60,514 nt of DNA from Bacteroidales bacterium (GTDB lineage: Bacteria; Bacteroidota; Bacteroidia; Bacteroidales; WCHB1-69): positions 1 through 60,514 of the forward strand of contig JAITUN010000248.1 in assembly GCA_031286285.1 (NCBI GenBank). Reading direction: 5' to 3'. This document shows, one piece after another, positions 1-60,514 of this stretch. Position 1 is the stretch's first letter; the number at the start of each line of letters is the position of its first letter. The notes below the pieces were generated by a model that made no database searches, was not told the DNA's origin, and saw nothing but the letters and a program-made list of their open reading frames with translations. The translations under genes were made by a program, and so were the position numbers.

Positions 1-1773
1 GCATACGACAACAAAGGTTTGATGAGTTCTCGCTCCGAGAGCGTATTAAACGTATTGGAAACCTACACTTACGATAATTTAGACCGTCTTACAAGTGTTA
101 CCACCGGAAAAATTGGGCAGACGGGAACCACACAAACTTTCTCTTATCATGGCAACGGAAATATCGAAAACAACTCTGATGTGGGAGATTTTTATTACGG
201 TACTAACATGTCTCCGCCAAAACCGCATGCGGTAACCCAAATAGCGCCGATAAGCGAGAGGGCTATTTCTGCGAATCAGTGTGCTGTTACCTACAACTTC
301 TTTAACCAGCCCACCCAAATCACGGAGGGGAGCTATCAATTTGATCTTTCTTATGGCGCAAACCAGCAGCGTAATAAAGTAGAGAGAAGCAAAAATAATG
401 TTATAGAGAATACGCGCTACTATTATAGCAAATACTTAGAAAAAGAGGTAGATGCCACCGCCGGAACCAAACATTACTATTATATATATGGAGACAATGG
501 CGTGGTGGGTTTGTATATTGACCCTCGCTCGGTAGGCACCGATACGCTGTATTACATCCACACCGACCACTTGGGCAGTTACTGCGCCATAACAACTGCC
601 AACGTACAAGCATGGATGGGTGAAATAGAAAATGCTTGCGGGTGGCAATGTCGGCAGGCGGTGCGGACGTGGTCGTGCGGTGGGATTTCTGCCGACTTGA
701 TTTTTTGCTTCTTTTTGATCAAGCAAAAAGAAGAAGAAGAAAACATGAACGGCCGGCTGTACGACCCGGTAATTGCCAGGTTCTTCTCACCGGATAAATT
801 CGTAGCGAACAGTTCTTTTACTCAAGACTTTAACAGGTATAGTTACGCCAGAAACTGCCCGCTGATGTACACCGACCCGGATGGGGAATTCTTCTTTCTC
901 TTTCCGTATGTTAACTGGAGTAAAGAAAGCGGATTAAATTTTGGACTTAATTGTATAGTGGGGATACCCGGAATTGCCAGTGCACAATTTAGTGTTGGAG
1001 TTGGACCACAAACCGGATTGACAGCTACTTTGGGAGTTACTGCCGCTTTTACTACGGCTTATGTTTCCATTGGTACGCAAAGCGGGCTTAATGTGGGTTG
1101 GTCGTTTGGGCTCTCACCACAGATAGGACTTCCATTTAGTAGCAACATTACTTCGTTTGGAATTAACTATAATTTCAAACACGGAGTATTAAGTGGCAAT
1201 TTATCAGCCTTTTGTTTTGATTCTAATGGAAAAACTTCTTTTAATCCCTCTTTCTCGGCAGCAATTGCTCCGGAACATTTTACCAATTTGGTAAAAGGAG
1301 GAGGATTTAGAAGCAACGAACAGGTATTTAATAGAATGATGGATCGTAACAGTTGCCAAGAAATACTTGATTATTTTGGATTTAAAGGAAAGTATGACCC
1401 AGAACATGCTTTGTTTAAAAAATGGGGGTTAGACCATGGAATAACAGACCCCAAAACAGGTAAAATTTATTATAGTGATGGCGCTTTCTCCAAAAACTAT
1501 GATTATTTAGCTCTTGTAGCACACCACGAATTATTTCATAGTCGAAATGTTAAATCAGGAAAATTTAATGGAAATTACGCACTTGAAGATTGGAATACTT
1601 ATATGGCTAATTATGAAAATCAAGGTTTATATCCAAGCCAAAGTTCAGAAATTATAAGAAGAATTGAAGGAACGGGATTCGCTTCCGGAATATATGGAAT
1701 TGGAACAGAGGGATATACTAATTTTTCTCTTCAATGGTGGCATTTCATTTATAGAATTCCAAGACTATGGTAA
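1..1773 (+). CDS. RHS-repeat polymorphic toxin, C-terminal part, putative metallopeptidase tip (5' end outside window)
   Basis: The reading frame is open from base 1, so the gene begins upstream of the window; residues are numbered here from the ATG at 19. The early part carries YD/RHS repeat sequence (LDRLTSV, then YYIHTDHLGSY), followed by the RHS core end NGRLYDPVIARFFSPD and LMYTDPDGE, the usual boundary before a variable toxin tip. The tip has a glycine-rich stretch and then a C-terminal domain with HELFH at residues 503-507 (bases 1525-1539). This fits the zincin HExxH motif with E504 as catalytic base; ALEDWNTYMANY downstream could supply a third ligand. The protein ends WWHFIYRIPRLW, and its TAA lies inside the ATGGTAA that starts the next gene, so translational coupling is likely. 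The RHS family delivers C-terminal toxins to rival cells; peptidase activity here is inferred from the motif only. About 45 residues before NGRLYDP look foreign (see the repeat at 651-740). Confidence 0.85.
   Translation, partial: AYDNKGLMSSRSESVLNVLETYTYDNLDRLTSVTTGKIGQTGTTQTFSYHGNGNIENNSDVGDFYYGTNMSPPKPHAVTQIAPISERAISANQCAVTYNFFNQPTQITEGSYQFDLSYGANQQRNKVERSKNNVIENTRYYYSKYLEKEVDATAGTKHYYYIYGDNGVVGLYIDPRSVGTDTLYYIHTDHLGSYCAITTANVQAWMGEIENACGWQCRQAVRTWSCGGISADLIFCFFLIKQKEEEENMNGRLYDPVIARFFSPDKFVANSSFTQDFNRYSYARNCPLMYTDPDGEFFFLFPYVNWSKESGLNFGLNCIVGIPGIASAQFSVGVGPQTGLTATLGVTAAFTTAYVSIGTQSGLNVGWSFGLSPQIGLPFSSNITSFGINYNFKHGVLSGNLSAFCFDSNGKTSFNPSFSAAIAPEHFTNLVKGGGFRSNEQVFNRMMDRNSCQEILDYFGFKGKYDPEHALFKKWGLDHGITDPKTGKIYYSDGAFSKNYDYLALVAHHELFHSRNVKSGKFNGNYALEDWNTYMANYENQGLYPSQSSEIIRRIEGTGFASGIYGIGTEGYTNFSLQWWHFIYRIPRLW
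651..740 (+). repeat. Hairpin-bearing insertion inside the RHS core coding sequence
   Basis: Two inverted repeats sit side by side inside the RHS reading frame. The first has 7-bp arms TCGGCAG (651-657) and CTGCCGA (689-695). The second has 10-bp arms CTTCTTTTTG (708-717) and CAAAAAGAAG (724-733) with a 6-nt loop, followed by GAAGAA repeats. The translation here (CGGISADLIFCFFLIKQKEE) is unlike RHS core. It stands where RHS proteins normally have the glycine/aromatic segment before NGRLYDP. It looks like a small dispersed element inserted, or swapped in, without breaking the frame. Confidence 0.55.
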
Positions 1774-2339
1774 GGAAATATATTACATTGTTTTTTCTGC
1801 TTTTATTAGCAAACGTTGTATACTGTCAAATTGATGGCAATGATAGTTTGTTAAGTAAGTGCGATGTCTATAATAACCTAGATCCTTTTCGCTGTTTTTA
1901 TCCTGAAGAATATCCGATTTTTGATAAAAATTATCCCCAAAAAACATTTGAAAAACTTTATGAATTTTTTATAGAAAATGTGAAATACCCTGAGACTGCC
2001 AAAGCGGATAAACTTGAAGGACAAGTATTTGTACAATTTTGGATAGATTCTAACGGTTTTACTTATGAACATAAAATCATTCGAAGTGTTAGGCAAGATT
2101 TGGATGAAGAAGCATTGCGTATAGCTAAACTTATTAAGTATGACATACCAGCAAAGAATAGAGGTAAACCTGTTGGACTTTGTTCTGCACTTCTTTTTAT
2201 ATTTACATTGAATGAGAATGATTCATCTTGGAATCCATTACAATCTGAAAAGGATAAGCCTGTGCGTAAGAGGAAAAGTAATGGCAGAAGCGGTTCTTCA
2301 GAAGTAATTGATAATAAAAAACGGAATAATGGATTATAA
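1767..2339 (+). CDS. Secreted TonB_C-domain protein, array copy 1 (putative immunity/accessory protein)
   Basis: A 190-residue protein with an N-terminal signal peptide (hydrophobic FFLLLLANVVYC, cleavage near residue 21). A TonB C-terminal-like domain occupies about residues 65-150: YPETAKADKLEGQVFVQFWI, then HKIIRSVRQDLDEEALRIAKLI and a GKPV turn. In classic TonB this fold binds the TonB box of outer-membrane receptors, but here there is no transmembrane anchor or proline-rich spacer, so the protein should be periplasmic or extracytoplasmic. A basic tail ends VIDNKKRNNGL. The start overlaps the RHS stop (ATGGTAA), which places it as the first gene downstream of the toxin. That is the position of an immunity gene, and this is the only basis for calling it one. 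Confidence 0.8.
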   Translation: MVRKYITLFFLLLLANVVYCQIDGNDSLLSKCDVYNNLDPFRCFYPEEYPIFDKNYPQKTFEKLYEFFIENVKYPETAKADKLEGQVFVQFWIDSNGFTYEHKIIRSVRQDLDEEALRIAKLIKYDIPAKNRGKPVGLCSALLFIFTLNENDSSWNPLQSEKDKPVRKRKSNGRSGSSEVIDNKKRNNGL

Positions 2340-2394
2340 TACTTTTACTCCTTCATGGTGGCATTTCATTTATAGAATTCCAAGGCTATGGTAA
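2329..2394 (+). CDS. Micro-ORF 1, 21 codons, repeats the RHS toxin C-terminus
   Basis: The ATG lies inside the last codons of copy 1 (AATGGATTATAA), and the TAA lies inside the ATGGTAA start of copy 2. The peptide begins MDYNTF and ends WWHFIYRIPRLW, the same last 12 residues as the RHS protein. It could be a remnant toxin tail, a coupling device between genes, or a functional peptide. Expression is not shown by sequence. Confidence 0.5.
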   Translation: MDYNTFTPSWWHFIYRIPRLW

Positions 2395-2939
2395 AAAAAC
2401 ATATAATATTAATCATTTTACTAATACTAGCAAACTTTGTATATTCTCAAATTGATTCTCTTGAATTTGATCAAAGGAAGTGTGATATTTACGGACTGCG
2501 GCATTGGGATAATTCTCCGATTTTTGACAAATCAGCTAAAAACGATTTCGAAAAACTATTTGAATTTATTCAAGAAAATTTAGTATATCCTGCAACTGCC
2601 AAAGCAGATAAGATTGAAGGACAAGTATTTGTTGAGTTTTGGATAGATACAACCGGTGTTACGAGTGAGCATAAAATAATCAAGAGTGTTCGGCAAGATT
2701 TGGATGATGAAGTTTTGCGAGTAGCTAGACTTATTAAATTTGATGTACCTGCACATTGTTATAATGGCAAGCCCATAGGTATATGTTGGCAATTTCCTAT
2801 TAGATTTAGATTAGATGATCCAGAGTTTTTGTTTTATAGACCATCTGATAAGGATGAGTCGGGGCGTAAGAAGAAAAGTAAGGATGGTGGTGATTCTTCG
2901 AAAGTAATTGATAATAAAAAACGGAACAATGGATTATAA
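2388..2939 (+). CDS. Secreted TonB_C-domain protein, array copy 2
   Basis: A 183-residue paralogue of the preceding array gene with the same plan: a signal peptide (IILIILLILANFVYS), a short variable linker, a TonB_C-like domain at about residues 60-145 (YPATAKADKIEGQVFVEFWI; SVRQDLDDEVLRVARLIKF), and a basic Ser/Gly-rich tail ending VIDNKKRNNGL. The start is the ATG in ATGGTAA, overlapping the stop of micro-ORF 1. The variable region right after the signal peptide differs from copy to copy while the domain core is kept, as expected if the copies recognise different partners. The function is unknown; an immunity role is inferred from position. Confidence 0.8.
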   Translation: MVKKHIILIILLILANFVYSQIDSLEFDQRKCDIYGLRHWDNSPIFDKSAKNDFEKLFEFIQENLVYPATAKADKIEGQVFVEFWIDTTGVTSEHKIIKSVRQDLDDEVLRVARLIKFDVPAHCYNGKPIGICWQFPIRFRLDDPEFLFYRPSDKDESGRKKKSKDGGDSSKVIDNKKRNNGL

Positions 2940-2994
2940 TACTTTTACTCCTGCATGGTGGCATTTCATTTATAAAATTCCAAGGCTATGGTAA
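2929..2994 (+). CDS. Micro-ORF 2, 21 codons, repeats the RHS toxin C-terminus
   Basis: Same arrangement as micro-ORF 1: the start is inside the end of copy 2 and the stop is inside the start of copy 3. The peptide starts MDYNTF and ends WWHFIYKIPRLW. It differs from the RHS tail by a conservative R-to-K change plus a synonymous change in the Arg codon. Confidence 0.5.
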   Translation: MDYNTFTPAWWHFIYKIPRLW

Positions 2995-3545
2995 GAAAAT
3001 TTATAACAGTAATAGCTTTACTATTATCGATAAACTTTTCATATACTCAAATTGATGATAATGATACTTTGAGACACCATAAGTGTGATAATATTCGTCC
3101 ATTTTCGCATCCTGAGAAAGAGTTTCCTATATTTGATAATTCAACAAAATATTCGTGGGAAAAATTATATGAATTTCTTCAAGGAAATTTAACTTACCCT
3201 GAAAGTGCCAAAGCTGATAAAGTTGAAGGACAGGTGTTTGTTCAATTTTGGATAGATACCAACGGCTTTACTTCTGAACATAAAATCATTCAAAGCGTTC
3301 GGCAAGACTTGGATGATGAAGCTTTGCGTGTTGCCAAACTTATTAAATTTGATGTACCTGCAAAAAATTATTGTGATGAACCTATTGGTATGTGTTGGCA
3401 AATGCCAATTAGATTTACCTTGAATGAGGGTAAGCCAACGCGGAATACTATTAAAGAATCTAACAAGAATGTGCGTAAGAAGAATAGTAAGGGTGGTGGT
3501 TCTTCGGAAGTAATTGATAATAAAAAACGGAACAATGGATTATAA
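2988..3545 (+). CDS. Secreted TonB_C-domain protein, array copy 3
   Basis: A 185-residue paralogue. The signal peptide (ITVIALLLSINFSYT) is followed by a variable stretch containing HKCDN, then the TonB_C-like core (YPESAKADKVEGQVFVQFWI; SVRQDLDDEALRVAKLIKF). The tail NVRKKNSKGGGSSEV leads to VIDNKKRNNGL. It is close to copy 1 in the core, which points to duplication of one ancestral gene. There is no independent promoter or room for one; expression should depend on the upstream chain of overlapping genes. Confidence 0.8.
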   Translation: MVRKFITVIALLLSINFSYTQIDDNDTLRHHKCDNIRPFSHPEKEFPIFDNSTKYSWEKLYEFLQGNLTYPESAKADKVEGQVFVQFWIDTNGFTSEHKIIQSVRQDLDDEALRVAKLIKFDVPAKNYCDEPIGMCWQMPIRFTLNEGKPTRNTIKESNKNVRKKNSKGGGSSEVIDNKKRNNGL

Positions 3546-3600
3546 TACTTTTGCTCCTCAATGGTGGCATTTTATTTATAAAATTCCAAGATTATGGTAA
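3535..3600 (+). CDS. Micro-ORF 3, 21 codons, repeats the RHS toxin C-terminus
   Basis: The start overlaps the end of copy 3 and the stop overlaps the start of copy 4. The peptide begins MDYNTF and ends WWHFIYKIPRLW. The Phe (TTT for TTC) and Leu (TTA for CTA) codons differ synonymously from other copies. Confidence 0.5.
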   Translation: MDYNTFAPQWWHFIYKIPRLW

Positions 3601-4112
3601 GGTTTCTGTTACTTATACTAATACTATTTGTTACCTTACCTATGTTAGGGCAAGTTAATTGTGATACTATTGGTCCTCGGTGGTATGATCCTCCAATTTT
3701 TGGTAATTCAACAAAATATTCGTGGGAAAAGCTTTTTGAGTTTTTAGCAAATGAATTAGAATATCCTAAAACAGCGAAAGCAGATAAGATTCAAGGACAA
3801 GTATTTGTTGCATTTTGGATAGATACTAATGGTTACACCAGTGAACATACTATAACTCAAAGCATTCGACAAGATTTGGATGATGAAGTTTTGCGTGTTG
3901 CCAAACTTATAAAATTTGATGTACCGGCAAAAAATGTTTATGGTAAGCCTACTGGTATATGTTTCCAACTTCCTATTAGATTTATATTAAATGATACGGA
4001 GTTTTTGTTTTACAAACAGACTGAAAAGGATAAGCCTGTGCGTAAGAGGAAAAGTAAGGGTGGTGGTTCTTCAGAAGTAATTGATAATAAAAAACGGAAC
4101 AATGGATTATAA
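3594..4112 (+). CDS. Secreted TonB_C-domain protein, array copy 4
   Basis: A 172-residue paralogue, the shortest complete one. It has a signal peptide (LLLILILFVTLPMLG) and a shorter variable linker with a CDTIGPRW motif, then the TonB_C-like core at about residues 55-135 (YPKTAKADKIQGQVFVAFWI; SIRQDLDDEVLRVAKLIKF) and the shared basic tail to VIDNKKRNNGL. It has the same overlap start (ATGGTAA). Like the other copies it lacks the TonB cytoplasmic anchor and Pro-rich spacer, so it is unlikely to energise receptors. Confidence 0.8.
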   Translation: MVRFLLLILILFVTLPMLGQVNCDTIGPRWYDPPIFGNSTKYSWEKLFEFLANELEYPKTAKADKIQGQVFVAFWIDTNGYTSEHTITQSIRQDLDDEVLRVAKLIKFDVPAKNVYGKPTGICFQLPIRFILNDTEFLFYKQTEKDKPVRKRKSKGGGSSEVIDNKKRNNGL

Positions 4113-4167
4113 TACTTTTGCTCTTCAATGGTGGCATTTCATTTATAGAATTCCAAGACTATGGTAA
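4102..4167 (+). CDS. Micro-ORF 4, 21 codons, repeats the RHS toxin C-terminus
   Basis: The start overlaps the end of copy 4 and the stop overlaps the start of copy 5. The peptide reads MDYNTFALQ then WWHFIYRIPRLW. This is the copy most similar to the RHS C-terminus, whose last residues are preceded by YTNFSLQ. Confidence 0.5.
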   Translation: MDYNTFALQWWHFIYRIPRLW

Positions 4168-4706
4168 GAGTCTTTTTATTAATTTTTATGCTATATATTA
4201 ACTTGTTAGGATTTGGGCAAATTGATTGTGATACTCTTAAATTAAATATAGTTATTGGTCGTCATATTATGTCTTATCCTATATATGGTGGATATGCGTT
4301 ATATTCTGAATTAGGTTCAAATGCATTTTACAGTTTTCTTCAAACAAACTTAGTTTATCCACAAGCAGCAAGAGAAGAAAAAATTGAAGGGATAGTAGTT
4401 GTAACATTTTGGATAGACTCAACTGCTGCTACTTCTAATTTTAAAATCTCAGAAGGAGTCAGAGAAGATATAGATAACGAAGCGTTGCGTGTAGCCAAAC
4501 TTATTAAATTTGATAAACCCGCTATAGATTATTATGGTAACCCTACATGTATGTATTATACACTTTATATTACATTTAGATTAGATGATCCAGAGTTTTT
4601 GCTTTATAAACAATCAGATAAGGATAAGCCGGTGCGTAAGAAGAAAAGTAAGAGTGGTGGTTCTTCGGAAGTAATTGATAATAAAAAACGGAACAATGGA
4701 TTATAA
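4161..4706 (+). CDS. Secreted TonB_C-domain protein, array copy 5 (most divergent)
   Basis: A 181-residue paralogue. It has a signal peptide (FLLIFMLYINLLGFG), a longer divergent linker (about residues 22-62), then a more diverged TonB_C-like core (YPQAAREEKIEGIVVVTFWI; GVREDIDNEALRVAKLIKF). The tail KKKSKSGGSSEV to VIDNKKRNNGL is nearly identical to the other copies even though the core is not, which suggests the copy ends are homogenised by recombination. It is the last complete gene of the array. Confidence 0.8.
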   Translation: MVRVFLLIFMLYINLLGFGQIDCDTLKLNIVIGRHIMSYPIYGGYALYSELGSNAFYSFLQTNLVYPQAAREEKIEGIVVVTFWIDSTAATSNFKISEGVREDIDNEALRVAKLIKFDKPAIDYYGNPTCMYYTLYITFRLDDPEFLLYKQSDKDKPVRKKKSKSGGSSEVIDNKKRNNGL

Positions 4707-4761
4707 TATTTTTACTTCTCAATGGTGGCACTTCATTTATAAAATTCCAAGACTATGGTAA
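4696..4761 (+). CDS. Micro-ORF 5, 21 codons, repeats the RHS toxin C-terminus
   Basis: The start overlaps the end of copy 5 and the stop overlaps the start of the truncated sixth copy. The peptide begins MDYNIF and ends WWHFIYKIPRLW. The His codon is CAC where other copies have CAT, a synonymous change. Confidence 0.5.
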   Translation: MDYNIFTSQWWHFIYKIPRLW

Positions 4762-4826
4762 GAGAATTTATAACATTATTTATTTTGCTGTTATTAGCAA
4801 ACTTTGCACTGCAAATAACGCGGTAA
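4755..4826 (+). pseudogene. Truncated sixth TonB_C array copy (signal peptide only)
   Basis: The frame starts with the same ATGGTAA overlap and encodes MVREFITLFILLLLANFALQ, the signal peptide of an array copy, then ITR and a stop. Homology to the other copies ends at about 4806, after GCAAACTTTG, where the hairpin-rich spacer takes over. It is therefore a broken array unit rather than a short gene. Confidence 0.75.
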
Positions 4827-5069
4827 AATCAAAAACAACGGGTTGAATATTCGAACCCATATTGCGTACCTAACGGCACGCTGAATTTGTGCCGTTGCCG
4901 GTTTTTTCTACCAATATTGCATCCCTACGGGATGAGGTATCTAAGATTCTAGCAGTGTGTCTCCGGGTTTTTGGTAAATGTTTTCCTGAAAACGCACGCG
5001 GGCGGACAAAGGCTCATCGTGAAGCAGAATAGCAAGATTTTTACCCTGTTTTTCATATCAAAATTTTTA
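4827..5069. repeat. Hairpin-rich spacer after the RHS/immunity array
   Basis: No ORF of note. It holds several inverted repeats: a near-palindrome GGGTTGAATATTCGAACCC (about 4839-4857), 8-bp arms AACGGCAC/GTGCCGTT (4872-4879, 4889-4896) and CATCCCTACGGGATG (4920-4934). Such short palindromic blocks resemble dispersed REP-like repeats. Copy number in the genome cannot be judged from one window. It begins exactly where array copy 6 is cut. Confidence 0.45.
4872..4907 (+). terminator. Possible intrinsic terminator of the RHS/immunity array
   Basis: The 8-bp inverted repeat (4872-4879 with 4889-4896, 9-nt loop) is followed by GCCGG and a six-T run at 4902-4907. The gap between stem and T-run is longer than ideal, so it may instead be only part of a dispersed repeat. 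Confidence 0.35.
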
Positions 5070-5077
5070 TATTTTTG
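5070..5077 (+). promoter_or_regulatory. Bacteroidota -7 element upstream of rpsF
   Basis: TATTTTTG matches TAnnTTTG exactly and lies 46 nt before the rpsF start. No clear -33 TTG is seen at the expected spacing. A short palindrome CCCCAAATTGGGG follows at 5081-5093. Confidence 0.55.
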
Positions 5078-5122
5078 CCGCCCCAAATTGGGGTTTAATT
5101 ATTCATTAAAAATCAAAACAGT

Positions 5123-5626
5123 ATGTTAAAACATTATGAAACCGTTTTCATTATGACACCCGTTTTGTCTGAAGATCAGATGAAGGAAACGGTTAAAAAG
5201 TTTGAGAACATTCTCGTCGAAAAAGGGGCTGAGATTGTTCATCAAGAGAACTGGGGGCTCAAGAGGCTTGAGTACCATATCCAAAAAAAATCCACCGGAT
5301 TTTATCATCTCTTTGAATTTAAGGCTGAACCACAAGTGGTTGGTGAGCTTGAGTTACAGTACCGCCGCGACGAAAGAGTAATCCGTTTTCTAACTATTAC
5401 ACTTGATAAAGACGCAATTGCTTACGCTGAGAAAAGGCGCACGCTTGGCTTCGGTCAGAAAAAAGAGATCAAACCCGAACCCGTTTATGAAATTAAGCAT
5501 GAACCTAAGCATGAAGTAAAATACGAAGTTATTGAAGAGGTTATTGATGAAGTTATTGACGACGTTATTGAAGCTCCCATTGAAGAACAAATTAATGAAC
5601 CAAATTTAGAAAATAAGGAGGAATAG
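5123..5626 (+). CDS. rpsF: 30S ribosomal protein bS6 with long acidic C-terminal extension
   Basis: bS6 binds the central domain of 16S rRNA together with bS18 on the small-subunit platform. The first ~110 residues are ordinary bS6: [16 protein letters not shown], then [26 protein letters not shown] and [11 protein letters not shown]. After about residue 115 comes a ~50-residue low-complexity tail rich in Glu, Val, Ile and His/Lys with a repeated EVI(E/D) pattern. That makes the protein 167 residues against roughly 95-130 for most S6. It is first of a tight rpsF-rpsR-rplI operon; the stop is 2 nt before the rpsR ATG, and GGAGG lies at its 3' end as the next gene's ribosome site. Confidence 0.97.
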
Positions 5627-5628
5627 TT

Positions 5629-5901
5629 ATGGCACAAAACGATATTAAATATTTGACCCCTATTGCGGTTGATTTTAAAACAAAAAAATATTGTCGCTTT
5701 AAGAGAAGCGGTATTAAGTTTATTGATTATAAAGACGGTGAATTTTTGAAGAAATTTGTAAACGAGCAAGGCAGGATTTTGCCAAGGCGTTTAACCGGAA
5801 CTTCGTTAAAATTTCAGAAGAAAGTTGCACAAGCTGTAAAGCGTGCGCGCCAACTTGCGTTGCTTCCTTTTGTAGCTGATAACTTAAAAACTAACCAATA
5901 A
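5629..5901 (+). CDS. rpsR: 30S ribosomal protein bS18
   Basis: A 90-residue basic protein with the bS18 core [18 protein letters not shown], then [16 protein letters not shown] and [19 protein letters not shown]. It partners bS6 on the 30S platform. The start is the ATG at 5629, preceded by AAGGAGGAATAGTT, one of the few strong Shine-Dalgarno sequences in the window. Its length is normal for the family and it is co-directional with the genes on either side. Confidence 0.98.
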
Positions 5902-5914
5902 GGAGGGCATTACT

Positions 5915-6364
5915 ATGGAAGTTATTTTAAAACATGATGTAGAAAAATTAGGCTACGCCGATGAACTTGTAAAAGTTAGAGATGGTTTCGCAAGAAACTA
6001 TTTACTCCCGAAAGGGTTAGCTATTCCGGCTAACATCCCCAACAAAAAGATGTTAGCAGAAACTATCAAACAACGTGCTTTTAAGGCTGAAAAAATTCGC
6101 AAAGAAGCTGAATTTTTAGCCGGTAAAATTGAGGGTTTGACATTAAAGATTGCACAAAAAGCATCAGAAAAGGGTACTATTTTCGGTTCCGTAAATACAA
6201 TTGCTGTTGCACAAGCATTGAAAGAGCAGTACGATATTGAAATTGACCGTAAAAAGATTGTTCTTTCTACCGAGCATATTAAAGAGTTGGGTAATTATAC
6301 CGCTCAAATCAATATTCATAAAGATGTGAAAGTTACCGTTAATTTAGAGGTAATAGCAGAATAG
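5915..6364 (+). CDS. rplI: 50S ribosomal protein bL9
   Basis: A 149-residue protein with the canonical N-terminal 23S-binding domain (MEVILKHDVEKLGYADELVK; GFARNYLLPKGLAIPA), a long connecting helix and a C-terminal domain (EKGTIFGSVNTIAVAQALKE; IELGNY-like region then VTVNLEVIAE). It is preceded by AAGGAGGGCATTACT, a good ribosome site. It is the last gene of the rpsF operon, with a hairpin terminator 30 nt downstream. Length and order are normal. Confidence 0.98.
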   Translation: MEVILKHDVEKLGYADELVKVRDGFARNYLLPKGLAIPANIPNKKMLAETIKQRAFKAEKIRKEAEFLAGKIEGLTLKIAQKASEKGTIFGSVNTIAVAQALKEQYDIEIDRKKIVLSTEHIKELGNYTAQINIHKDVKVTVNLEVIAE

Positions 6365-6393
6365 AAGTCTCTTTATTGAATTTTTCTATGGAG

Positions 6394-6416
6394 AGCCGCT
6401 CATTGGGCGGCTTTTT
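6394..6416 (+). terminator. Intrinsic terminator of the rpsF-rpsR-rplI operon
   Basis: AGCCGC (6394-6399) pairs with GCGGCT (6407-6412) around a 7-nt loop, followed by a run of five T. The T-run overlaps the stop codon of the convergent acyl-CoA ligase gene, so the two units abut with no spare sequence. Confidence 0.8.
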
Positions 6417-8178
6417 AGTTAAAAAGACTCTCTATCTCTTCTTCAAATTTCTTACAAATGAAGTTTCTTCTTAATTTAAGAGTGGGGGTCAATTCACCTG
6501 ACTCCACTGCCCACGAGTATCCGATAAGTTTAAATCTTTTCACTTTCTCACTATCTCCAAAGAACTTATTGTATCTATCTACAATCTGTTTAAATTTTGC
6601 ATGTACTTGCGGATGAACAATCATCTCTTCGTTTGTGGTATAAGAGATTCCTTCTCTTGCGCACCATGAACGCATATCTGCAAATTCAGGTACGATAAGC
6701 GCTGCGGCGAATTGTTTGTTTTCACCAACTACCAAAATATTATCAATCATTGGGTGTTCAGAAAATTTATTTTCCACTATAGTAGGAACAATATATTTCC
6801 CGAAAGCTGTTTTAAACATCTCTTTTTTTCTTCCGGTTATACGCAATTGTCCTTCGAGTTCTAATTGCCCTAAATCGCCTGTATGAAACCAGCCTTCTTC
6901 ATCAATCACTTCAGCAGTAAGTTCTGGGGCATTATAGTATCCTTTCATGAGGCAATGGCCTCTTGTGAGTATCTCGCCATCTTCTGCAATTTTCATTTCT
7001 ATTCCGGGGAGTTGCGGACCCACCGTACCAATTTTAACACCATTTTTAAAGAAGTTACTTACTGCTATTACAGGAGATGTTTCCGTCAATCCATATCCTT
7101 CGAGGATAGGCACATCCATCGCCCAAAAAATTTTACCTAATTTGGGTTGTAGTGCAGCACCTCCTGAAACAACCACAGAAAAACGTCCACCCAATGCTGC
7201 TTTCCATTTGTTGAGTACTAATTTTCTTGCAACTTTCAGTTTCCACATATACCATTTTGATTTTCCTTCCACATCATATTCTAAGGCTACTTTATTTGCC
7301 CAAAAAAAGATAGCTCTTTTAATTCCTTTCTGTTTATAGCCCACAGATAAAATTTTATCGTAGAATTTTTCTAATAATCTTGGCACCGATGTAAAAATAT
7401 CAGGGCGTATTTCTTTGAGGTTATCTGCAATTGTTGCCATACTTTCTGCATAATAGATAGAGACACCTATGTAATGCCACGCATACATCATCATGCGCTC
7501 ATATACGTGGCACAGCGGCAAGTAACTTAAACAACGGCTATCTTCTTTAACGGGTATGATTGGAGTTATTGCTTTAGCATTATTCAAGATGTTAGCATGT
7601 GTTATCATAGCGCCTTTAGGGTTTCCAGTAGTTCCTGAGGTATAGATTAAAGTCGCTACATCATCAGTACGAATCGAATCTTTAATTTCTTTCAATTCCT
7701 GCGGCGCCTGATTTGCCATTCCCAGTTCAATGATTTCATTCAAATGTTTATATCCTCTTAAATTTCTAAAGGTATAGACATTGTCTTTCAAACTGGGAAT
7801 ACTATTAATGACATTTTCAATTTTTCTAAGCAACTCCCACCCTGCAACAAAAACCATTTTAACATCAGCATGGTTCAAAATATACTGGTAGTCTGCTTCA
7901 CTAATTGTTGGATAAATAGAAACATGGACTGCTCCTACTTGATGAATTGCCATATCCAAAAAATTCCATTCAGGGCGATTATTACTTATAGAGGCAATTT
8001 TATCTCCTTTTTTAATGCCCATTTGTAAAAATCCATATGCAATTTGCTCAGCTTTATGTATATATTGTGCGGTGCTGTAATGAACCCAAACACCATTTTC
8101 TTTACCTGCGAGAGTATCCTCTTTGGGAAAATTTTCTAAAGCATGGGGTAATAAATCGAAAATTCTTGTTACATTCAT
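6415..8178 (-). CDS. fadD: Long-chain fatty acid--CoA ligase (AMP-forming)
   Basis: This adenylate-forming enzyme activates fatty acids to acyl-AMP and then acyl-CoA. Diagnostic motifs are present in order: the P-loop-like TLIYTSGTTGNPKGAMITH (about residues 175-195), GYGLTETSP (mid-protein), GWFHTGDLG and GRKKEMFKTAFGKYI near the hinge to the C-terminal domain. At 587 residues the length is normal for the FadD15/AMP-binding long-chain group found in Bacteroidota. The ATG at 8178 lies about 20 nt downstream of a -7 element, leaving a very short leader. The paralogue symbol is approximate, since several fadD-like genes usually coexist. Confidence 0.92.
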   Translation of the reverse strand: MNVTRIFDLLPHALENFPKEDTLAGKENGVWVHYSTAQYIHKAEQIAYGFLQMGIKKGDKIASISNNRPEWNFLDMAIHQVGAVHVSIYPTISEADYQYILNHADVKMVFVAGWELLRKIENVINSIPSLKDNVYTFRNLRGYKHLNEIIELGMANQAPQELKEIKDSIRTDDVATLIYTSGTTGNPKGAMITHANILNNAKAITPIIPVKEDSRCLSYLPLCHVYERMMMYAWHYIGVSIYYAESMATIADNLKEIRPDIFTSVPRLLEKFYDKILSVGYKQKGIKRAIFFWANKVALEYDVEGKSKWYMWKLKVARKLVLNKWKAALGGRFSVVVSGGAALQPKLGKIFWAMDVPILEGYGLTETSPVIAVSNFFKNGVKIGTVGPQLPGIEMKIAEDGEILTRGHCLMKGYYNAPELTAEVIDEEGWFHTGDLGQLELEGQLRITGRKKEMFKTAFGKYIVPTIVENKFSEHPMIDNILVVGENKQFAAALIVPEFADMRSWCAREGISYTTNEEMIVHPQVHAKFKQIVDRYNKFFGDSEKVKRFKLIGYSWAVESGELTPTLKLRRNFICKKFEEEIESLFN

Positions 8179-8198
8179 ATATCATATTTTTTTGGGGA

Positions 8199-8206
8199 CA
8201 AAGATA
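8199..8206 (-). promoter_or_regulatory. -7 element of the acyl-CoA ligase gene
   Basis: Reads TATCTTTG on the minus strand, an exact TAnnTTTG match 21 nt upstream of the ATG. Confidence 0.55.
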
Positions 8207-8217
8207 GCAAAAAGTAC

Positions 8218-8249
8218 AAAAAAAAACTGCCGAGCATTCTCGGCAGTTT
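8218..8249 (-). terminator. Intrinsic terminator of the OmpA-family gene
   Basis: The 10-bp arms AAACTGCCGA (8224-8233) and TCGGCAGTTT (8240-8249) flank a 6-nt loop. On the minus strand the stem is followed by a run of nine T (A-run 8218-8226). It lies 19 nt after the OmpA-family stop codon. Confidence 0.88.
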
Positions 8250-8267
8250 ATTGTTGAAAATATAAAC

Positions 8268-9746
8268 TTATTTCTTCTCAATTCTGAAAATAACTGCTCG
8301 TTGTTCTTTATAATCCTTTTCAGGAATATCAGCTTTATGTTGCGGGTCTTCAGCAGTAAAGTTTTGGGTAGAGATCTGATCTACAGGAACACCTTGATCA
8401 ATAAAGAATTTTCTTACCGCAATAGCACGTCTATAGCCTAAGTCTTTATTGTGTTCTACCGTTCCTTCCGGAGAAGTATAACCTGTGATCATTACTTTAA
8501 GATCAGGATTTGCTTTTAGTAATTCTACAGCACGTCTTATATGTTCATTTTTATTATCATCCATTTTTGGAATATCTTTATCTAAATCGAATAAGATTTT
8601 GATATTCGATAATGATTGTGCAAGTTCAAGGATAGCTTTTTTCTTGTCTGGATTGTTTTCAGATTCGTCAAGTAATTCTTGAGAGATTGTAGGAAGAAAA
8701 TAGTAATATTCTACAGTATTTGTAACAATAATAGGTTCATCTTTTTTCTCCATCATTTTGTCCATAAATCTTCTCTTTTGATCTCTCATATATTCATCAT
8801 TGGCACATGACTTACATGGCAAGAAATGGAATCCGAATTTAACGCCTGCCTGAAATAAGTGCCACTTATTCGTTGAGCTGACATATTTGCTAACCACTTG
8901 AGAAACATCAAATTTAGGATTAGCATTTTCAGTAGTTACCACATCTGCTTTTGGGTAAATATCTTTTTTGGGATATACATTAAGAAATCCATAAGATGCA
9001 AAAATACCAAGGTAAAAATCTGCATCTCTTGCTATTCCGAACACTCCTCCAAATTCACCAATTACATCCACAGAACATCTTAGTTTTGGTTTAGCGGATT
9101 GTCCTTTGACAGATCGGTCATCCATATGAATTAATAAATCAGTATAAACTACATTCAAACCTTCTTTGTCAATAATTTTATCAATTTTAATTGTTCCATC
9201 TGTATAACCAATTTTAGCTGAGAATGGGAAGTATCCTTTAATACCCACTCCTGCATAGATACCGTGCTTTCCCCATTTCTTTTCAAATTGCAAAGTTAAA
9301 GGAATATCAATTGCCCACACTAATTTTTGCTGCTTAAGTGGAGCTGCGGTGTATTCTAAATCATAGGTGGGATCTTTCGGATCATATACCCTATCATAAT
9401 AATCATAAATGATACTTGATTCATTAATTTTTGAAAAGATTCCTGTATGATTAATCCCTATTCCTATTCCAATACCAATATTTTGGTGGAAGAAATAGGT
9501 GTATCCCAATTCAGCCAAAGCTGTATAAGAACAATTTACAGAAACATTATTTAATTTTTTAAAAGTGTAATTAGCATAACCTCCGCCTATTCGGAATAAG
9601 ATTCTATGTGGACAAAAATCGTTTTGAGGTTCGGCAATGGAATCCGCAGTAGCGGTTGGTTGGGATTCGTTTTTTGTTTCAGTAGTTTGAGCAAAAGCCA
9701 CAAACATTCCAAAAATAAGACCGATTAATAATAGTTGTTTTTTCAT
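8268..9746 (-). CDS. OmpA-family outer-membrane protein
   Basis: A 492-residue protein with a signal peptide (LLLIGLIFGMFVAFA, cleavage after AFAQ or AFA). Residues ~45-310 alternate polar and aromatic residues in short glycine-bounded strands (GGGYANYTF, GIGIGIGINHTGIF, GKHGIYAGVGIKGYF, FQAGVKFGFHF), as in an outer-membrane beta-barrel. After a linker the OmpA C-terminal peptidoglycan-binding domain runs ~385-492 (ILFDLDKDI, MITGYTSPEGT, NKDLGYRRAIAVRKFF). It would tie the outer membrane to the cell wall. It lies 85 nt downstream of the giant T9SS cargo gene in the same direction, but a hairpin separates them, so co-transcription would need read-through. A functional link to the giant protein is inference. 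Confidence 0.9.
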   Translation of the reverse strand: MKKQLLLIGLIFGMFVAFAQTTETKNESQPTATADSIAEPQNDFCPHRILFRIGGGYANYTFKKLNNVSVNCSYTALAELGYTYFFHQNIGIGIGIGINHTGIFSKINESSIIYDYYDRVYDPKDPTYDLEYTAAPLKQQKLVWAIDIPLTLQFEKKWGKHGIYAGVGIKGYFPFSAKIGYTDGTIKIDKIIDKEGLNVVYTDLLIHMDDRSVKGQSAKPKLRCSVDVIGEFGGVFGIARDADFYLGIFASYGFLNVYPKKDIYPKADVVTTENANPKFDVSQVVSKYVSSTNKWHLFQAGVKFGFHFLPCKSCANDEYMRDQKRRFMDKMMEKKDEPIIVTNTVEYYYFLPTISQELLDESENNPDKKKAILELAQSLSNIKILFDLDKDIPKMDDNKNEHIRRAVELLKANPDLKVMITGYTSPEGTVEHNKDLGYRRAIAVRKFFIDQGVPVDQISTQNFTAEDPQHKADIPEKDYKEQRAVIFRIEKK

Positions 9747-9789
9747 AAGTATTTATTTTTTTAATTATTCTTATTATTTTTATTTGTTA

Positions 9790-9820
9790 AAGGCAGGCAG
9801 TTATGAATACTGCCCGCCTT
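9790..9820 (-). terminator. Hairpin terminator after the giant T9SS cargo gene
   Basis: AAGGCAGGCAG (9790-9800) and CTGCCCGCCTT (9810-9820) form an 11-bp stem with one mismatch. On the minus strand it is followed by TAACAAATAAAAATAAT, with no long T-run, so termination may be partial. Confidence 0.6.
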
Positions 9821-9831
9821 AAAACATTATC

Positions 9832-12800
9832 TTATTTAACAATTACGAATTTAATCGCCTTAATTTCATTAGTACCTGTGGTAATTCTACCCCAGTAAGT
9901 ACCTTGCGCTCTAAATCCATCCACAATAGTTCTTGAACTAACAACTTGTAGATGTTTTACTAAAGCGCCTTTTGCATCATAGATATCAAGAAGTGCGCCT
10001 TCCAACTCAGCGGGTGTTAAATCAAGTTCAACTGTTATAGGTTCATTTGTTTGCGCCGGTACAGGGTATACTTTAACAGTAGTTGATGGATTAAAGGCTT
10101 CATCACAAGTACTAAATTCTACAGTACCTATATGATTTCCATTTATGTCAACTTTAAATCCAGTTAGGTGTACTGTATAAATACCATTCACACCATCAGG
10201 ATCTTGATAATACTGTTTCGTAGCACCAGGTATTATTACACCATTCTTATACCATTGATAAGAAGTAAACTCATAACCACCATTATAGTATGGGCTTCCC
10301 GGATTCATATAATTGTTACTTACAACTAATACTTCACCGTATCCTTCCCATTTTCTAAAGATTAAAGACTGATTCCCTGTTCCGGTTCCGGCCCCAATTC
10401 CTCCGTGGTTCACGATAATAGTGAACCCGAATTCGCATTCATCAACAGCTAAAACAACATTGTTTGCACCAAATTCTATACCATTTGGAATGTCTACTGT
10501 AATAGAATTATATCCTTGCTTAATCTGTATTGATTTTGGCAAAGAGCCTTCAAATGTTATTGTTGCAATATTAGAGAGAGACGAAATTACATAAAATTCA
10601 ACATTAACTGAATTATCGCATGTTGCAACTTCCGGAGAAACAAATTCTACATTGGTTATAGTAACCGTAATCAGAGGTCTTACAAATGATCCCGGTAATA
10701 CACAAGGTGATTCATCCATTAATGATTCAATATGATAGGTAGTTGTTGCAGTAGGTGAAACTAAGATGGTCTCATCATTAGTAAATGATGTAATCTCTCT
10801 ATTAGTACCATCAGTACCAACAAATAGATATTTGAACGGTGGGGTACCTTCAAAGTGAACCTCTATCGGAATAAAGGATGCAGTCGGATCATTAGCACAT
10901 CTTTGGAGGTCTTCTAGAGTACTTTTAAATACAGCATTTACTACAACCGGTCTGCCAACATTAACCACAATCGGATATTCACAACCGTCAATGAAAATTA
11001 ACACATTATTATCTCCACTCGGCGCTTCTGCAGGAATATCAATATTTAAGAGATATTGATTTCCTATTTTTTGAATATCCTTATTCCAGCTTGCACCGGC
11101 AAAGGTAATCGTTGCTGTCTTAGAAACTAAATCTGTAACATTTAAGTACACATCAACAGTTGGATCGCATGTAGCAACATACGGATTAACTACAACTATA
11201 TCTGTTACCACTACAGTAATATCAGATTTTGCAAATACACCGGTTACACATTTTGACATATCATTGAGCGATTCAATGGTATATTGAGTTGTTACAGATG
11301 GTTTAACATCTAAGTAGAAATGATCTGTTGGCGATATCAGATTCCTGATAAGTCCACCGGGTTGTTCTAAGAGGGTGAAGTTATAAGGTGCTGTACCGTC
11401 AGTAAATACAATTTCTAATGTGTATTTAGGATCGTTTGCGCAAGTTTGTGGAACTCCTTCGTTAGCAAATTTAGCTTTAGGAGTAGTAGGTTGGATAGCT
11501 TCTATGGTCATTGGATAAGGATCAATATAACATCCTGAAATTGGATTGCTTGCGGAATAGGTAGCAATGTAGGTATAGTTACCTGCTTGAACCGGTTTGT
11601 GTGTTTGGTGACCGCCCAAACCGATAAATACATTATTACCACCATCCAAACTGTAGTACCATTCAATATAACCAATACTATAATCTTCAGGAACTCCGCC
11701 ACTGTAAACAGCGTCTAAAGTAACGATGTCGCCCAAACATAATCCATCTTCAGGTTTTGGATCAATAGTTACACTTTTCCATATCGGATTATCTTTAACA
11801 TGGTAAACTAATACATTAGAAGCAACAGCATTACAAGTTGGGTTCATAAATTCTGCATTGAGGTAGAATGAATGATCTCCGGTGTAATTGAACTCAATAG
11901 TACGAGGGTCAATTTGACTTGTAAAAGGAGCGCAATCGTTAGGCATGTCGTTCCAACAGTAGAGTTTTCCAACTTGAATAGCTGCATCCTCAACAGTTAG
12001 TTTATTTGAAATTTCTATAGCAGCTCCTTGACAAACATCATTATAGATGTAATCTTTAGGATAGATTTCAATAGAAGCCTGAGGAACAACTTTCACAGCT
12101 GCAAAATCAGTCCATTGTGCATTACATCCTAAATTATTATCAAGATAAGCTCTTACGCTATAAGTGTAAGTTCCCGGAACATTCAATTTTTCTGAATAGA
12201 AGTCGTATGGGTTCGTTATTGGCGCACCCGGAGTACGTCTCCACTCAAAAATAAAGTCTGATGGGTCAATTAATGTTACATCAAAATCAACTACTGTTGC
12301 TTGTAAGTTCACTTGACCACCCACGCACATGCCCGGTAATTGAAGACCTTCGATATTTTGTGATACAACTAATGATGGTACGGAAAGTACACTTACGTTT
12401 GCGGTAGTAGTGCCGTGGCAAGAGCCGGGTCCATAAGAACGATATACTGTAATAGCTATATCATTAATACCATAGTGTAAGTATTCGTTTTTGATTTCAA
12501 TATTATTATCTTCGGTAAACGGAAGTTCAGTTCCATTTACAGACCAGAAATAAGTATATGGATTTTCAGGAGTTGGGGTCGGATCTACATAAGCGGTAGC
12601 CCAAGTTGAGCCATCAAGACAGATGTTTGGATCGGCAACTGCAATTTGAACCTCCGGTTTGGGTTGAACGTTAACTTCATGACATGGAGAAACAGCTGTG
12701 CAATTGTAATTAATAGCTTTTACTTCAACGGTGATGCAATAGGGCGCTGCGGGATCACTAACATCTAAATTGTTAGGAACAACAGCGTATTCGCCTTCAT

Positions 12801-15800
12801 CATCAAATTCGGTATAGAAATTAACTTTAGGATTATTGCCTTGACGATAGAACCATGCATATTCGTAGGTAACGTTATCTTGTTTGCCGGTTACTATAGC
12901 ATGTAATGCCAGGTGTTCATCTTCTAAAGCTTGGTCACAAACGTCATGAGCGCCGAAGATAGTTACTTCAATTTCAGGATGAACCTCAACATATACCGGT
13001 GCAGAATGAGCAGATGTACATCCGTTAATGGTAACTGTTGCAGAATAATTATAAGTAGTCAATTCGTTATTGGCAGTAGGTTGATCGGTAATTGTTGGTT
13101 CAGAACTTTGAACATAAGACATTCCCATTCTATACCAATCATAATCACCTTCAATATTTCCACTTATAGTTACGGGATCGCCGCTACAAATAGTGGTGGG
13201 GGAGATAGTCAATACCGGAGCTGCCGGAATAGGATCAACTTTCACGGTAATTTCATTAGATGTAACTTTACATCCGGAAACAAGTTGAATACCTTGGAAA
13301 TAATAGATATGGTCTCCCGGAGAAGTCGGGGTATATTCATGGGAAGGAGAATTTCCGCCAGTTATTGCTAAATAATCTTCAAACCATTGCCATATCATGT
13401 TATCAATATCCGGAGCGTCTGCATCCAACCAGAATGGCATACCTATACAGATTTGTTCTTTACTTGAATGAATTGCAATTTGAGAGAACATACTTACATA
13501 AACACTATGAGGATCGGAAGTTATCTGACAACCGGACTCTAAATCTGTAATTACAACCTTATAAACATAAGGATACGGACTTGACTCGTTGCTTACTTGT
13601 TGTGTCGGTTCAGTTCCCATAGGATTACCATTTTCATACCATTGGTAAGTTACCGTTGCATTTTCCGGTTTTACGATAGCATATAAAACGGTTGGATCGG
13701 AAGCATCGCACACAGCGGTTGGTCCTGCTATAGAAACAGAAGGAGCAGCTTTAACGGTAATGGTTCCTGCATATACTATTGCAGAAGAACATTCAGCAGC
13801 CTCTGTGGTTGCTTTAACAGTAATTATAAATACACCGGGTTCGTCAAACAAAATAGTATGAGCAGATTCTTCAGCGCCAAATATTACTTGATCGTTTTTA
13901 TACCAGGTATAAATTGCAGGTAGATTAGGAATAACGGTGGCATTAAAGGTTACTTGCTCCCATTGACAAATAGTATCTTCAATAACATTAGCAACAGTAA
14001 CTACAGGGGTAGGTATTACTATAACAGGTATTGGATTAGAAATAGCCAAACAACCTGATACTATTTGTGTTGCATAGAGTTGATAACCGGGTTGATTTAC
14101 TGTTGTTGCAGGATTAACATACCAAGACGGAGTTATAGCGCCTTCAATTGCTACATTATCTGCATACCATTGATAAGTAATATTAGGATTAGGTGTAACA
14201 TGACCGGTTAACAATACTGTTTCTTCCGGACAAATTTCAGTTTTATCCGCTGTAGCAGCAAATGTTGGGAATTGGTAAACAGAAACTGTATGAGGTAATG
14301 ATTTCACCACACAGCCTGATTCAATATCTGTAATTTCTACAACATAAACGTATGGAGCCGGATCGGGTATATTGCTTACCACTTGAGTAGGATAGGTTCC
14401 CTTATGAATACCATTTTCAAACCATTGGTACGTTACTGTAGCATCTGATGGATCAACTTCTGCATACAATACGGTTGGGTCTGCTGCGTTGCAAACGAAA
14501 TCAGGTCCTGAGATAACAACCGAAGGAACGGCTTTTACCGTAATCTTTCCGGCAAACACCATTTCTGAGGTACAACCTGCTACTTGAGAAGTAGCAGAAA
14601 CTTTTACTTCAAAGATGCCATAGTGATCAAAGATATGAGTAAATGTTGCTAAATCTGCACCCTCTACTTTAACGCCATCGATATACCATGTGTAGGTAAC
14701 AGCTTCATTAGTAGTAAGGGTAGCTGTGAAAGTTCTTTGGTCGCCTTGACAAATAGTATCAATAACCGGAACTACTGTAATAACCGGTGTTGGGATTACT
14801 GTTACAGGTATTTCATTTGAAGTAGCTACACATTCGGAGCCGATTTGAGTAGCGGTAAATGTGTAAACTGTAGATATAATCGGATTTACATACAATATAG
14901 GTGCGTCAGCATCATCAATAGGATCTTCATCAGCATACCATTGATAGATCATATTAGGATCTTCTGAAACATTGGCTGTCAATGTAACAGTTTCTCCTGC
15001 GCAGATTTCAGTTTTATCAGCTGTAATTCCAATTACAGGGAAGTCGTTTACATAAACCGGGTGAACGGCTGATAAGATAACGCATCCTGATTCGGAATCT
15101 GTAATTTGAACCGTATAGTTATATGGGTATGGGCTTGGGTCTAAATTAGAAATATCTAAAGTAGCTGTATCCTCGCCGGTAATTGCAGTACCATCTAAGA
15201 ACCATTGATAATCAACCGTTGCATCTTCAGGATCAGTAATTGCATATAAGGTAGCATCTGCTGCTTCGCCGCAAATAATAGTTGGTCCGGCAATCGTTAC
15301 AGAAGGAGCGTCTTTCACAGTAATTGTTCCTGCATCTACCATTTCTGAGGTACAACCTGCCAATTCGGAAGTAGCAGAAACTTTTACTTCAAATACGCCA
15401 TAGTGGTCAAAGATATGAGTAAAGGTTCCCAATTCAGCGCCATCTACTTTAACACCATCAATAAACCATGCGTAGGTAACTGCATCGTTAGTAGTAAGGG
15501 TAGCGGTGAAAGTTACTTGTTCGCCTTTGCAAATTGTATCAATAACAGGAACTACGGTAATAACAGGAGCTGCAATTACAGTAACAGTCAGTGCATTTGA
15601 TACAGCCTTACATTCAGACTCGATTTGTTGAGCTGTAAATGTATAGATCGTTGTTACTAGTGGGTGAACTTGTAATACCGGTCCAACTTCGCCTACGATA
15701 GAATCTCCGTTGGCATACCATTGGTAGATCATATTTGGATCTTCAGAAACATTGGCAGTTACGATAACGTTGTCGCCTGCACAAACTTCATATTTGTCGG

Positions 15801-18800
15801 CGGTAATTCCTACAACAAGGAATTCGTTTACATAAACAGGATGAACTTCTGAAAGTATAACGCAACCTGATTCGTTATCTGTAATTTTAACCGTAAAGTT
15901 ATATGGGTATGGGCTTGGGTCTAAATTAGAAATATCTAAAGTAGCTGTATCCTCGCCTGTAATTGCAGTACCATCTAAGAACCATTGATAATCAACCGTT
16001 GCATCTTCAGGATCAGTAATTGCATATAAAGTAGCATCTACTGCATTGCCACAAATTGTGGTCGGTCCTGCGATTGTTACAGCGGGAGCGTCTTTCACGG
16101 TAATTGTTCCTGCAAGAACCATGTCGGAAGTACAGTTTGCAAATTCTGAAGTAGCAGAAACTTTAATTTCAAATACGCCATAGTGGTCAAAGATATGAGT
16201 AAAGGTTCCCAATTCAGCACCAATAACTTGAGTTCCGTCAATAAACCATGTATAGGTAACTGCATCGTTAGTAGTAAGGGTAGCGGTGAAAGTTACTTGT
16301 TCGCCTTTGCAAATTGTATCAACTATAGGAACTACGGTGATTATAGGAGCTGCAATTACAGTAACAGTCAGTGCATTTGATACAGCCTTACATTCTGAGC
16401 CAATTTGTTGAGCTGTGAATGTATAGATAGTAGTTACTAGCGGATGTGCCTGTAATACAGGTGCAACTTCGCCTACGATAGAATCTCCGTTGGCATACCA
16501 TTGGTAAATCATATTTGAATCATAGTCAACATCGGCGGTAACAATAACATTTTCGCCTGCGCAAACTTCATATTTGTCTGCGGTAATTCCTATAACAAGG
16601 AATTCGATTACATTAACCTGATGAACCGCTGAAAGCGTAGAGCATCCCGATTCAATATCAGTAATTTTAACTGTAAAGTTATATGGGTATGGACTTGGAT
16701 CTAAATTAGAGATGTCTAAAGTAGCTGTATCCGCTCCGGTAATTGCTTCACCATCTAAGAACCATTGATATTCAACAGTTGCATTTTCAGGATCGGTAAT
16801 TGCATACAAAGTAGCATCCGTAGCATTGCCGCAAACTGTGGTCGGTCCTGCAATTACAACAGCAGGAGCAGATTTAATTGTAACGGTTCCTACATAAGTA
16901 AGTTCAGATACACAGCCTGCGGTTTGAACGATAGCACGTACTTTATATACATAGACACCGGCTTCGGTTAACATTGGAGTATAAGATGCATTCGTTGCAT
17001 TATCAATAAGCACGTTGTTTTCATACCATTCATAAGTTACGTTATCAACAATAACATCATCAATAGTAGTATTAACGTTCATGGTAATTTGTTCTCCGCT
17101 GCAAATAGTATCTTCTACAGCAGGAGCAACAACATTAACCACAGGGATTGGAGTTACAGTAATCCATTTAATATCAGTAGCGCTACACAATGAGTGTGTT
17201 TGTAGCACTCTTACTTCAAATTTAGGATCATAGATATCTGTTTTGGCTAATGGTCCGGTTACGTATTCATATCCGGTTGCGCCCGGGATTAATACAGCGG
17301 AAGAGTCAACCAATATGAGAATATCATCTCCCAGTGGCATTTCAAATATGTTATATTCCCATCTGTACCATTGAATGGTCATATTTTGGGTATTGTAGTC
17401 ATTCAGATTTGCAGTAAGTGTTACTGAGCCGCCTTCGCAAACGGTTTCGTCAGTAGTTGTAATATTCACAACGGGCAATTCATGTACCCAAACTAAGAAT
17501 GGGTCGCTCATTGTAGAACAGCCGTCGCCACGAGTTACTTCAACGGTGAATGAATAGGGTTCAAATTGTGCGGGCCAATGTTCGGAATAGAATTGACCGG
17601 ACGGAGCGAAGTCAGGATCTATTTCACGCTCTTCACCTGATTCGTACCAGGTGTATGAAAGGTCGCCTACTTCATCTGACATATGATCAACAGATGCTTT
17701 CAAGAATACATCGTTAGTTTCACAAATGTTAGCATCTCCGGAAATTACAACGATAGGATTGCGATATGTGGTAACTGATACAGCAAGATCTTCAGCAAGT
17801 ATGGAAGCACATCCGGAATTTTCGTAAGTAACAATAGCATTGTAAGTATAAATGGTTACATCATCGTCAATCGCTAATGGAGATTCGGTGAAAGTGTTCA
17901 AATAAGCGCCCGGAATTTCAATACCATTTCTAAACCAGGTATAAACCGGATGGATTCCCCAATTGTTTTGATTTGGATATGCGGTAAGGGTTACTTGACC
18001 ACCCGAACAAATAGTAGTTGTGCTAATTGTAATTTCATCAATTACAGGTTTCGGATGGATATGCAGTGTATAGGATTCTTCAACTCTACATTTAATAACA
18101 TTATCGTGGTCATCAAATGTGGTAGTTTGTTTAACAACCACCCAGTATGTAACATCACCTACATCAAGCAATTCTGGAGTATTGTAGATTCTTTCGGTAG
18201 CGCCCGGAATCATATCAGCATCGGTGAGTGAGTTTTTATACCATTGATATACAAAGTCATCTTCATTATAATCATTGTGGTTGGCAGTTAAGGTTACGCT
18301 TCCGTTTACACAGATGTCGGTTTCGGAAGAAGTAATATTAATAACCGGTTGCGGATGAACATATACGAGAAACTCGTCACTCATTGTATAACAACCGAAA
18401 GGACCGGAATACTCTACTTTAAAAATATAAGGTTCCGGACTTGTAGGTAAATAAATATGAATATGTTGAGCATCCAATACATCTTCAAGGTCATATTTAG
18501 GACCATTCAAATACCATTGATAGCAATTCCAGTCATACGGTGCGTACTGATACTCGCCGTTTTTGAAAGCGGTAATATCCACGTTGGGTACTCCATGCTC
18601 TACATGACTACCTGCGTAAACATCACACACGTGGTGGTCGCCGTGGAGTTCGATAATAGGATTCTTAATTACAATTACAGTGTCCGGTCTGGAAAGATTT
18701 GAAGCGCATGCAATTCCGCCGAATGGAACTGCTTTAACTGTATAAATGTATAATGTTTGATCTTGATCTACTGTAAGCGGGGAAACGTGAATAGTACCTT

Positions 18801-21800
18801 GGTTTTCGCCTTCGATTTCAAATCCGTTTTCATACCAAATATAGTAATCCACATTTTCAGGTTTATTTACATGTGCTTTTAATTCTACTTGACCACCATC
18901 GCAAATCTTACCAGTCTGCGGCCACATTGTAAGGGCAACCATTACAACATCTGCTTCCAATACGTTTACGTAAAATTCGTATGAAGATTCGCAGCCATGT
19001 TCATTAAATGCATAGAACTTGAATTTGTACGGATACGGTCTTGCTTCTAAGCCCGGTACTTCTAATGTAGTACCATGGCCAATTATACCTTCTATTGCAG
19101 CAGGATCAAGAGTAACCACTAATTCGTTGTATTTAGCCTCAAATTCAGAATGATAAACGTCAGTATAAATAGTTTGAATTTTTTCCCTCAAGGAGTTAAT
19201 AAATTCATCTCGATAAACGCGAACATAATCACGTTTGTAACCTAACATATAGCCGGCATTATAAGCAACTTCTTGTAGCTCCCACTCACCATCACATGCC
19301 TGAGTATAGGTAATAGGAATAGGGGGAACGGTAATGCTTAAAGTATTGATATCATAATCAGCACAAGTTACTGCGTCAACAACAAAATCAGGATAGCTAT
19401 TGAGAAATCCCTCTGCGCGTGAATTACCATAATTTTCACCTATATCATATACAAGAAGCGGTAGGTGTCCTGCATCTTCTATTGCAGCGGCTTTTGCAAG
19501 AACTTCAATATAAATACGAAGATCTTCTGCACAACTTACAGCCCGAGCTAATGCAGCTAACGTAGCATCTGCATTAGCACGTCCATCACCACCATCGTTG
19601 CCTTGGGTCATACCTGCTTTATACATATCCCTCGCAGAGGTAGCAGTGTAAGTATTACATGCCGGAGGAGTAGTAAATAGATCTTCACTATAATCATAAG
19701 TTTGCTCACCCGGGATAATTTCTGGCAATGCATAAGCAATATTAAATGAAGAATTCACTGACATTAAGGCTACATTAAAGCCCTGATTAAATCCTAAAGG
19801 ATATTCTCCCATATCAGTCGGAGTATTTTGATAACCAAATAGAGTCCATACATATTTCAAGCCGGGGAGGTTGCTATATCCATACAGGGTAAAGGGTTCG
19901 TTTTCGCAAACGGTAGCCGGACCTTCAACATATACTTCCGGTTGAGGGGTAACGGTGATAACTACTTCTTCAGATTCATCGGAAGTACAACCCGGGTCAA
20001 GGGTTACTACTGCTTTATAGGTATATTCAGTAACAAGCGGGTCGTATGTATGTGGGAATACCACAATTTTATGGGTAACAGCGCCCGGTATTATAATACC
20101 GTTTTCATACCATGTATAAACTGCACCCGGATAATAAGGAGTAGCCTCTAATACTACAGAACCGCCTTCGCAAATATCAGCATCATCAGTTATTACAGTA
20201 ATTTGAGGTGCAACTACTACGGTTACTGTTACTGCATTGGATGTTGCTACACATTCAGATTCGATTTGTTGAGCAGTGAATGTATAAACAGTAGTTACAA
20301 TTGGATTTACATATAAAACAGGTCCGGTAGCTCCTTTAATAGAATCTCCGTTGGCATACCATTGGTAGATCATATTGTCGTCGCCGGAAACATTTGCGGT
20401 TAACATTACGGTTTCACCTTCACAAACTTTGGTCTTGTCGGCGGTAATTCCTATTACAGCAAATTCACCTACATATACAGAATGAACTGCAGATTGTACC
20501 ATACATAATGATACCGGATCAATAATTTGAACATAGAAATTATATGGATATGGGCTGGGATCAAGTTCTGAGATATCTAAAGCCTGATCTTCGCCAACAG
20601 TGGTGGGGTTGTCATTCATGTACCATGCAAAAGTAACTTCAGCATCTACAGGATCTGTTACAGCGTATAGGGTAGCATTTACTGCCTCACCGCATATCAC
20701 TTCAGGTCCTGCAATCACTACACCCGGAGCATCCTTAACTGTAATTTCACCTACTTTTACCAAACCTGAAGTACATGGCGCATCTTGTGCTTTAGCAGAA
20801 ACCTCTACTATAAATACACCGTGGTGATCAAATATTGGAGTGAAGTATGGTAAGATTGCATCGGGAACTTGCTCGCCGTTAATAAACCATGCGTATGTAA
20901 CTGATTCGTCTGTGGGCGTTACTGTTACTTCAAAGGTTACTTGTTCGCCTCTGCAAATAGTTTCTATTTTCGGATTTCCGGAAACTATTTCAGGAGTTGG
21001 GATTACTGTTACGGTTGCTTCGTTGGAAGTAGCCACACATAATGAACCGATTTGGGTAGCAGTGAATGTGTAAACGGTAGTTACTAATGGATTTACATAT
21101 AATACAGGTCCGTTAGCGCCCGAGATATCTATATCGTCTGCTTTCCATTGATAAATCATATTGTCGTCACCGGAAACGTTTGCGGTTAACATTACGGTTT
21201 CACCTGCGCAAATTTCAGTTTTATCAGCAGTAATTCCAATTACAGGAAATTCATTTACATAAACATAATGTTCTGCTGAAATAGTTACACAACCGGATGT
21301 TGGGTCGGTTACTTTTACAACATATACATAAGGATAAGGACTTGCAATATTGCTTACCTGAATATTATTTGTTGAACCCATTAATGCACCATGTTCATAC
21401 CATAAGTATTCATATTGGTTGAATAGGTCTAACGGATCGGTTACAGCATATAAATGGGTTGGAGTTTCTGCATTGCAAACTATAGAAGGTCCTTCGATAT
21501 GAACCTGAGGAGCTGCTTTTACATAAACTGTTGCAATATAAGTGAGCGTTGATGTACAACCGGCTACGTCTGAAATAGCCTTAACTTGTACATCAAATGT
21601 GCCTTCATTTTCGAAGAGATAGTTAAGGATGTAACTTGCATTTTCTGCTACAATCTGACCATTGATATACCATGTATAGGTTACATTGGTAACATTCGTA
21701 ACTGAAGCAAATACCATTTGTTGAGTTCCTTGACAGATTGTAAATTGTTCATACTTTTCTGTTACAATCGGTAGCGGAATAACGGTAATGGTTAAAGGAT

Positions 21801-24800
21801 TGGAAGTAGCAATACAAGTGGTTCCATTTTGTTGAGCCTCGAATCTGTAGATTGTTGTTTCTGTTGGATATACTTGACAAATTGGGGCAGTACCTACGAT
21901 ATTACCGGCATCATCCAACCATCTGTAAGTCATGTTGGGAGCTTCTGTAATTTGAGCGGTTAAAATAACGGTTTCGCCCGGGCAAGTTTCGGTTACGTCA
22001 GCAGAAATACCTACTTGAGGCGCTTCGTTTACGTAAACATAATGCTCTGCAGAAATGGATACACATCCTGTTGATGGGTCAGTTACTTTTACAACATATA
22101 CATAAGGATATGGACTTGCAACATTGCTTACAGGAATATTATTCGTTGAACCCATTAATGCACCGTGTTCATACCATAGGTATTCATATTGGTTAAATTC
22201 ATCCAACGGATCGGTTACGGCATATAGATTGGCGGGGTTTTCAGTATTGCAAACTATGGCAGGTCCTTCAATATGAACTTGAGGAACAGGGAGTACATAT
22301 ACGGTTGCAATATAAGTGAGCGCTGATGTACAACCGGCTACGTTTGAAATAACCTTAACCTGTACATCAAATGTGCCTGCATCTTCATAGAGATAGTTGA
22401 ATATGTAACTTGCATTCTCTGCTACGATCTGACCATTGATATACCAAGTGTAGGTTACATCGGTAAGATTAGTAACTGAAGCGAATACACTTTGTTGCGC
22501 GCCTTGGCAGATTGTGTATTGTTCATACTTTTCTGTTACAATCGGTAGCGGAATAACGGTAATGGTTAAAGGATTGGAGGTAGCAGTACAGGTAGTTCCA
22601 TTTTGTTGAGCCTCGAATCTGTAGATTGTTGTTTCTGTTGGATATACTTGACAAATTGGAGCATTTCCTACCACATTATCATTATCATCCAACCATCTGT
22701 AAGTCATATTGGAGGTTTCTGTAATATTGGCGGTTAAAATAACGGTTTCGCCGGGGCAAGTTTCGGTTTTATCAGCAGTGATTCCAACAACTGAAAACTC
22801 TTCTACATAAACTGTAAATGCGGCAGATTGAACCACGCATCCGGTTTGGAGTTCAGAAACTACAACTACATAGATATAGGGTTCCGGACTGGGAGTTGTG
22901 CTAATATCTTGTGTAGCCTTATCTCCGCCGATAATCTCTTCTCCATTCAAATACCATTGGTAGGTAAGTGTTGCTTCATAACCCACGGGGTTAACTATTG
23001 CATACAATACTGCGGGAACTTCGGAGTTGCAAACCAAGGTTGGTCCTGCAATCTCAACGCCGTAAAGACCACCCACTGCTACTTGAACCTGAGTAGTTAC
23101 TAATTCGCAATTATTGCCGGGATATGCTAAACGAGCATATACATAGTGAACACCTTCTGTATCAAATGGAATATTGAGATAGTTCAAGTTTTCTCCGGGT
23201 ACTTCAATGCCGTCCACCCACCAGGTAATGGTTGGTTCTCCGTATTCTAGAATATTCTCGTCTTCACCTAAAGAGAAGAAAACGAGCGTATTTAGACAAG
23301 TAACTGTGGTTGAAGCATCAATTTCAACCGGTTTTAATGTGCCTTGTACTGTAATGGTAAATGGGGTCATTTCGGAATGGCAGGCAGCGTTCAACATCTC
23401 TACTTGTACGTAGTATGTGGAAACTCCACCTGTACCCGTCATATCTTTGTATTCAAATAATCTGTGATTTTCGTAAGTAGTATCAATCGGGTCTCCATTA
23501 ATATCATCAAACCATAGATAGCGATAGATGATGCCGCCGTCGAAAACAATGGCATTTGCTTCCACTTCTACTGCGCCATTTTCGCAAATCTTATAGTTGT
23601 CAATTACAACCACCGGTTTTGGAACTACTTGGAAGTACAATATTGGAGAGTACACCACTTCGCAGCCGCAAAGCGATACTTCTAACTGATATTCAATCAC
23701 AGCAATAGAGTCTCCAATAACTTCTTCGTACATAAGTTCATTTTCGTCAACAAGATAGTTGCCATCTTTTTTCCATTTGAGGAGATATTCGGTGGCTTCT
23801 GTTTCCACGATAGCCACTAAGTGCAAGGTTTCGCCAACGCAGCCTGAGTTAGGTCCTGAAATTGTAACCGTTGCGGGTGGGCATCCCACTTTAAAGTGGT
23901 GATATACCAATTGTGCATCGCAACCGGGGCAATCTTGGATAGCCTTAACAGCCACAAAGTAATCGCCGATATTTCCAAGAACGGCTTGGTCGGTTAGCAC
24001 ATATACATTTCCGGTAACGCCGGTTACTTCAGTTCCGTTCAAGAACCATTGATAAGTAGCGTTTCCGTGTCCGCCGGCGATATTAGCGGTAAACTCGGCA
24101 GATGGTGTGTCTTTGGGCAGGAATGTTGGTCCGCTAACCATAAGTACCGGATCTTTCAGTACGGTAACTTGATAACATTCTGAGAATGTATGGCATTGAT
24201 CCGGTTCTAACGGATCGGGAACACCTTGCCATATTTCTAATTGATAGCAATAGGATTTAGGTCCTAATTCATTTTCGTGTAATGCAGGGTTCGTGGTGAA
24301 CTCTACCATATTGATGCCGGGAGGCAACAGGTATTCTTGATAAATATCATTCAAAGCCAATCCGTTTTCTAACCATCTGTAATACACAGGGGCAGCGCCG
24401 GTTCCCAAGGCAATATTTGAAAGTTCAAATTGAGTTTTTACACTTCCGCCTTCACATACAATATCTTCTTTGTTGCCGATAATCTCGATATTAATACCGG
24501 CATCAATGCCAATTGTTGGTGTATGTTCAATATGAGGACAGTTTAGTCCATTAGTATTTACATAGATCTCAAAATAGATCTGTACTACATCGTCGTCCAT
24601 ATCAATTTTGTAGGTTCCGGTTAAGGAAGTATATGGGATAGGATTACCGGTATCCCAGTTAGGAGTAGCAATTGTACCTGTATTTTTATATATATACCAT
24701 ATATAATTTTGGTTTCCATTTGCGCCCGCAATATTAGCGGTTAGGTTAATGGTATTGTGGTTACATATTTTTGTGGGGATTGGACCGAAAGTAATGTTGG

Positions 24801-27800
24801 TTACGGGGTCATTTGCGGGTTCAACTTCAAAATCTTTGTGAGCAGAACAGCCACCCTCAGAGGTAGGAGTAGTTGCAACAAAACGATAAGTTGCTGTAGT
24901 AGTACGTCCGGTAATTCCGCAAGTTAAACTGGTAGAAAGAGCGGGTCCTCCAACAATTCCTCCTACAACTTCATACCATGCATACGTGCAGCCTGCCGGT
25001 GATGTTACCGTAGTAGAAAGGGTTGCGGTTTCTCCAGGACAAGGAAGTGCGTCAATCTCTATCTCTTCAATGTCCGGTAAGCCGTAGATATGTATTGTCG
25101 TTTCTACTGTATTGGAGCAATAGTCATCTTCAAATGTGCAAGTAATGGTATATTCTTGGGTAATAGCGCCTGCCAGATTAATCTCTCCGTTATCTTCGTC
25201 AATATCTAATGCGGGGTCTGAAGTGTAATTAAGATTTTTCAAGGTTCCTTCTCCGGTTAGTTTTGTAAAAGTGGGCAAAAGAGTACCTTCAGCGCAAAGC
25301 GCACCACCTGAATAGGATAATGTTGCGGTGGGAAGCGCTCTAACTGTAAGTGGTTGAGTAGCTGAATTTTCACAGCCATTTTCATCGGTAAAAGTATAAG
25401 TAATTGTATAGGGAGCTCCTACGCTTACGCCGGCAACATCCGGATAGAATACGCCGTCAGTTACGCCTGTGCCGCTATATACGCCGGTACCTGTTGATGT
25501 TGAAGAGCCGCCGGTTAAAGTTAACGGGTCTGCATCAATACAAATATCGGTAATACCAAGGGTAAAGGTAACTACCGGTAAAGCATTAACTTTTACGCCC
25601 CCTTTTACTTCTATAGATTTACAACCATTACCATCTTCTCCGATAACTGATACATAACCATCTTGAGGGATTGAAGTATCAACGGTAAAAGAAGCGATGG
25701 TAGCAGAATAAGTTCCGCTTACTGTAGATCCGGTCCAATCCCATGACATACCGGTAGAGCCGGTATTTGCTTGCACGATTAGTGTTTCATTTAAACAAAC
25801 GGTATCCACACCGGATAAGGTTATTATCGGTAGCGCCCAAGTGGTTAAAGTAATTTCGTCTTGCGTATAGCACTCTTCATAATCGGTATTATATAATCTC
25901 CATGCAACTTCCACCGAGTATCCTTCGGGTACAGTAATTGTTGCCTCTGGGTCGGTTGGACCTTCAATATCGAATCCGGTAACGGGCATATCTGCATCAT
26001 CCGTAAGCACCACCCATTCTCCTCTTTCGCCTGTTATCGGAGCATTGGCTTCCATTTGGAAAGTAAATTCACCATCAACGGCACATTCGCTTGGATTAGT
26101 TGGCTCAGTAATTGCTGCTTGCGTAGGTAACGGGTAAACGGTAACGGGTACATCAATTTCAACATAACAGTAAATTTCTTCCGGTTCGTCAATATTATCT
26201 CTAACCGTTAGTATAACAGTTCCGGTACCCACATGAGCTGTAGCTGTATTAACTGTAAAAACATTATCTACGCCTGTACCGTCAATATCTCCAGTGGTTT
26301 CCCAAAGATAAGAATAGTCTCCGGAACTGGAACCGCCGGTAACGGTTGCTGTAATTATCAATGTACCGTCTTCGCAGCCCTTATATTCAGTTTCGTCAAA
26401 TTCAACTTCGGGTATTTCGTAAACGGTGATAGAACCTTCGGCAAGCCTTTCGCATCCGTTACCATCAGTAACCGTAACAGAAAAAGAACCTCCTGTTACC
26501 GGATCGTCTGTATCTATTTCATAAGCGGACTCATCTGTGATAGATCCATCGCTAGTACCATCTACACCTGTAGACACCCATACATAGGTATAATCAGGTG
26601 CCGGGGCTTGATTATTATAGGATACCTTTGCAATTATTTCAGCATCCTCAAATTGACAAGCCACGAGATCAACCGGTTCAACTGTTAAGGTTGGGTTTTC
26701 GAACACCACAATCATTACGGTATCTCTTGCGGGGTCGCAAGGTTCTTTCGAGATTGTCCATACCACAAAAGCTGTATCTCCGGGGGCTACGGTTACGGTT
26801 GTAACATTGCCAACAGTAGTTGTAAGTGATCCTTTATCCACCGACCAAAGACCTGTTTCTCCTTCACCTGTATTTGGCGCATTTCCTGTTAAGGTAAAAG
26901 TATTACCTGCTGTAGGCAGAGCGTCACATTGTTTTAATGTGTCTGGTCCTGCTATCACAGCAACAGGTTTTTTTAGTACAGTAATTGTGATTTCATCTTC
27001 TCCTTCGCAAGTAAAGTCGTCGCCATATACATTAGCAGGAACGGCGTTCACTTTTGTTACAACTTTGAAAGTGTTGGCGCCATAATCTGCAGTACCCGCA
27101 GTTACTAATGCTTCAATATCAACAATAAACTCAACAGGTATTATTGCTTTGGTTGCGTCTAGATCTTGTATATTTTCATCAACTGGGTCCCCATTCACAT
27201 ACAATGTAGTTACTAATTCATAATCTCCATCGTATGTAAAATCAGGAGTTGCTGATATCGTTACAAACCCATCTTCACAAACCCTTTCTATATCTGCTTC
27301 AAGGTCTTCTACTGTTGGAGGGGCAAGCACTTCAAAAGATATGTATGTATTAGCATCACAACTATTTAGTACAGAAGGTTTTCCATTTAGATCTATTACT
27401 GAGATAGCAAAAGTAAAAGTATTTGTACCTAATGTTAAATTGGTAAATTCTTGCTCTTTCCATACAAGAGGAGCAGTATGATCATAATTGGATGCATAAT
27501 TACCGGGATAAGTATTTGTACCATCACTCCAGGTATAGTTAATTGTAATTCCGTCGGCTTCAGGAATATCCCAACTGGCAGCTCCGGAGAGTGTTACCGA
27601 CCCACCTGTACACACTAAATCTGTTAGAGTAGTAGGGTCTATTGATACTTCCGGAAAACTTAACACATGAAGTTCAATCGGAGGTATGGTACCATCCGAT
27701 CCAAGAGAGGATAAGAGAACTCCATCTTCCTTAATCGTACCATAAATGAGCATTGAACCTGTAATCGGTAAATTAACAGAAAAGAAGTTGGCAATAAAAC

Positions 27801-28074
27801 TCATTACAGGATCTGTTGAATGCTCATCAATAACATACCAAGTAGAACCATTATCAGTACTTACATGAATTTCCGGCTCTGTAAGATCAGTGTAATGCCC
27901 ATCATCAAGGGTTACAGTAAATGCAACAGGGATAGTGACTGTTCCTGTTGCAGAGCATCGCAATCCTGATTGGACAGCCGATGTGACTCCGATTCCGGCT
28001 CTAGTTTGCGCGTTCACATTAATAAATCCCACAAAAAGTAGGAATGTTAGAAGAAAAATCGTAAATTTTTTCAT
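9832..28074 (-). CDS. Giant 6080-residue secreted Ig-like repeat protein with T9SS type A sorting tail
   Basis: The gene is 18.2 kb with no frame break. The signal peptide is at residues 1-22 (FTIFLLTFLLFVGFINVNAQ). The body is dozens of ~80-90 residue Ig-like modules, each opening with IC-x-G-x-x-V-TLTA, carrying a YQWY or YTWY strand and closing with C. The paired cysteines suggest one disulfide per module. Two stretches (bases ~13.5-17.2 kb and ~20.2-23.0 kb) are built of three-module, 260-residue supra-repeats. Residues ~2754-2994 break the pattern (see the entry at 19095). Two related non-Ig modules lie near ~5540-5890. The last ~80 residues are a T9SS type A sorting domain (VKVYPVPAQTNEPI; LLDIYDAKGALVK; GTYWGRITTG; KAIKFVIVK). 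It should be exported by the T9SS and attached at the cell surface, or released. An adhesin-like or surface-layer role is plausible; no catalytic domain was recognised. Confidence 0.95.
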   Translation of the reverse strand: MKKFTIFLLTFLLFVGFINVNAQTRAGIGVTSAVQSGLRCSATGTVTIPVAFTVTLDDGHYTDLTEPEIHVSTDNGSTWYVIDEHSTDPVMSFIANFFSVNLPITGSMLIYGTIKEDGVLLSSLGSDGTIPPIELHVLSFPEVSIDPTTLTDLVCTGGSVTLSGAASWDIPEADGITINYTWSDGTNTYPGNYASNYDHTAPLVWKEQEFTNLTLGTNTFTFAISVIDLNGKPSVLNSCDANTYISFEVLAPPTVEDLEADIERVCEDGFVTISATPDFTYDGDYELVTTLYVNGDPVDENIQDLDATKAIIPVEFIVDIEALVTAGTADYGANTFKVVTKVNAVPANVYGDDFTCEGEDEITITVLKKPVAVIAGPDTLKQCDALPTAGNTFTLTGNAPNTGEGETGLWSVDKGSLTTTVGNVTTVTVAPGDTAFVVWTISKEPCDPARDTVMIVVFENPTLTVEPVDLVACQFEDAEIIAKVSYNNQAPAPDYTYVWVSTGVDGTSDGSITDESAYEIDTDDPVTGGSFSVTVTDGNGCERLAEGSITVYEIPEVEFDETEYKGCEDGTLIITATVTGGSSSGDYSYLWETTGDIDGTGVDNVFTVNTATAHVGTGTVILTVRDNIDEPEEIYCYVEIDVPVTVYPLPTQAAITEPTNPSECAVDGEFTFQMEANAPITGERGEWVVLTDDADMPVTGFDIEGPTDPEATITVPEGYSVEVAWRLYNTDYEECYTQDEITLTTWALPIITLSGVDTVCLNETLIVQANTGSTGMSWDWTGSTVSGTYSATIASFTVDTSIPQDGYVSVIGEDGNGCKSIEVKGGVKVNALPVVTFTLGITDICIDADPLTLTGGSSTSTGTGVYSGTGVTDGVFYPDVAGVSVGAPYTITYTFTDENGCENSATQPLTVRALPTATLSYSGGALCAEGTLLPTFTKLTGEGTLKNLNYTSDPALDIDEDNGEINLAGAITQEYTITCTFEDDYCSNTVETTIHIYGLPDIEEIEIDALPCPGETATLSTTVTSPAGCTYAWYEVVGGIVGGPALSTSLTCGITGRTTTATYRFVATTPTSEGGCSAHKDFEVEPANDPVTNITFGPIPTKICNHNTINLTANIAGANGNQNYIWYIYKNTGTIATPNWDTGNPIPYTSLTGTYKIDMDDDVVQIYFEIYVNTNGLNCPHIEHTPTIGIDAGINIEIIGNKEDIVCEGGSVKTQFELSNIALGTGAAPVYYRWLENGLALNDIYQEYLLPPGINMVEFTTNPALHENELGPKSYCYQLEIWQGVPDPLEPDQCHTFSECYQVTVLKDPVLMVSGPTFLPKDTPSAEFTANIAGGHGNATYQWFLNGTEVTGVTGNVYVLTDQAVLGNIGDYFVAVKAIQDCPGCDAQLVYHHFKVGCPPATVTISGPNSGCVGETLHLVAIVETEATEYLLKWKKDGNYLVDENELMYEEVIGDSIAVIEYQLEVSLCGCEVVYSPILYFQVVPKPVVVIDNYKICENGAVEVEANAIVFDGGIIYRYLWFDDINGDPIDTTYENHRLFEYKDMTGTGGVSTYYVQVEMLNAACHSEMTPFTITVQGTLKPVEIDASTTVTCLNTLVFFSLGEDENILEYGEPTITWWVDGIEVPGENLNYLNIPFDTEGVHYVYARLAYPGNNCELVTTQVQVAVGGLYGVEIAGPTLVCNSEVPAVLYAIVNPVGYEATLTYQWYLNGEEIIGGDKATQDISTTPSPEPYIYVVVVSELQTGCVVQSAAFTVYVEEFSVVGITADKTETCPGETVILTANITETSNMTYRWLDDNDNVVGNAPICQVYPTETTIYRFEAQQNGTTCTATSNPLTITVIPLPIVTEKYEQYTICQGAQQSVFASVTNLTDVTYTWYINGQIVAENASYIFNYLYEDAGTFDVQVKVISNVAGCTSALTYIATVYVLPVPQVHIEGPAIVCNTENPANLYAVTDPLDEFNQYEYLWYEHGALMGSTNNIPVSNVASPYPYVYVVKVTDPSTGCVSISAEHYVYVNEAPQVGISADVTETCPGETVILTAQITEAPNMTYRWLDDAGNIVGTAPICQVYPTETTIYRFEAQQNGTTCIATSNPLTITVIPLPIVTEKYEQFTICQGTQQMVFASVTNVTNVTYTWYINGQIVAENASYILNYLFENEGTFDVQVKAISDVAGCTSTLTYIATVYVKAAPQVHIEGPSIVCNAETPTHLYAVTDPLDLFNQYEYLWYEHGALMGSTNNIQVSNIASPYPYVYVVKVTDPTSGCVTISAEHYVYVNEFPVIGITADKTEICAGETVMLTANVSGDDNMIYQWKADDIDISGANGPVLYVNPLVTTVYTFTATQIGSLCVATSNEATVTVIPTPEIVSGNPKIETICRGEQVTFEVTVTPTDESVTYAWFINGEQVPDAILPYFTPIFDHHGVFIVEVSAKAQDAPCTSGLVKVGEITVKDAPGVVIAGPEVICGEAVNATLYAVTDPVDAEVTFAWYMNDNPTTVGEDQALDISELDPSPYPYNFYVQIIDPVSLCMVQSAVHSVYVGEFAVIGITADKTKVCEGETVMLTANVSGDDNMIYQWYANGDSIKGATGPVLYVNPIVTTVYTFTAQQIESECVATSNAVTVTVVVAPQITVITDDADICEGGSVVLEATPYYPGAVYTWYENGIIIPGAVTHKIVVFPHTYDPLVTEYTYKAVVTLDPGCTSDESEEVVITVTPQPEVYVEGPATVCENEPFTLYGYSNLPGLKYVWTLFGYQNTPTDMGEYPLGFNQGFNVALMSVNSSFNIAYALPEIIPGEQTYDYSEDLFTTPPACNTYTATSARDMYKAGMTQGNDGGDGRANADATLAALARAVSCAEDLRIYIEVLAKAAAIEDAGHLPLLVYDIGENYGNSRAEGFLNSYPDFVVDAVTCADYDINTLSITVPPIPITYTQACDGEWELQEVAYNAGYMLGYKRDYVRVYRDEFINSLREKIQTIYTDVYHSEFEAKYNELVVTLDPAAIEGIIGHGTTLEVPGLEARPYPYKFKFYAFNEHGCESSYEFYVNVLEADVVMVALTMWPQTGKICDGGQVELKAHVNKPENVDYYIWYENGFEIEGENQGTIHVSPLTVDQDQTLYIYTVKAVPFGGIACASNLSRPDTVIVIKNPIIELHGDHHVCDVYAGSHVEHGVPNVDITAFKNGEYQYAPYDWNCYQWYLNGPKYDLEDVLDAQHIHIYLPTSPEPYIFKVEYSGPFGCYTMSDEFLVYVHPQPVINITSSETDICVNGSVTLTANHNDYNEDDFVYQWYKNSLTDADMIPGATERIYNTPELLDVGDVTYWVVVKQTTTFDDHDNVIKCRVEESYTLHIHPKPVIDEITISTTTICSGGQVTLTAYPNQNNWGIHPVYTWFRNGIEIPGAYLNTFTESPLAIDDDVTIYTYNAIVTYENSGCASILAEDLAVSVTTYRNPIVVISGDANICETNDVFLKASVDHMSDEVGDLSYTWYESGEEREIDPDFAPSGQFYSEHWPAQFEPYSFTVEVTRGDGCSTMSDPFLVWVHELPVVNITTTDETVCEGGSVTLTANLNDYNTQNMTIQWYRWEYNIFEMPLGDDILILVDSSAVLIPGATGYEYVTGPLAKTDIYDPKFEVRVLQTHSLCSATDIKWITVTPIPVVNVVAPAVEDTICSGEQITMNVNTTIDDVIVDNVTYEWYENNVLIDNATNASYTPMLTEAGVYVYKVRAIVQTAGCVSELTYVGTVTIKSAPAVVIAGPTTVCGNATDATLYAITDPENATVEYQWFLDGEAITGADTATLDISNLDPSPYPYNFTVKITDIESGCSTLSAVHQVNVIEFLVIGITADKYEVCAGENVIVTADVDYDSNMIYQWYANGDSIVGEVAPVLQAHPLVTTIYTFTAQQIGSECKAVSNALTVTVIAAPIITVVPIVDTICKGEQVTFTATLTTNDAVTYTWFIDGTQVIGAELGTFTHIFDHYGVFEIKVSATSEFANCTSDMVLAGTITVKDAPAVTIAGPTTICGNAVDATLYAITDPEDATVDYQWFLDGTAITGEDTATLDISNLDPSPYPYNFTVKITDNESGCVILSEVHPVYVNEFLVVGITADKYEVCAGDNVIVTANVSEDPNMIYQWYANGDSIVGEVGPVLQVHPLVTTIYTFTAQQIESECKAVSNALTVTVIAAPVITVVPVIDTICKGEQVTFTATLTTNDAVTYAWFIDGVKVDGAELGTFTHIFDHYGVFEVKVSATSELAGCTSEMVDAGTITVKDAPSVTIAGPTIICGEAADATLYAITDPEDATVDYQWFLDGTAITGEDTATLDISNLDPSPYPYNYTVQITDSESGCVILSAVHPVYVNDFPVIGITADKTEICAGETVTLTANVSEDPNMIYQWYADEDPIDDADAPILYVNPIISTVYTFTATQIGSECVATSNEIPVTVIPTPVITVVPVIDTICQGDQRTFTATLTTNEAVTYTWYIDGVKVEGADLATFTHIFDHYGIFEVKVSATSQVAGCTSEMVFAGKITVKAVPSVVISGPDFVCNAADPTVLYAEVDPSDATVTYQWFENGIHKGTYPTQVVSNIPDPAPYVYVVEITDIESGCVVKSLPHTVSVYQFPTFAATADKTEICPEETVLLTGHVTPNPNITYQWYADNVAIEGAITPSWYVNPATTVNQPGYQLYATQIVSGCLAISNPIPVIVIPTPVVTVANVIEDTICQWEQVTFNATVIPNLPAIYTWYKNDQVIFGAEESAHTILFDEPGVFIITVKATTEAAECSSAIVYAGTITVKAAPSVSIAGPTAVCDASDPTVLYAIVKPENATVTYQWYENGNPMGTEPTQQVSNESSPYPYVYKVVITDLESGCQITSDPHSVYVSMFSQIAIHSSKEQICIGMPFWLDADAPDIDNMIWQWFEDYLAITGGNSPSHEYTPTSPGDHIYYFQGIQLVSGCKVTSNEITVKVDPIPAAPVLTISPTTICSGDPVTISGNIEGDYDWYRMGMSYVQSSEPTITDQPTANNELTTYNYSATVTINGCTSAHSAPVYVEVHPEIEVTIFGAHDVCDQALEDEHLALHAIVTGKQDNVTYEYAWFYRQGNNPKVNFYTEFDDEGEYAVVPNNLDVSDPAAPYCITVEVKAINYNCTAVSPCHEVNVQPKPEVQIAVADPNICLDGSTWATAYVDPTPTPENPYTYFWSVNGTELPFTEDNNIEIKNEYLHYGINDIAITVYRSYGPGSCHGTTTANVSVLSVPSLVVSQNIEGLQLPGMCVGGQVNLQATVVDFDVTLIDPSDFIFEWRRTPGAPITNPYDFYSEKLNVPGTYTYSVRAYLDNNLGCNAQWTDFAAVKVVPQASIEIYPKDYIYNDVCQGAAIEISNKLTVEDAAIQVGKLYCWNDMPNDCAPFTSQIDPRTIEFNYTGDHSFYLNAEFMNPTCNAVASNVLVYHVKDNPIWKSVTIDPKPEDGLCLGDIVTLDAVYSGGVPEDYSIGYIEWYYSLDGGNNVFIGLGGHQTHKPVQAGNYTYIATYSASNPISGCYIDPYPMTIEAIQPTTPKAKFANEGVPQTCANDPKYTLEIVFTDGTAPYNFTLLEQPGGLIRNLISPTDHFYLDVKPSVTTQYTIESLNDMSKCVTGVFAKSDITVVVTDIVVVNPYVATCDPTVDVYLNVTDLVSKTATITFAGASWNKDIQKIGNQYLLNIDIPAEAPSGDNNVLIFIDGCEYPIVVNVGRPVVVNAVFKSTLEDLQRCANDPTASFIPIEVHFEGTPPFKYLFVGTDGTNREITSFTNDETILVSPTATTTYHIESLMDESPCVLPGSFVRPLITVTITNVEFVSPEVATCDNSVNVEFYVISSLSNIATITFEGSLPKSIQIKQGYNSITVDIPNGIEFGANNVVLAVDECEFGFTIIVNHGGIGAGTGTGNQSLIFRKWEGYGEVLVVSNNYMNPGSPYYNGGYEFTSYQWYKNGVIIPGATKQYYQDPDGVNGIYTVHLTGFKVDINGNHIGTVEFSTCDEAFNPSTTVKVYPVPAQTNEPITVELDLTPAELEGALLDIYDAKGALVKHLQVVSSRTIVDGFRAQGTYWGRITTGTNEIKAIKFVIVK
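13494..17160 (-). repeat. Tandem ~780-bp (260-residue) supra-repeats, block A
   Basis: The same landmark (CATAAAC or close variants before a TGAAC/GCTGA stretch) recurs near 13494, 14272, 15052, 15832 and 16612, a spacing of about 780 bp. Units starting near 15052 and 15832 are almost identical over hundreds of bases, indicating recent duplication or gene conversion. Boundaries are approximate. Confidence 0.8.
19095..19815 (-). other. Non-Ig, probably helical island inside the giant protein
   Basis: Residues ~2754-2994 interrupt an Ig-like module between its YVWTLFGY strand and the closing EARPYPYKFKFYAF strand. The island has no Ig signature. It is rich in Ala, Glu, Asp and Tyr, with helix-like stretches (DATLAALARAVSCAEDLRIY; YIEVLAKAAAIEDAGHLP; FINSLREKIQTIYTDVY) and four cysteines. 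It looks like a domain nested in a loop. I do not recognise the family. Confidence 0.7.
20220..23050 (-). repeat. Tandem ~780-bp supra-repeats, block B
   Basis: Equivalent landmarks occur near 20470, 21259, 22039 and 22808, again about 780 bp apart. The 21259 and 22039 units are most alike. This block is separated from block A by divergent Ig-like modules and the non-Ig island, so expansion happened at two sites in the same gene. Boundaries are approximate. Confidence 0.75.
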
Positions 28075-28383
28075 CGTTTAAAAATTTAATTGTTACTATT
28101 TTGATTAATTAATTATTTTTTTGGTTTGATTTAACATACAATATATCAGACAACTAACCATTGCCTGCTGAGGGGTTTTTATTATTATCATCTTTTTCAT
28201 AGATATTATTTTGCATACTATCCACTGAGTTGCAAAAATAATTATTTTTTAATACGAAAATTAAAATGTGTTTTTTTTTTTTTAGGTGTTATTTTTATCG
28301 AAAAAGCGCAATTATTAACATCAAAATGTTAACAAGAAAACGGAGCAAAAGTGTGTCGTCCTTTAATCTCTAAATCCTTTACT
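28075..28383. other. Intergenic region upstream of the giant gene
   Basis: 309 bp between hppA and the giant gene. It is very AT-rich, with a 13-T run near 28270. I see no gene; it presumably holds the giant gene's leader and promoter. Confidence 0.6.
28233..28240 (-). promoter_or_regulatory. Candidate -7 element of the giant gene
   Basis: Minus-strand TATTTTTG is an exact TAnnTTTG match, which would give a leader of roughly 150 nt. There is no convincing -33 TTG, and AT-rich context makes chance matches likely. Confidence 0.35.
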
Positions 28384-30786
28384 TCACTTTTTTATCCGCA
28401 TCCCATAGAAAGAGCGATATACAAATATAAGTCCAATGATTAAAAATCCAATTCCTATATATGGTGTAAAGTCTATAGCTTCTGTTTTTTGAGCTTCCAA
28501 CTTCATGGTAATGGCAATCTCTACCGCCAACAATCCGAAGAGGGTTGAGAATTTGATGATGGGGTTCATGGCAACCGAGGTCGTATCTTTATAGGGGTCT
28601 CCAACGGTGTCTCCTACCACGGCAGCGGCGTGCAACTCAGTATTTTTCTCTTTCAAATCAACTTCCACCACTTTTTTGGCATTGTCCCATGCGCCGCCGG
28701 CATTTGCCATATACATTGCCTGAAATAATCCGAATATGGCGATTGAGATTAAATAGGAGACAAAGAAGTTGGGGTCAAAAAAGGCAAAAGCTAAAGTTAG
28801 GGAGAAGATTACAATAAATATGTTCCACATTCCCTGTTGGGCGTATTGTGTGCAAATTTTTACTACGGTTTTTGAATCGTTTATATCTGCTTCTTGTTTA
28901 TCTAAGTTTAAGTTTCTTTTAATAAACTCCACTGCTCGGTATGCTCCGGTGGTAACGGCTTGCATTGAAGCGCCGCTGAACCAATAGATTACAGCTCCTC
29001 CGGTAATAAACCCGAGAATCACGGGTGCATCGGTAAGGCTCAATTGCAACAAGCCTAAGTTTTTCAACAATAAGATAATGGCAAAAATCATAGTGGTAGC
29101 GCCCACCACAGCCGTTCCTATAAGTACCGGCTTTGCCGTAGCTTTGAATGTATTTCCTGCTCCGTCGTTTGCTTCTAAGAAATATTTACCTTTTTCAAAA
29201 TCGGGTTTGAAACCAAAATCTCTTTCAATCTCTTCGGAAATACCGTTAACAGCTTCAATTTGTGAAAGCTCGAACACCGATTGTGCGTTATCGGTAACGG
29301 GTCCGTAGCTATCTACGGCAATGGTAACGGGACCCATACCCAAGAAACCAAAAGCCACCAATCCGAAAGCAAAGATAGAAGCGTACTCTCCAAAAACATC
29401 CAATCCATTGGAAGAAACTATGAAAGCACACACCATTAATCCCACCATGACAATCCCTTTCCAAAAAGCGCTAAAATTTCCGGCAACCATACCGGAAAGG
29501 ATATTCAGTGAGGCGCCCCCTTCACGGGAAGCGGTTACCACTTCCTCTACGTGCTTGGAACGAGAACTGGTGAAGATTTTTGTAAACTCCGGAATCACTG
29601 CCGCCGCCAATGTACCCAAACTAATAATGGTAGCTAATTTCCACCACAAATCCGGGTTATAGTTTTCAATTTGGCTGTTATTGTTTAGCAGCAAATAACT
29701 CGTTATATATGTAATAATTATTGAAACTACGGAAGTAATCCAAACTAAAGAGGTTAGCGGGGCTTCAAAATTAAAATTGTCTGCTTTTTTGTATTTATAT
29801 TCAGAAACTGCTTGATTTATTTTGTAAGAGAACACGGAAGTGAATACCATGAGGATACGCATGGCAAAGATCCAAACGATGAGTAGGGCTTGAATTTTGG
29901 GGCAGAACGGCATGCAGAGTACAAGGAACGAAATTAACGCCACTCCGGTTACTCCATAAGTTTCAAAGCCGTCGGCGGTGGGACCGACACTGTCTCCGGC
30001 GTTGTCTCCGGTACAGTCGGCAATCACGCCCGGATTTCTTGGGTCGTCTTCTCCTATTTTAAAAATCACTTTCATCAAGTCGGAGCCGATATCTGCAATT
30101 TTAGTAAAGATACCGCCTGCAATTCTCAACGCGCTCGCGCCCAACGATTCTCCAATGGCAAAGCCGATTAAACAGGCGCCTGCGCTCTTGGCATCTACAA
30201 AAAGAAGAATGATAAGCATTAACACTAATTCGATGGTAATGAGCAGTAAGCCCACGCTCATTCCCGATTGAAGCGGAATTGAAACTACATTCCACGGTTT
30301 TCCTTTCAAAGAAGCAAACGAAGTTCTGCTGTTGGCAAAGGTGTTGATTCGAATCCCAAACCAGGCTACAGCGTAAGAACCTGAAATGCCGAGTATAGTC
30401 CAAATCAAAATTTTCAAGACATCGCCCGCGCCTTTGCCACTTAGAAATCCAAAATAAAAAATGATAGAGGCGCCAATAATTACAAACAGGATTAGTAGAA
30501 ATTTTCCTTGTTGTAACAGATAGGTTTTGCAGGTTTCATAGATGATAGCGGAAATATTTGCCATCTTTTTATGCACCGGATACCTTTTAATGTTAATAGC
30601 TTGAAACAAACCGAACAGCAATCCGAGAAACACGATAATGGAACCCCAAATTAGAAGAGACCAACCGGAAATGGCATCATTAAAGAATGTGATGCTTTTA
30701 AAATCAGGCAGTTTAATGTCTGCCTCGCCTGCAAACGCTAAAAATGGAATCACTATAATGCAGAAAAGGAATAGTACTTTTTTCAT
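28384..30786 (-). CDS. hppA: Membrane-bound ion-translocating pyrophosphatase
   Basis: An 800-residue integral membrane enzyme with about 16 helices. It hydrolyses pyrophosphate and pumps Na+ and/or H+. The catalytic region is present: EDDPRNPGVIADCTGDNAGD, then SVGPTADGFETYG, and near the C-terminus VGDTVGDPYKDTTSVAMNP. The sequence departs from the common plant/bacterial wording (DNVGDCAGMAADLFETY). At the site that separates K+-dependent (Ala) from K+-independent (Lys) enzymes it reads GNTFKATAK, with Lys. It starts with a signal-like segment. A -33/-7 promoter lies just upstream. Ion specificity cannot be settled by eye. Confidence 0.95.
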   Translation of the reverse strand: MKKVLFLFCIIVIPFLAFAGEADIKLPDFKSITFFNDAISGWSLLIWGSIIVFLGLLFGLFQAINIKRYPVHKKMANISAIIYETCKTYLLQQGKFLLILFVIIGASIIFYFGFLSGKGAGDVLKILIWTILGISGSYAVAWFGIRINTFANSRTSFASLKGKPWNVVSIPLQSGMSVGLLLITIELVLMLIILLFVDAKSAGACLIGFAIGESLGASALRIAGGIFTKIADIGSDLMKVIFKIGEDDPRNPGVIADCTGDNAGDSVGPTADGFETYGVTGVALISFLVLCMPFCPKIQALLIVWIFAMRILMVFTSVFSYKINQAVSEYKYKKADNFNFEAPLTSLVWITSVVSIIITYITSYLLLNNNSQIENYNPDLWWKLATIISLGTLAAAVIPEFTKIFTSSRSKHVEEVVTASREGGASLNILSGMVAGNFSAFWKGIVMVGLMVCAFIVSSNGLDVFGEYASIFAFGLVAFGFLGMGPVTIAVDSYGPVTDNAQSVFELSQIEAVNGISEEIERDFGFKPDFEKGKYFLEANDGAGNTFKATAKPVLIGTAVVGATTMIFAIILLLKNLGLLQLSLTDAPVILGFITGGAVIYWFSGASMQAVTTGAYRAVEFIKRNLNLDKQEADINDSKTVVKICTQYAQQGMWNIFIVIFSLTLAFAFFDPNFFVSYLISIAIFGLFQAMYMANAGGAWDNAKKVVEVDLKEKNTELHAAAVVGDTVGDPYKDTTSVAMNPIIKFSTLFGLLAVEIAITMKLEAQKTEAIDFTPYIGIGFLIIGLIFVYRSFYGMRIKK

Positions 30787-30835
30787 AAGTTTTTATATTT
30801 ATAATTAATATTTTGTTGCGACCTGATAAAGTTTG

Positions 30836-30863
30836 CAAATGTATAGGATTTTTTAAATTACAA
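30836..30863 (-). promoter_or_regulatory. -33/-7 promoter of hppA
   Basis: On the minus strand TTG (30863-30861) and TACATTTG (30843-30836) are 17 bp apart, a good fit to the Bacteroidota primary sigma consensus. The -7 element lies 50 nt before the ATG. Confidence 0.65.
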
Positions 30864-30931
30864 TAAAAACAGATTAACTGATTTAAAAATAAATAAAAAA
30901 ACTCGTCGTTAAATTACCAAAAACAACTCCA

Positions 30932-32197
30932 ATGAGATTCAAAACCTTAATTTTTCTACTGATTTTTTTTCTAATCACTACCTGCTCTTTTGCCACTCAT
31001 CTATTCATTCCGATGGATTTAGAGCAGAAAAACCATTTAAAAGCTTACGGAATTGCGTTTTATGCTATTACCAAAGATATTGATGTAAGTTGGTTGCTCA
31101 ATTATCGTGGGGGGAGCTTCATGCTGCCTTATAGTGCGGGCGTTGAAGATGAGTGTGTAATCCGTGGTGTTTCGTATCAGGTAATTGCTGATGTGCAGGC
31201 AGCCGCCATTTTGAACGAAATTGCAGCCACCGAAAGCAATATGGACGATGTAAAACTTACCAAAGCGCCCAAGATTGCCGTCTATTCGCCCAAGAACAAG
31301 TTACCCTGGGACGATGCGGTAACTTTAGTGCTGACTTATGCCGAAATTCCTTACGAAGTAATTTACGACGAAGAGGTAATGAATGATGTGCTTCCAAAAT
31401 ACGACTGGCTCCACCTGCATCATGAAGATTTTACCGGACAGTACGGAAAGTTTTGGGGCTCCTACAAAAATGCTCCTTGGTATATTGAAGATGTTAAACT
31501 TCAAGAAGCGACAGCTCAAAAATTGGGTTTTAACAAAGTGTCGCAACTGAAGTTGGCGGTTGCTAAAAAAATCCGCGATTTTGTCATGGGCGGCGGATAC
31601 CTGTTTGCCATGTGTTCCGGACCCGACAGTTTCGATGTTGCCCTTGCCGCTGATGGTGTGGATATTTGCGAAACCCCTTTCGACTACGACCCCATGGATA
31701 AAAATGCTCAACAAAAACTAAACTACGACAACTGTTTCGCTTTCACCGACTTTATTCTCGTTACCAACCCTTACACTTACGAAATTTCCGATATTGATGT
31801 TGATCCCACGATGCACATTAAGAATAAGAAGAACGATTATTTTACGCTGTTCGAATTTTCGGCGAAATGGGATCCGGTACCCACGATGCTTACGCAATGC
31901 CATCAAAATGTAATTTCAGGATTTATGGGGCAAACCACAGCTTTTAACAAGAACAGAATAAAACCCAACGTGGTGATTATGGGTGAAACCAAGATTTTTG
32001 ACGAAGCAAGATATATTCACGGCTCGTTCGGAAACGGTACTTTTACTTTTTATGGGGGACATGACCCGGAAGATTACCAACATTATGTTGGCGACCCACC
32101 CACCGACCTGAATCTGTTTCCCAACTCGGCTGGCTACAGGCTTATCCTAAATAATGTTTTATTTCCGGCGGCAAAAAAACAGAAGCAGAAAACTTAA
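30932..32197 (+). CDS. Secreted conserved protein of unknown function, amidotransferase-like fold suspected
   Basis: A 421-residue protein with an N-terminal signal peptide (TLIFLLIFFLITTCSFA). The mature part opens with FIPMDLEQKNHLKAYGIAFY and a WLLNYRGGSFMLPYS segment. A middle part reads KIAVYSPKNKLPWDDAVTLV, then DWLHLHHEDFTGQYGKFWG, and FVMGGGYLFAMCSGPDSFDV, a turn of the kind that carries a nucleophile Cys in class I amidotransferase/ThuA-like folds. The C-terminal part has FTFYGGHDPEDY. From memory, relatives in Bacteroidota are often labelled 'asparagine synthetase B', but I see no AsnB motif and would not use that name. Its stop overlaps the convergent gldG stop (shared TTAA). No symbol is justified. 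Confidence 0.75.
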   Translation: MRFKTLIFLLIFFLITTCSFATHLFIPMDLEQKNHLKAYGIAFYAITKDIDVSWLLNYRGGSFMLPYSAGVEDECVIRGVSYQVIADVQAAAILNEIAATESNMDDVKLTKAPKIAVYSPKNKLPWDDAVTLVLTYAEIPYEVIYDEEVMNDVLPKYDWLHLHHEDFTGQYGKFWGSYKNAPWYIEDVKLQEATAQKLGFNKVSQLKLAVAKKIRDFVMGGGYLFAMCSGPDSFDVALAADGVDICETPFDYDPMDKNAQQKLNYDNCFAFTDFILVTNPYTYEISDIDVDPTMHIKNKKNDYFTLFEFSAKWDPVPTMLTQCHQNVISGFMGQTTAFNKNRIKPNVVIMGETKIFDEARYIHGSFGNGTFTFYGGHDPEDYQHYVGDPPTDLNLFPNSAGYRLILNNVLFPAAKKQKQKT

Positions 32198-33957
32198 ACC
32201 TTTCTCCCATATCTCAATCTCCTCACAAGAATCATCACTGTCGCCATGATGCTGATAATCACTAAGGGTCCTACAGTATTCAATAAAATGTAGAAATTTC
32301 TTTTTTCTTTCACTGCAATAGGATTTAACGTTCCTATTTTAAAACTTTTAGAGCGTATCTTTATTAAAGAAGAGTCAGCGCTTAAATAATTAACGCAATT
32401 GAGAATAAAATCTGAGTTGTCGTATTGTATTTTTGAATATAGGTCTAAGCCTGCAGGATAAGGTTGTTGGTTTCTCGAATCATAATAATTTCGAATGATG
32501 TCTCCGTCTGAAACAAAAATTTGCCGAGTTGTTTCTTTACTTTCCGTTTTGAAGTCAAACTCTTTGATAGTGTCAAACTCCACAGGTAGGATCCCTTTAT
32601 ACGCGGAAGTAAACTTTCCTTCAACCAAGACGGCAATGGGTTCATACATTCTGTAATATTCCTCTAAATTTGGTTTTACTTTAATTACATTAAGTGTTAC
32701 AATAGTGGGGGTTGGCACCACTTTGGTTTTTTCTGAGGTTGTAGCTAAAACTGTTTTTTTAATAGTAGAATCGGTACCCACAAAATCAATAGTTCCTGCA
32801 AAGTCAACTTTTAAGGCTTTTATTTTTCTAACAATAGGATGTTTGGAAAAATTGACAATAATTGGCATATAAGGAAATGCCCAAAATTTGTATTGGGGTT
32901 GATTGCCTACATATCCGGAAACAAGAGGCACAGATCGGCATTTTAAGTCTTGAATTAAATTGGCATTTAATCTGACGCCATATTTAAAAAATAAGGAGTT
33001 TAGATTCAAGGAATTTTCTTCGGCAAAGAATTCATTACTATTTTGCAGACTGTCTATTGAAGCATTGGTAGCATCAATGAGCCACAGTACTTTTCCTCCA
33101 TTCATTATAAATTGGTCAATCACATATTTATCCATATCGGAAAAAGGTTGAGTGGGTTGGGCAACAATCAAGACATCAAAATTATTACCATGGTTTCCAA
33201 TTTTTGCTTCAGCAGAGTCTTTAACATAAATGTCTCGTAAACTATTTATTCTATTATTAATTGTAACTCTATCTACTTTATAGTATCGTTGTAATTGCCA
33301 CTCCATCCATGAAGTTGCTTTCCTGTCAAGTTCGCCGTGTCCTTCTAAAAAAACTACTTTCTGAGCAATACTTGTAGTAATATTTCTTATTGCTGAAACC
33401 AAGTTATATTCTAACTCTTGAATAGAAAAGTCGAGCCAGTCTACTCCGTTCGGATCAGATACGACCAAAGTAACCGGATATTCTTTAGAACGATAAGTAA
33501 AAAAAGCTCCCGGTACAACCCAGGAAGTTGAATAATCTTCTCGTGCAATTGGAATTGGGTAGAGTCCTTTTTTATAAAACTCTCCAAAAATGGCATTGAT
33601 CTCTTCCTGGTCTTTCCCTGCAACAGGGTCAATCATGTCAAATTCAATTTGTTTAGAATACCTACAAAATTCTTCCAATATCTCTTTTGTTTTTTGTGTA
33701 AAAATTTGATAATCTACAGGATTATTCTTTCCTTCTAAAAAAACTTTAATATAAATTTTATCAGGGAGATTTTTTAAAAGTGTGATAGTAGAAGGAGCCA
33801 ATGAGTTTCTTTTTTCAGCAGTTAAATCAATTCTTACGTTAAAAAAAGACAAAATGATATTGAGTGCAATTAAGATTATTATACTTGAAAATAAAGTAAT
33901 AATTGCAGAACGTTTGTATTTAGTTTTGTTTTTCATAGGAACAAATATATTTACCAT
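32194..33957 (-). CDS. gldG: Gliding-motility-associated ABC transporter component GldG
   Basis: A 587-residue membrane-anchored extracytoplasmic protein. It has one N-terminal helix (AIITLFSSIIILIALNIILS), the GldG start of mature sequence (VRIDLTAEKRNSLAPSTITL), a large soluble domain with VVFLEGHGELDRK and VLWLIDATNAS, and a C-terminal helix (LNTVGPLVIISIMATVMILV). It pairs with GldF, in flavobacteria also with GldA, in an ABC transporter linked to gliding; in non-gliding Bacteroidota the role is unclear. The ATG at 33957 overlaps the gldF stop (ATGGTAA). An internal ATG eight residues in (MKNKTKYKRS, 33936) is a plausible alternative start. Confidence 0.9.
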   Translation of the reverse strand: MVNIFVPMKNKTKYKRSAIITLFSSIIILIALNIILSFFNVRIDLTAEKRNSLAPSTITLLKNLPDKIYIKVFLEGKNNPVDYQIFTQKTKEILEEFCRYSKQIEFDMIDPVAGKDQEEINAIFGEFYKKGLYPIPIAREDYSTSWVVPGAFFTYRSKEYPVTLVVSDPNGVDWLDFSIQELEYNLVSAIRNITTSIAQKVVFLEGHGELDRKATSWMEWQLQRYYKVDRVTINNRINSLRDIYVKDSAEAKIGNHGNNFDVLIVAQPTQPFSDMDKYVIDQFIMNGGKVLWLIDATNASIDSLQNSNEFFAEENSLNLNSLFFKYGVRLNANLIQDLKCRSVPLVSGYVGNQPQYKFWAFPYMPIIVNFSKHPIVRKIKALKVDFAGTIDFVGTDSTIKKTVLATTSEKTKVVPTPTIVTLNVIKVKPNLEEYYRMYEPIAVLVEGKFTSAYKGILPVEFDTIKEFDFKTESKETTRQIFVSDGDIIRNYYDSRNQQPYPAGLDLYSKIQYDNSDFILNCVNYLSADSSLIKIRSKSFKIGTLNPIAVKEKRNFYILLNTVGPLVIISIMATVMILVRRLRYGRKV

Positions 33958-34682
33958 TTACGACTAAGCAACACGATACGGGTAGATATCAGGAAAATAA
34001 GTATTACACTTACAAAGTATAGGATATCGCGGGTATCAATTAAGCCTATACTGAAAGATTTATAGTGATAATCGATTCCTAAACTTTTAACAAAAAACCC
34101 TACAGTTCCCAATATTTCGAAACTGTAAATAAATTCAAATCCGAAATACATAATGAAGCAGAGGGGAGCGGCCATCACGAAAGCAACTATTTGGTTAGAA
34201 GTAACACTTGAAGCAAAAACGCCAATGGAGATAAATGTAGCGCCTAGAAAGATGAGGCCTAAGTAAGAGCCCCAAGTACTTCCCAAATCAATATTTCCGG
34301 GAGGCGAGCCTAGATTATAGACTGAGATCACATATAATAATGTAGGCAACAAAGCAATTACCAACAAAGTGAGAGAAGCAAGAAACTTGGCTGCTATCAG
34401 TTGTGTATCAGAAAAGGGTTTGGTTAAAAGGAGTTCTAATGTACCACTCCGTTTTTCTTCTGCAAAAGTTCTCATGGTAATTGCAGGAACTAAGAAAAGA
34501 AACAAAAACTTGGAAGTATCGAAAAACCCTTGTAAACTGGCCATGTTTGAAAACAATACATTATTGATGTTCGGGAACACCCAAATAAACAATCCTGCTA
34601 TAATGAGAAAAACACCAATAAAAATATAGCCGATTAGAGAACTGAGATAAGATTTAATTTCCTTACGATAAAGACTATACAT
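33951..34682 (-). CDS. gldF: Gliding-motility-associated ABC transporter permease GldF
   Basis: A 243-residue ABC-2-type permease with about six membrane helices: IGYIFIGVFLIIAGLFIWVF, FLFLFLVPAITM, LLVIALLPTLLYVISV, YLGLIFLGATFISIGVFA, IVAFVMAAPLCFIMYFG and ILYFVSVILIFLIST. The cytosolic motif RTFAEEKRSGTLELLLTKPF is characteristic of GldF and related NatB/ABC-2 permeases. It is the first gene of a gldF-gldG pair with a 7-nt overlap. No ATPase gene (gldA) is adjacent, so it must be encoded elsewhere, as is common. Confidence 0.92.
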   Translation of the reverse strand: MYSLYRKEIKSYLSSLIGYIFIGVFLIIAGLFIWVFPNINNVLFSNMASLQGFFDTSKFLFLFLVPAITMRTFAEEKRSGTLELLLTKPFSDTQLIAAKFLASLTLLVIALLPTLLYVISVYNLGSPPGNIDLGSTWGSYLGLIFLGATFISIGVFASSVTSNQIVAFVMAAPLCFIMYFGFEFIYSFEILGTVGFFVKSLGIDYHYKSFSIGLIDTRDILYFVSVILIFLISTRIVLLSRKW

Positions 34683-34707
34683 ATACGTAGGTTAAAAATT
34701 TGAGCGG

Positions 34708-34715
34708 CAAAGATA
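34708..34715 (-). promoter_or_regulatory. -7 element of gldF-gldG
   Basis: Minus-strand TATCTTTG, an exact TAnnTTTG match, lies 26 nt upstream of the gldF ATG. Confidence 0.5.
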
Positions 34716-34847
34716 CAGTTTTTAGTGATTTATGTATTTATATTGGTAATAGAAACCAGGGAAAAACCGGGTTAATAAAAAAAATATATTTTCGCGCGCT
34801 TTTTTAAAGCATGTTAAATTTATATTCAATAATTAAAACTTAAAAAC

Positions 34848-35408
34848 ATGAAATCTGTATCTATGAGCGGTTCTCTAAGAGAGAACGTAGGGAAAAAAGA
34901 TGCGAAAGCACAACGCGCACAGGGGTTAATCCCATGTGTAATTTACGGCGGTAAAGAACAACTGCAATTCGTGGTAGAAGAAGAACAATTCCAACACCTG
35001 TTATTCACTCCCGATGTGAAGTTTGTGGAATTGGAAGTGAGTGGAAAAAAATTCGAAGCCGTTGTGCAAGCCACTCAATGGCATCCGATTACTGACCATC
35101 TATTACACGTTGACTTTTTAGAAGTAACTGAAGGGAAATCTATTGTGATTGGTATTCCGGTTAAACTTACCGGAACTTCCCCCGGCGTTCTCCGCGGAGG
35201 TAAGTTGGTGAAAAAAATTCGTAAAATCACAGTAAAAGGGTTATTGAAAAATATCCCCGAAGAGATTATTGTAGATATCTCTAACTTGGATATCAACGAT
35301 ATGATTAAAGTTGGCGACTTGTCAATTCCTAATCTTACTTTTGTGGAAAATCTGAACACTCTGATTGTAAACATTGCTTCTACACGTAACGTGGTTGAAA
35401 CACAATAA
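34848..35408 (+). CDS. rplY: 50S ribosomal protein bL25 (Ctc/TL5 type)
   Basis: A 186-residue two-domain bL25. The N-terminal 5S rRNA-binding domain (LRENVGKKDAKAQRAQGLIP; CVIYGGKEQLQF) extends to about residue 90. The C-terminal Ctc/TL5 domain contains TEGKSIVIGIPVKLTGTSPG and VKGLLKNIPEEIIVDISNLD. It binds 5S rRNA in the large subunit. The ATG follows a short AT-rich leader. It is followed by fbaA, which has its own -7 element, so they are probably separate units. Confidence 0.97.
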   Translation: MKSVSMSGSLRENVGKKDAKAQRAQGLIPCVIYGGKEQLQFVVEEEQFQHLLFTPDVKFVELEVSGKKFEAVVQATQWHPITDHLLHVDFLEVTEGKSIVIGIPVKLTGTSPGVLRGGKLVKKIRKITVKGLLKNIPEEIIVDISNLDINDMIKVGDLSIPNLTFVENLNTLIVNIASTRNVVETQ

Positions 35409-35453
35409 TTTTCGATTAATCATTAACCATTTATCATTAACCATTAAAAAACA

Positions 35454-35461
35454 TATTTTTG
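35454..35461 (+). promoter_or_regulatory. -7 element of fbaA
   Basis: TATTTTTG, an exact TAnnTTTG match, lies 20 nt upstream of the fbaA ATG. The preceding rplY-fbaA spacer has short CATTAACC direct repeats. Confidence 0.55.
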
Positions 35462-35480
35462 CGGCATTAAATTTTATATT

Positions 35481-36551
35481 ATGTCCAAAATTAATGTTCA
35501 ACCGGGTGTGGCTACCGGACAAAATTTGAAAGCCATTTTTGATGCTGCAAAAGCAAATAAATTTGCGTTACCCGCGGTAAATGTAGTAGGTACCGATTCT
35601 ATCAATGCCGTGATGGAAGCAGCTAAAGCAGCAAACTCTCCAGTGATCATTCAATTTTCTAACGGTGGTGCCGTTTTTTATGCCGGCAAATCGTTGAAAA
35701 ACGAAAACGAAAAAGTTGCTATTGAAGGCGCTGTGTCCGGCGCCAAACATGTACACCAAGTTGCTGAACTATACGGCATCCCTGTAATTTTACATACCGA
35801 CCACGCCGCAAAAAAACTTCTGCCCTGGATCGACGGACTCTTGGACGCCGGCGAAAAATTTTACAAAGAACACGGAAAACCACTCTACAGCTCGCACATG
35901 CTCGACCTGTCCGAAGAACCAATCCACGAAAATATCGAAATCTGTAAAAAATATTTAGCCCGAATGGCTAAAATGGGCATGACGTTAGAGATAGAATTAG
36001 GAATCACCGGAGGCGAAGAGGATGGCGTGGATAATACCGGCGTGGACAGCTCAAAACTATACACACAGCCCGAAGATGTGGCTTTTGCCTACGAAGAATT
36101 GATGAAAGTAAGTCCTAACTTTACTATTGCAGCTTCTTTCGGAAACGTTCATGGCGTATATAAACCCGGAAATGTGAAATTAGAACCGATTATTTTACAT
36201 AATTCCCAAAAATTTATTGAAAATAAATTCAAAACTCAACCCAATCCGGTGAATTTCGTATTTCATGGCGGCAGCGGCTCCGAACCCGAAAAAATTGCCG
36301 AAGCTATACAATACGGCGTGGTGAAAATGAATATTGACACCGATACACAATGGGCATTCTGGGAAGGAATTATGAACTATTATAAAGAAAAGAAAGACTA
36401 TTTACAAGGACAAATCGGAAATCCGGACGGAGAAGAGAAACCCAATAAAAAATACTACGACCCGCGCGTGTTCCTCCGCGAAGGAGAAAAATCAATGGTG
36501 GAAAGACTCAAAATCGCCTTTAAAGACCTGAATGCTATTGATAGATATTGA
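35481..36551 (+). CDS. fbaA: Fructose-bisphosphate aldolase, class II
   Basis: A 356-residue zinc-dependent aldolase that splits fructose 1,6-bisphosphate into DHAP and glyceraldehyde 3-phosphate. Zinc and active-site motifs are in place: ILHTDHAAKKLLPWIDG (Asp and His), LEIELGITGGEEDGVDN, ASFGNVHGVYKPGNVKL (His) and FHGGSGSEPEKI (His plus phosphate loop), then MNIDTDTQWAFW. The length matches the E. coli FbaA subgroup. The stop codon is immediately followed by a GAGTAGT microsatellite that runs into the next gene's ATG. Confidence 0.97.
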   Translation: MSKINVQPGVATGQNLKAIFDAAKANKFALPAVNVVGTDSINAVMEAAKAANSPVIIQFSNGGAVFYAGKSLKNENEKVAIEGAVSGAKHVHQVAELYGIPVILHTDHAAKKLLPWIDGLLDAGEKFYKEHGKPLYSSHMLDLSEEPIHENIEICKKYLARMAKMGMTLEIELGITGGEEDGVDNTGVDSSKLYTQPEDVAFAYEELMKVSPNFTIAASFGNVHGVYKPGNVKLEPIILHNSQKFIENKFKTQPNPVNFVFHGGSGSEPEKIAEAIQYGVVKMNIDTDTQWAFWEGIMNYYKEKKDYLQGQIGNPDGEEKPNKKYYDPRVFLREGEKSMVERLKIAFKDLNAIDRY

Positions 36552-36584
36552 GTAGTGAGTAGTGAGTAGTGAGTAGTGAGTAAT
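36550..36584 (+). repeat. GAGTAGT microsatellite bridging fbaA and the next gene
   Basis: Four perfect 7-bp GAGTAGT units (36550-36577) and a fifth imperfect one (GAGTAAT, 36578-36584) fill the entire gap. The fbaA TGA lies at its left edge and the downstream ATG (36583) lies inside the last unit. Slippage would change the spacing to the next start codon. Confidence 0.9.
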
Positions 36585-37329
36585 GAAAAATGTTATTACG
36601 GTCTTAGCCGATGATTCTGTTTATGGAAAAAATGCTTTAGCGCATGCCCAAAAATTAGCTCAAATTTTTGATGCAGACGTAGATGAAATTTCATTACTTG
36701 AAAAACAAAATTTAGATGCTGTTTTAGATGCTTCGGAAGAGGGGAATATTTTATGTTTTGTAATGCCGGTGGCGCCCTCAAAAAAACTTGCATTTTTCAA
36801 TCCAAAAAAAGCGAGAAAATTGATTTGTAAATCGCGAGCGCCTGTGTTCACAATTGGAAACAATGAGCCAAAAGAAAATGACTATCAACAAGTTGTTTTG
36901 CCATTAGACATAAACTGTCAGGATAAAGAGTTGGCGCTGTGGGCAAGCTACTTTCCAACTTACATACAAAGAAATTGCCCCCATATTCCCAAACACAATT
37001 TGTTAATACACATCGTTTATAACCAATATAAAGATGAACTTTTGCGAAAAAAAGTCCAAAACAACGTTGAATTTTCAACTAAAATGTTTGATAATTTAGA
37101 GGTTCCTTACAAATTGCATCCGGTTACAAAAATAAACAACATCCATACTTTTGGTGTAGAGTTTGCGCATACAATTGGAAACGGTGTACTTCTTTTTTTA
37201 ATGACAGAGCATTTTTCGATAATTGACCTGCTTTTTGGACCTGTTGAGCATAAGATTTTAGGGAACCGCTATAATATTCCTGTACTTTGTTTAAATGCAA
37301 GGGAGGATATTTTCGTGATTTGTCAATAA
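36583..37329 (+). CDS. Universal-stress-like protein
   Basis: A 248-residue cytoplasmic protein. The opening MKNVITVLADDSVYGKNALAHAQKLAQIF matches the first strand-helix of a universal stress (HUP-fold) domain. A hydrophobic strand (ILCFVMPVA) and SRAPVFTIGN fit later strands of that fold, and the C-terminal half repeats a similar pattern (VGVEFAHTIGNGVLLFLM-like, then NIPVLCLNAR). The G-x2-G-x9-G(S/T) ATP-binding motif is not evident, so nucleotide binding is doubtful. It starts at an ATG embedded in the microsatellite with no ribosome site, so its translation may depend on fbaA. The family call is moderate and no symbol is given. Confidence 0.65.
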   Translation: MKNVITVLADDSVYGKNALAHAQKLAQIFDADVDEISLLEKQNLDAVLDASEEGNILCFVMPVAPSKKLAFFNPKKARKLICKSRAPVFTIGNNEPKENDYQQVVLPLDINCQDKELALWASYFPTYIQRNCPHIPKHNLLIHIVYNQYKDELLRKKVQNNVEFSTKMFDNLEVPYKLHPVTKINNIHTFGVEFAHTIGNGVLLFLMTEHFSIIDLLFGPVEHKILGNRYNIPVLCLNAREDIFVICQ

Positions 37330-37389
37330 AAGCAATAGCAAAGAAAACAGCAAAAAATTGTTTTATCAAATTCGGTATAAAAAAAAATA

Positions 37390-37397
37390 TATTTTTG
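37390..37397 (+). promoter_or_regulatory. -7 element of tRNA-Val
   Basis: TATTTTTG, an exact TAnnTTTG match, ends 15 nt before the mature tRNA 5' end. Confidence 0.5.
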
Positions 37398-37412
37398 CTG
37401 CCCCAAACGCGA

Positions 37413-37487
37413 GGGAGTTTAGCTCAGCTGGTTCAGAGCATCTGCCTTACAAGCAGAGGGTCGGCGGTTCGAATCCGTCAACTCCCA
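37413..37487 (+). tRNA. tRNA-Val (anticodon TAC)
   Basis: The cloverleaf can be drawn by eye. The 7-bp acceptor stem is GGGAGTT/AACTCCC, the D-arm is GCTCAGCTGGTTCAGAGC, and the anticodon stem TCTGC/GCAGA encloses CTTACAA with anticodon TAC. The T-arm is GGCGGTTCGAATCCGTC. The discriminator is A and CCA is not encoded (ACAC follows). TAC reads valine codons GTA/GTG/GTN. Confidence 0.95.
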
Positions 37488-37501
37488 CACTAAAAATCAG
37501 G

Positions 37502-37531
37502 CAGTTACAGAAATTTTTGTAACTGTTTTTT
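37502..37531 (+). terminator. Intrinsic terminator after tRNA-Val
   Basis: CAGTTACA (37502-37509) pairs with TGTAACTG (37518-37525), followed by six T. It lies 15 nt after the tRNA. Confidence 0.85.
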
Positions 37532-37608
37532 GTTTATACTGAAAACAAACTGAAAACAGGAATGGCGGTAGTTAGTTTTTGAGGTGCGAAAAAGGTACAA
37601 GATAAATA

Positions 37609-37770
37609 CTAAATTATAGGTGGTGATGGCGGTGGAATTGCCGTTGAGGTTTGAATTACCTCTTGCAAAATCTCTCGAAATTGTGCCACATTCAAGGTGG
37701 CTACAAAAATTTGGTTTTCGGATGTTTTCATTTTTTCGTGTTTAATTTGTAATTCGTTGATTTTTAACAT
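37609..37770 (-). CDS. Small hypothetical protein, 53 residues
   Basis: A minus-strand ORF starting MLKINELQIKHEKMKTSENQ, with a predicted strand/helix (IFVATLNVAQFREILQEVIQ) and a proline-rich end (AIPPPSPPII). The start resembles small proteins I associate with excisionase or helix-turn-helix genes on Bacteroidota mobile elements, but it ends before any such domain. That comparison is from memory. It could be a truncated remnant. Confidence 0.4.
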   Translation of the reverse strand: MLKINELQIKHEKMKTSENQIFVATLNVAQFREILQEVIQTSTAIPPPSPPII

Positions 37771-37926
37771 ATCAAAATGTATTATCTGATTTAAAAGTTA
37801 TTGTTAAAATAACACGACAAAAAAAACGACTTCAAACAACAAGAAACGCAAATTTGGTATAAATTAAAGCAACTAATACAAAATTTATACTAATTTACGA
37901 AATTATAGAAGAAAAAATATCTTTCG

Positions 37927-38713
37927 CTACGACTGTAATACTTTTTTCAACTCCTCTTCAGTAGGCATATATAATTGATACTGAGATGCAAAGAGTTGTT
38001 TGTTTTCGGCTAAAACAGAATATTCTACCACCGTTTTATCGGTTTCAGCACATAGTATAATTCCAATAGTGGGGTTATCGGTATTGGTACGTTTTAGTTT
38101 TTCGTACATACGAACATAGAAATCCATTTGCCCAACGTCTTGTGGCACTAACATATCTGTTTTTAAGTCTATTAAAACAAAACATTTGAGGAGGTAATTA
38201 TAAAACACCAAATCAATGTAATATTGTTTGCCGGCTTCGGTAGTTATTCGTTGCTGCCGTGCTACGAATGAAAATCCCTTGCCCAACTCCAATAAAAAAT
38301 CTTGTAATTTGTTCAATAACGATACTTTCAGTTAGATAATAGTTTCTAACTTCTTCTTTTTCAATATTAAATAACAACCTATAATGCGTCCAACTCAATT
38401 CAGTCCGCAGTGCGGACCGAATTGGAAACAGTAGATAAAACTGCCTCATTCTACGCAAACATCGTTCATTAAAACCTTTTCCAAATTCGCGTGTAAGTTC
38501 TTCTGAAAGGTTTCTTAATAAATACGTTCCATATTCGGCTCTATCTTCTCCTTTTTGTTCTTCTTCTACAATTCGTTTCCCTATTTCCCAATAGGTAAAT
38601 ACCATTGCCGAATTAACAGAGCGAACTACCTGTTTTCGAGCTTCTTCAATTAAATGCTTTATTTCAGCATATAAATTAGTGTTGTTGTAGGGTTCAATGT
38701 TTTTCATAAGCAT
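37927..38713 (-). pseudogene. YhcG/DUF1016-type PD-(D/E)XK nuclease, internally deleted and frameshifted
   Basis: Two overlapping minus-strand frames together make a broken YhcG-family protein. The N-terminal frame (38713 down to about 38325) encodes the DUF1016 N-domain: FTYWEIGKRIVEEEQKGE, YGTYLLRNLSEELTREFGKG and LSWTHYRLLFNIEKEEVRNY, ending at YYLTES. The C-terminal frame picks up at about 38325 with LQDFLLELGKGFSFVARQQR, then DLVFYNYLLKCFVLIDLKT (the nuclease core), DMLVPQDVGQMDFYVRMYE and PTIGIILCAETD. The ~90 residues normally joining these halves are missing and the join shifts the frame. Intact relatives are ~340 residues and are often found near restriction-modification or mobile regions. 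Neither fragment should be functional alone. Confidence 0.85.
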
Positions 38714-39060
38714 ATATTTTTAAATTATTACTATCTATTGTTTTTTATAACTTTTTTATTCTCAAAATTTTAATGTTAAATTTTAATCCTCACTTTCAGG
38801 GTCTAAAAATAGCATTTTATTAAATTCAAAACGTTGCTTTTAGAAAATTCGCCCTGATACCGCGCAAAAGGGTATCGGCATGCCCGACTGCCCTATCAAT
38901 ATAGCTATCCGAAATGCCGTGATGGGTTAAAAAGTTGCACAATCAATCAACTTTTTTTATTTTTGCCGCATGAATAGAAAAAGACTATGTAAGGTTTTTA
39001 GGAGTACTTACAGGTATTCATCAATTAAAAATAGAAAGTTCTTGACTTAAAAATAAAAAA
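38714..39060. other. Non-coding stretch with repeat-like sequence and a -7 element
   Basis: 347 bp without a convincing gene. Between about 38825 and 38945 it is GC-richer than its surroundings, with inverted repeats: GATACC/GGTATC (38856-38861, 38871-38876) and near-palindromic TCGGCATGCCCGA (38875-38887). It looks like a dispersed repeat; I recall similar sequence in other Bacteroidota but cannot verify that here. TATTTTTG at 38958-38965 is a good -7 element for the downstream cyclase gene, with a ~95-nt leader. Confidence 0.4.
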
Positions 39061-39690
39061 ATGGGAATTTTTGACATCAGCAGAATTATATCTCAAGAAA
39101 GTGTAGTATATCCGGGGGATGGAAACATAATACTCAAACCGTCCGGTACGATTCCGGAAACACCATGTAATGTTACATTATTATGTAATTGGACAACACA
39201 CATTTTAACGCATGTGGATGCACCTTCGCATTTTATAGAAAATGGGAAATCAATAGAAGATATTCCATTGTCAAGGTTTGTAGGAAATGTGTATGTTGTT
39301 AATATTCCTGATGAATATGATGAAATTTTACCGGAACATTTTGAAAAGTTTAATTTTGATATTATCAAAAATATTTTCTTTAAAACACGAAATTCAAAAA
39401 TAAAAACCGAAAATGCTTTTTATAAAGAGTTTGTTTATATGGGCGAAAAAGCAGCACAAAAAGCAATTGAATTAAATCTCAATATGATTGGTATAGATTA
39501 TCTTAGCATAGAGAAATATGGAGTTCAGAACTATACTGTACATAAAACGTTATTAAAGAATGAGATTATTATTTTAGAGGGGTTAGACTTGAGTATGATT
39601 AATGAGGGAACCTATAAATTTTCTGCCTTACCGTTAAAAATCAAGAATGCAGATGGCTCTCCTGTAAGAGCAATTTTGCAAACAGAATAA
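39061..39690 (+). CDS. Cyclase/kynurenine-formamidase-family metal hydrolase
   Basis: A 209-residue member of the putative cyclase family (PF04199; includes KynB arylformamidase and polyketide-associated cyclases). The metal-binding signature HxxTHVDAPSHF is present as HILTHVDAPSHF at about residues 50-61. The family normally reads HTGTHxDAPxHF. A later segment, IGIDYLSIEKYG with H in YTVHKTLLKNEIIILEGLDL, matches the rest of the active site. A formamidase or lactonase-like hydrolysis is likely, with unknown substrate. It is convergent with the glycosyltransferase/radical SAM pair, not in their operon. Confidence 0.85.
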   Translation: MGIFDISRIISQESVVYPGDGNIILKPSGTIPETPCNVTLLCNWTTHILTHVDAPSHFIENGKSIEDIPLSRFVGNVYVVNIPDEYDEILPEHFEKFNFDIIKNIFFKTRNSKIKTENAFYKEFVYMGEKAAQKAIELNLNMIGIDYLSIEKYGVQNYTVHKTLLKNEIIILEGLDLSMINEGTYKFSALPLKIKNADGSPVRAILQTE

Positions 39691-39709
39691 TTGAGTTTTG
39701 ATATGAAAT

Positions 39710-40957
39710 TTAAAAAGTTTCCACATAATCGCAAAATGTACCGATTCCATTTTCTCTATTTATTTTTTCGGCAATTTCTATTGCATTTTTCTTGTAATCA
39801 GGATTAAAAAGCAAATTATTGATTCTTTTTTCTAATTTTTTGAATGAAATATTTCCGATACCTGTGCGTTTCGGTCCCAAACCCAGTGTATGGATACGGT
39901 AACGCCAATAATGCTGATCTAAAAAGAGTGGGATGATCATTTGCGGTTTTCCCGCACGGGCAACACTGTGGGTAGTACCGCATCCTCCGTGATGAATGAT
40001 GGCATCGCATTGAGGAAAAATCAAACTGTGTGGAATAGTATCTCTCAAAATATAAAGGTGCTCATCTTGCTCAAGATGAACTCCCGTTTTTGACCACCCG
40101 GAACCAATAACTAACTTATAATCATTCTTTTTTACAACAGACTGCAACATCTCTACAAATCGTTTCCCTTTCTTGGAAGAACAACTTCCAAAAGTAAAAA
40201 ACAAGGTAGGGCGTTCATCTTTCTTTATAAATTTTATTAGCTTTTCATAAGCCGCTTCTTCATAATGGAACGTATCATTAAAACAATATCCGCTAATACC
40301 CCATGAATAGTTCCAATCCACATCTACCGATCCCAAAGTAGGGCTATAGAGCAGTTGATTATGGGAATGAGCAGGAGCATGTTGAGCATAGCTCTTCATT
40401 GGACGCATACCATATAGAGAGCGATACTTATTCAATGTTTTGACTGCTATCATATTAATAGAAGTATTAATCAGTTTCCATAGCAATGGAGTAATAATGC
40501 GATTTGGCTTAGGAAATGGAAATATAGGGGGCGGTATCTTTTTCCCCGGTAAGAATGGACCGTATGCCGTTCGTATCAGCGGTTTTTTGCAATATTCTGC
40601 AATGTTAGGTGCGGCAAGCTCCGTATTGGTTGCAATCAATAAATCACAATCTTGCACCAGCGGCATTAATTCAAAATACTGATCATCAATAACATCATTT
40701 ATCCATGTCAGCAAAGTTTTCACTCTAACTGTTTGGCTCATAAAATTTCCAAGATCATCTTTACTCTGAATCAGGTAATTTAATCCGTATTTTTTAGCGT
40801 CTTCTTCAAACAGACTCGGAATACTGATGGTAATACAATGCCCTCTCCTTTGCAATTCGGCTGCAATACTCAGATAAGGAAATATATCACCATTCGACCC
40901 TCTTGCAACAAGAACAATTTTCTTTTTATTTTTAATATCTAAATGATCCATAACCAT
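39710..40957 (-). CDS. GT1-family glycosyltransferase (UGT/sterol-glucosyltransferase-like)
   Basis: A 415-residue GT-B enzyme. The N-terminal domain opens IVLVARGSNGDIFPYLSIA and AELQRRGHCITISIPS, the usual acceptor-domain start. The C-terminal nucleotide-sugar domain has PTLFFTFGSCSS, then the donor motif AIIHHGGCGTTHSVARAGKP and QMIIPLFLDQHYW. It is typical of glycosyltransferases acting on lipids or secondary metabolites. It begins 5 nt after the radical SAM gene ends, so the two form an operon. The acceptor is unknown. Confidence 0.9.
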   Translation of the reverse strand: MVMDHLDIKNKKKIVLVARGSNGDIFPYLSIAAELQRRGHCITISIPSLFEEDAKKYGLNYLIQSKDDLGNFMSQTVRVKTLLTWINDVIDDQYFELMPLVQDCDLLIATNTELAAPNIAEYCKKPLIRTAYGPFLPGKKIPPPIFPFPKPNRIITPLLWKLINTSINMIAVKTLNKYRSLYGMRPMKSYAQHAPAHSHNQLLYSPTLGSVDVDWNYSWGISGYCFNDTFHYEEAAYEKLIKFIKKDERPTLFFTFGSCSSKKGKRFVEMLQSVVKKNDYKLVIGSGWSKTGVHLEQDEHLYILRDTIPHSLIFPQCDAIIHHGGCGTTHSVARAGKPQMIIPLFLDQHYWRYRIHTLGLGPKRTGIGNISFKKLEKRINNLLFNPDYKKNAIEIAEKINRENGIGTFCDYVETF

Positions 40958-40962
40958 GATTT

Positions 40963-42183
40963 TTAGAATAATTGGCTCAACTTTTTCTCATCAAGTCTGT
41001 ATTTTTCTTCAAGAGTTTTTAAATAGGTTTCATCTATGAAATTCAAGGGTTTATACAACTTTTGGGCTTGCCTGTATCCTTTATATATTTTGAAAAGCAT
41101 TTTTCGCGGATTAAAAATGATAGAGGAGATAATCCAACAGCCGTGCGTACACCAGCAATTTGCTTTGTATCCGGATCCAATAGTTTCTACCTCTTTTTTC
41201 ATCGCCTCGCTGTGCATCATATCGTTTATGTTACATCCGTAATCTCTCACATTTCCGATGGGGTCGCGCAATTCGCAGGAACGGAAACGTCCGTCATAAT
41301 CAATTACTAATGTTGTTTCACCTGCCGTACAATTCATTCCCCATGGGGTAGGTTTATCGATATTGTCGGCACGAACATTATACAAAGTTCGTATCAGACC
41401 AAGATAGAAAATTTTAGCAATTTTACCGCGCAAACCTTTCATTGCTGTTTTCATACGCTCGGCATAGCCGGAGTATATCGGTGAAACTTCGTTTTGTAAT
41501 TTTTTCAGTGAGGTTTCTGTAAGAATTTTCACTCCTTTTTCACGGGTAACACCGCGAGCAGCCTCAATAGTATGCGTTGTGATATTGAAACGTCCATATA
41601 CCCAAGTCATTAAATCATGAATTTGGTCATGGTTATATTTTGTTACCACTGTAGCGATATTTTTTATTACCATGGGATCGTTTCCAAAATATTTGTCCAA
41701 TTTTTTTAGTGTTTCCAATGTTTTATAAAAATTGCCCGGAACGCCACGTTGTATATCATGTATTTCTTCAAATCCATCTAAAGATACGCTCACTGTAAAA
41801 ATGCAGTTTGGACAACTTTTTCTTAAACGGCTAATCCATTCTATCACCCTGTCGGGCATCAATCCATTTGTGGGCATATTGACATCCTTGATTTTATTGT
41901 TTTTATAAAACATTTCTACTATTTCGGGTAAATCAATACGAAGTGTAGGTTCTCCGCCGGACAACCACAAACGATTAAATTCGCCGGCTGTTTCGGAAAG
42001 TTTTTTCATTTCGTCAAAGTTCAAATCTTGTTTTTTGGCATCCATATCATCGGCATAAAAGCACATGGCACATTTTGCATTACATTTTCCGGTAACAAAA
42101 AGAAATACCGATTCTAATTTTCTTTTCATGCTCATTTTTTGAAAAGAACTGGTTGGGTGAGTGGAGTTGCTCATTTTTTTCAT
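40963..42183 (-). CDS. Radical SAM protein with SPASM-like C-terminal cysteine region
   Basis: A 406-residue protein. The radical SAM cluster motif CNAKCAMC is at about residues 34-41, followed by LWLSGGEPTLR (the SAM-binding GGE motif). The TIM-barrel continues through MPTNGLMP and FTVSVSLDGF. The C-terminal third has CTAGETTLVIDYDGRFRSC and further cysteines (ANCWCTHGCW), consistent with an auxiliary Fe-S cluster as in SPASM/twitch proteins that modify peptides or metabolites. It is first gene of a two-gene operon with a GT1 glycosyltransferase. No precursor peptide gene was found nearby. The start at 42183 follows a -7 element by about 40 nt. Confidence 0.88.
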   Translation of the reverse strand: MKKMSNSTHPTSSFQKMSMKRKLESVFLFVTGKCNAKCAMCFYADDMDAKKQDLNFDEMKKLSETAGEFNRLWLSGGEPTLRIDLPEIVEMFYKNNKIKDVNMPTNGLMPDRVIEWISRLRKSCPNCIFTVSVSLDGFEEIHDIQRGVPGNFYKTLETLKKLDKYFGNDPMVIKNIATVVTKYNHDQIHDLMTWVYGRFNITTHTIEAARGVTREKGVKILTETSLKKLQNEVSPIYSGYAERMKTAMKGLRGKIAKIFYLGLIRTLYNVRADNIDKPTPWGMNCTAGETTLVIDYDGRFRSCELRDPIGNVRDYGCNINDMMHSEAMKKEVETIGSGYKANCWCTHGCWIISSIIFNPRKMLFKIYKGYRQAQKLYKPLNFIDETYLKTLEEKYRLDEKKLSQLF

Positions 42184-42221
42184 ATTTTTTCGGGTTATAT
42201 ATTATCTGATTTTTTACACAG

Positions 42222-42229
42222 CAAAAGTA
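42222..42229 (-). promoter_or_regulatory. -7 element of the radical SAM-glycosyltransferase operon
   Basis: Minus-strand TACTTTTG, an exact TAnnTTTG match, lies 39 nt upstream of the radical SAM ATG. Confidence 0.5.
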
Positions 42230-42378
42230 TATTTATTATGATACGTTTTGTCATTTAACGTTAATTAATATATAAATATTACTTATTACTAAATAAATAA
42301 AAATGTTAATGAATGTTAATTGTATTGTTTTCATCTTGAAATAAAAGATTAATGGCTTTATTATATACGAAAATGCTA

Positions 42379-42386
42379 TATTTTTG
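42379..42386 (+). promoter_or_regulatory. -7 element of rarD
   Basis: TATTTTTG, an exact TAnnTTTG match, lies 16 nt upstream of the ATG. Confidence 0.5.
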
Positions 42387-42401
42387 CACCTTTAAAAAAA
42401 T

Positions 42402-43313
42402 ATGAATAAATCGAAGGGGATTTTTTATACAGTTGGCGCCTATTTAATTTGGGGAAGTTCGCCGCTTTACTGGTATCTTTTGTCGGGAATTACTCCATAC
42501 GAGATTGTAGCACACCGTATTTTGTGGTCTGCCGTTCTCATGATTATTTTATCTACCGTAGTTTTCAAGACTAATTTTCGACCTATTTTAAAAAGCAAAA
42601 AAAAGATGCTCTATCTGCTCTGTACCTCCGCATTAATTACTCTAAATTGGGCGTTGTATATTTGGGCGGTAGAAAATAAACATTTAGTGGATGCTTCTTT
42701 AGGATATTATATAAATCCGTTTATCAATGTTATTTTGGGTGTACTCTTTTTGAAAGAGCGGCTCACAGGAATACAAAAAATTGCGCTGACATTTGCTTTT
42801 TTTGGTGTGGCATACCTCACATTCAGTTATGGTTCTTTTCCTTTTCTTGCCATTATTTTAGCAGGCACATTTTCGTTGTATGGATTATTACGCAAAAAAA
42901 TCCAAATAGAATCTATGCCGGCATTAACCGTAGAAACTATCGTTGTGCTACCCATTGCACTCGGATTTTTAGTCATGACCTTTATTAATCACACAAACAG
43001 TTACCAAATTAGTGATGTTTCTACACTCTTGCTCATTATGTTGGTAGGTCCCATCACTGCTATTCCATTGTTTCTTTTTGGAAAAGCAGCAGAAACTGTT
43101 TCCTTAACCACCTTGGGATTTGTTCAGTACCTATCTCCTTCTTTACAACTTCTTATCGGAATTTTGCTTTTTAAAGAAACTTTCACCAACGCTCACGTCA
43201 TTTGTTTTGGTTTTATTTGGTTAGGGTTAATTCTTTACACGGTTTATTTAATAAAGGGAAGCAAATCCCTCTCTGAAAATAGATTCAACATCTCTAAGTC
43301 CAAAGTTGTGTGA
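42402..43313 (+). CDS. rarD: EamA-family transporter RarD
   Basis: A 303-residue inner-membrane protein with about ten hydrophobic helices in two EamA repeats. It opens KGIFYTVGAYLIWGSSPLYW and continues ITPYEIVAHRILWSAVLMI. The characteristic NWALYIWAVENKHLVDASLG and YYINPFINVILGVLFLKERL segments follow, and the second repeat ends GFVQYLSPSLQLLIGILLFK. These are diagnostic of RarD, a drug/metabolite exporter family with poorly defined substrates. The length is normal and the gene is monocistronic. Confidence 0.93.
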   Translation: MNKSKGIFYTVGAYLIWGSSPLYWYLLSGITPYEIVAHRILWSAVLMIILSTVVFKTNFRPILKSKKKMLYLLCTSALITLNWALYIWAVENKHLVDASLGYYINPFINVILGVLFLKERLTGIQKIALTFAFFGVAYLTFSYGSFPFLAIILAGTFSLYGLLRKKIQIESMPALTVETIVVLPIALGFLVMTFINHTNSYQISDVSTLLLIMLVGPITAIPLFLFGKAAETVSLTTLGFVQYLSPSLQLLIGILLFKETFTNAHVICFGFIWLGLILYTVYLIKGSKSLSENRFNISKSKVV

Positions 43314-43356
43314 AATTTATATCATACACTAAAATTCATTTTTATGCTATTTGTAT

Positions 43357-45033
43357 TTATGATTTTTTAACAACTTTTATTACTTCGAAACTTCTATTTG
43401 AGTAAATTTTCAGGAAATATACTCCTGCAGTGAGATGGGAGATGTTAATTAGAGTTTGGGACTGAGAAGTGAGAGGTGTATGCGATAATAAGTTTCTGCC
43501 GTAAATATCTATAATCTCAATACTTACTACTCTATACTCACTACTCACTACTAATTGTCCCGTCGTCGGGTTCGGAAATACCGAAAACTCAGGCACTTTA
43601 TTTTCCCGAACACCGATATAATGGTCTAAATAGCATTGATAAAAGTTTGGGATTCCATATCCGGTTCTATCATTTGGATTATTATATTGATCGCTGTATT
43701 TTCTAATTAAATCCATAAGTTCTAATGAAGAAAATTGGGGCAGTGCCTGCCACAAACATGCAGATAGGCCGGCAATTATTGGCGCTGCCATACTGGTTCC
43801 ATTTGTTTGAACTATATATCCGTTTTCAGCGACCACCCACGCATTCCAGCCCACAGAAGCCACATCGGGCTTCACGCGTTCGTCGGAAGTGGGTCCGTAA
43901 GAGGAAAACAATGCAACTTCTCCGTCTTTGTTTACAGCGCCTACTGCCAAAATATTGAAAGCATCTGCAGGACGACCGATATAATGCCATGACTTGTTTC
44001 CCTCATTTCCTGCACTATTTACAACAATAACTCCTTTTTGAGTTAAAATGGAGGCAGCTCGTGAAGCGATACTTGCCATACCGTTATTGTCTTCTATAGT
44101 ATAAATATTTTGCCATGGAAAATCAAAATTGGTATAGCCTAATGAAGCCGTTGCTACATCTGCGCCCAAACTATCTGCAAGTTCAGCGGCTTGAGCCCAA
44201 AAATCTTCCTCTACCAACTGCTCACTCCAAGGGTATTCCGAGCGAATAAAAAAATAATTGGCTTTAGGAGCAGTTCCTACCATTTGTCCATCTATTTCGG
44301 TAGCCATTTCCGAAGTTACCGCTGTTCCATGCCCGTGTCCGGTATATACATTATTTACTCCTGGGGCTAAATCACGTTCACCCCAAATTTGTCCATTATT
44401 ATACAAAGATTGAAAACAGGAAAGTGTGTTAAAACCATTCCATCCAGCATCAAATACACAAATCAACATATCTTCTCCGCAAAAACCTGCTTTGTGCAAA
44501 GAATGCCCTCTATGAATATTAATATTGTCAAGACTCATTCCATAATTATAATCGCAGGAAGAATTACAAACTATGGCTTGAGAAAACTGTTCATGAATAG
44601 ATATTTCAATTTTATTTGACCAACTATAGGCAGCCACCGGTATTACACTTTCAATAAAAGAAAAATTATCAACCATCTCATCAATAATATCTTGATAATT
44701 TTCATTTTCAAAAAAGAAAATCACTACCGAATTGTTCCATTTTGAGATAGAAATAATTTGAGTCGGTACAGTAAAAAAATTGGTAATTAAATCAATGTAT
44801 TGAGGATTTACAGGCAAATCTTGTTCAATAATTGGAATACTAAACCGTTCACGCTTCGCAATGGCACGCTCCGAAAGGAACTCCTCCGGACGACTTATCG
44901 AAAAAGGGGAATCGTTTTTATCGGAAAAAGTAATGCGATAACAGTTTGGGGTTTGTCCGTATGCAACTGCTCCAAAAAACAGAAAGCAGAAAGAAGAAAG
45001 GAGAAAAACTCGAAAATTGGCAATTGGTTTCAT
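43357..45033 (-). CDS. Secreted subtilisin-like serine peptidase (S8) with T9SS type A sorting tail
   Basis: From the ATG at 45033 the protein is 558 residues. An ATG 57 nt further upstream (45090) is rejected because it falls on a -7 element. The signal peptide is FRVFLLSSFCFLFFGAVAYG. The subtilase triad is complete: Asp in LICVFDAGWNGF, His in YTGHGHGTAVTSEMA, Ser in NGTSMAAPIIAGLSA, with the oxyanion Asn in IVVNSAGNEGN. The C-terminal ~75 residues are a T9SS type A sorting domain (FSVFPNPTTGQLVV; IEIIDIYGRNLL; LTAGVYFLKIYSNR). It should be a surface-attached or released protease exported by the T9SS. The coding sequence of the tail contains GAGTAGT-type microsatellite sequence. Confidence 0.93.
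   Translation of the reverse strand: MKPIANFRVFLLSSFCFLFFGAVAYGQTPNCYRITFSDKNDSPFSISRPEEFLSERAIAKRERFSIPIIEQDLPVNPQYIDLITNFFTVPTQIISISKWNNSVVIFFFENENYQDIIDEMVDNFSFIESVIPVAAYSWSNKIEISIHEQFSQAIVCNSSCDYNYGMSLDNINIHRGHSLHKAGFCGEDMLICVFDAGWNGFNTLSCFQSLYNNGQIWGERDLAPGVNNVYTGHGHGTAVTSEMATEIDGQMVGTAPKANYFFIRSEYPWSEQLVEEDFWAQAAELADSLGADVATASLGYTNFDFPWQNIYTIEDNNGMASIASRAASILTQKGVIVVNSAGNEGNKSWHYIGRPADAFNILAVGAVNKDGEVALFSSYGPTSDERVKPDVASVGWNAWVVAENGYIVQTNGTSMAAPIIAGLSACLWQALPQFSSLELMDLIRKYSDQYNNPNDRTGYGIPNFYQCYLDHYIGVRENKVPEFSVFPNPTTGQLVVSSEYRVVSIEIIDIYGRNLLSHTPLTSQSQTLINISHLTAGVYFLKIYSNRSFEVIKVVKKS
43521..43555 (-). repeat. GAGTAGT-type microsatellite inside the subtilase sorting-domain coding sequence
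   Basis: Minus-strand sequence around AGTAGTGAGTAGTGAGTA is read in frame as LVVSSEYRVVS, between the PNPTTG motif and the IIDIYGR strand of the T9SS tail. The unit is the same as in the fbaA spacer. Confidence 0.75.
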
Positions 45034-45083
45034 AGAGATTTCGTTAAAAAATAATGTGGTATAGTTTTCAATTATTAACGCGG

Positions 45084-45091
45084 CAAACATA
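45084..45091 (-). promoter_or_regulatory. -7 element of the subtilase gene
   Basis: Minus-strand TATGTTTG, an exact TAnnTTTG match. It overlaps the upstream candidate ATG at 45090 and so supports the downstream start at 45033. Confidence 0.55.
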
Positions 45092-45136
45092 TAAAATTTT
45101 TACTTCTTTGTTTCTACAAAATCTGTCCTGATATAT

Positions 45137-45170
45137 TTGTAGTTCTGCCGACAAAAAAAATATACTTTTG
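45137..45170 (+). promoter_or_regulatory. -33/-7 promoter of mreC-mreD
   Basis: TTG (45137-45139) and TACTTTTG (45163-45170) are 23 bp apart, at the long end of the Bacteroidota range. The -7 element ends 22 nt before the mreC ATG. Confidence 0.5.
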
Positions 45171-45192
45171 CTCTGCTTTTTTATTCACACAA

Positions 45193-46032
45193 ATGAACAG
45201 TTTTAGAGAACTCATTAGGCGTTATTTTCATCTTATTATCTTTCTGATATTGCAGGTTTTTGCCATTGTGTTAATCTACAACAATAGTAATTATCAGCAT
45301 TTTATAATTTCATCTGCTCTACAAGAGATTACCGGTCCTGTTCAAAAATTTGCAAACTTTTTTTATCGTCAGTTTCATTACTCAAGCGAAAACGCGTACT
45401 TAATGCAACAAAACATAGAGCTATTGAAAGAAAAAGAGAATATGTTTATTTTTTCAGAAGATACAGTTAGTTCTGTTTTTTCAGGAGAGATGAAAAATAA
45501 ACGCCGAATGTATGACATTACTTCGGCGCATGTGGTTTTCAATACCATCAATAAAACCTATAATTATATTATCATTGACAAAGGGAGGAAAGATGGAGTG
45601 GTACCTGATATGGCGGTACTTTCTCCAAATGGAGTAGTGGGAGTAGTGAGCGACGTGTCCGAAAATTTCAGCACGGTGATATCTTTACTCAACCCCAATG
45701 CACAAGTAAGCGCTAAAATTATCCCTATTAACCAAATCGGAACTGTTATTTGGGTAGATCCTGACCCCTCTATTGCGCAAGTTATTGCTATTCCACAACA
45801 TCTGATGGTTGCTGTGGGAGATTCCGTTGTTACAAGCGGATATTCTGATGTTTTTCCAAAAGATATTCTTATTGGTACCGTTATTGAAAAATTTGATAAC
45901 CCCAATAATACTTTTCTTACCATCAAAATAAAACTATCTACCGATTTTAGAAACCTTCACAACGTGTATCTTATCTCAAATCTTTATAAATCGGAGTTGG
46001 ATACTCTAAAAACAAAATTTAAGAATGAATAA
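45193..46032 (+). CDS. mreC: Rod shape-determining protein MreC
   Basis: A 279-residue bitopic periplasmic protein that organises the elongasome with MreB, MreD, RodA and PBP2. It has one N-terminal helix (YFHLIIFLILQVFAIVLIY), a coiled-coil segment at ~60-100 and the MreC beta-barrel pair. Motifs include YIIIDKGRKDGVVPDMAV, SPNGVVGVVSDVSENFSTVI, then VVTSGYSDVFPKDILIGTVI. The length is usual for Bacteroidota. It overlaps mreD by 8 nt (ATGAATAA). mreB is not upstream; the divergent neighbour is the subtilase gene. Confidence 0.95.
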   Translation: MNSFRELIRRYFHLIIFLILQVFAIVLIYNNSNYQHFIISSALQEITGPVQKFANFFYRQFHYSSENAYLMQQNIELLKEKENMFIFSEDTVSSVFSGEMKNKRRMYDITSAHVVFNTINKTYNYIIIDKGRKDGVVPDMAVLSPNGVVGVVSDVSENFSTVISLLNPNAQVSAKIIPINQIGTVIWVDPDPSIAQVIAIPQHLMVAVGDSVVTSGYSDVFPKDILIGTVIEKFDNPNNTFLTIKIKLSTDFRNLHNVYLISNLYKSELDTLKTKFKNE

Positions 46033-46537
46033 ATTTTCAAAAAATCTTTCTCGCTTTTTTGTTCTTATACTATTACAAGTGTTTGTTTTTAACTATGTTC
46101 AATTGTTTGGTTTCCTAAATCCCTTTGTTTATTTGCTATTCCTCATTTTACTTCCCATAGAACTTCCAAAATCAACTCAATATATCATTGCATTTGTAAC
46201 GGGATTTATAGTAGATGCTTTTTTGAGAACGTATGGGATACAATCTTTTGCCTGTGTTTTTATGGTGTTCCTTCGCCCCTATATTATTCTGATTTTGAAT
46301 GGATTTAAACCTTTGGAAACAGGAGTAAAACCAATTCCGGGAGTTAAAGCGTTTAACTGGATTTTAGTTTATACACTCCTTTTGGTGTTTGTACATCAAA
46401 TTTCGGTAACGGTTTTGGAAGTGTTTCAATGGGTACAATGGTGGCGAATTATTTGGACATCAACGGTAAACACGCTATTTACAACCTTTATTATTATCTG
46501 TTTGGAATATATTTTTTATGCAGGAAGAGAAAAATAA
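46025..46537 (+). CDS. mreD: Rod shape-determining protein MreD
   Basis: A 170-residue inner-membrane protein with about five helices (FFVLILLQVFVFNYVQLFG; PFVYLLFLILLPIELP; YIIAFVTGFIVDAFLRTYG; ILVYTLLLVFVHQISVTV; TLFTTFIIICLEYIFY). The helix containing GFIVDAF is the recognisable MreD signature. It is translationally coupled to mreC. The usual downstream pbp2 (mrdA) and rodA are absent; a short antitoxin-like fragment and tpiA follow. Confidence 0.92.
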   Translation: MNKFSKNLSRFFVLILLQVFVFNYVQLFGFLNPFVYLLFLILLPIELPKSTQYIIAFVTGFIVDAFLRTYGIQSFACVFMVFLRPYIILILNGFKPLETGVKPIPGVKAFNWILVYTLLLVFVHQISVTVLEVFQWVQWWRIIWTSTVNTLFTTFIIICLEYIFYAGREK

Positions 46538-46564
46538 AAAGTATGGAAATAATAATTTTAAAAT

Positions 46565-46618
46565 ATGAGGATTTTTAAAACAGAAAATGATTACAGAGAA
46601 GCTTTAAAAAAAGATTAA
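46565..46618 (+). pseudogene. Possible remnant of a HigA-type antitoxin start
   Basis: A 17-codon frame encodes MRIFKTENDYREALKKD and a stop. The TE-x-DY-x-x-AL pattern resembles the N-terminus of HigA/HTH antitoxins (…KTEKDYEEAL…). With no HTH following it would be a broken fragment, and a chance match is possible at this length. Confidence 0.3.
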
Positions 46619-46651
46619 TTCTTGTTATTAACCCCCCAAAAATATAAGCTT

Positions 46652-47428
46652 ATGAAACCTAAAATGGTCATTGGAAACTGGAAAATGAATAAATCGTTTG
46701 AAGAAGCCGACGATTTAATTATTGCCATTGGCGAGCAGATCGCCGGATTAAAGTTGGAAACCGGCGTGGTGCTATGCCCGCCGTTCATCTATTTAGAATT
46801 AGCCACCGATCAAGCGGAAGAGGCAGATTTTAGTACAGGCGCGCAAAATTGCAGCGAATATAAAAATGGCGCCGTTACCGGAGAGATCTCCGCAGAAATG
46901 TTAGCGAAGTTGGGCGTTGAATTTTGTATTGTCGGACACTCCGAAAGACGAAAGTTCTTCTGCGAATCGAACCAAACTATTGCAAAAAAAGCGGACTTGT
47001 TATTAGAAAACCAATTAGTGCCTGTGGTGTGCTGCGGCGAAGTAATTGATGAGCGAAAAGCAAACCGCCATTTTGAAGTGGTAGAAAAACAGATCAAAGA
47101 ATCGCTTTTTCATCTATCAAAAGAGGATTTTGAATCTGTGGTTATTGCTTACGAACCGGTGTGGGCAATCGGTACCGGCGAAACCGCCACCCCCGAACAA
47201 GCCGAAGAGATGCATGCCTTTATTCGACAACTGATTGAGAAAAAATATGGAACCGAAATCGCTTATTCCACTTATATTTTGTATGGCGGAAGTTGTAATG
47301 CGCAAAACGCACTGGAACTTTTCTCTCAACCCAACGTGGATGGCGGGCTTATTGGTGGCGCCTCGCTAAAAGCAAACGACTTTGTTGCCATTATCGAAGC
47401 AGCAGAAACCACAGTTAAAGAGAATTAG
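46652..47428 (+). CDS. tpiA: Triosephosphate isomerase
   Basis: A 258-residue (beta/alpha)8 enzyme interconverting DHAP and glyceraldehyde 3-phosphate. The catalytic residues are all visible: Lys in VIGNWKMNKS, His in FCIVGHSERRKFF, Glu in VVIAYEPVWAIGTGETATPE, plus the phosphate-binding YGGSCNAQNA and VDGGLIGGASLKANDF. The start is the ATG at 46652 (MKPKMVIGNWKMN). An in-frame TTG 30 nt upstream adds residues foreign to the family and is rejected. With fbaA and ppdK it represents lower glycolysis in this window. Confidence 0.97.
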   Translation: MKPKMVIGNWKMNKSFEEADDLIIAIGEQIAGLKLETGVVLCPPFIYLELATDQAEEADFSTGAQNCSEYKNGAVTGEISAEMLAKLGVEFCIVGHSERRKFFCESNQTIAKKADLLLENQLVPVVCCGEVIDERKANRHFEVVEKQIKESLFHLSKEDFESVVIAYEPVWAIGTGETATPEQAEEMHAFIRQLIEKKYGTEIAYSTYILYGGSCNAQNALELFSQPNVDGGLIGGASLKANDFVAIIEAAETTVKEN

Positions 47429-47466
47429 TACTGTATGAGTGTTGCTGAAAACTCTTTTACAATATT

Positions 47467-48750
47467 TTACTCCATAAGCTTTTCAATATCTACAATTTCT
47501 ACCGGCACCTCGGCAAATAGATCTATTGGATTTTCTCCCACAACAACATCAGTTTCTAAGCGCACGCCAATTCCCTCATCTGCAATATAAATGCCCGGCT
47601 CGCAACTCAGTACCATGCCCGGTTGAAATACAATTTCGCGCTGCCCCACATCATGCACATCCAAACCTATAAAATGGCTGGTGTTGTGCATGAAATATTT
47701 CTTAAACAAAGGTTTATCTTCAGGTTGATTTTTCACATCTTCTTCTGTGTACAATCCCAACTTAATAAGTTCTTCATCCATTCGTTTAAAAACATAGTCA
47801 TTAATTTTATGGATCGTCATACCGGGTTTAAAAAGCGGAATCGTTTCTTTATAAATATTTAGAACAGCTTGATATATTTGTTTTTGGCGTGGTGAAAAAC
47901 GACCGTTAACGGGAACGGTTCTCGTAATATCGGCTGCATAGTTGGCGTATTCTGCGCCAAAATCCATAAGTAGGAGATCGCCGGCTTGCATTTTTTTATC
48001 ATTTTTAATATAATGCAAGATACAAGTGTCGGCGCCTGAAGCCACTATGGGCGCAAAGGAGTAGCCGGTAGCGCCGTTTTTTATCATTTCATAAATCAAT
48101 TCCGCTTCAATTTCATATTCATAAAGATCAGGTTTAATAGCTTTTACAGCGCGGAGAAAAGCTTTGTGCGTTATTTCACAAGCTTTGTGGAGCGCTTTAA
48201 ATTCTTCCGTGTGTTTTACCATTCGCAAGGGATATAAAATGGGCGCTAATCGTTTGTAATTATGCAACGGATAAGTTTTTCTTAATTTTTTGATGAGTTG
48301 AAACTCTTGGGTAGGATGCGTAATTTTATTTCGCGGGTTTTCGGGAAAATGCAGATAGATATTGTTCGAATTAATAATAATATCGTGCAGAGTGCTTTCT
48401 AAACTTTCCACGAACATCACATTCTTTATCCCTGAAATTTCGGTGGCTTGTTCTTTGGTTAGCCGATGTCCGTACCAAACAACCATATCGGGAGATGGAT
48501 TTTTAATAAACAGAATTTCACGGTATTCCGAATTATGGTGCCAGGGCGCCAGTACTAAAGTGGTCTCTTCCTGGTCAATACCGCACAAATAGAGCAGTTC
48601 GGCGTTCTGTTTAAATGGAAAAGTTGTATCTCCCGAGCGCGGGTATTCGTCATGAGAAGTAAGAATGGCTACGGAGTTTTGTTCCATTTCGCCCACCACG
48701 TTTTGGCGGTTTGTTTTGTAAAAATCCGGGTGTAAAGGGGTATATTTCAT
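47467..48750 (-). CDS. pepP: Xaa-Pro aminopeptidase (M24B)
   Basis: From the ATG at 48750 the enzyme is 427 residues, starting MKYTPLHPDFYKTNR. An ATG 21 nt upstream is excluded because the -7 element at 48769-48776 places transcription start at or after it. The N-terminal AMP_N domain (SVAILTSHDEYPRSGDTTFP; ELLYLCGIDQEETTLVLAP) is followed by the M24 pita-bread fold. The dinuclear metal ligands are visible: Asp in LLMDFGAEYANYAADITRTV, His in FMHNTSHFIGLDVHDVG, Glu in VLSCEPGIYI and Glu in GVRLETDVVVG. It removes N-terminal residues preceding proline. It is convergent with tpiA. Confidence 0.94.
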   Translation of the reverse strand: MKYTPLHPDFYKTNRQNVVGEMEQNSVAILTSHDEYPRSGDTTFPFKQNAELLYLCGIDQEETTLVLAPWHHNSEYREILFIKNPSPDMVVWYGHRLTKEQATEISGIKNVMFVESLESTLHDIIINSNNIYLHFPENPRNKITHPTQEFQLIKKLRKTYPLHNYKRLAPILYPLRMVKHTEEFKALHKACEITHKAFLRAVKAIKPDLYEYEIEAELIYEMIKNGATGYSFAPIVASGADTCILHYIKNDKKMQAGDLLLMDFGAEYANYAADITRTVPVNGRFSPRQKQIYQAVLNIYKETIPLFKPGMTIHKINDYVFKRMDEELIKLGLYTEEDVKNQPEDKPLFKKYFMHNTSHFIGLDVHDVGQREIVFQPGMVLSCEPGIYIADEGIGVRLETDVVVGENPIDLFAEVPVEIVDIEKLME

Positions 48751-48768
48751 GTTATAAAAAATTGTCGG

Positions 48769-48776
48769 CAAAGGTA
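48769..48776 (-). promoter_or_regulatory. -7 element of pepP
   Basis: Minus-strand TACCTTTG, an exact TAnnTTTG match, lies 19 nt before the chosen ATG at 48750. It decides that start. Confidence 0.6.
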
Positions 48777-48786
48777 TAATTTTCGT

Positions 48787-49917
48787 TTATTGTTTTACTT
48801 TATCCCTTAAGTCCATCATCGGTTTTTCGTAATATTTATAGAGTAAAGTAGATGCACTAATAACTACAAACCAATAAATAGTGTACATAAACCAAGCAGT
48901 TTTTGGACCATGAGGAAGAAAATTATCGCGTATGACTTCTGCAACCAATGCCAAGTTAATCAAGTACATTGAATAAGAAATCAAACTTATATGGGTAACA
49001 ACACGAGTTAAAAATCGTGGTGCAGTTTTAATACTGTCGAATAGTGGTAGTAAAAGAAAACAACCCAAACTTTGGAAAGAAAGTTTAAAAACTTTTGTAG
49101 AAAAATCATTTGGTAACCATGTAGAATACAAAATGAAATAAGTAAGAATAGCCCCTAATATAAAAGTAATTGTACGACTTTTACGCCAGATCTTCGGATA
49201 GTAATATTTTAAAAATGCGCCGAGAAGTCCAAAAGCGATTCCATCTAATCTATAAATTACTACTTTATAAATTTTTACACCAAGCCAAAAGTGATCTAAT
49301 TCAAATTTTGAAGCGATAAAAAAACGAAATAAAAACGGCGTTAACAAAAAAACAAAAACGGTTAATAGAAAAATACGTTTTTTGTTGATTTTAAGTTTAA
49401 TAAGAGGTAAGTACAAGAGGACTAAAATAATGGGAAAAAGAAGATAAAACCATTCTTCAATACTTAAACTCCATGATTCCCAAAAAAAACCGTAGAAAGG
49501 TTGTGAAAAATTCTGCAAAAAGAGGAAAAATTTCCAACTAAATTGAGAAAAATCTTCTACAATAATTCCGAAATAGACAACAATAACATTTAATATTAAA
49601 ATCAAATAGTAATTCGGTAATGTACGAAACCAACGGCGTTTCCAAAAGTGAAATATTTGTTTGACTCCAAATGTGGAACTGATTTGAAACTCTTTTAAAA
49701 TAATTCCACCTATTAAGAAACCACTTAATACAAAGAACAACTCTACCCCATCAATCATTTTAATCCAGGGAAAATTAGTATTTGCTTTTTCCAACATAAA
49801 GCCTCCATGGCCAATAACAACAGTTAGAATAGCTATTGCTCTCATTAAATCAAGTCCAAATACACGATTAGCATAATTTGGATTTAATTTGAATATGTTG
49901 AATACAATTTTCATCAT
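48787..49917 (-). CDS. Acyltransferase-3 (OafA/YrhL-type) membrane protein
   Basis: A 376-residue integral membrane acyltransferase with about ten helices. The catalytic His motif is FGLDLMRAIAILTVVIGHGG. ELFFVLSGFLIGGIIL follows, then RRWFRTLPNYYLILILN (the R-x10-H-like loop Arg), and SWSLSIEEWFYLLFPIILVL with the Glu of the second motif. This family O-acetylates or succinylates surface glycans or other envelope molecules. It lies divergent from the TMTC-like gene and both may act on glycoconjugates, but no direct link is visible. Confidence 0.9.
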   Translation of the reverse strand: MMKIVFNIFKLNPNYANRVFGLDLMRAIAILTVVIGHGGFMLEKANTNFPWIKMIDGVELFFVLSGFLIGGIILKEFQISSTFGVKQIFHFWKRRWFRTLPNYYLILILNVIVVYFGIIVEDFSQFSWKFFLFLQNFSQPFYGFFWESWSLSIEEWFYLLFPIILVLLYLPLIKLKINKKRIFLLTVFVFLLTPFLFRFFIASKFELDHFWLGVKIYKVVIYRLDGIAFGLLGAFLKYYYPKIWRKSRTITFILGAILTYFILYSTWLPNDFSTKVFKLSFQSLGCFLLLPLFDSIKTAPRFLTRVVTHISLISYSMYLINLALVAEVIRDNFLPHGPKTAWFMYTIYWFVVISASTLLYKYYEKPMMDLRDKVKQ

Positions 49918-49958
49918 CTTTTCTCTTTCAAAATTTTTTAGTACTTACTTAAGCACTG

Positions 49959-49966
49959 CAAAAGTA
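49959..49966 (-). promoter_or_regulatory. -7 element of the acyltransferase-3 gene
   Basis: Minus-strand TACTTTTG, an exact TAnnTTTG match, lies 42 nt upstream of the ATG. Confidence 0.45.
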
Positions 49967-50094
49967 TTAATTTTATCTATTTCGCTTATGGCTATAGCCG
50001 AAAAAATATTATTTTGCATTCCGAAAAAAACATGCATAGCAAAAGATTAACCTGTATAATATATGTTGATAATCAGAAATAAGAAATTACAATT

Positions 50095-51972
50095 ATGAAG
50101 TCTCTAAAAAATCAAAACCCAAAACAACCTCAAGTAAGTAAAAATCGCTTCCAAACAGTTTATCCGCTTCTTGTTTTCTGTTTTAGCTTTTTACTTTATT
50201 TTCATTCTATCAATTTCAAATATACCATGTTTGATGATGATGGGTTACTGATGAATAACAAAGAATTTTTCACCAATAATGGAGATTTAAAGACCATTTT
50301 TACTACAGATGCTTTTTTGAAAACCGAAGGCACTTTCTATCGCCCGATTCAGAATATCTCATTTTTAATTGATGTAACAATAAGTGGTGGAATGGATATG
50401 CGGATGTTTCATTTTACTAATGTTTTGCTGTTTGCTTTGATTGGAATTTCGTTATATTTTCTGTTACTAAGGTTTAAGATCTCACATTTAACTGCTTTTT
50501 TGGGGACACTTTTATATTTATCGCATCCCCTCCTTGCCTCCTCAGTGGCATGGATACCCGCAAGGGGAGACCTGCTACTCACACTGTTTTCTATTTTAAC
50601 TTTTATTTTTTGGATACAATTTTTACATAACAAGAAATATAAGAATTTGATATTATCTTGGTTATTTTTCACTTTGGCGCTCTTTAGCAAAGAAACGGCT
50701 ATTCTTTTACCGCTTTTGTTTTTGGTCTATTATCTTACTTTTGAATCGAAGTTCAAAATTGATTTTAAACTGCTTTTATTTGGAACATTTTTACTGTGTA
50801 CGGGTATCGTATGGTTTGTTTTAAGGGCTTCATTCATACAAATTTATGATACAGAATTAACTACAGATTTATTTTTACGAAACCTGCTTGGATATCCGGT
50901 TGGAATTTCCATGTTTGCTGTGCCTTATGATTTTTCAACGGCGCCGGAGTTTACATTTGCCAAGATTCTTTTAGGAAGCATATTGCTTGTTATGATTTTG
51001 GTAATGAGTTTCGTTAAGAGTTCACATTCACGAGGGAAAAAGTTATTTTATTTATTGTGGTTTCTGCTGCTTCTTTTCCCAACTTTTTTTGCAAAAACTA
51101 AAGAATGGGATTACTTAGACCATCGTTTTTTGCTGCCAATAATTGGAATCTTTCTTTTCGTTCTTTCCTTTATTCAAAATATAAACAAGAGAATTATTCT
51201 CATTATTTCTACGGTATTAATTCTCATTTTTTCCGCGACATCTATTTTAAAATCACAAGCATACTCAAATCCTTATGCTTTTTGTGAAGCCCTAAAGTAT
51301 AACACAAACAAACCCGAAGCTTATCATTTTTTGAAAGGAAACTTAGCGCAGATTTCTGAAAAGTATGAAAAAGCATTGAAAGAATACAATGCAGCTATTT
51401 CTTATCGTCCGGATCATATTAAATCGCTTAATAACAGAGGGATTGTAAAGCAAAAGTTGGGTGATTTTAAGGGCGCATTCGACGACTATAACAAAGTTAT
51501 AGATTTAGGGCATAAAAATTATCATATCTTCAAAAATAGAGGAGATGTTCGTTTGCAACTAAGTGATTATAAGGGCGCAATAGAAGATTACGGATTGGCA
51601 TTAGACTTTGAACAACATGCAGAAATATATTACATTCGAGGTGAGATTTACCGCAGATTAGAGGAGAATGAAAAAGCGTTAGAAGAGTTTAATAGGTATA
51701 TTTCAGAAGGTTATGCCGATCCTGAAATCTATACGCTTACAGGAATCACTTTCGGAAAAATTGGAGATATTGAAAATTCGATTGTCTGTTTTACAAAAGC
51801 CCTTGAAATGGATTCAAACTATACATTTGCCTATTACAATCGAGCTTATGCCAAATTTATTTCCTCCGATTATGCAGGTTCCCTTTCCGACTGTAAGAAG
51901 TTACTCGTTTTGGATAGTGAATATCCTAATGCTCAAACGTTAAGAAGTGAGGTGATGAAAAAAATGGAGTAG
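50095..51972 (+). CDS. TMTC-like GT-C membrane glycosyltransferase with C-terminal TPR repeats
   Basis: A 625-residue protein in two halves. Residues ~20-395 hold about ten membrane helices with motifs seen in the TMTC/O-mannosyltransferase group: an acidic luminal motif MFDDDGLLMNN, FYRPIQNISFL, LSHPLLASSVAWIPARGDLL and ALFSKETAILLPLLF. Residues ~405-625 are at least six TPR units (YEKALKEYNAAISYRPDHIK; GDFKGAFDDYNKVIDLG; YKGAIEDYGLALDF; NEKALEEFNRYISEG; IENSIVCFTKALEMD; YAGSLSDCKKLLVLD). Eukaryotic TMTCs O-mannosylate proteins from dolichol-mannose. A role in protein or envelope glycosylation is inferred; donor and acceptor are unknown. Confidence 0.85.
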   Translation: MKSLKNQNPKQPQVSKNRFQTVYPLLVFCFSFLLYFHSINFKYTMFDDDGLLMNNKEFFTNNGDLKTIFTTDAFLKTEGTFYRPIQNISFLIDVTISGGMDMRMFHFTNVLLFALIGISLYFLLLRFKISHLTAFLGTLLYLSHPLLASSVAWIPARGDLLLTLFSILTFIFWIQFLHNKKYKNLILSWLFFTLALFSKETAILLPLLFLVYYLTFESKFKIDFKLLLFGTFLLCTGIVWFVLRASFIQIYDTELTTDLFLRNLLGYPVGISMFAVPYDFSTAPEFTFAKILLGSILLVMILVMSFVKSSHSRGKKLFYLLWFLLLLFPTFFAKTKEWDYLDHRFLLPIIGIFLFVLSFIQNINKRIILIISTVLILIFSATSILKSQAYSNPYAFCEALKYNTNKPEAYHFLKGNLAQISEKYEKALKEYNAAISYRPDHIKSLNNRGIVKQKLGDFKGAFDDYNKVIDLGHKNYHIFKNRGDVRLQLSDYKGAIEDYGLALDFEQHAEIYYIRGEIYRRLEENEKALEEFNRYISEGYADPEIYTLTGITFGKIGDIENSIVCFTKALEMDSNYTFAYYNRAYAKFISSDYAGSLSDCKKLLVLDSEYPNAQTLRSEVMKKME

Positions 51973-52021
51973 AGATATTGCCCTCAAGAATATTACAACT
52001 AAAAAACTATATATTCGCCGC

Positions 52022-52972
52022 ATGAAAAAAATCGACAGAGTAGATTTTAATCTATTGATTTTCTTAATTTTATGTTTGTTTTTTGGAGATGCTTTTGCTG
52101 CAACTAGGGAAGATTTGTATCCAAAACATAGTAGTACTAATTTTTTTGCAATAGATGAGACTGCAGAAATGAGCATTGCTCCCATCGATATTAAGAGCAA
52201 TAAAAAAAGAACCCGTTCACGAAAGAGTTCAGGAAAAGTTAATTTTGAAACTTTTCGACAATATTATGATAAAGCGTTGAAATTTTACAACAACAAAGCA
52301 TATTTGTCTGCTGCGCGGATTTTTGAAGAACTATATCCTTTATCAATAGGGACACCTGTGGGTGATACCATTCTTTTTCTTTTTGCGGATTCTTATTTTC
52401 AAAATCATGATTATCAGATGGCTGCATTTCATTTTAAAGACTATTCCAGAAGATACCCTGGTACTGAACGTGCAGAATTAGCTGCCTTTAATGCCGTACA
52501 AGCTATGTACTATACATCTCCTGAATATTATTTAGATCAATTTATTACTACAATGGCCATTGAAGAAGTAAATCTGTATATTCAACATTACCCTTATAGT
52601 AAACACATTGAAGAGTGTAACGAAATTTTAGATGCCCTTCATGATAAATTGGCTAAAAAGGATATGGAAATGGTAAGACTTTACTATCAAACAGGGTATT
52701 ATGAAGCTGCTCAACTTATGGCCAGAAATTTTTTAAAAACTTTTCCTTCGTCAAAATATGCACCCGAAGTCCTCTTCATTTTAATCAGAAATAATTATGA
52801 TTTTGCAAGGAAAAGTGTTGAACAAAAGAAATATTCTCGCTATAAAGATTGTATTGATGCTTATGAGAAGCTACATGTACAATATCCGGAAAGCAACTAC
52901 ATAGCAGATGGCAAGAAGATTGCTAATGAAGCTGAAAATCAATTAAAAAAGATTGAAGAACGAAAAAAATAA
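52022..52972 (+). CDS. bamD: Outer-membrane assembly factor BamD-like TPR protein
   Basis: A 316-residue protein with an N-terminal signal sequence (LLIFLILCLFFGDAFA) and TPR-like repeats matching BamD/YfiO: YDKALKFYNNKAYLSAARIF, LFLFADSYFQNHDYQMAAFH, FKDYSRRYPGTERAELAAF, and LYYQTGYYEAAQLMARNFL. BamD helps the BamA machine fold outer-membrane barrels. Bacteroidota BamD is normally a lipoprotein, but here the signal peptide lacks a lipobox Cys and is followed by a ~45-residue Ser/Lys/Arg-rich linker before the first repeat. It is first of the order bamD-rpoZ-coaBC (8-nt and 6-nt gaps), a gene order that supports the assignment. Confidence 0.85.
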   Translation: MKKIDRVDFNLLIFLILCLFFGDAFAATREDLYPKHSSTNFFAIDETAEMSIAPIDIKSNKKRTRSRKSSGKVNFETFRQYYDKALKFYNNKAYLSAARIFEELYPLSIGTPVGDTILFLFADSYFQNHDYQMAAFHFKDYSRRYPGTERAELAAFNAVQAMYYTSPEYYLDQFITTMAIEEVNLYIQHYPYSKHIEECNEILDALHDKLAKKDMEMVRLYYQTGYYEAAQLMARNFLKTFPSSKYAPEVLFILIRNNYDFARKSVEQKKYSRYKDCIDAYEKLHVQYPESNYIADGKKIANEAENQLKKIEERKK

Positions 52973-52980
52973 TTTTTTTA

Positions 52981-53313
52981 ATGAAAGCTAACGAATACAC
53001 CAAAGTTAAAATTAATCCTTTTGCCGTAACACGTGATTTGCGTGAATTTGACAAAGAAACCGGCAATATTTATGAAACTGTAGCCATTTTATCTAAACGG
53101 GCAAACCAAATTGCTACTGAATTTAAAGAAGATTTTCAAGAACGTGTGAAAGATTTTGCTTCGCATTTCAACAATGATGTTTTTGAAGAAAATCAAGAGA
53201 ATAAAGAGCAAATAGAGTTTGCGCGTTTTTACGAACAGCTTCCAAAACCTGTTATCTTGGCAATTCACGAGTTTGAAAACAAAGATATTCATTATCAATT
53301 ACCTGAAAAATAA
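52981..53313 (+). CDS. rpoZ: RNA polymerase omega-type subunit (Bacteroidota RpoZ/Rpb6-like)
   Basis: A 110-residue protein with the Bacteroidota omega signature: NPFAVTRDLREFDKETGNIY, ETVAILSKRANQIATEFKED and EFARFYEQLPKPVILAIHEF-like C-terminus. Omega stabilises the beta' subunit during RNA polymerase assembly. It lies between bamD and coaBC with almost no spacing, its usual setting in the phylum. Its length is normal. Confidence 0.9.
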   Translation: MKANEYTKVKINPFAVTRDLREFDKETGNIYETVAILSKRANQIATEFKEDFQERVKDFASHFNNDVFEENQENKEQIEFARFYEQLPKPVILAIHEFENKDIHYQLPEK

Positions 53314-53319
53314 ATCCTC

Positions 53320-54525
53320 ATGCCGTGTCAGGCTCCACAAAAAATCATAATCGGTATTACTGGCGGCATTGCAGCATATAAGTCGCTAACATTAATACGT
53401 TTGTTTAGGAAAGCAGGACATGAAGTGAAAGTAGTTATCACAAAAAACGGCTTGCAATTTGTAACACCGCTATCATTAGAAATACTGTCACAAAATCCTA
53501 TTTATTCCGATTGTTTTACACGTAACGAGCCTTATTGTATAGAGCATATTTCTCATTCAGACTGGGCAGATGCCTTAGTAGTGGCGCCTGCAACTGCAAA
53601 TATTATTGGAAAATTTGCCAATGGTATCGCCGATGACGCACTCTCGTCTTTGCTGCTAGCCGCAAAAAAGCCTGTTTTTATTGCTCCGGCCATGAATGTT
53701 ACTATGTATGAAAATGAATCGGTGCAACGTAATATTGAACAACTTAAAAAGCAAGGTTGTTACTTTATTGAGCCTCAGGTTGGTGAGTTGGCCTGCGGAA
53801 TATCTGCTAAAGGAAGAATGGAAGAACCGGAAAAAATCTTTGAAGTAGTTACTCAATTTTTTGCCGAAAAAAAAAAATGGTTCGGAAAAAAAGCTGTGGT
53901 AACCGCAGGACCAACATATGAACCCATTGACCCTGTCCGTTTTATCGGCAATCACTCTTCAGGCCTCATGGGCTTTTCACTTGCAGAAAAATTGTCCGAA
54001 AAGGGTGCTGAAGTAATCCTCATTACCGGACCAACCGCACTACTTAATACTCATAAAAACATACAACGTATTGATGTAGTTACAGCTAAAGAGATGCTCG
54101 TCCAAACATTATTGCATGCAAAAAACGCCGATATTATTATCATGGCCGCTGCAGTTGCCGACTATACTCCAAAAACTGTGGCATCTGAAAAGATAAAGAA
54201 AAAAAATGAAACATGGGAGCTTCCGTTGATAAAAACTACCGATATTTTGTATGAATTAGGTAAAAGAAAAACAAAAAATCAATGCTTGGTAGGTTTTGCA
54301 TTAGAAACCGAAAATGAAGTAGAAAATGCCTTACAAAAATTGAAACAGAAAAAACTAGACTTTATTGTACTCAATTCGTTGAAAAACAGTGGCTCTGGAT
54401 TTAAATACAACACAAATCAAGTAACTGTTTTTGCACAAAATGGCGCTGTTTTTGTAGGAAAATGCAAGTCAAAGACAGAAGTGGCTGAAGATATTTTGGA
54501 GGTCATTTTGGATTCGAGATTTTAA
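53320..54525 (+). CDS. coaBC: Bifunctional phosphopantothenoylcysteine decarboxylase/phosphopantothenate--cysteine ligase
   Basis: A 401-residue fused CoA-biosynthesis enzyme. The CoaC flavoprotein half (to ~residue 180) opens KIIIGITGGIAAYKSLTLIR, has the FMN/active-site His in IEHISHSDWADALVVAPATA, the substrate clamp APAMNVTMYEN (family PxMNxxMW) and the catalytic Cys in GELACGISAKGRM. The CoaB half starts GKKAVVTAGPTYEPIDPVRF, then IGNHSSGLMGFSLAE and AAAVADYTPKTVASEKIKKK. It converts 4'-phosphopantothenate to 4'-phosphopantetheine in two steps. It is the last gene of the bamD operon. Confidence 0.96.
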   Translation: MPCQAPQKIIIGITGGIAAYKSLTLIRLFRKAGHEVKVVITKNGLQFVTPLSLEILSQNPIYSDCFTRNEPYCIEHISHSDWADALVVAPATANIIGKFANGIADDALSSLLLAAKKPVFIAPAMNVTMYENESVQRNIEQLKKQGCYFIEPQVGELACGISAKGRMEEPEKIFEVVTQFFAEKKKWFGKKAVVTAGPTYEPIDPVRFIGNHSSGLMGFSLAEKLSEKGAEVILITGPTALLNTHKNIQRIDVVTAKEMLVQTLLHAKNADIIIMAAAVADYTPKTVASEKIKKKNETWELPLIKTTDILYELGKRKTKNQCLVGFALETENEVENALQKLKQKKLDFIVLNSLKNSGSGFKYNTNQVTVFAQNGAVFVGKCKSKTEVAEDILEVILDSRF

Positions 54526-54640
54526 AATTTTCTCTGAAAAATTAACAAAATCGAAACCGTCGTTCCCGAAAAAAATGTACTTTCGCGCCCGATTTTAAAA
54601 GAAAAAAATATCTGAATAATAACAATTTAATTTATTGAAA

Positions 54641-57355
54641 ATGAGTAATGTAAAGTATGTTTACACCTTTGGGGGAAAAACTGCCGAAGGTAAAGCCGAC
54701 ATGAAAAACTTGTTGGGCGGCAAAGGAGCAAACCTCGCCGAAATGTGCCATTTAGGTCTGCCTGTACCCGCAGGTTTAACTGTAACTACCGATTGTTGTA
54801 CCGCATATTATGCCAACAATTGCAAACTTCCCGATTCCGTAATGCCCGAAGTGTGGAAAGGAATGGAATTAGTAGAAAATTTAATGGGACTTAAATATGA
54901 CGATGCCGATAATCCCCTCCTCATGTCTTGCCGCTCAGGTGCCCGAAGCTCAATGCCCGGAATGATGGATACCGTTTTAAATATCGGACTCTCCTCTAAA
55001 ACTATCCCCGGACTTATCAAGAAAACAAATAATCCCCGTTTTGTGTACGACTCCTACCGCCGCCTCATTATGATGTATGCTGACGTGGTAATGGAAAAAG
55101 CAGAAGGATTAGAACCCGCTGAAGGAAAAGGAATTCGTAAAATTTTAGACGAAAAATTGGACGAGTTTAAACATGCCCGCGGTTACAAATCGGATACCGA
55201 TATTACCGCCGATGAATTAAAACAACTTGCAGAAGATTTTAAAACATTGATAAAGAAACATATCGGTGTTGGATTTCCTGACGATGCACGCACCCAATTG
55301 GAGGGTGGTATTAAAGCGGTTTTCAAAAGCTGGAACGGCAAAAAAGCAGTCTCTTACAGAAGAATTGAGGGAATTCCCGATGATTGGGGAACCGCTGTAA
55401 ACGTGCAAGCTATGGTGTTCGGAAATATGGGCGACACTTCAGCCACCGGAGTTGCTTTTACCCGCGACCCCGCCATAGGAACAGACATCTTCTACGGTGA
55501 ATGGCTCATCAATGCGCAAGGCGAAGACGTGGTAGCCGGTATTCGTACTCCAAACCCCTTGAACGATGATACTAAAAACGAACAAAATAAACACTTGCAT
55601 TCCATGCAAGAACTTATGCCTCAAACTTATAAAGAACTTTTCGACATCCGCTGTATTTTGGAAAAACATTACAGAGATATGTTAGACATTGAGTTTACCA
55701 TTCAAGAAGGAAAACTGTATATGCTGCAATGCCGCGTTGGAAAACGTACCGGTGTAGCCGCTTTGAATATGGCTTTAGATATGTTCCACGAAGGCAGAAT
55801 TGAAGAGAAAGAGGTGGTGATGCGTGTGAACCCCGCACAGTTAGACGAGTTGTTGCACCCCATTTTAGACAGTAAAGATGAGGCAAAATATACCGTTTTG
55901 GCAAAAGGACTCCCTGCAGGTCCCGGAGGCTCGGTAGGAATCATCGCCCTTACCAGCGAAAAAGCTATTGAGTTTGCCCGTGCAAAGAAAAAGTGCATCT
56001 TGGTTCGCGAAGAAACCAACCCCGAAGATGTGGAAGGTATGCGCGCTGCTGACGGAATCTTGACTGCCAGAGGAGGAATGACTTCCCACGCTGCTTTAGT
56101 AGCCCGCGGCTGGGGAAAATGTTGCATCGTAGGTTGCGACGCAGTACATATTGACTTGAATAACAACAAAATAAAAATCGCCGGAAAAGAATTTAAAGAA
56201 GGCGACCTGTTGAGTTTAAACGGTACTAAAGGCTGGGTGTATGACCAAAAAATTGGTATGGTTGATGCTACAGAAAATCCACGTTTTCAAGAATTTATGG
56301 TTATCGTTGACAAATATCGCACGATGGGTGTCCGCACCAATGCAGAAACCCCGGAAGACGCACAAAACGCCATTACTTTCGGCGCTGAAGGGATCGGGCT
56401 GTTCCGGATTGAACACATGTTCTACGGTAAAAACAGCGAGCAACCGTTGGCAAAACTACGTAATATGATTTTGGCAGACCACACCGCTGCCCGCGTTGCT
56501 GCTTTAAAAGAGCTTGAACCCTTTATTAAAGAGGCTGCTAAAGGAACCTTAAAAGTGATGGATGCAAAACCTTTAACTTTCCGCTTGATGGATCCTCCTT
56601 TGCACGAGTTTGTACCTCAAACCGAAGAAAAACAACGCGAATTGGCTGCTGAAACCGGATTGCCCTACGAAGAGATTAAGAAACGTATTGACGCGCTGCA
56701 CGAAGTGAACCCCATGATGGGATTGCGCGGAGTACGCCTCGGAATTGTTTATCCCGAAGTTACAGAAACCCAATTCCGCGCACTTTTCGAAGCCACCGCT
56801 GAACTGATGAAAGAGGGACGTAAACCTATGCTCGAGATTATGGTGCCGCTTACTATTAATGTAGATGAGTTGAAACACCAAAAAGCGATAGCAGACAAAG
56901 TGCAAAAAGAGGTAGAAACTAAATTCGGATTAAAAATTGACTACTTATATGGCACAATGATTGAGATTCCGAGAGCTTGTTTGGTAGCCGACAAAATTTC
57001 TGAAATAGCACAATTCTTCTCTTTCGGTACTAACGACTTAACCCAAATGACCTTTGGGTTCTCTCGCGACGACGTAAATGCAATTGTTCATAACTATATA
57101 GACAATAGGATTTTGGATAACGACCCGTTTAACACCTTAGATCAAGAAGGTGTAGGAGAGATGGTAGAGATTGGAATTCAACGCGGACGCAAAACCAACC
57201 CCAAATTGAAGATCGGTATTTGTGGAGAGCATGGCGGAGACCCGGCTTCTGTTGAGTTTTGCTTCAAAGCCGGCATGACCTACGTATCCTGTTCGCCATT
57301 CCGCGTTCCTATTGCACGGTTGGCTGCTGCGCAAGCTGCAATAAAGAAAAATTAA
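54641..57355 (+). CDS. ppdK: Pyruvate, phosphate dikinase
   Basis: A 904-residue enzyme interconverting pyruvate, ATP and Pi with PEP, AMP and PPi. It starts at the ATG (MSNVKYVYTFGGKTAEGKAD); an in-frame TTG two codons upstream is ignored. The ATP-grasp domain has LLGGKGANLAEMCHLGLPVP and SCRSGARSSMPGMMDT. The swivelling domain carries the phosphorylated His in ARGGMTSHAALVARGWGKCC. The PEP-utilising barrel has AEGIGLFRIEHMFYG and the catalytic Cys in LKIGICGEHGGDPASVEF. The pyrophosphate it consumes or makes links it to the membrane pyrophosphatase encoded in this window. Confidence 0.97.
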   Translation: MSNVKYVYTFGGKTAEGKADMKNLLGGKGANLAEMCHLGLPVPAGLTVTTDCCTAYYANNCKLPDSVMPEVWKGMELVENLMGLKYDDADNPLLMSCRSGARSSMPGMMDTVLNIGLSSKTIPGLIKKTNNPRFVYDSYRRLIMMYADVVMEKAEGLEPAEGKGIRKILDEKLDEFKHARGYKSDTDITADELKQLAEDFKTLIKKHIGVGFPDDARTQLEGGIKAVFKSWNGKKAVSYRRIEGIPDDWGTAVNVQAMVFGNMGDTSATGVAFTRDPAIGTDIFYGEWLINAQGEDVVAGIRTPNPLNDDTKNEQNKHLHSMQELMPQTYKELFDIRCILEKHYRDMLDIEFTIQEGKLYMLQCRVGKRTGVAALNMALDMFHEGRIEEKEVVMRVNPAQLDELLHPILDSKDEAKYTVLAKGLPAGPGGSVGIIALTSEKAIEFARAKKKCILVREETNPEDVEGMRAADGILTARGGMTSHAALVARGWGKCCIVGCDAVHIDLNNNKIKIAGKEFKEGDLLSLNGTKGWVYDQKIGMVDATENPRFQEFMVIVDKYRTMGVRTNAETPEDAQNAITFGAEGIGLFRIEHMFYGKNSEQPLAKLRNMILADHTAARVAALKELEPFIKEAAKGTLKVMDAKPLTFRLMDPPLHEFVPQTEEKQRELAAETGLPYEEIKKRIDALHEVNPMMGLRGVRLGIVYPEVTETQFRALFEATAELMKEGRKPMLEIMVPLTINVDELKHQKAIADKVQKEVETKFGLKIDYLYGTMIEIPRACLVADKISEIAQFFSFGTNDLTQMTFGFSRDDVNAIVHNYIDNRILDNDPFNTLDQEGVGEMVEIGIQRGRKTNPKLKIGICGEHGGDPASVEFCFKAGMTYVSCSPFRVPIARLAAAQAAIKKN

Positions 57356-57431
57356 TTTAATAATCCGGGTACTCCTAAAAATAGTAAAATACTAAAAAAA
57401 ATCAGCGCTAATCTGTTTTTTGTATGAGCGT

Positions 57432-57488
57432 ATGAAAATTAGTGTTTCCTTTGCAGCGATTTTATTTATCCAAAATTCTGTGATATGA
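57432..57488 (+). CDS. 18-codon leader ORF overlapping the TonB-dependent receptor start
   Basis: Encodes MKISVSFAAILFIQNSVI; its TGA overlaps the receptor ATG as ATGA. The first seven residues mimic the receptor's own start (MKISASF), so it may be a duplicated start region. Translation is unproven. Confidence 0.35.
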   Translation: MKISVSFAAILFIQNSVI

Positions 57489-59767
57489 AAATCAGCGCTT
57501 CTTTTAAGAATACTTTGTATTTGCCAAACCTTTTGCGCAACGTTTTCTATCGTATTTTACATCATACTATCAAAACTAAAATTTCACACATTAAAATATT
57601 GTGTTTTATTCTAATTACCGGATTCTGTTATGATGCATATTCACAAAATGATACAACTAAAACAGTCTCCTTAGAAAGTGTTGAGGTTTCTGTAACTTCA
57701 AATCAGGAAATATTAGAACAAGCTGTTCCTTACTCAAGATTAGAAACTATTGAGTTAAACAGAGGAACAGCGCTCTCTTTAGATGATGCCATTAATACCA
57801 ATGTTCCGGGTGTTTTTATGGAACGGAGAACTTTTTCGGGCGGTCAGCAATTCAATATTCGCGGCTATGGAAATGGAATAAATGCCAACGGCAGAGCAAA
57901 CAACTTTGATTCACAAGGGATGAAAATGTATCTAAACGGTATTCCTATTACCGATGCCGAAGGGTTAACCGTGATGGATGATATTGATTTCGGCGCAATT
58001 GAAAAAGTTGAAGTAATCAAAGGTCCTTCGGGAACACTTTATGGTTTGGCTATTGCGGGCGTAGTAAAACTGCAAACTATTCAGCCTAAGAAAAATGAGA
58101 TCTATGTCGGGCAGGATTTTATAGGCGGAAGTTACGGATTGTTCAGAACCACTACTTCAGTTGCGGTGGGCGGCGAAAAATACACGATCTCAGCAAATTA
58201 CGGTCATCAACAGTTTCACGGTTTTATGCCCCATACCCAATCTAAAAAAGATTTTTGTAACGTGATGGGAAATATCCAACTCAGTAAACGACAAAGTGTA
58301 AATGCCTATCTCGGCTATACGCAAGGAAGAGATAACCGCAACGGAGAATTAACAGTGGAACAATACGAAACCAAAGATTATTCGGGCGACCCGACCTATA
58401 TCAGAAACGATGCGCACTCCGGATTAAAAGTGTTTCGTGCCGGCGTGGAACACAGTTTTATCTTTGATAAACATATTTCCAACTCCACTTCCATTTTCGG
58501 ACAAAGTCAGGTGTTGGATCAAAGCTCTTCGGGCGGCGGCTGGACCGATAAAAACGCACTAAATTTCGGATTTAGAAGCGTTTTTAATCTGCAGTTTAAT
58601 TTATCTAAAAACAAAAACATCGTTTTATCCGGTATTGCAGGCGTTGAGTTGCAAAAAATGAGCGGTTCCTCCATTGGCTACAACATGGCGCCCGACAGCA
58701 CTAATTTAGATGCCCCTTACAATATCATTACAACCGTAAGAAGTAATCAGCTATTGAACAACTTAACCTATTCCTATTTTACCCAATGGAGTTTGAGTTT
58801 GCCCAAAGGGTTTTCTATTAGCGCCGGAATCGGCATTAGCCATCAATCGCTTGAACTTACCAACAGAATGTGGGCATTAACCAACAATCACCCTGCGAAC
58901 AAAGCGCCCAAAATTCAGGCGAATAAGTACAACTTTTTACCCTCTCCAAGTTTTTCTATTCATAAAATGTTTGGAAAGGTTGCTTCCATTTACGCCTCCT
59001 ATTCCATGGGATACAAAGCGCCGGTTACTTCCCACCTGCTCATTACCGCTACCAACGAGATAAATACCGGTTTAAAGCCGGAAAGAGGGCAACAGGTAGA
59101 GATCGGCACAAAAGGCAATTTTTTAGCAAACCGATTATTTTACGCTGTGGCAGTTTTTTACGCCCAATTTACTAATAAATTTGCTCCGGTGGCAGTGTTG
59201 GATGAAACGCAATCGCATGTTCTTTACACTTATGCTATCAACGCCGGAACCACCAATAACTTGGGCGTTGAATGTGAAATCAATTACAAAATCATTGATT
59301 CACAAACAAAATTTGTAAAACTGTTACGCCCCTTTGCCAATGTTACCTATTCATTTTACAGATATGGAGATTATGAATTTCAATCTATTCAAAAAGACAG
59401 TTTAGTTATCGAAAATTACAAAGGGATTCAAGTGGCGGGAGTTTCTCCGTGGGTATTTAATGTGGGAATAGATTTTGACACAAAAATTGGGTTATACGCC
59501 AATATTAACTATGGCTACCGCACTGCAATGACCATAACGACGGACGGTTTGCACAAAGCGCACCCGTTTGGATTATTAAATATGAAGATAGGCTACCTCA
59601 AAAGATTTAAGGGATTTGAGATGAATCTGTTTGTGGGCGCCAACAATATGACCTGCACCCAATATTACACCATGGCGATGATTGACCATTTGCCCGAGCC
59701 TTACATCCCGGGACCGGATAAAATTAATTATTATGGCGGAGGTGGGGTGAGGTATTATTTTAAGTGA
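57485..59767 (+). CDS. TonB-dependent outer-membrane receptor
   Basis: A 760-residue receptor. The N-terminus is unusually long (~54 residues) before the signal-peptide core (ILCFILITGFCYDAYS). A TonB-box-like stretch follows (VSLESVEVSVTS), then the plug domain (PYSRLETIELNRGTALSLDD; FNIRGYGNGINANGRANNFD; EKVEVIKGPSGTLYGLAIAG). The 22-stranded barrel ends with the aromatic C-terminal strand GGGGVRYYFK. It imports a siderophore, vitamin or similar ligand using TonB energy; the barrel resembles Fe-siderophore receptors but the ligand is unknown. A T9SS tail fragment lies directly after the stop in a different frame and is not part of this protein. Confidence 0.92.
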   Translation: MKISASFKNTLYLPNLLRNVFYRILHHTIKTKISHIKILCFILITGFCYDAYSQNDTTKTVSLESVEVSVTSNQEILEQAVPYSRLETIELNRGTALSLDDAINTNVPGVFMERRTFSGGQQFNIRGYGNGINANGRANNFDSQGMKMYLNGIPITDAEGLTVMDDIDFGAIEKVEVIKGPSGTLYGLAIAGVVKLQTIQPKKNEIYVGQDFIGGSYGLFRTTTSVAVGGEKYTISANYGHQQFHGFMPHTQSKKDFCNVMGNIQLSKRQSVNAYLGYTQGRDNRNGELTVEQYETKDYSGDPTYIRNDAHSGLKVFRAGVEHSFIFDKHISNSTSIFGQSQVLDQSSSGGGWTDKNALNFGFRSVFNLQFNLSKNKNIVLSGIAGVELQKMSGSSIGYNMAPDSTNLDAPYNIITTVRSNQLLNNLTYSYFTQWSLSLPKGFSISAGIGISHQSLELTNRMWALTNNHPANKAPKIQANKYNFLPSPSFSIHKMFGKVASIYASYSMGYKAPVTSHLLITATNEINTGLKPERGQQVEIGTKGNFLANRLFYAVAVFYAQFTNKFAPVAVLDETQSHVLYTYAINAGTTNNLGVECEINYKIIDSQTKFVKLLRPFANVTYSFYRYGDYEFQSIQKDSLVIENYKGIQVAGVSPWVFNVGIDFDTKIGLYANINYGYRTAMTITTDGLHKAHPFGLLNMKIGYLKRFKGFEMNLFVGANNMTCTQYYTMAMIDHLPEPYIPGPDKINYYGGGGVRYYFK

Positions 59768-59966
59768 CGAGTTACAAGTTACGAGTTACAAGCTAAAAGT
59801 TACGAGTATTGAGGTGTTTGATGTTTACGGGCGAACTGTAAATACTCATTACTCACTACTCACTACTCACTACTCAATCAATATTTCGCACTTGCCTACC
59901 GGATTGTATTTTGTAAAAGTTTATACAGAGAATGGAGTTTTTGTTGAAAAAGTTATAAAAAATTAA
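59766..59966 (+). pseudogene. Orphan T9SS type A sorting-tail fragment
   Basis: In the frame beginning GAC at 59766 the DNA reads DELQVTSYKLKVTSIEVFD, VYGRTV, a stretch THYSLLTTHYSIN encoded by the GAGTAGT microsatellite on the opposite strand, then ISHLPTGLYFVKVYTENG and FVEKVIKN with a stop at 59964. This is the second half of a Por-secretion sorting domain. It has no start codon, lacks the PNPTTG-like beginning and is out of frame with the receptor just upstream, so it is a stranded remnant. Confidence 0.8.
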
Positions 59967-60191
59967 GAAATTGGAACTGTTGTATGAAAATTAGTGTTTA
60001 CTTCGCAACGATTTAAAAATTTCATTATGAAAATCAATATTTTTTTAAAAAATCCATCTATCTGTTTGCTCTGCAAGAAAGATACTGTTTTATTCATCCA
60101 TAGCTATCATTGGATGTTTGAAAAAACACAATTTCGAGCGGGATAGAATATAACATTTTTTTTCAAAATATTAACCAAACAAATAATGATT
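59768..60191. other. Region between the receptor and the last gene
   Basis: 424 bp. It holds the orphan sorting tail, then from 59984 a second copy of the 'ATGAAAATTAGTGTTT' start-like block seen before the receptor, then a 39-codon frame at 60027-60146 (begins MKINIFLKN) that looks like another diverged copy of that block. No convincing gene lies here. Confidence 0.5.
59846..59874 (+). repeat. GAGTAGT-type microsatellite inside the orphan sorting tail
   Basis: About four ACTACTC units (GAGTAGT on the minus strand) lie in the loop-coding region between the VYGR and SHLPTGLYF motifs. It is the same unit as in the fbaA spacer and the subtilase tail, but in the opposite orientation relative to the reading frame. 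Confidence 0.75.
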
Positions 60192-60514
60192 ATGAAACAC
60201 TTTTATATTTTTTTACGCCCTTTTTTTATGTTGTCTTTGTGCTTTTTATTGCTTCTTTGCCAAAAAGAAGCCATTGCACAATCACCTTTTAGAGGTGTTT
60301 TATGGGTAGTTCCCATAGATCCCTCAGTCTTACCTATTAATAATACCATAACAGGAAACGATGAACTTAACAAAGTTTTTGAAGAGTTTCATGTGGAAAA
60401 ATACTATTTCTTGGATAGTCTTTATCTAAATTGTAGTTACATAAAGCCGGGACCCGTTTATGAAATACAATTAGAAAAAGCAGATATCCTATTAGATAAT
60501 CAATTCATTGATAT
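60192..60514 (+). CDS. Secreted protein, N-terminal part (3' end outside window)
   Basis: Open from the ATG at 60192 to the window end (107 codons visible). The signal peptide is clear: FFMLSLCFLLLLCQKEAIAQ with cleavage after AIAQ. The mature sequence begins SPFRGVLWVVPIDPSVLPI and continues KVFEEFHVEKYYFLDSLYLN, with no domain I recognise. An ATG six nt upstream (60186) is an equally possible start. The size, export route and function cannot be judged from this fragment; a T9SS cargo is possible. Confidence 0.75.
   Translation, partial: MKHFYIFLRPFFMLSLCFLLLLCQKEAIAQSPFRGVLWVVPIDPSVLPINNTITGNDELNKVFEEFHVEKYYFLDSLYLNCSYIKPGPVYEIQLEKADILLDNQFID

Follow-up and report, generated by a model that had tools for sequence, protein, structure and literature searches.

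A giant, predicted type IX-exported Ig-array protein and its putative barrel-OmpA partner: a candidate two-gene operon for a long cell-surface fibre in Bacteroidales

What does an 18-kilobase bacterial gene encode, and how might so long a product be held at the cell surface? These questions are raised by a locus in the 60,514-nucleotide stretch of Bacteroidales DNA analyzed here (the window), where a single unbroken open reading frame on the minus strand (9832-28074, ATG start) encodes a protein of 6,080 aa and takes up 30.1% of the sequence. The initial annotation had described one continuous 18.2-kb gene of 6080 residues making up 30 percent of the window and had taken the product for a cargo of the type IX secretion system (T9SS); both descriptions stand, the latter through a match above cut-off to the type A sorting domain profile TIGR04183. 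Most of the clues to the function of this giant come from two elements absent from that annotation, i.e. a downstream OmpA gene and a conserved intercistronic hairpin. The features of the locus are as follows.

9832-28074, minus strand: 6,080-aa giant Ig-array protein, T9SS type A cargo
28009-28074, minus strand: putative N-terminal signal peptide, MKKFTIFLLTFLLFVGFINVNA, read from the sequence
23071-28008, minus strand: N-terminal part, aa 23-1668, divergent Ig/PKD-like modules
12979-23070, minus strand: array of three-module A-B-C units, aa 1669-5032
19948-23070, minus strand: N-terminal-side block of the array, units 22291-23070, 21517-22290, 20734-21516 and 19948-20733
17755-19947, minus strand: diverged middle of the array, aa 2710-3440, still of A/B/C type, one module place apparently missing
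19081-19821, minus strand: ~245 aa inserted into an A-type Ig module, spanning about aa 2752-2998
12979-17754, minus strand: second block of the array, units 16879-17754, 16099-16878, 15319-16098, 14539-15318, 13756-14538 and 12979-13755
10312-11478, minus strand: membrane-proximal region, conserved across the family
9835-10071, minus strand: type A C-terminal sorting domain for the T9SS, strongly conserved across family members
9790-9820, minus strand: RNA hairpin between the two genes, with a 12-bp stem and a 7-nt loop and not followed by a U-run
8268-9746, minus strand: partner gene P0001, 492 aa, predicted OmpA-type barrel of the outer membrane plus OmpA peptidoglycan-binding domain
8224-8249, minus strand: intrinsic terminator downstream of the partner gene, with six T

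The N-terminus of the giant is hydrophobic and has a start pattern (MKKF.IF.LM..) common to family members. The divergent modules that follow (aa 23-1668) are the region most variable between close species of the family, and no ligand-binding domain was recognized in this N-terminal part. Towards the other end, the membrane-proximal region recurs within this protein as an internal duplication (39% internal match). TIGR04183 scored 27.7 bits in a 222-aa query and 23.0 bits in a 560-aa query (cut-off 23). A type A sorting domain is present in all 15 family giants tested, and NCBIfam scans of the giants, which returned type A matches plus one weak type C match only, found no type B domain. The genome that contains the window encodes SprA and PorV (427 bits), as well as three PorP-family proteins encoded away from the giant locus. 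It has 137 matches to the type A domain, among which that of the giant lies near the bottom (28.1 bits); within the family, the majority residue reaches 0.91 over the last 20 aa of this domain. A sorting domain that scores low yet is conserved within its family is as would be expected if a dedicated partner reads it. We are highly confident of the architecture, which, like the export signal, can be read from the sequence.

An iterated module HMM resolved ~52-56 Ig-like modules of ~86 aa each in the giant; in Pfam these belong mostly to Ig_7 ('CHU_C associated'), with PKD and Ig_2/Ig_3 overlaps, consistent with the Ig-like modules described initially. A pair of Cys residues, which would be expected to form a disulfide, is present in most of the ~55 Ig modules. 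HMMs of the module types A, B, and C read an ABCABC... order from aa 1669 to ~5030, which amounts to about 13 A-B-C units in one array, diverged in the middle. Amplification by three-module units of about 780 bp, as had been proposed, is supported by BLAST of the gene against itself, which gave off-diagonals at 774-786 nt in two regions. The accompanying proposal, that the repeats form two separate blocks amplified at distinct sites, does not hold: although the modules between the two blocks are diverged, most are still typed A, B, or C through aa 2710-3440, and units of the two blocks are 67-79% identical in DNA. Given this continuity of types and the relatedness between blocks, two independent amplifications were rejected.

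The units near 15052 and 15832 had been called almost identical, a description that needs correcting. The pair shows 88.6% identity over 780 nt and is the top pair in the gene to within 0.2%; the adjacent whole units at this place share 86% of their residues and of their nucleotides (dS 0.39), and the remaining unit pairs of the giant are mostly far more diverged. A recent tandem duplication is not supported in this gene, the lowest inter-unit dS being 0.39. Closer repeat copies are found in some relatives (94% over ~1 kb in G073). The repeats are unlikely to be an assembly artefact, since copies differ at at least 11% of positions, with the differences spread along the copy length, and since the same period recurs in many separately assembled genomes. 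In the diverged middle of the array, the ~245-aa insert sits between the apparent early and late strands of its A module, and one module place is apparently absent beside that module. As judged by eye the insert is helix-rich, and neither Pfam, PDB sequences, nor 60 relatives yielded a match to it.

The partner gene P0001 starts 85 bp downstream of the giant. Its OmpA domain is assigned with an E value of 2.2e-14, and a structural model of middling quality (pLDDT 69) predicts about 8 barrel strands followed by the OmpA domain. A PorP/SprF barrel is not supported by profile for the partner, TIGR03519 being absent from the 25 families listed at E<=0.1, which leaves the known family of cargo receptors unrepresented in the pair. 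The Arg of the OmpA peptidoglycan motif is kept in 13 of 13 aligned partners, and the Asp position is Ser or Cys in most of them (GYT[SC]). We take this Asp and Arg to be peptidoglycan-contact residues, and because the usual Asp is replaced in most members, peptidoglycan binding by the partner is not assured. Two further residues, Cys45 and Cys311, are both kept in 38 of 39 partners and both absent in the remaining one, a pattern that suggests a disulfide across the periplasmic ends of the barrel. Compared with such an internal bond, a disulfide linking the partner with GldK of the track, as in PorG/SprF (PMC12635249), appears less likely, because the two Cys residues are kept together and lost together; the joint loss is, however, a single event.

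Relatives of the giant were reached via the partner gene, for which a scan of 84,980 species genomes gave 42 loci. Their titles are nearly all of Bacteroidales or Bacteroidetes (one each from Prevotella, Lentimicrobiaceae, and Erysipelotrichaceae), and the sources named there are mostly rumen, other herbivore gut, or faeces. In each of the 36 loci with upstream sequence (the other 6 of the 42 are too near a contig edge to be counted), a giant with a matching ending stops ~79-150 bp upstream of the partner, and our confidence in this pairing is likewise high. Strong partner matches (E<=1e-20) were found in 13 of 35 genomes sampled from the family to which the window belongs and in 0 of 24 from other families of the order; the gene pair is therefore patchy within one family. 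Synteny is partly kept in G001, G003, and G005, with an H+-pyrophosphatase gene upstream and a gene for an AMP-binding enzyme downstream. No earlier description of the pair was found in the literature searched, most subscription papers lying outside the search, and the giants apparently constitute an undescribed family in mostly gut-associated Bacteroidales.

Two other loci of the same genome encode proteins of related make-up. On contig C164 (L042:1492-17094), a 2,960-aa SprB-repeat protein is followed by a 1,705-aa type A cargo and then by a barrel-OmpA protein, the last two being a distant version of the giant-partner pairing. On contig C249 (L044:706-2286), a 526-aa ORF joins a protein kinase domain to a C-terminal OmpA domain that is 65% identical to that of the partner; a cytoplasmic kinase joined to a periplasmic domain is odd, and the ORF may be either a chimera or a true fusion. 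Elsewhere in the window, at 19-4706, a 584-aa ORF at the window edge carries an RHS repeat-associated core domain (39.6 bits), and behind it small ORFs of similar size follow one another at a constant spacing of 48 nt; the one tested carries a TonB C-terminal domain. Heptamer tandem repeats (TGAGTAG, AAGTTAC, TACTCAC) occur at 36549-36586 and 59762-59876.

The three-module register extends to the family. With A, B, and C HMMs trained on the 6,080-aa protein alone, the order A>B>C>A was followed in 637 of 908 neighboring modules of 28 other giants, compared with 306±15 (maximum 348) on shuffling. Independently of the A/B/C types, 1,034 of 1,365 modules (436 expected) are separated from their best in-protein match by a multiple of three modules, and 314 of 319 module pairs with at least 60% identity are in three-module register; in all these counts, modules within one protein and between related species are not mutually independent, so that the binomial p-value should not be read literally. 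The nearest two relatives, G001 and G003, have giant fragments only, with a weak period or none in the fragment. A neutral reading suffices for the register, recombination requiring a similarity that is shared only by modules of the same type; selection on the three-module unit is possible. In-contig stops interrupt the giant frame at L051 (G001) and L081 (G031), where the gene is either broken or misassembled.

Protein length had initially been expected to vary between strains; between species it varies greatly, complete giants of the family ranging from 3,666 to 9,397 aa, with the 6,080 aa of the present protein mid-range. In close species, the repeat-rich C-terminal array is collinear and length changes towards the N-terminus. 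For G075 and G078, the C-terminal 21.4 kb are collinear in DNA at 89% identity, and the length difference lies in the N-terminal quarter, where most of it is aligned as a single indel of 546 aa near aa 1710. For G061 and G079, the C-terminal 10.8 kb are collinear at 82% identity; large indels are absent, and identity is low (43%) in the N-terminal part. The same trend, a conserved C-terminal array with change towards the N-terminus, is seen among G061, G076, and G063 and between G066 and G062.

The gap between giant and partner holds a hairpin of 10-14 bp, 7-16 nt after the giant stop codon, in 37 of 37 loci. Compared across loci by their own pairing, the stems differ in sequence, with at least 3 pair types at each of nine inner stem positions, i.e. 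with compensatory changes; the same stem length was reached in 21 of 3,700 dinucleotide shuffles. Hairpins of at least 10 bp are not rare in the longer gaps of the window, so the case for this one rests on its conservation and not on its presence. No Rfam family matched the region at gathering score. A terminator is not favored, as the hairpin has no U-run, while the partner gene is itself followed by a proper terminator; most likely it would serve to control the ratio of the two products or to protect the long mRNA.

Comparison with known systems bears on how the giant might work. A four-module A-B-C-A stretch was modeled at pLDDT 95, and its closest counterpart is the stalk of GhpA, a protein of 5,898 aa that forms a heptamer (PMC13319060). 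GhpA, grappling hook protein A of Aureispira sp. CCB-QB1 (PDB 9flp and others), resembles the giant in being a T9SS-exported string of Ig-type modules, the hook protein of Aureispira being secreted by the T9SS (PMC11205867), and is the best match to the stalk units in both sequence and fold. A four-module profile placed GhpA far above the rest of the solved proteins (E 1.4e-230, 19 stretches), and GhpA segments lead the Foldseek comparison (TM 0.53-0.67); in a further structural comparison, its stalk segments reach Z 12.8-15.3 with rmsd 4.5-5.5 angstrom over ~315 residues. These results could be taken to mean that the giant is a hook-like filament that works as GhpA does, several copies bundling into a stiff, tipped structure that catches other cells. 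However, comparison by single sequence gives a modest total of 98.7 bits, of which the best stretch accounts for 42, and titin Ig domains come close behind in Z (14.1), albeit at 9.2 angstrom. Moreover, GhpA differs from the giant in the sequence of its N- and C-terminal parts: neither the C-terminal 1,048 aa nor the N-terminal 1,668 aa of the giant matches GhpA at E<=0.01, and the family C-terminal profile gives no match to it at E<=1. As the ends of the giant have no counterpart there by sequence, we regard GhpA as a likeness of the stalk and not as a sign of membership. In addition, no T6SS sheath gene was found with PF05591, a model that may miss Bacteroidetes T6SS. Overall, a GhpA-like mode of action seems unlikely.

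The gene order invites comparison with the SprB-SprF(-PorE) system of Flavobacterium johnsoniae and with PG1035-PorP-PorE of P. gingivalis, which also combine a surface T9SS cargo with a barrel (PMC9143113, PMC12618676). SprB is a very large cargo, and its barrel SprF is encoded directly downstream, as is the partner of the giant. A mobile gliding adhesin like SprB, moved along a GldK/GldJ track, would be compatible with a near full-length GldJ match in the genome (394.7 bits, below cut-off) and with the presence of PorP-family genes. In contrast, type B cargo is held by the PorP/SprF barrel, with PorE as the proposed wall link (PMC9143113, PMC12618676), and the type A sorting domain rules out the giant as a type B adhesin. 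The partner combines barrel and OmpA domain in one protein and by profile is not SprF-like, its OmpA domain would tie it to the wall, and a separate SprB-repeat protein is encoded elsewhere in the genome; of the alternatives considered, we give gliding the least credence. It is also improbable, about as much so as a GhpA-like filament, that the giant is an ordinary type A cargo, handled by PorV, sortase, and A-LPS, with an OmpA gene that encodes a merely co-transcribed envelope protein without direct link to it. In studied species PorV is the general shuttle for type A cargo and is described as recognizing all type A domains (PMC12618676), such cargo is anchored by covalent linkage to A-LPS (PMC9143113), and PorV is present in this genome; anchoring by A-LPS linkage would need no dedicated partner. 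Set against this are the pairing of giant and partner across many genomes, the conserved hairpin between them, and the second, distant pair of type A cargo and barrel-OmpA protein in the same genome.

The nearest working analogue of the pair appears to be AtaA-TpgA of Acinetobacter sp. Tol 5, where a gene for a large adhesin is followed in the same operon by one for a protein with an OmpA peptidoglycan-binding domain that is needed for display (PMC5861075). AtaA is a type V autotransporter, unlike the T9SS giant, and TpgA has a SmpA domain, with no barrel described; P0001 matches the TpgA model through the OmpA-domain end only (43.5 bits, cut-off 350). By its description alone, Bap of A. baumannii may also be likened to the giant, as a giant protein consisting mostly of Ig-like modules of 80-110 aa (PMC4647330).

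In the reading that we consider probable, the locus is an operon of two genes that builds a long cell-surface fibre: the giant is an Ig stalk, exported by the T9SS and stapled by disulfides, whose distal end varies, and the OmpA partner holds it to the wall. A signal peptide would take the giant across the inner membrane and SprA/PorV of the type IX system across the outer one, with the type A C-terminal domain as the recognition element for the latter step. Its ~55 Ig modules would then string out as a stalk estimated at ~200 nm (about 4 nm per module), in which the C-terminal end and the A-B-C array would form the constant, cell-proximal portion, and the fast-changing N-terminal part the distal end, where contact with other cells, host mucus, or plant fibre would be likely; our confidence in any particular ligand is low. 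The partner would be made from the same transcript, sit in the outer membrane, and grip the C-terminal end of the giant, and its OmpA domain may tie the giant to peptidoglycan. The hairpin would set the ratio of the two products or protect the long mRNA. Unequal recombination would lengthen or shorten arrays by complete sets of three modules, since sufficient similarity exists only between modules of one type (A with A).

The combination of a fixed three-module register, a type A domain, a one-piece barrel-OmpA partner, and a conserved hairpin is new for a T9SS giant fibre. More tentatively, the pair may represent a new way of holding type A cargo, beyond PorV and A-LPS alone, in which a giant with an atypical domain has its own operon-encoded OmpA-type receptor and wall anchor that does the jobs of SprF and PorE in one, and in which, among Bacteroidales of gut and rumen, the fibres, reaching ~9,400 aa, may assemble into hook-like filaments. 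Giant T9SS proteins have so far been known singly (SprB, GhpA), and here a family is available, with 36 loci besides the present one. The giant-partner pair makes it testable how a type A cargo can get its own anchor. With the family, it also becomes testable why arrays are altered in steps of three full modules and to what these bacteria attach by fibres perhaps hundreds of nanometres in length.
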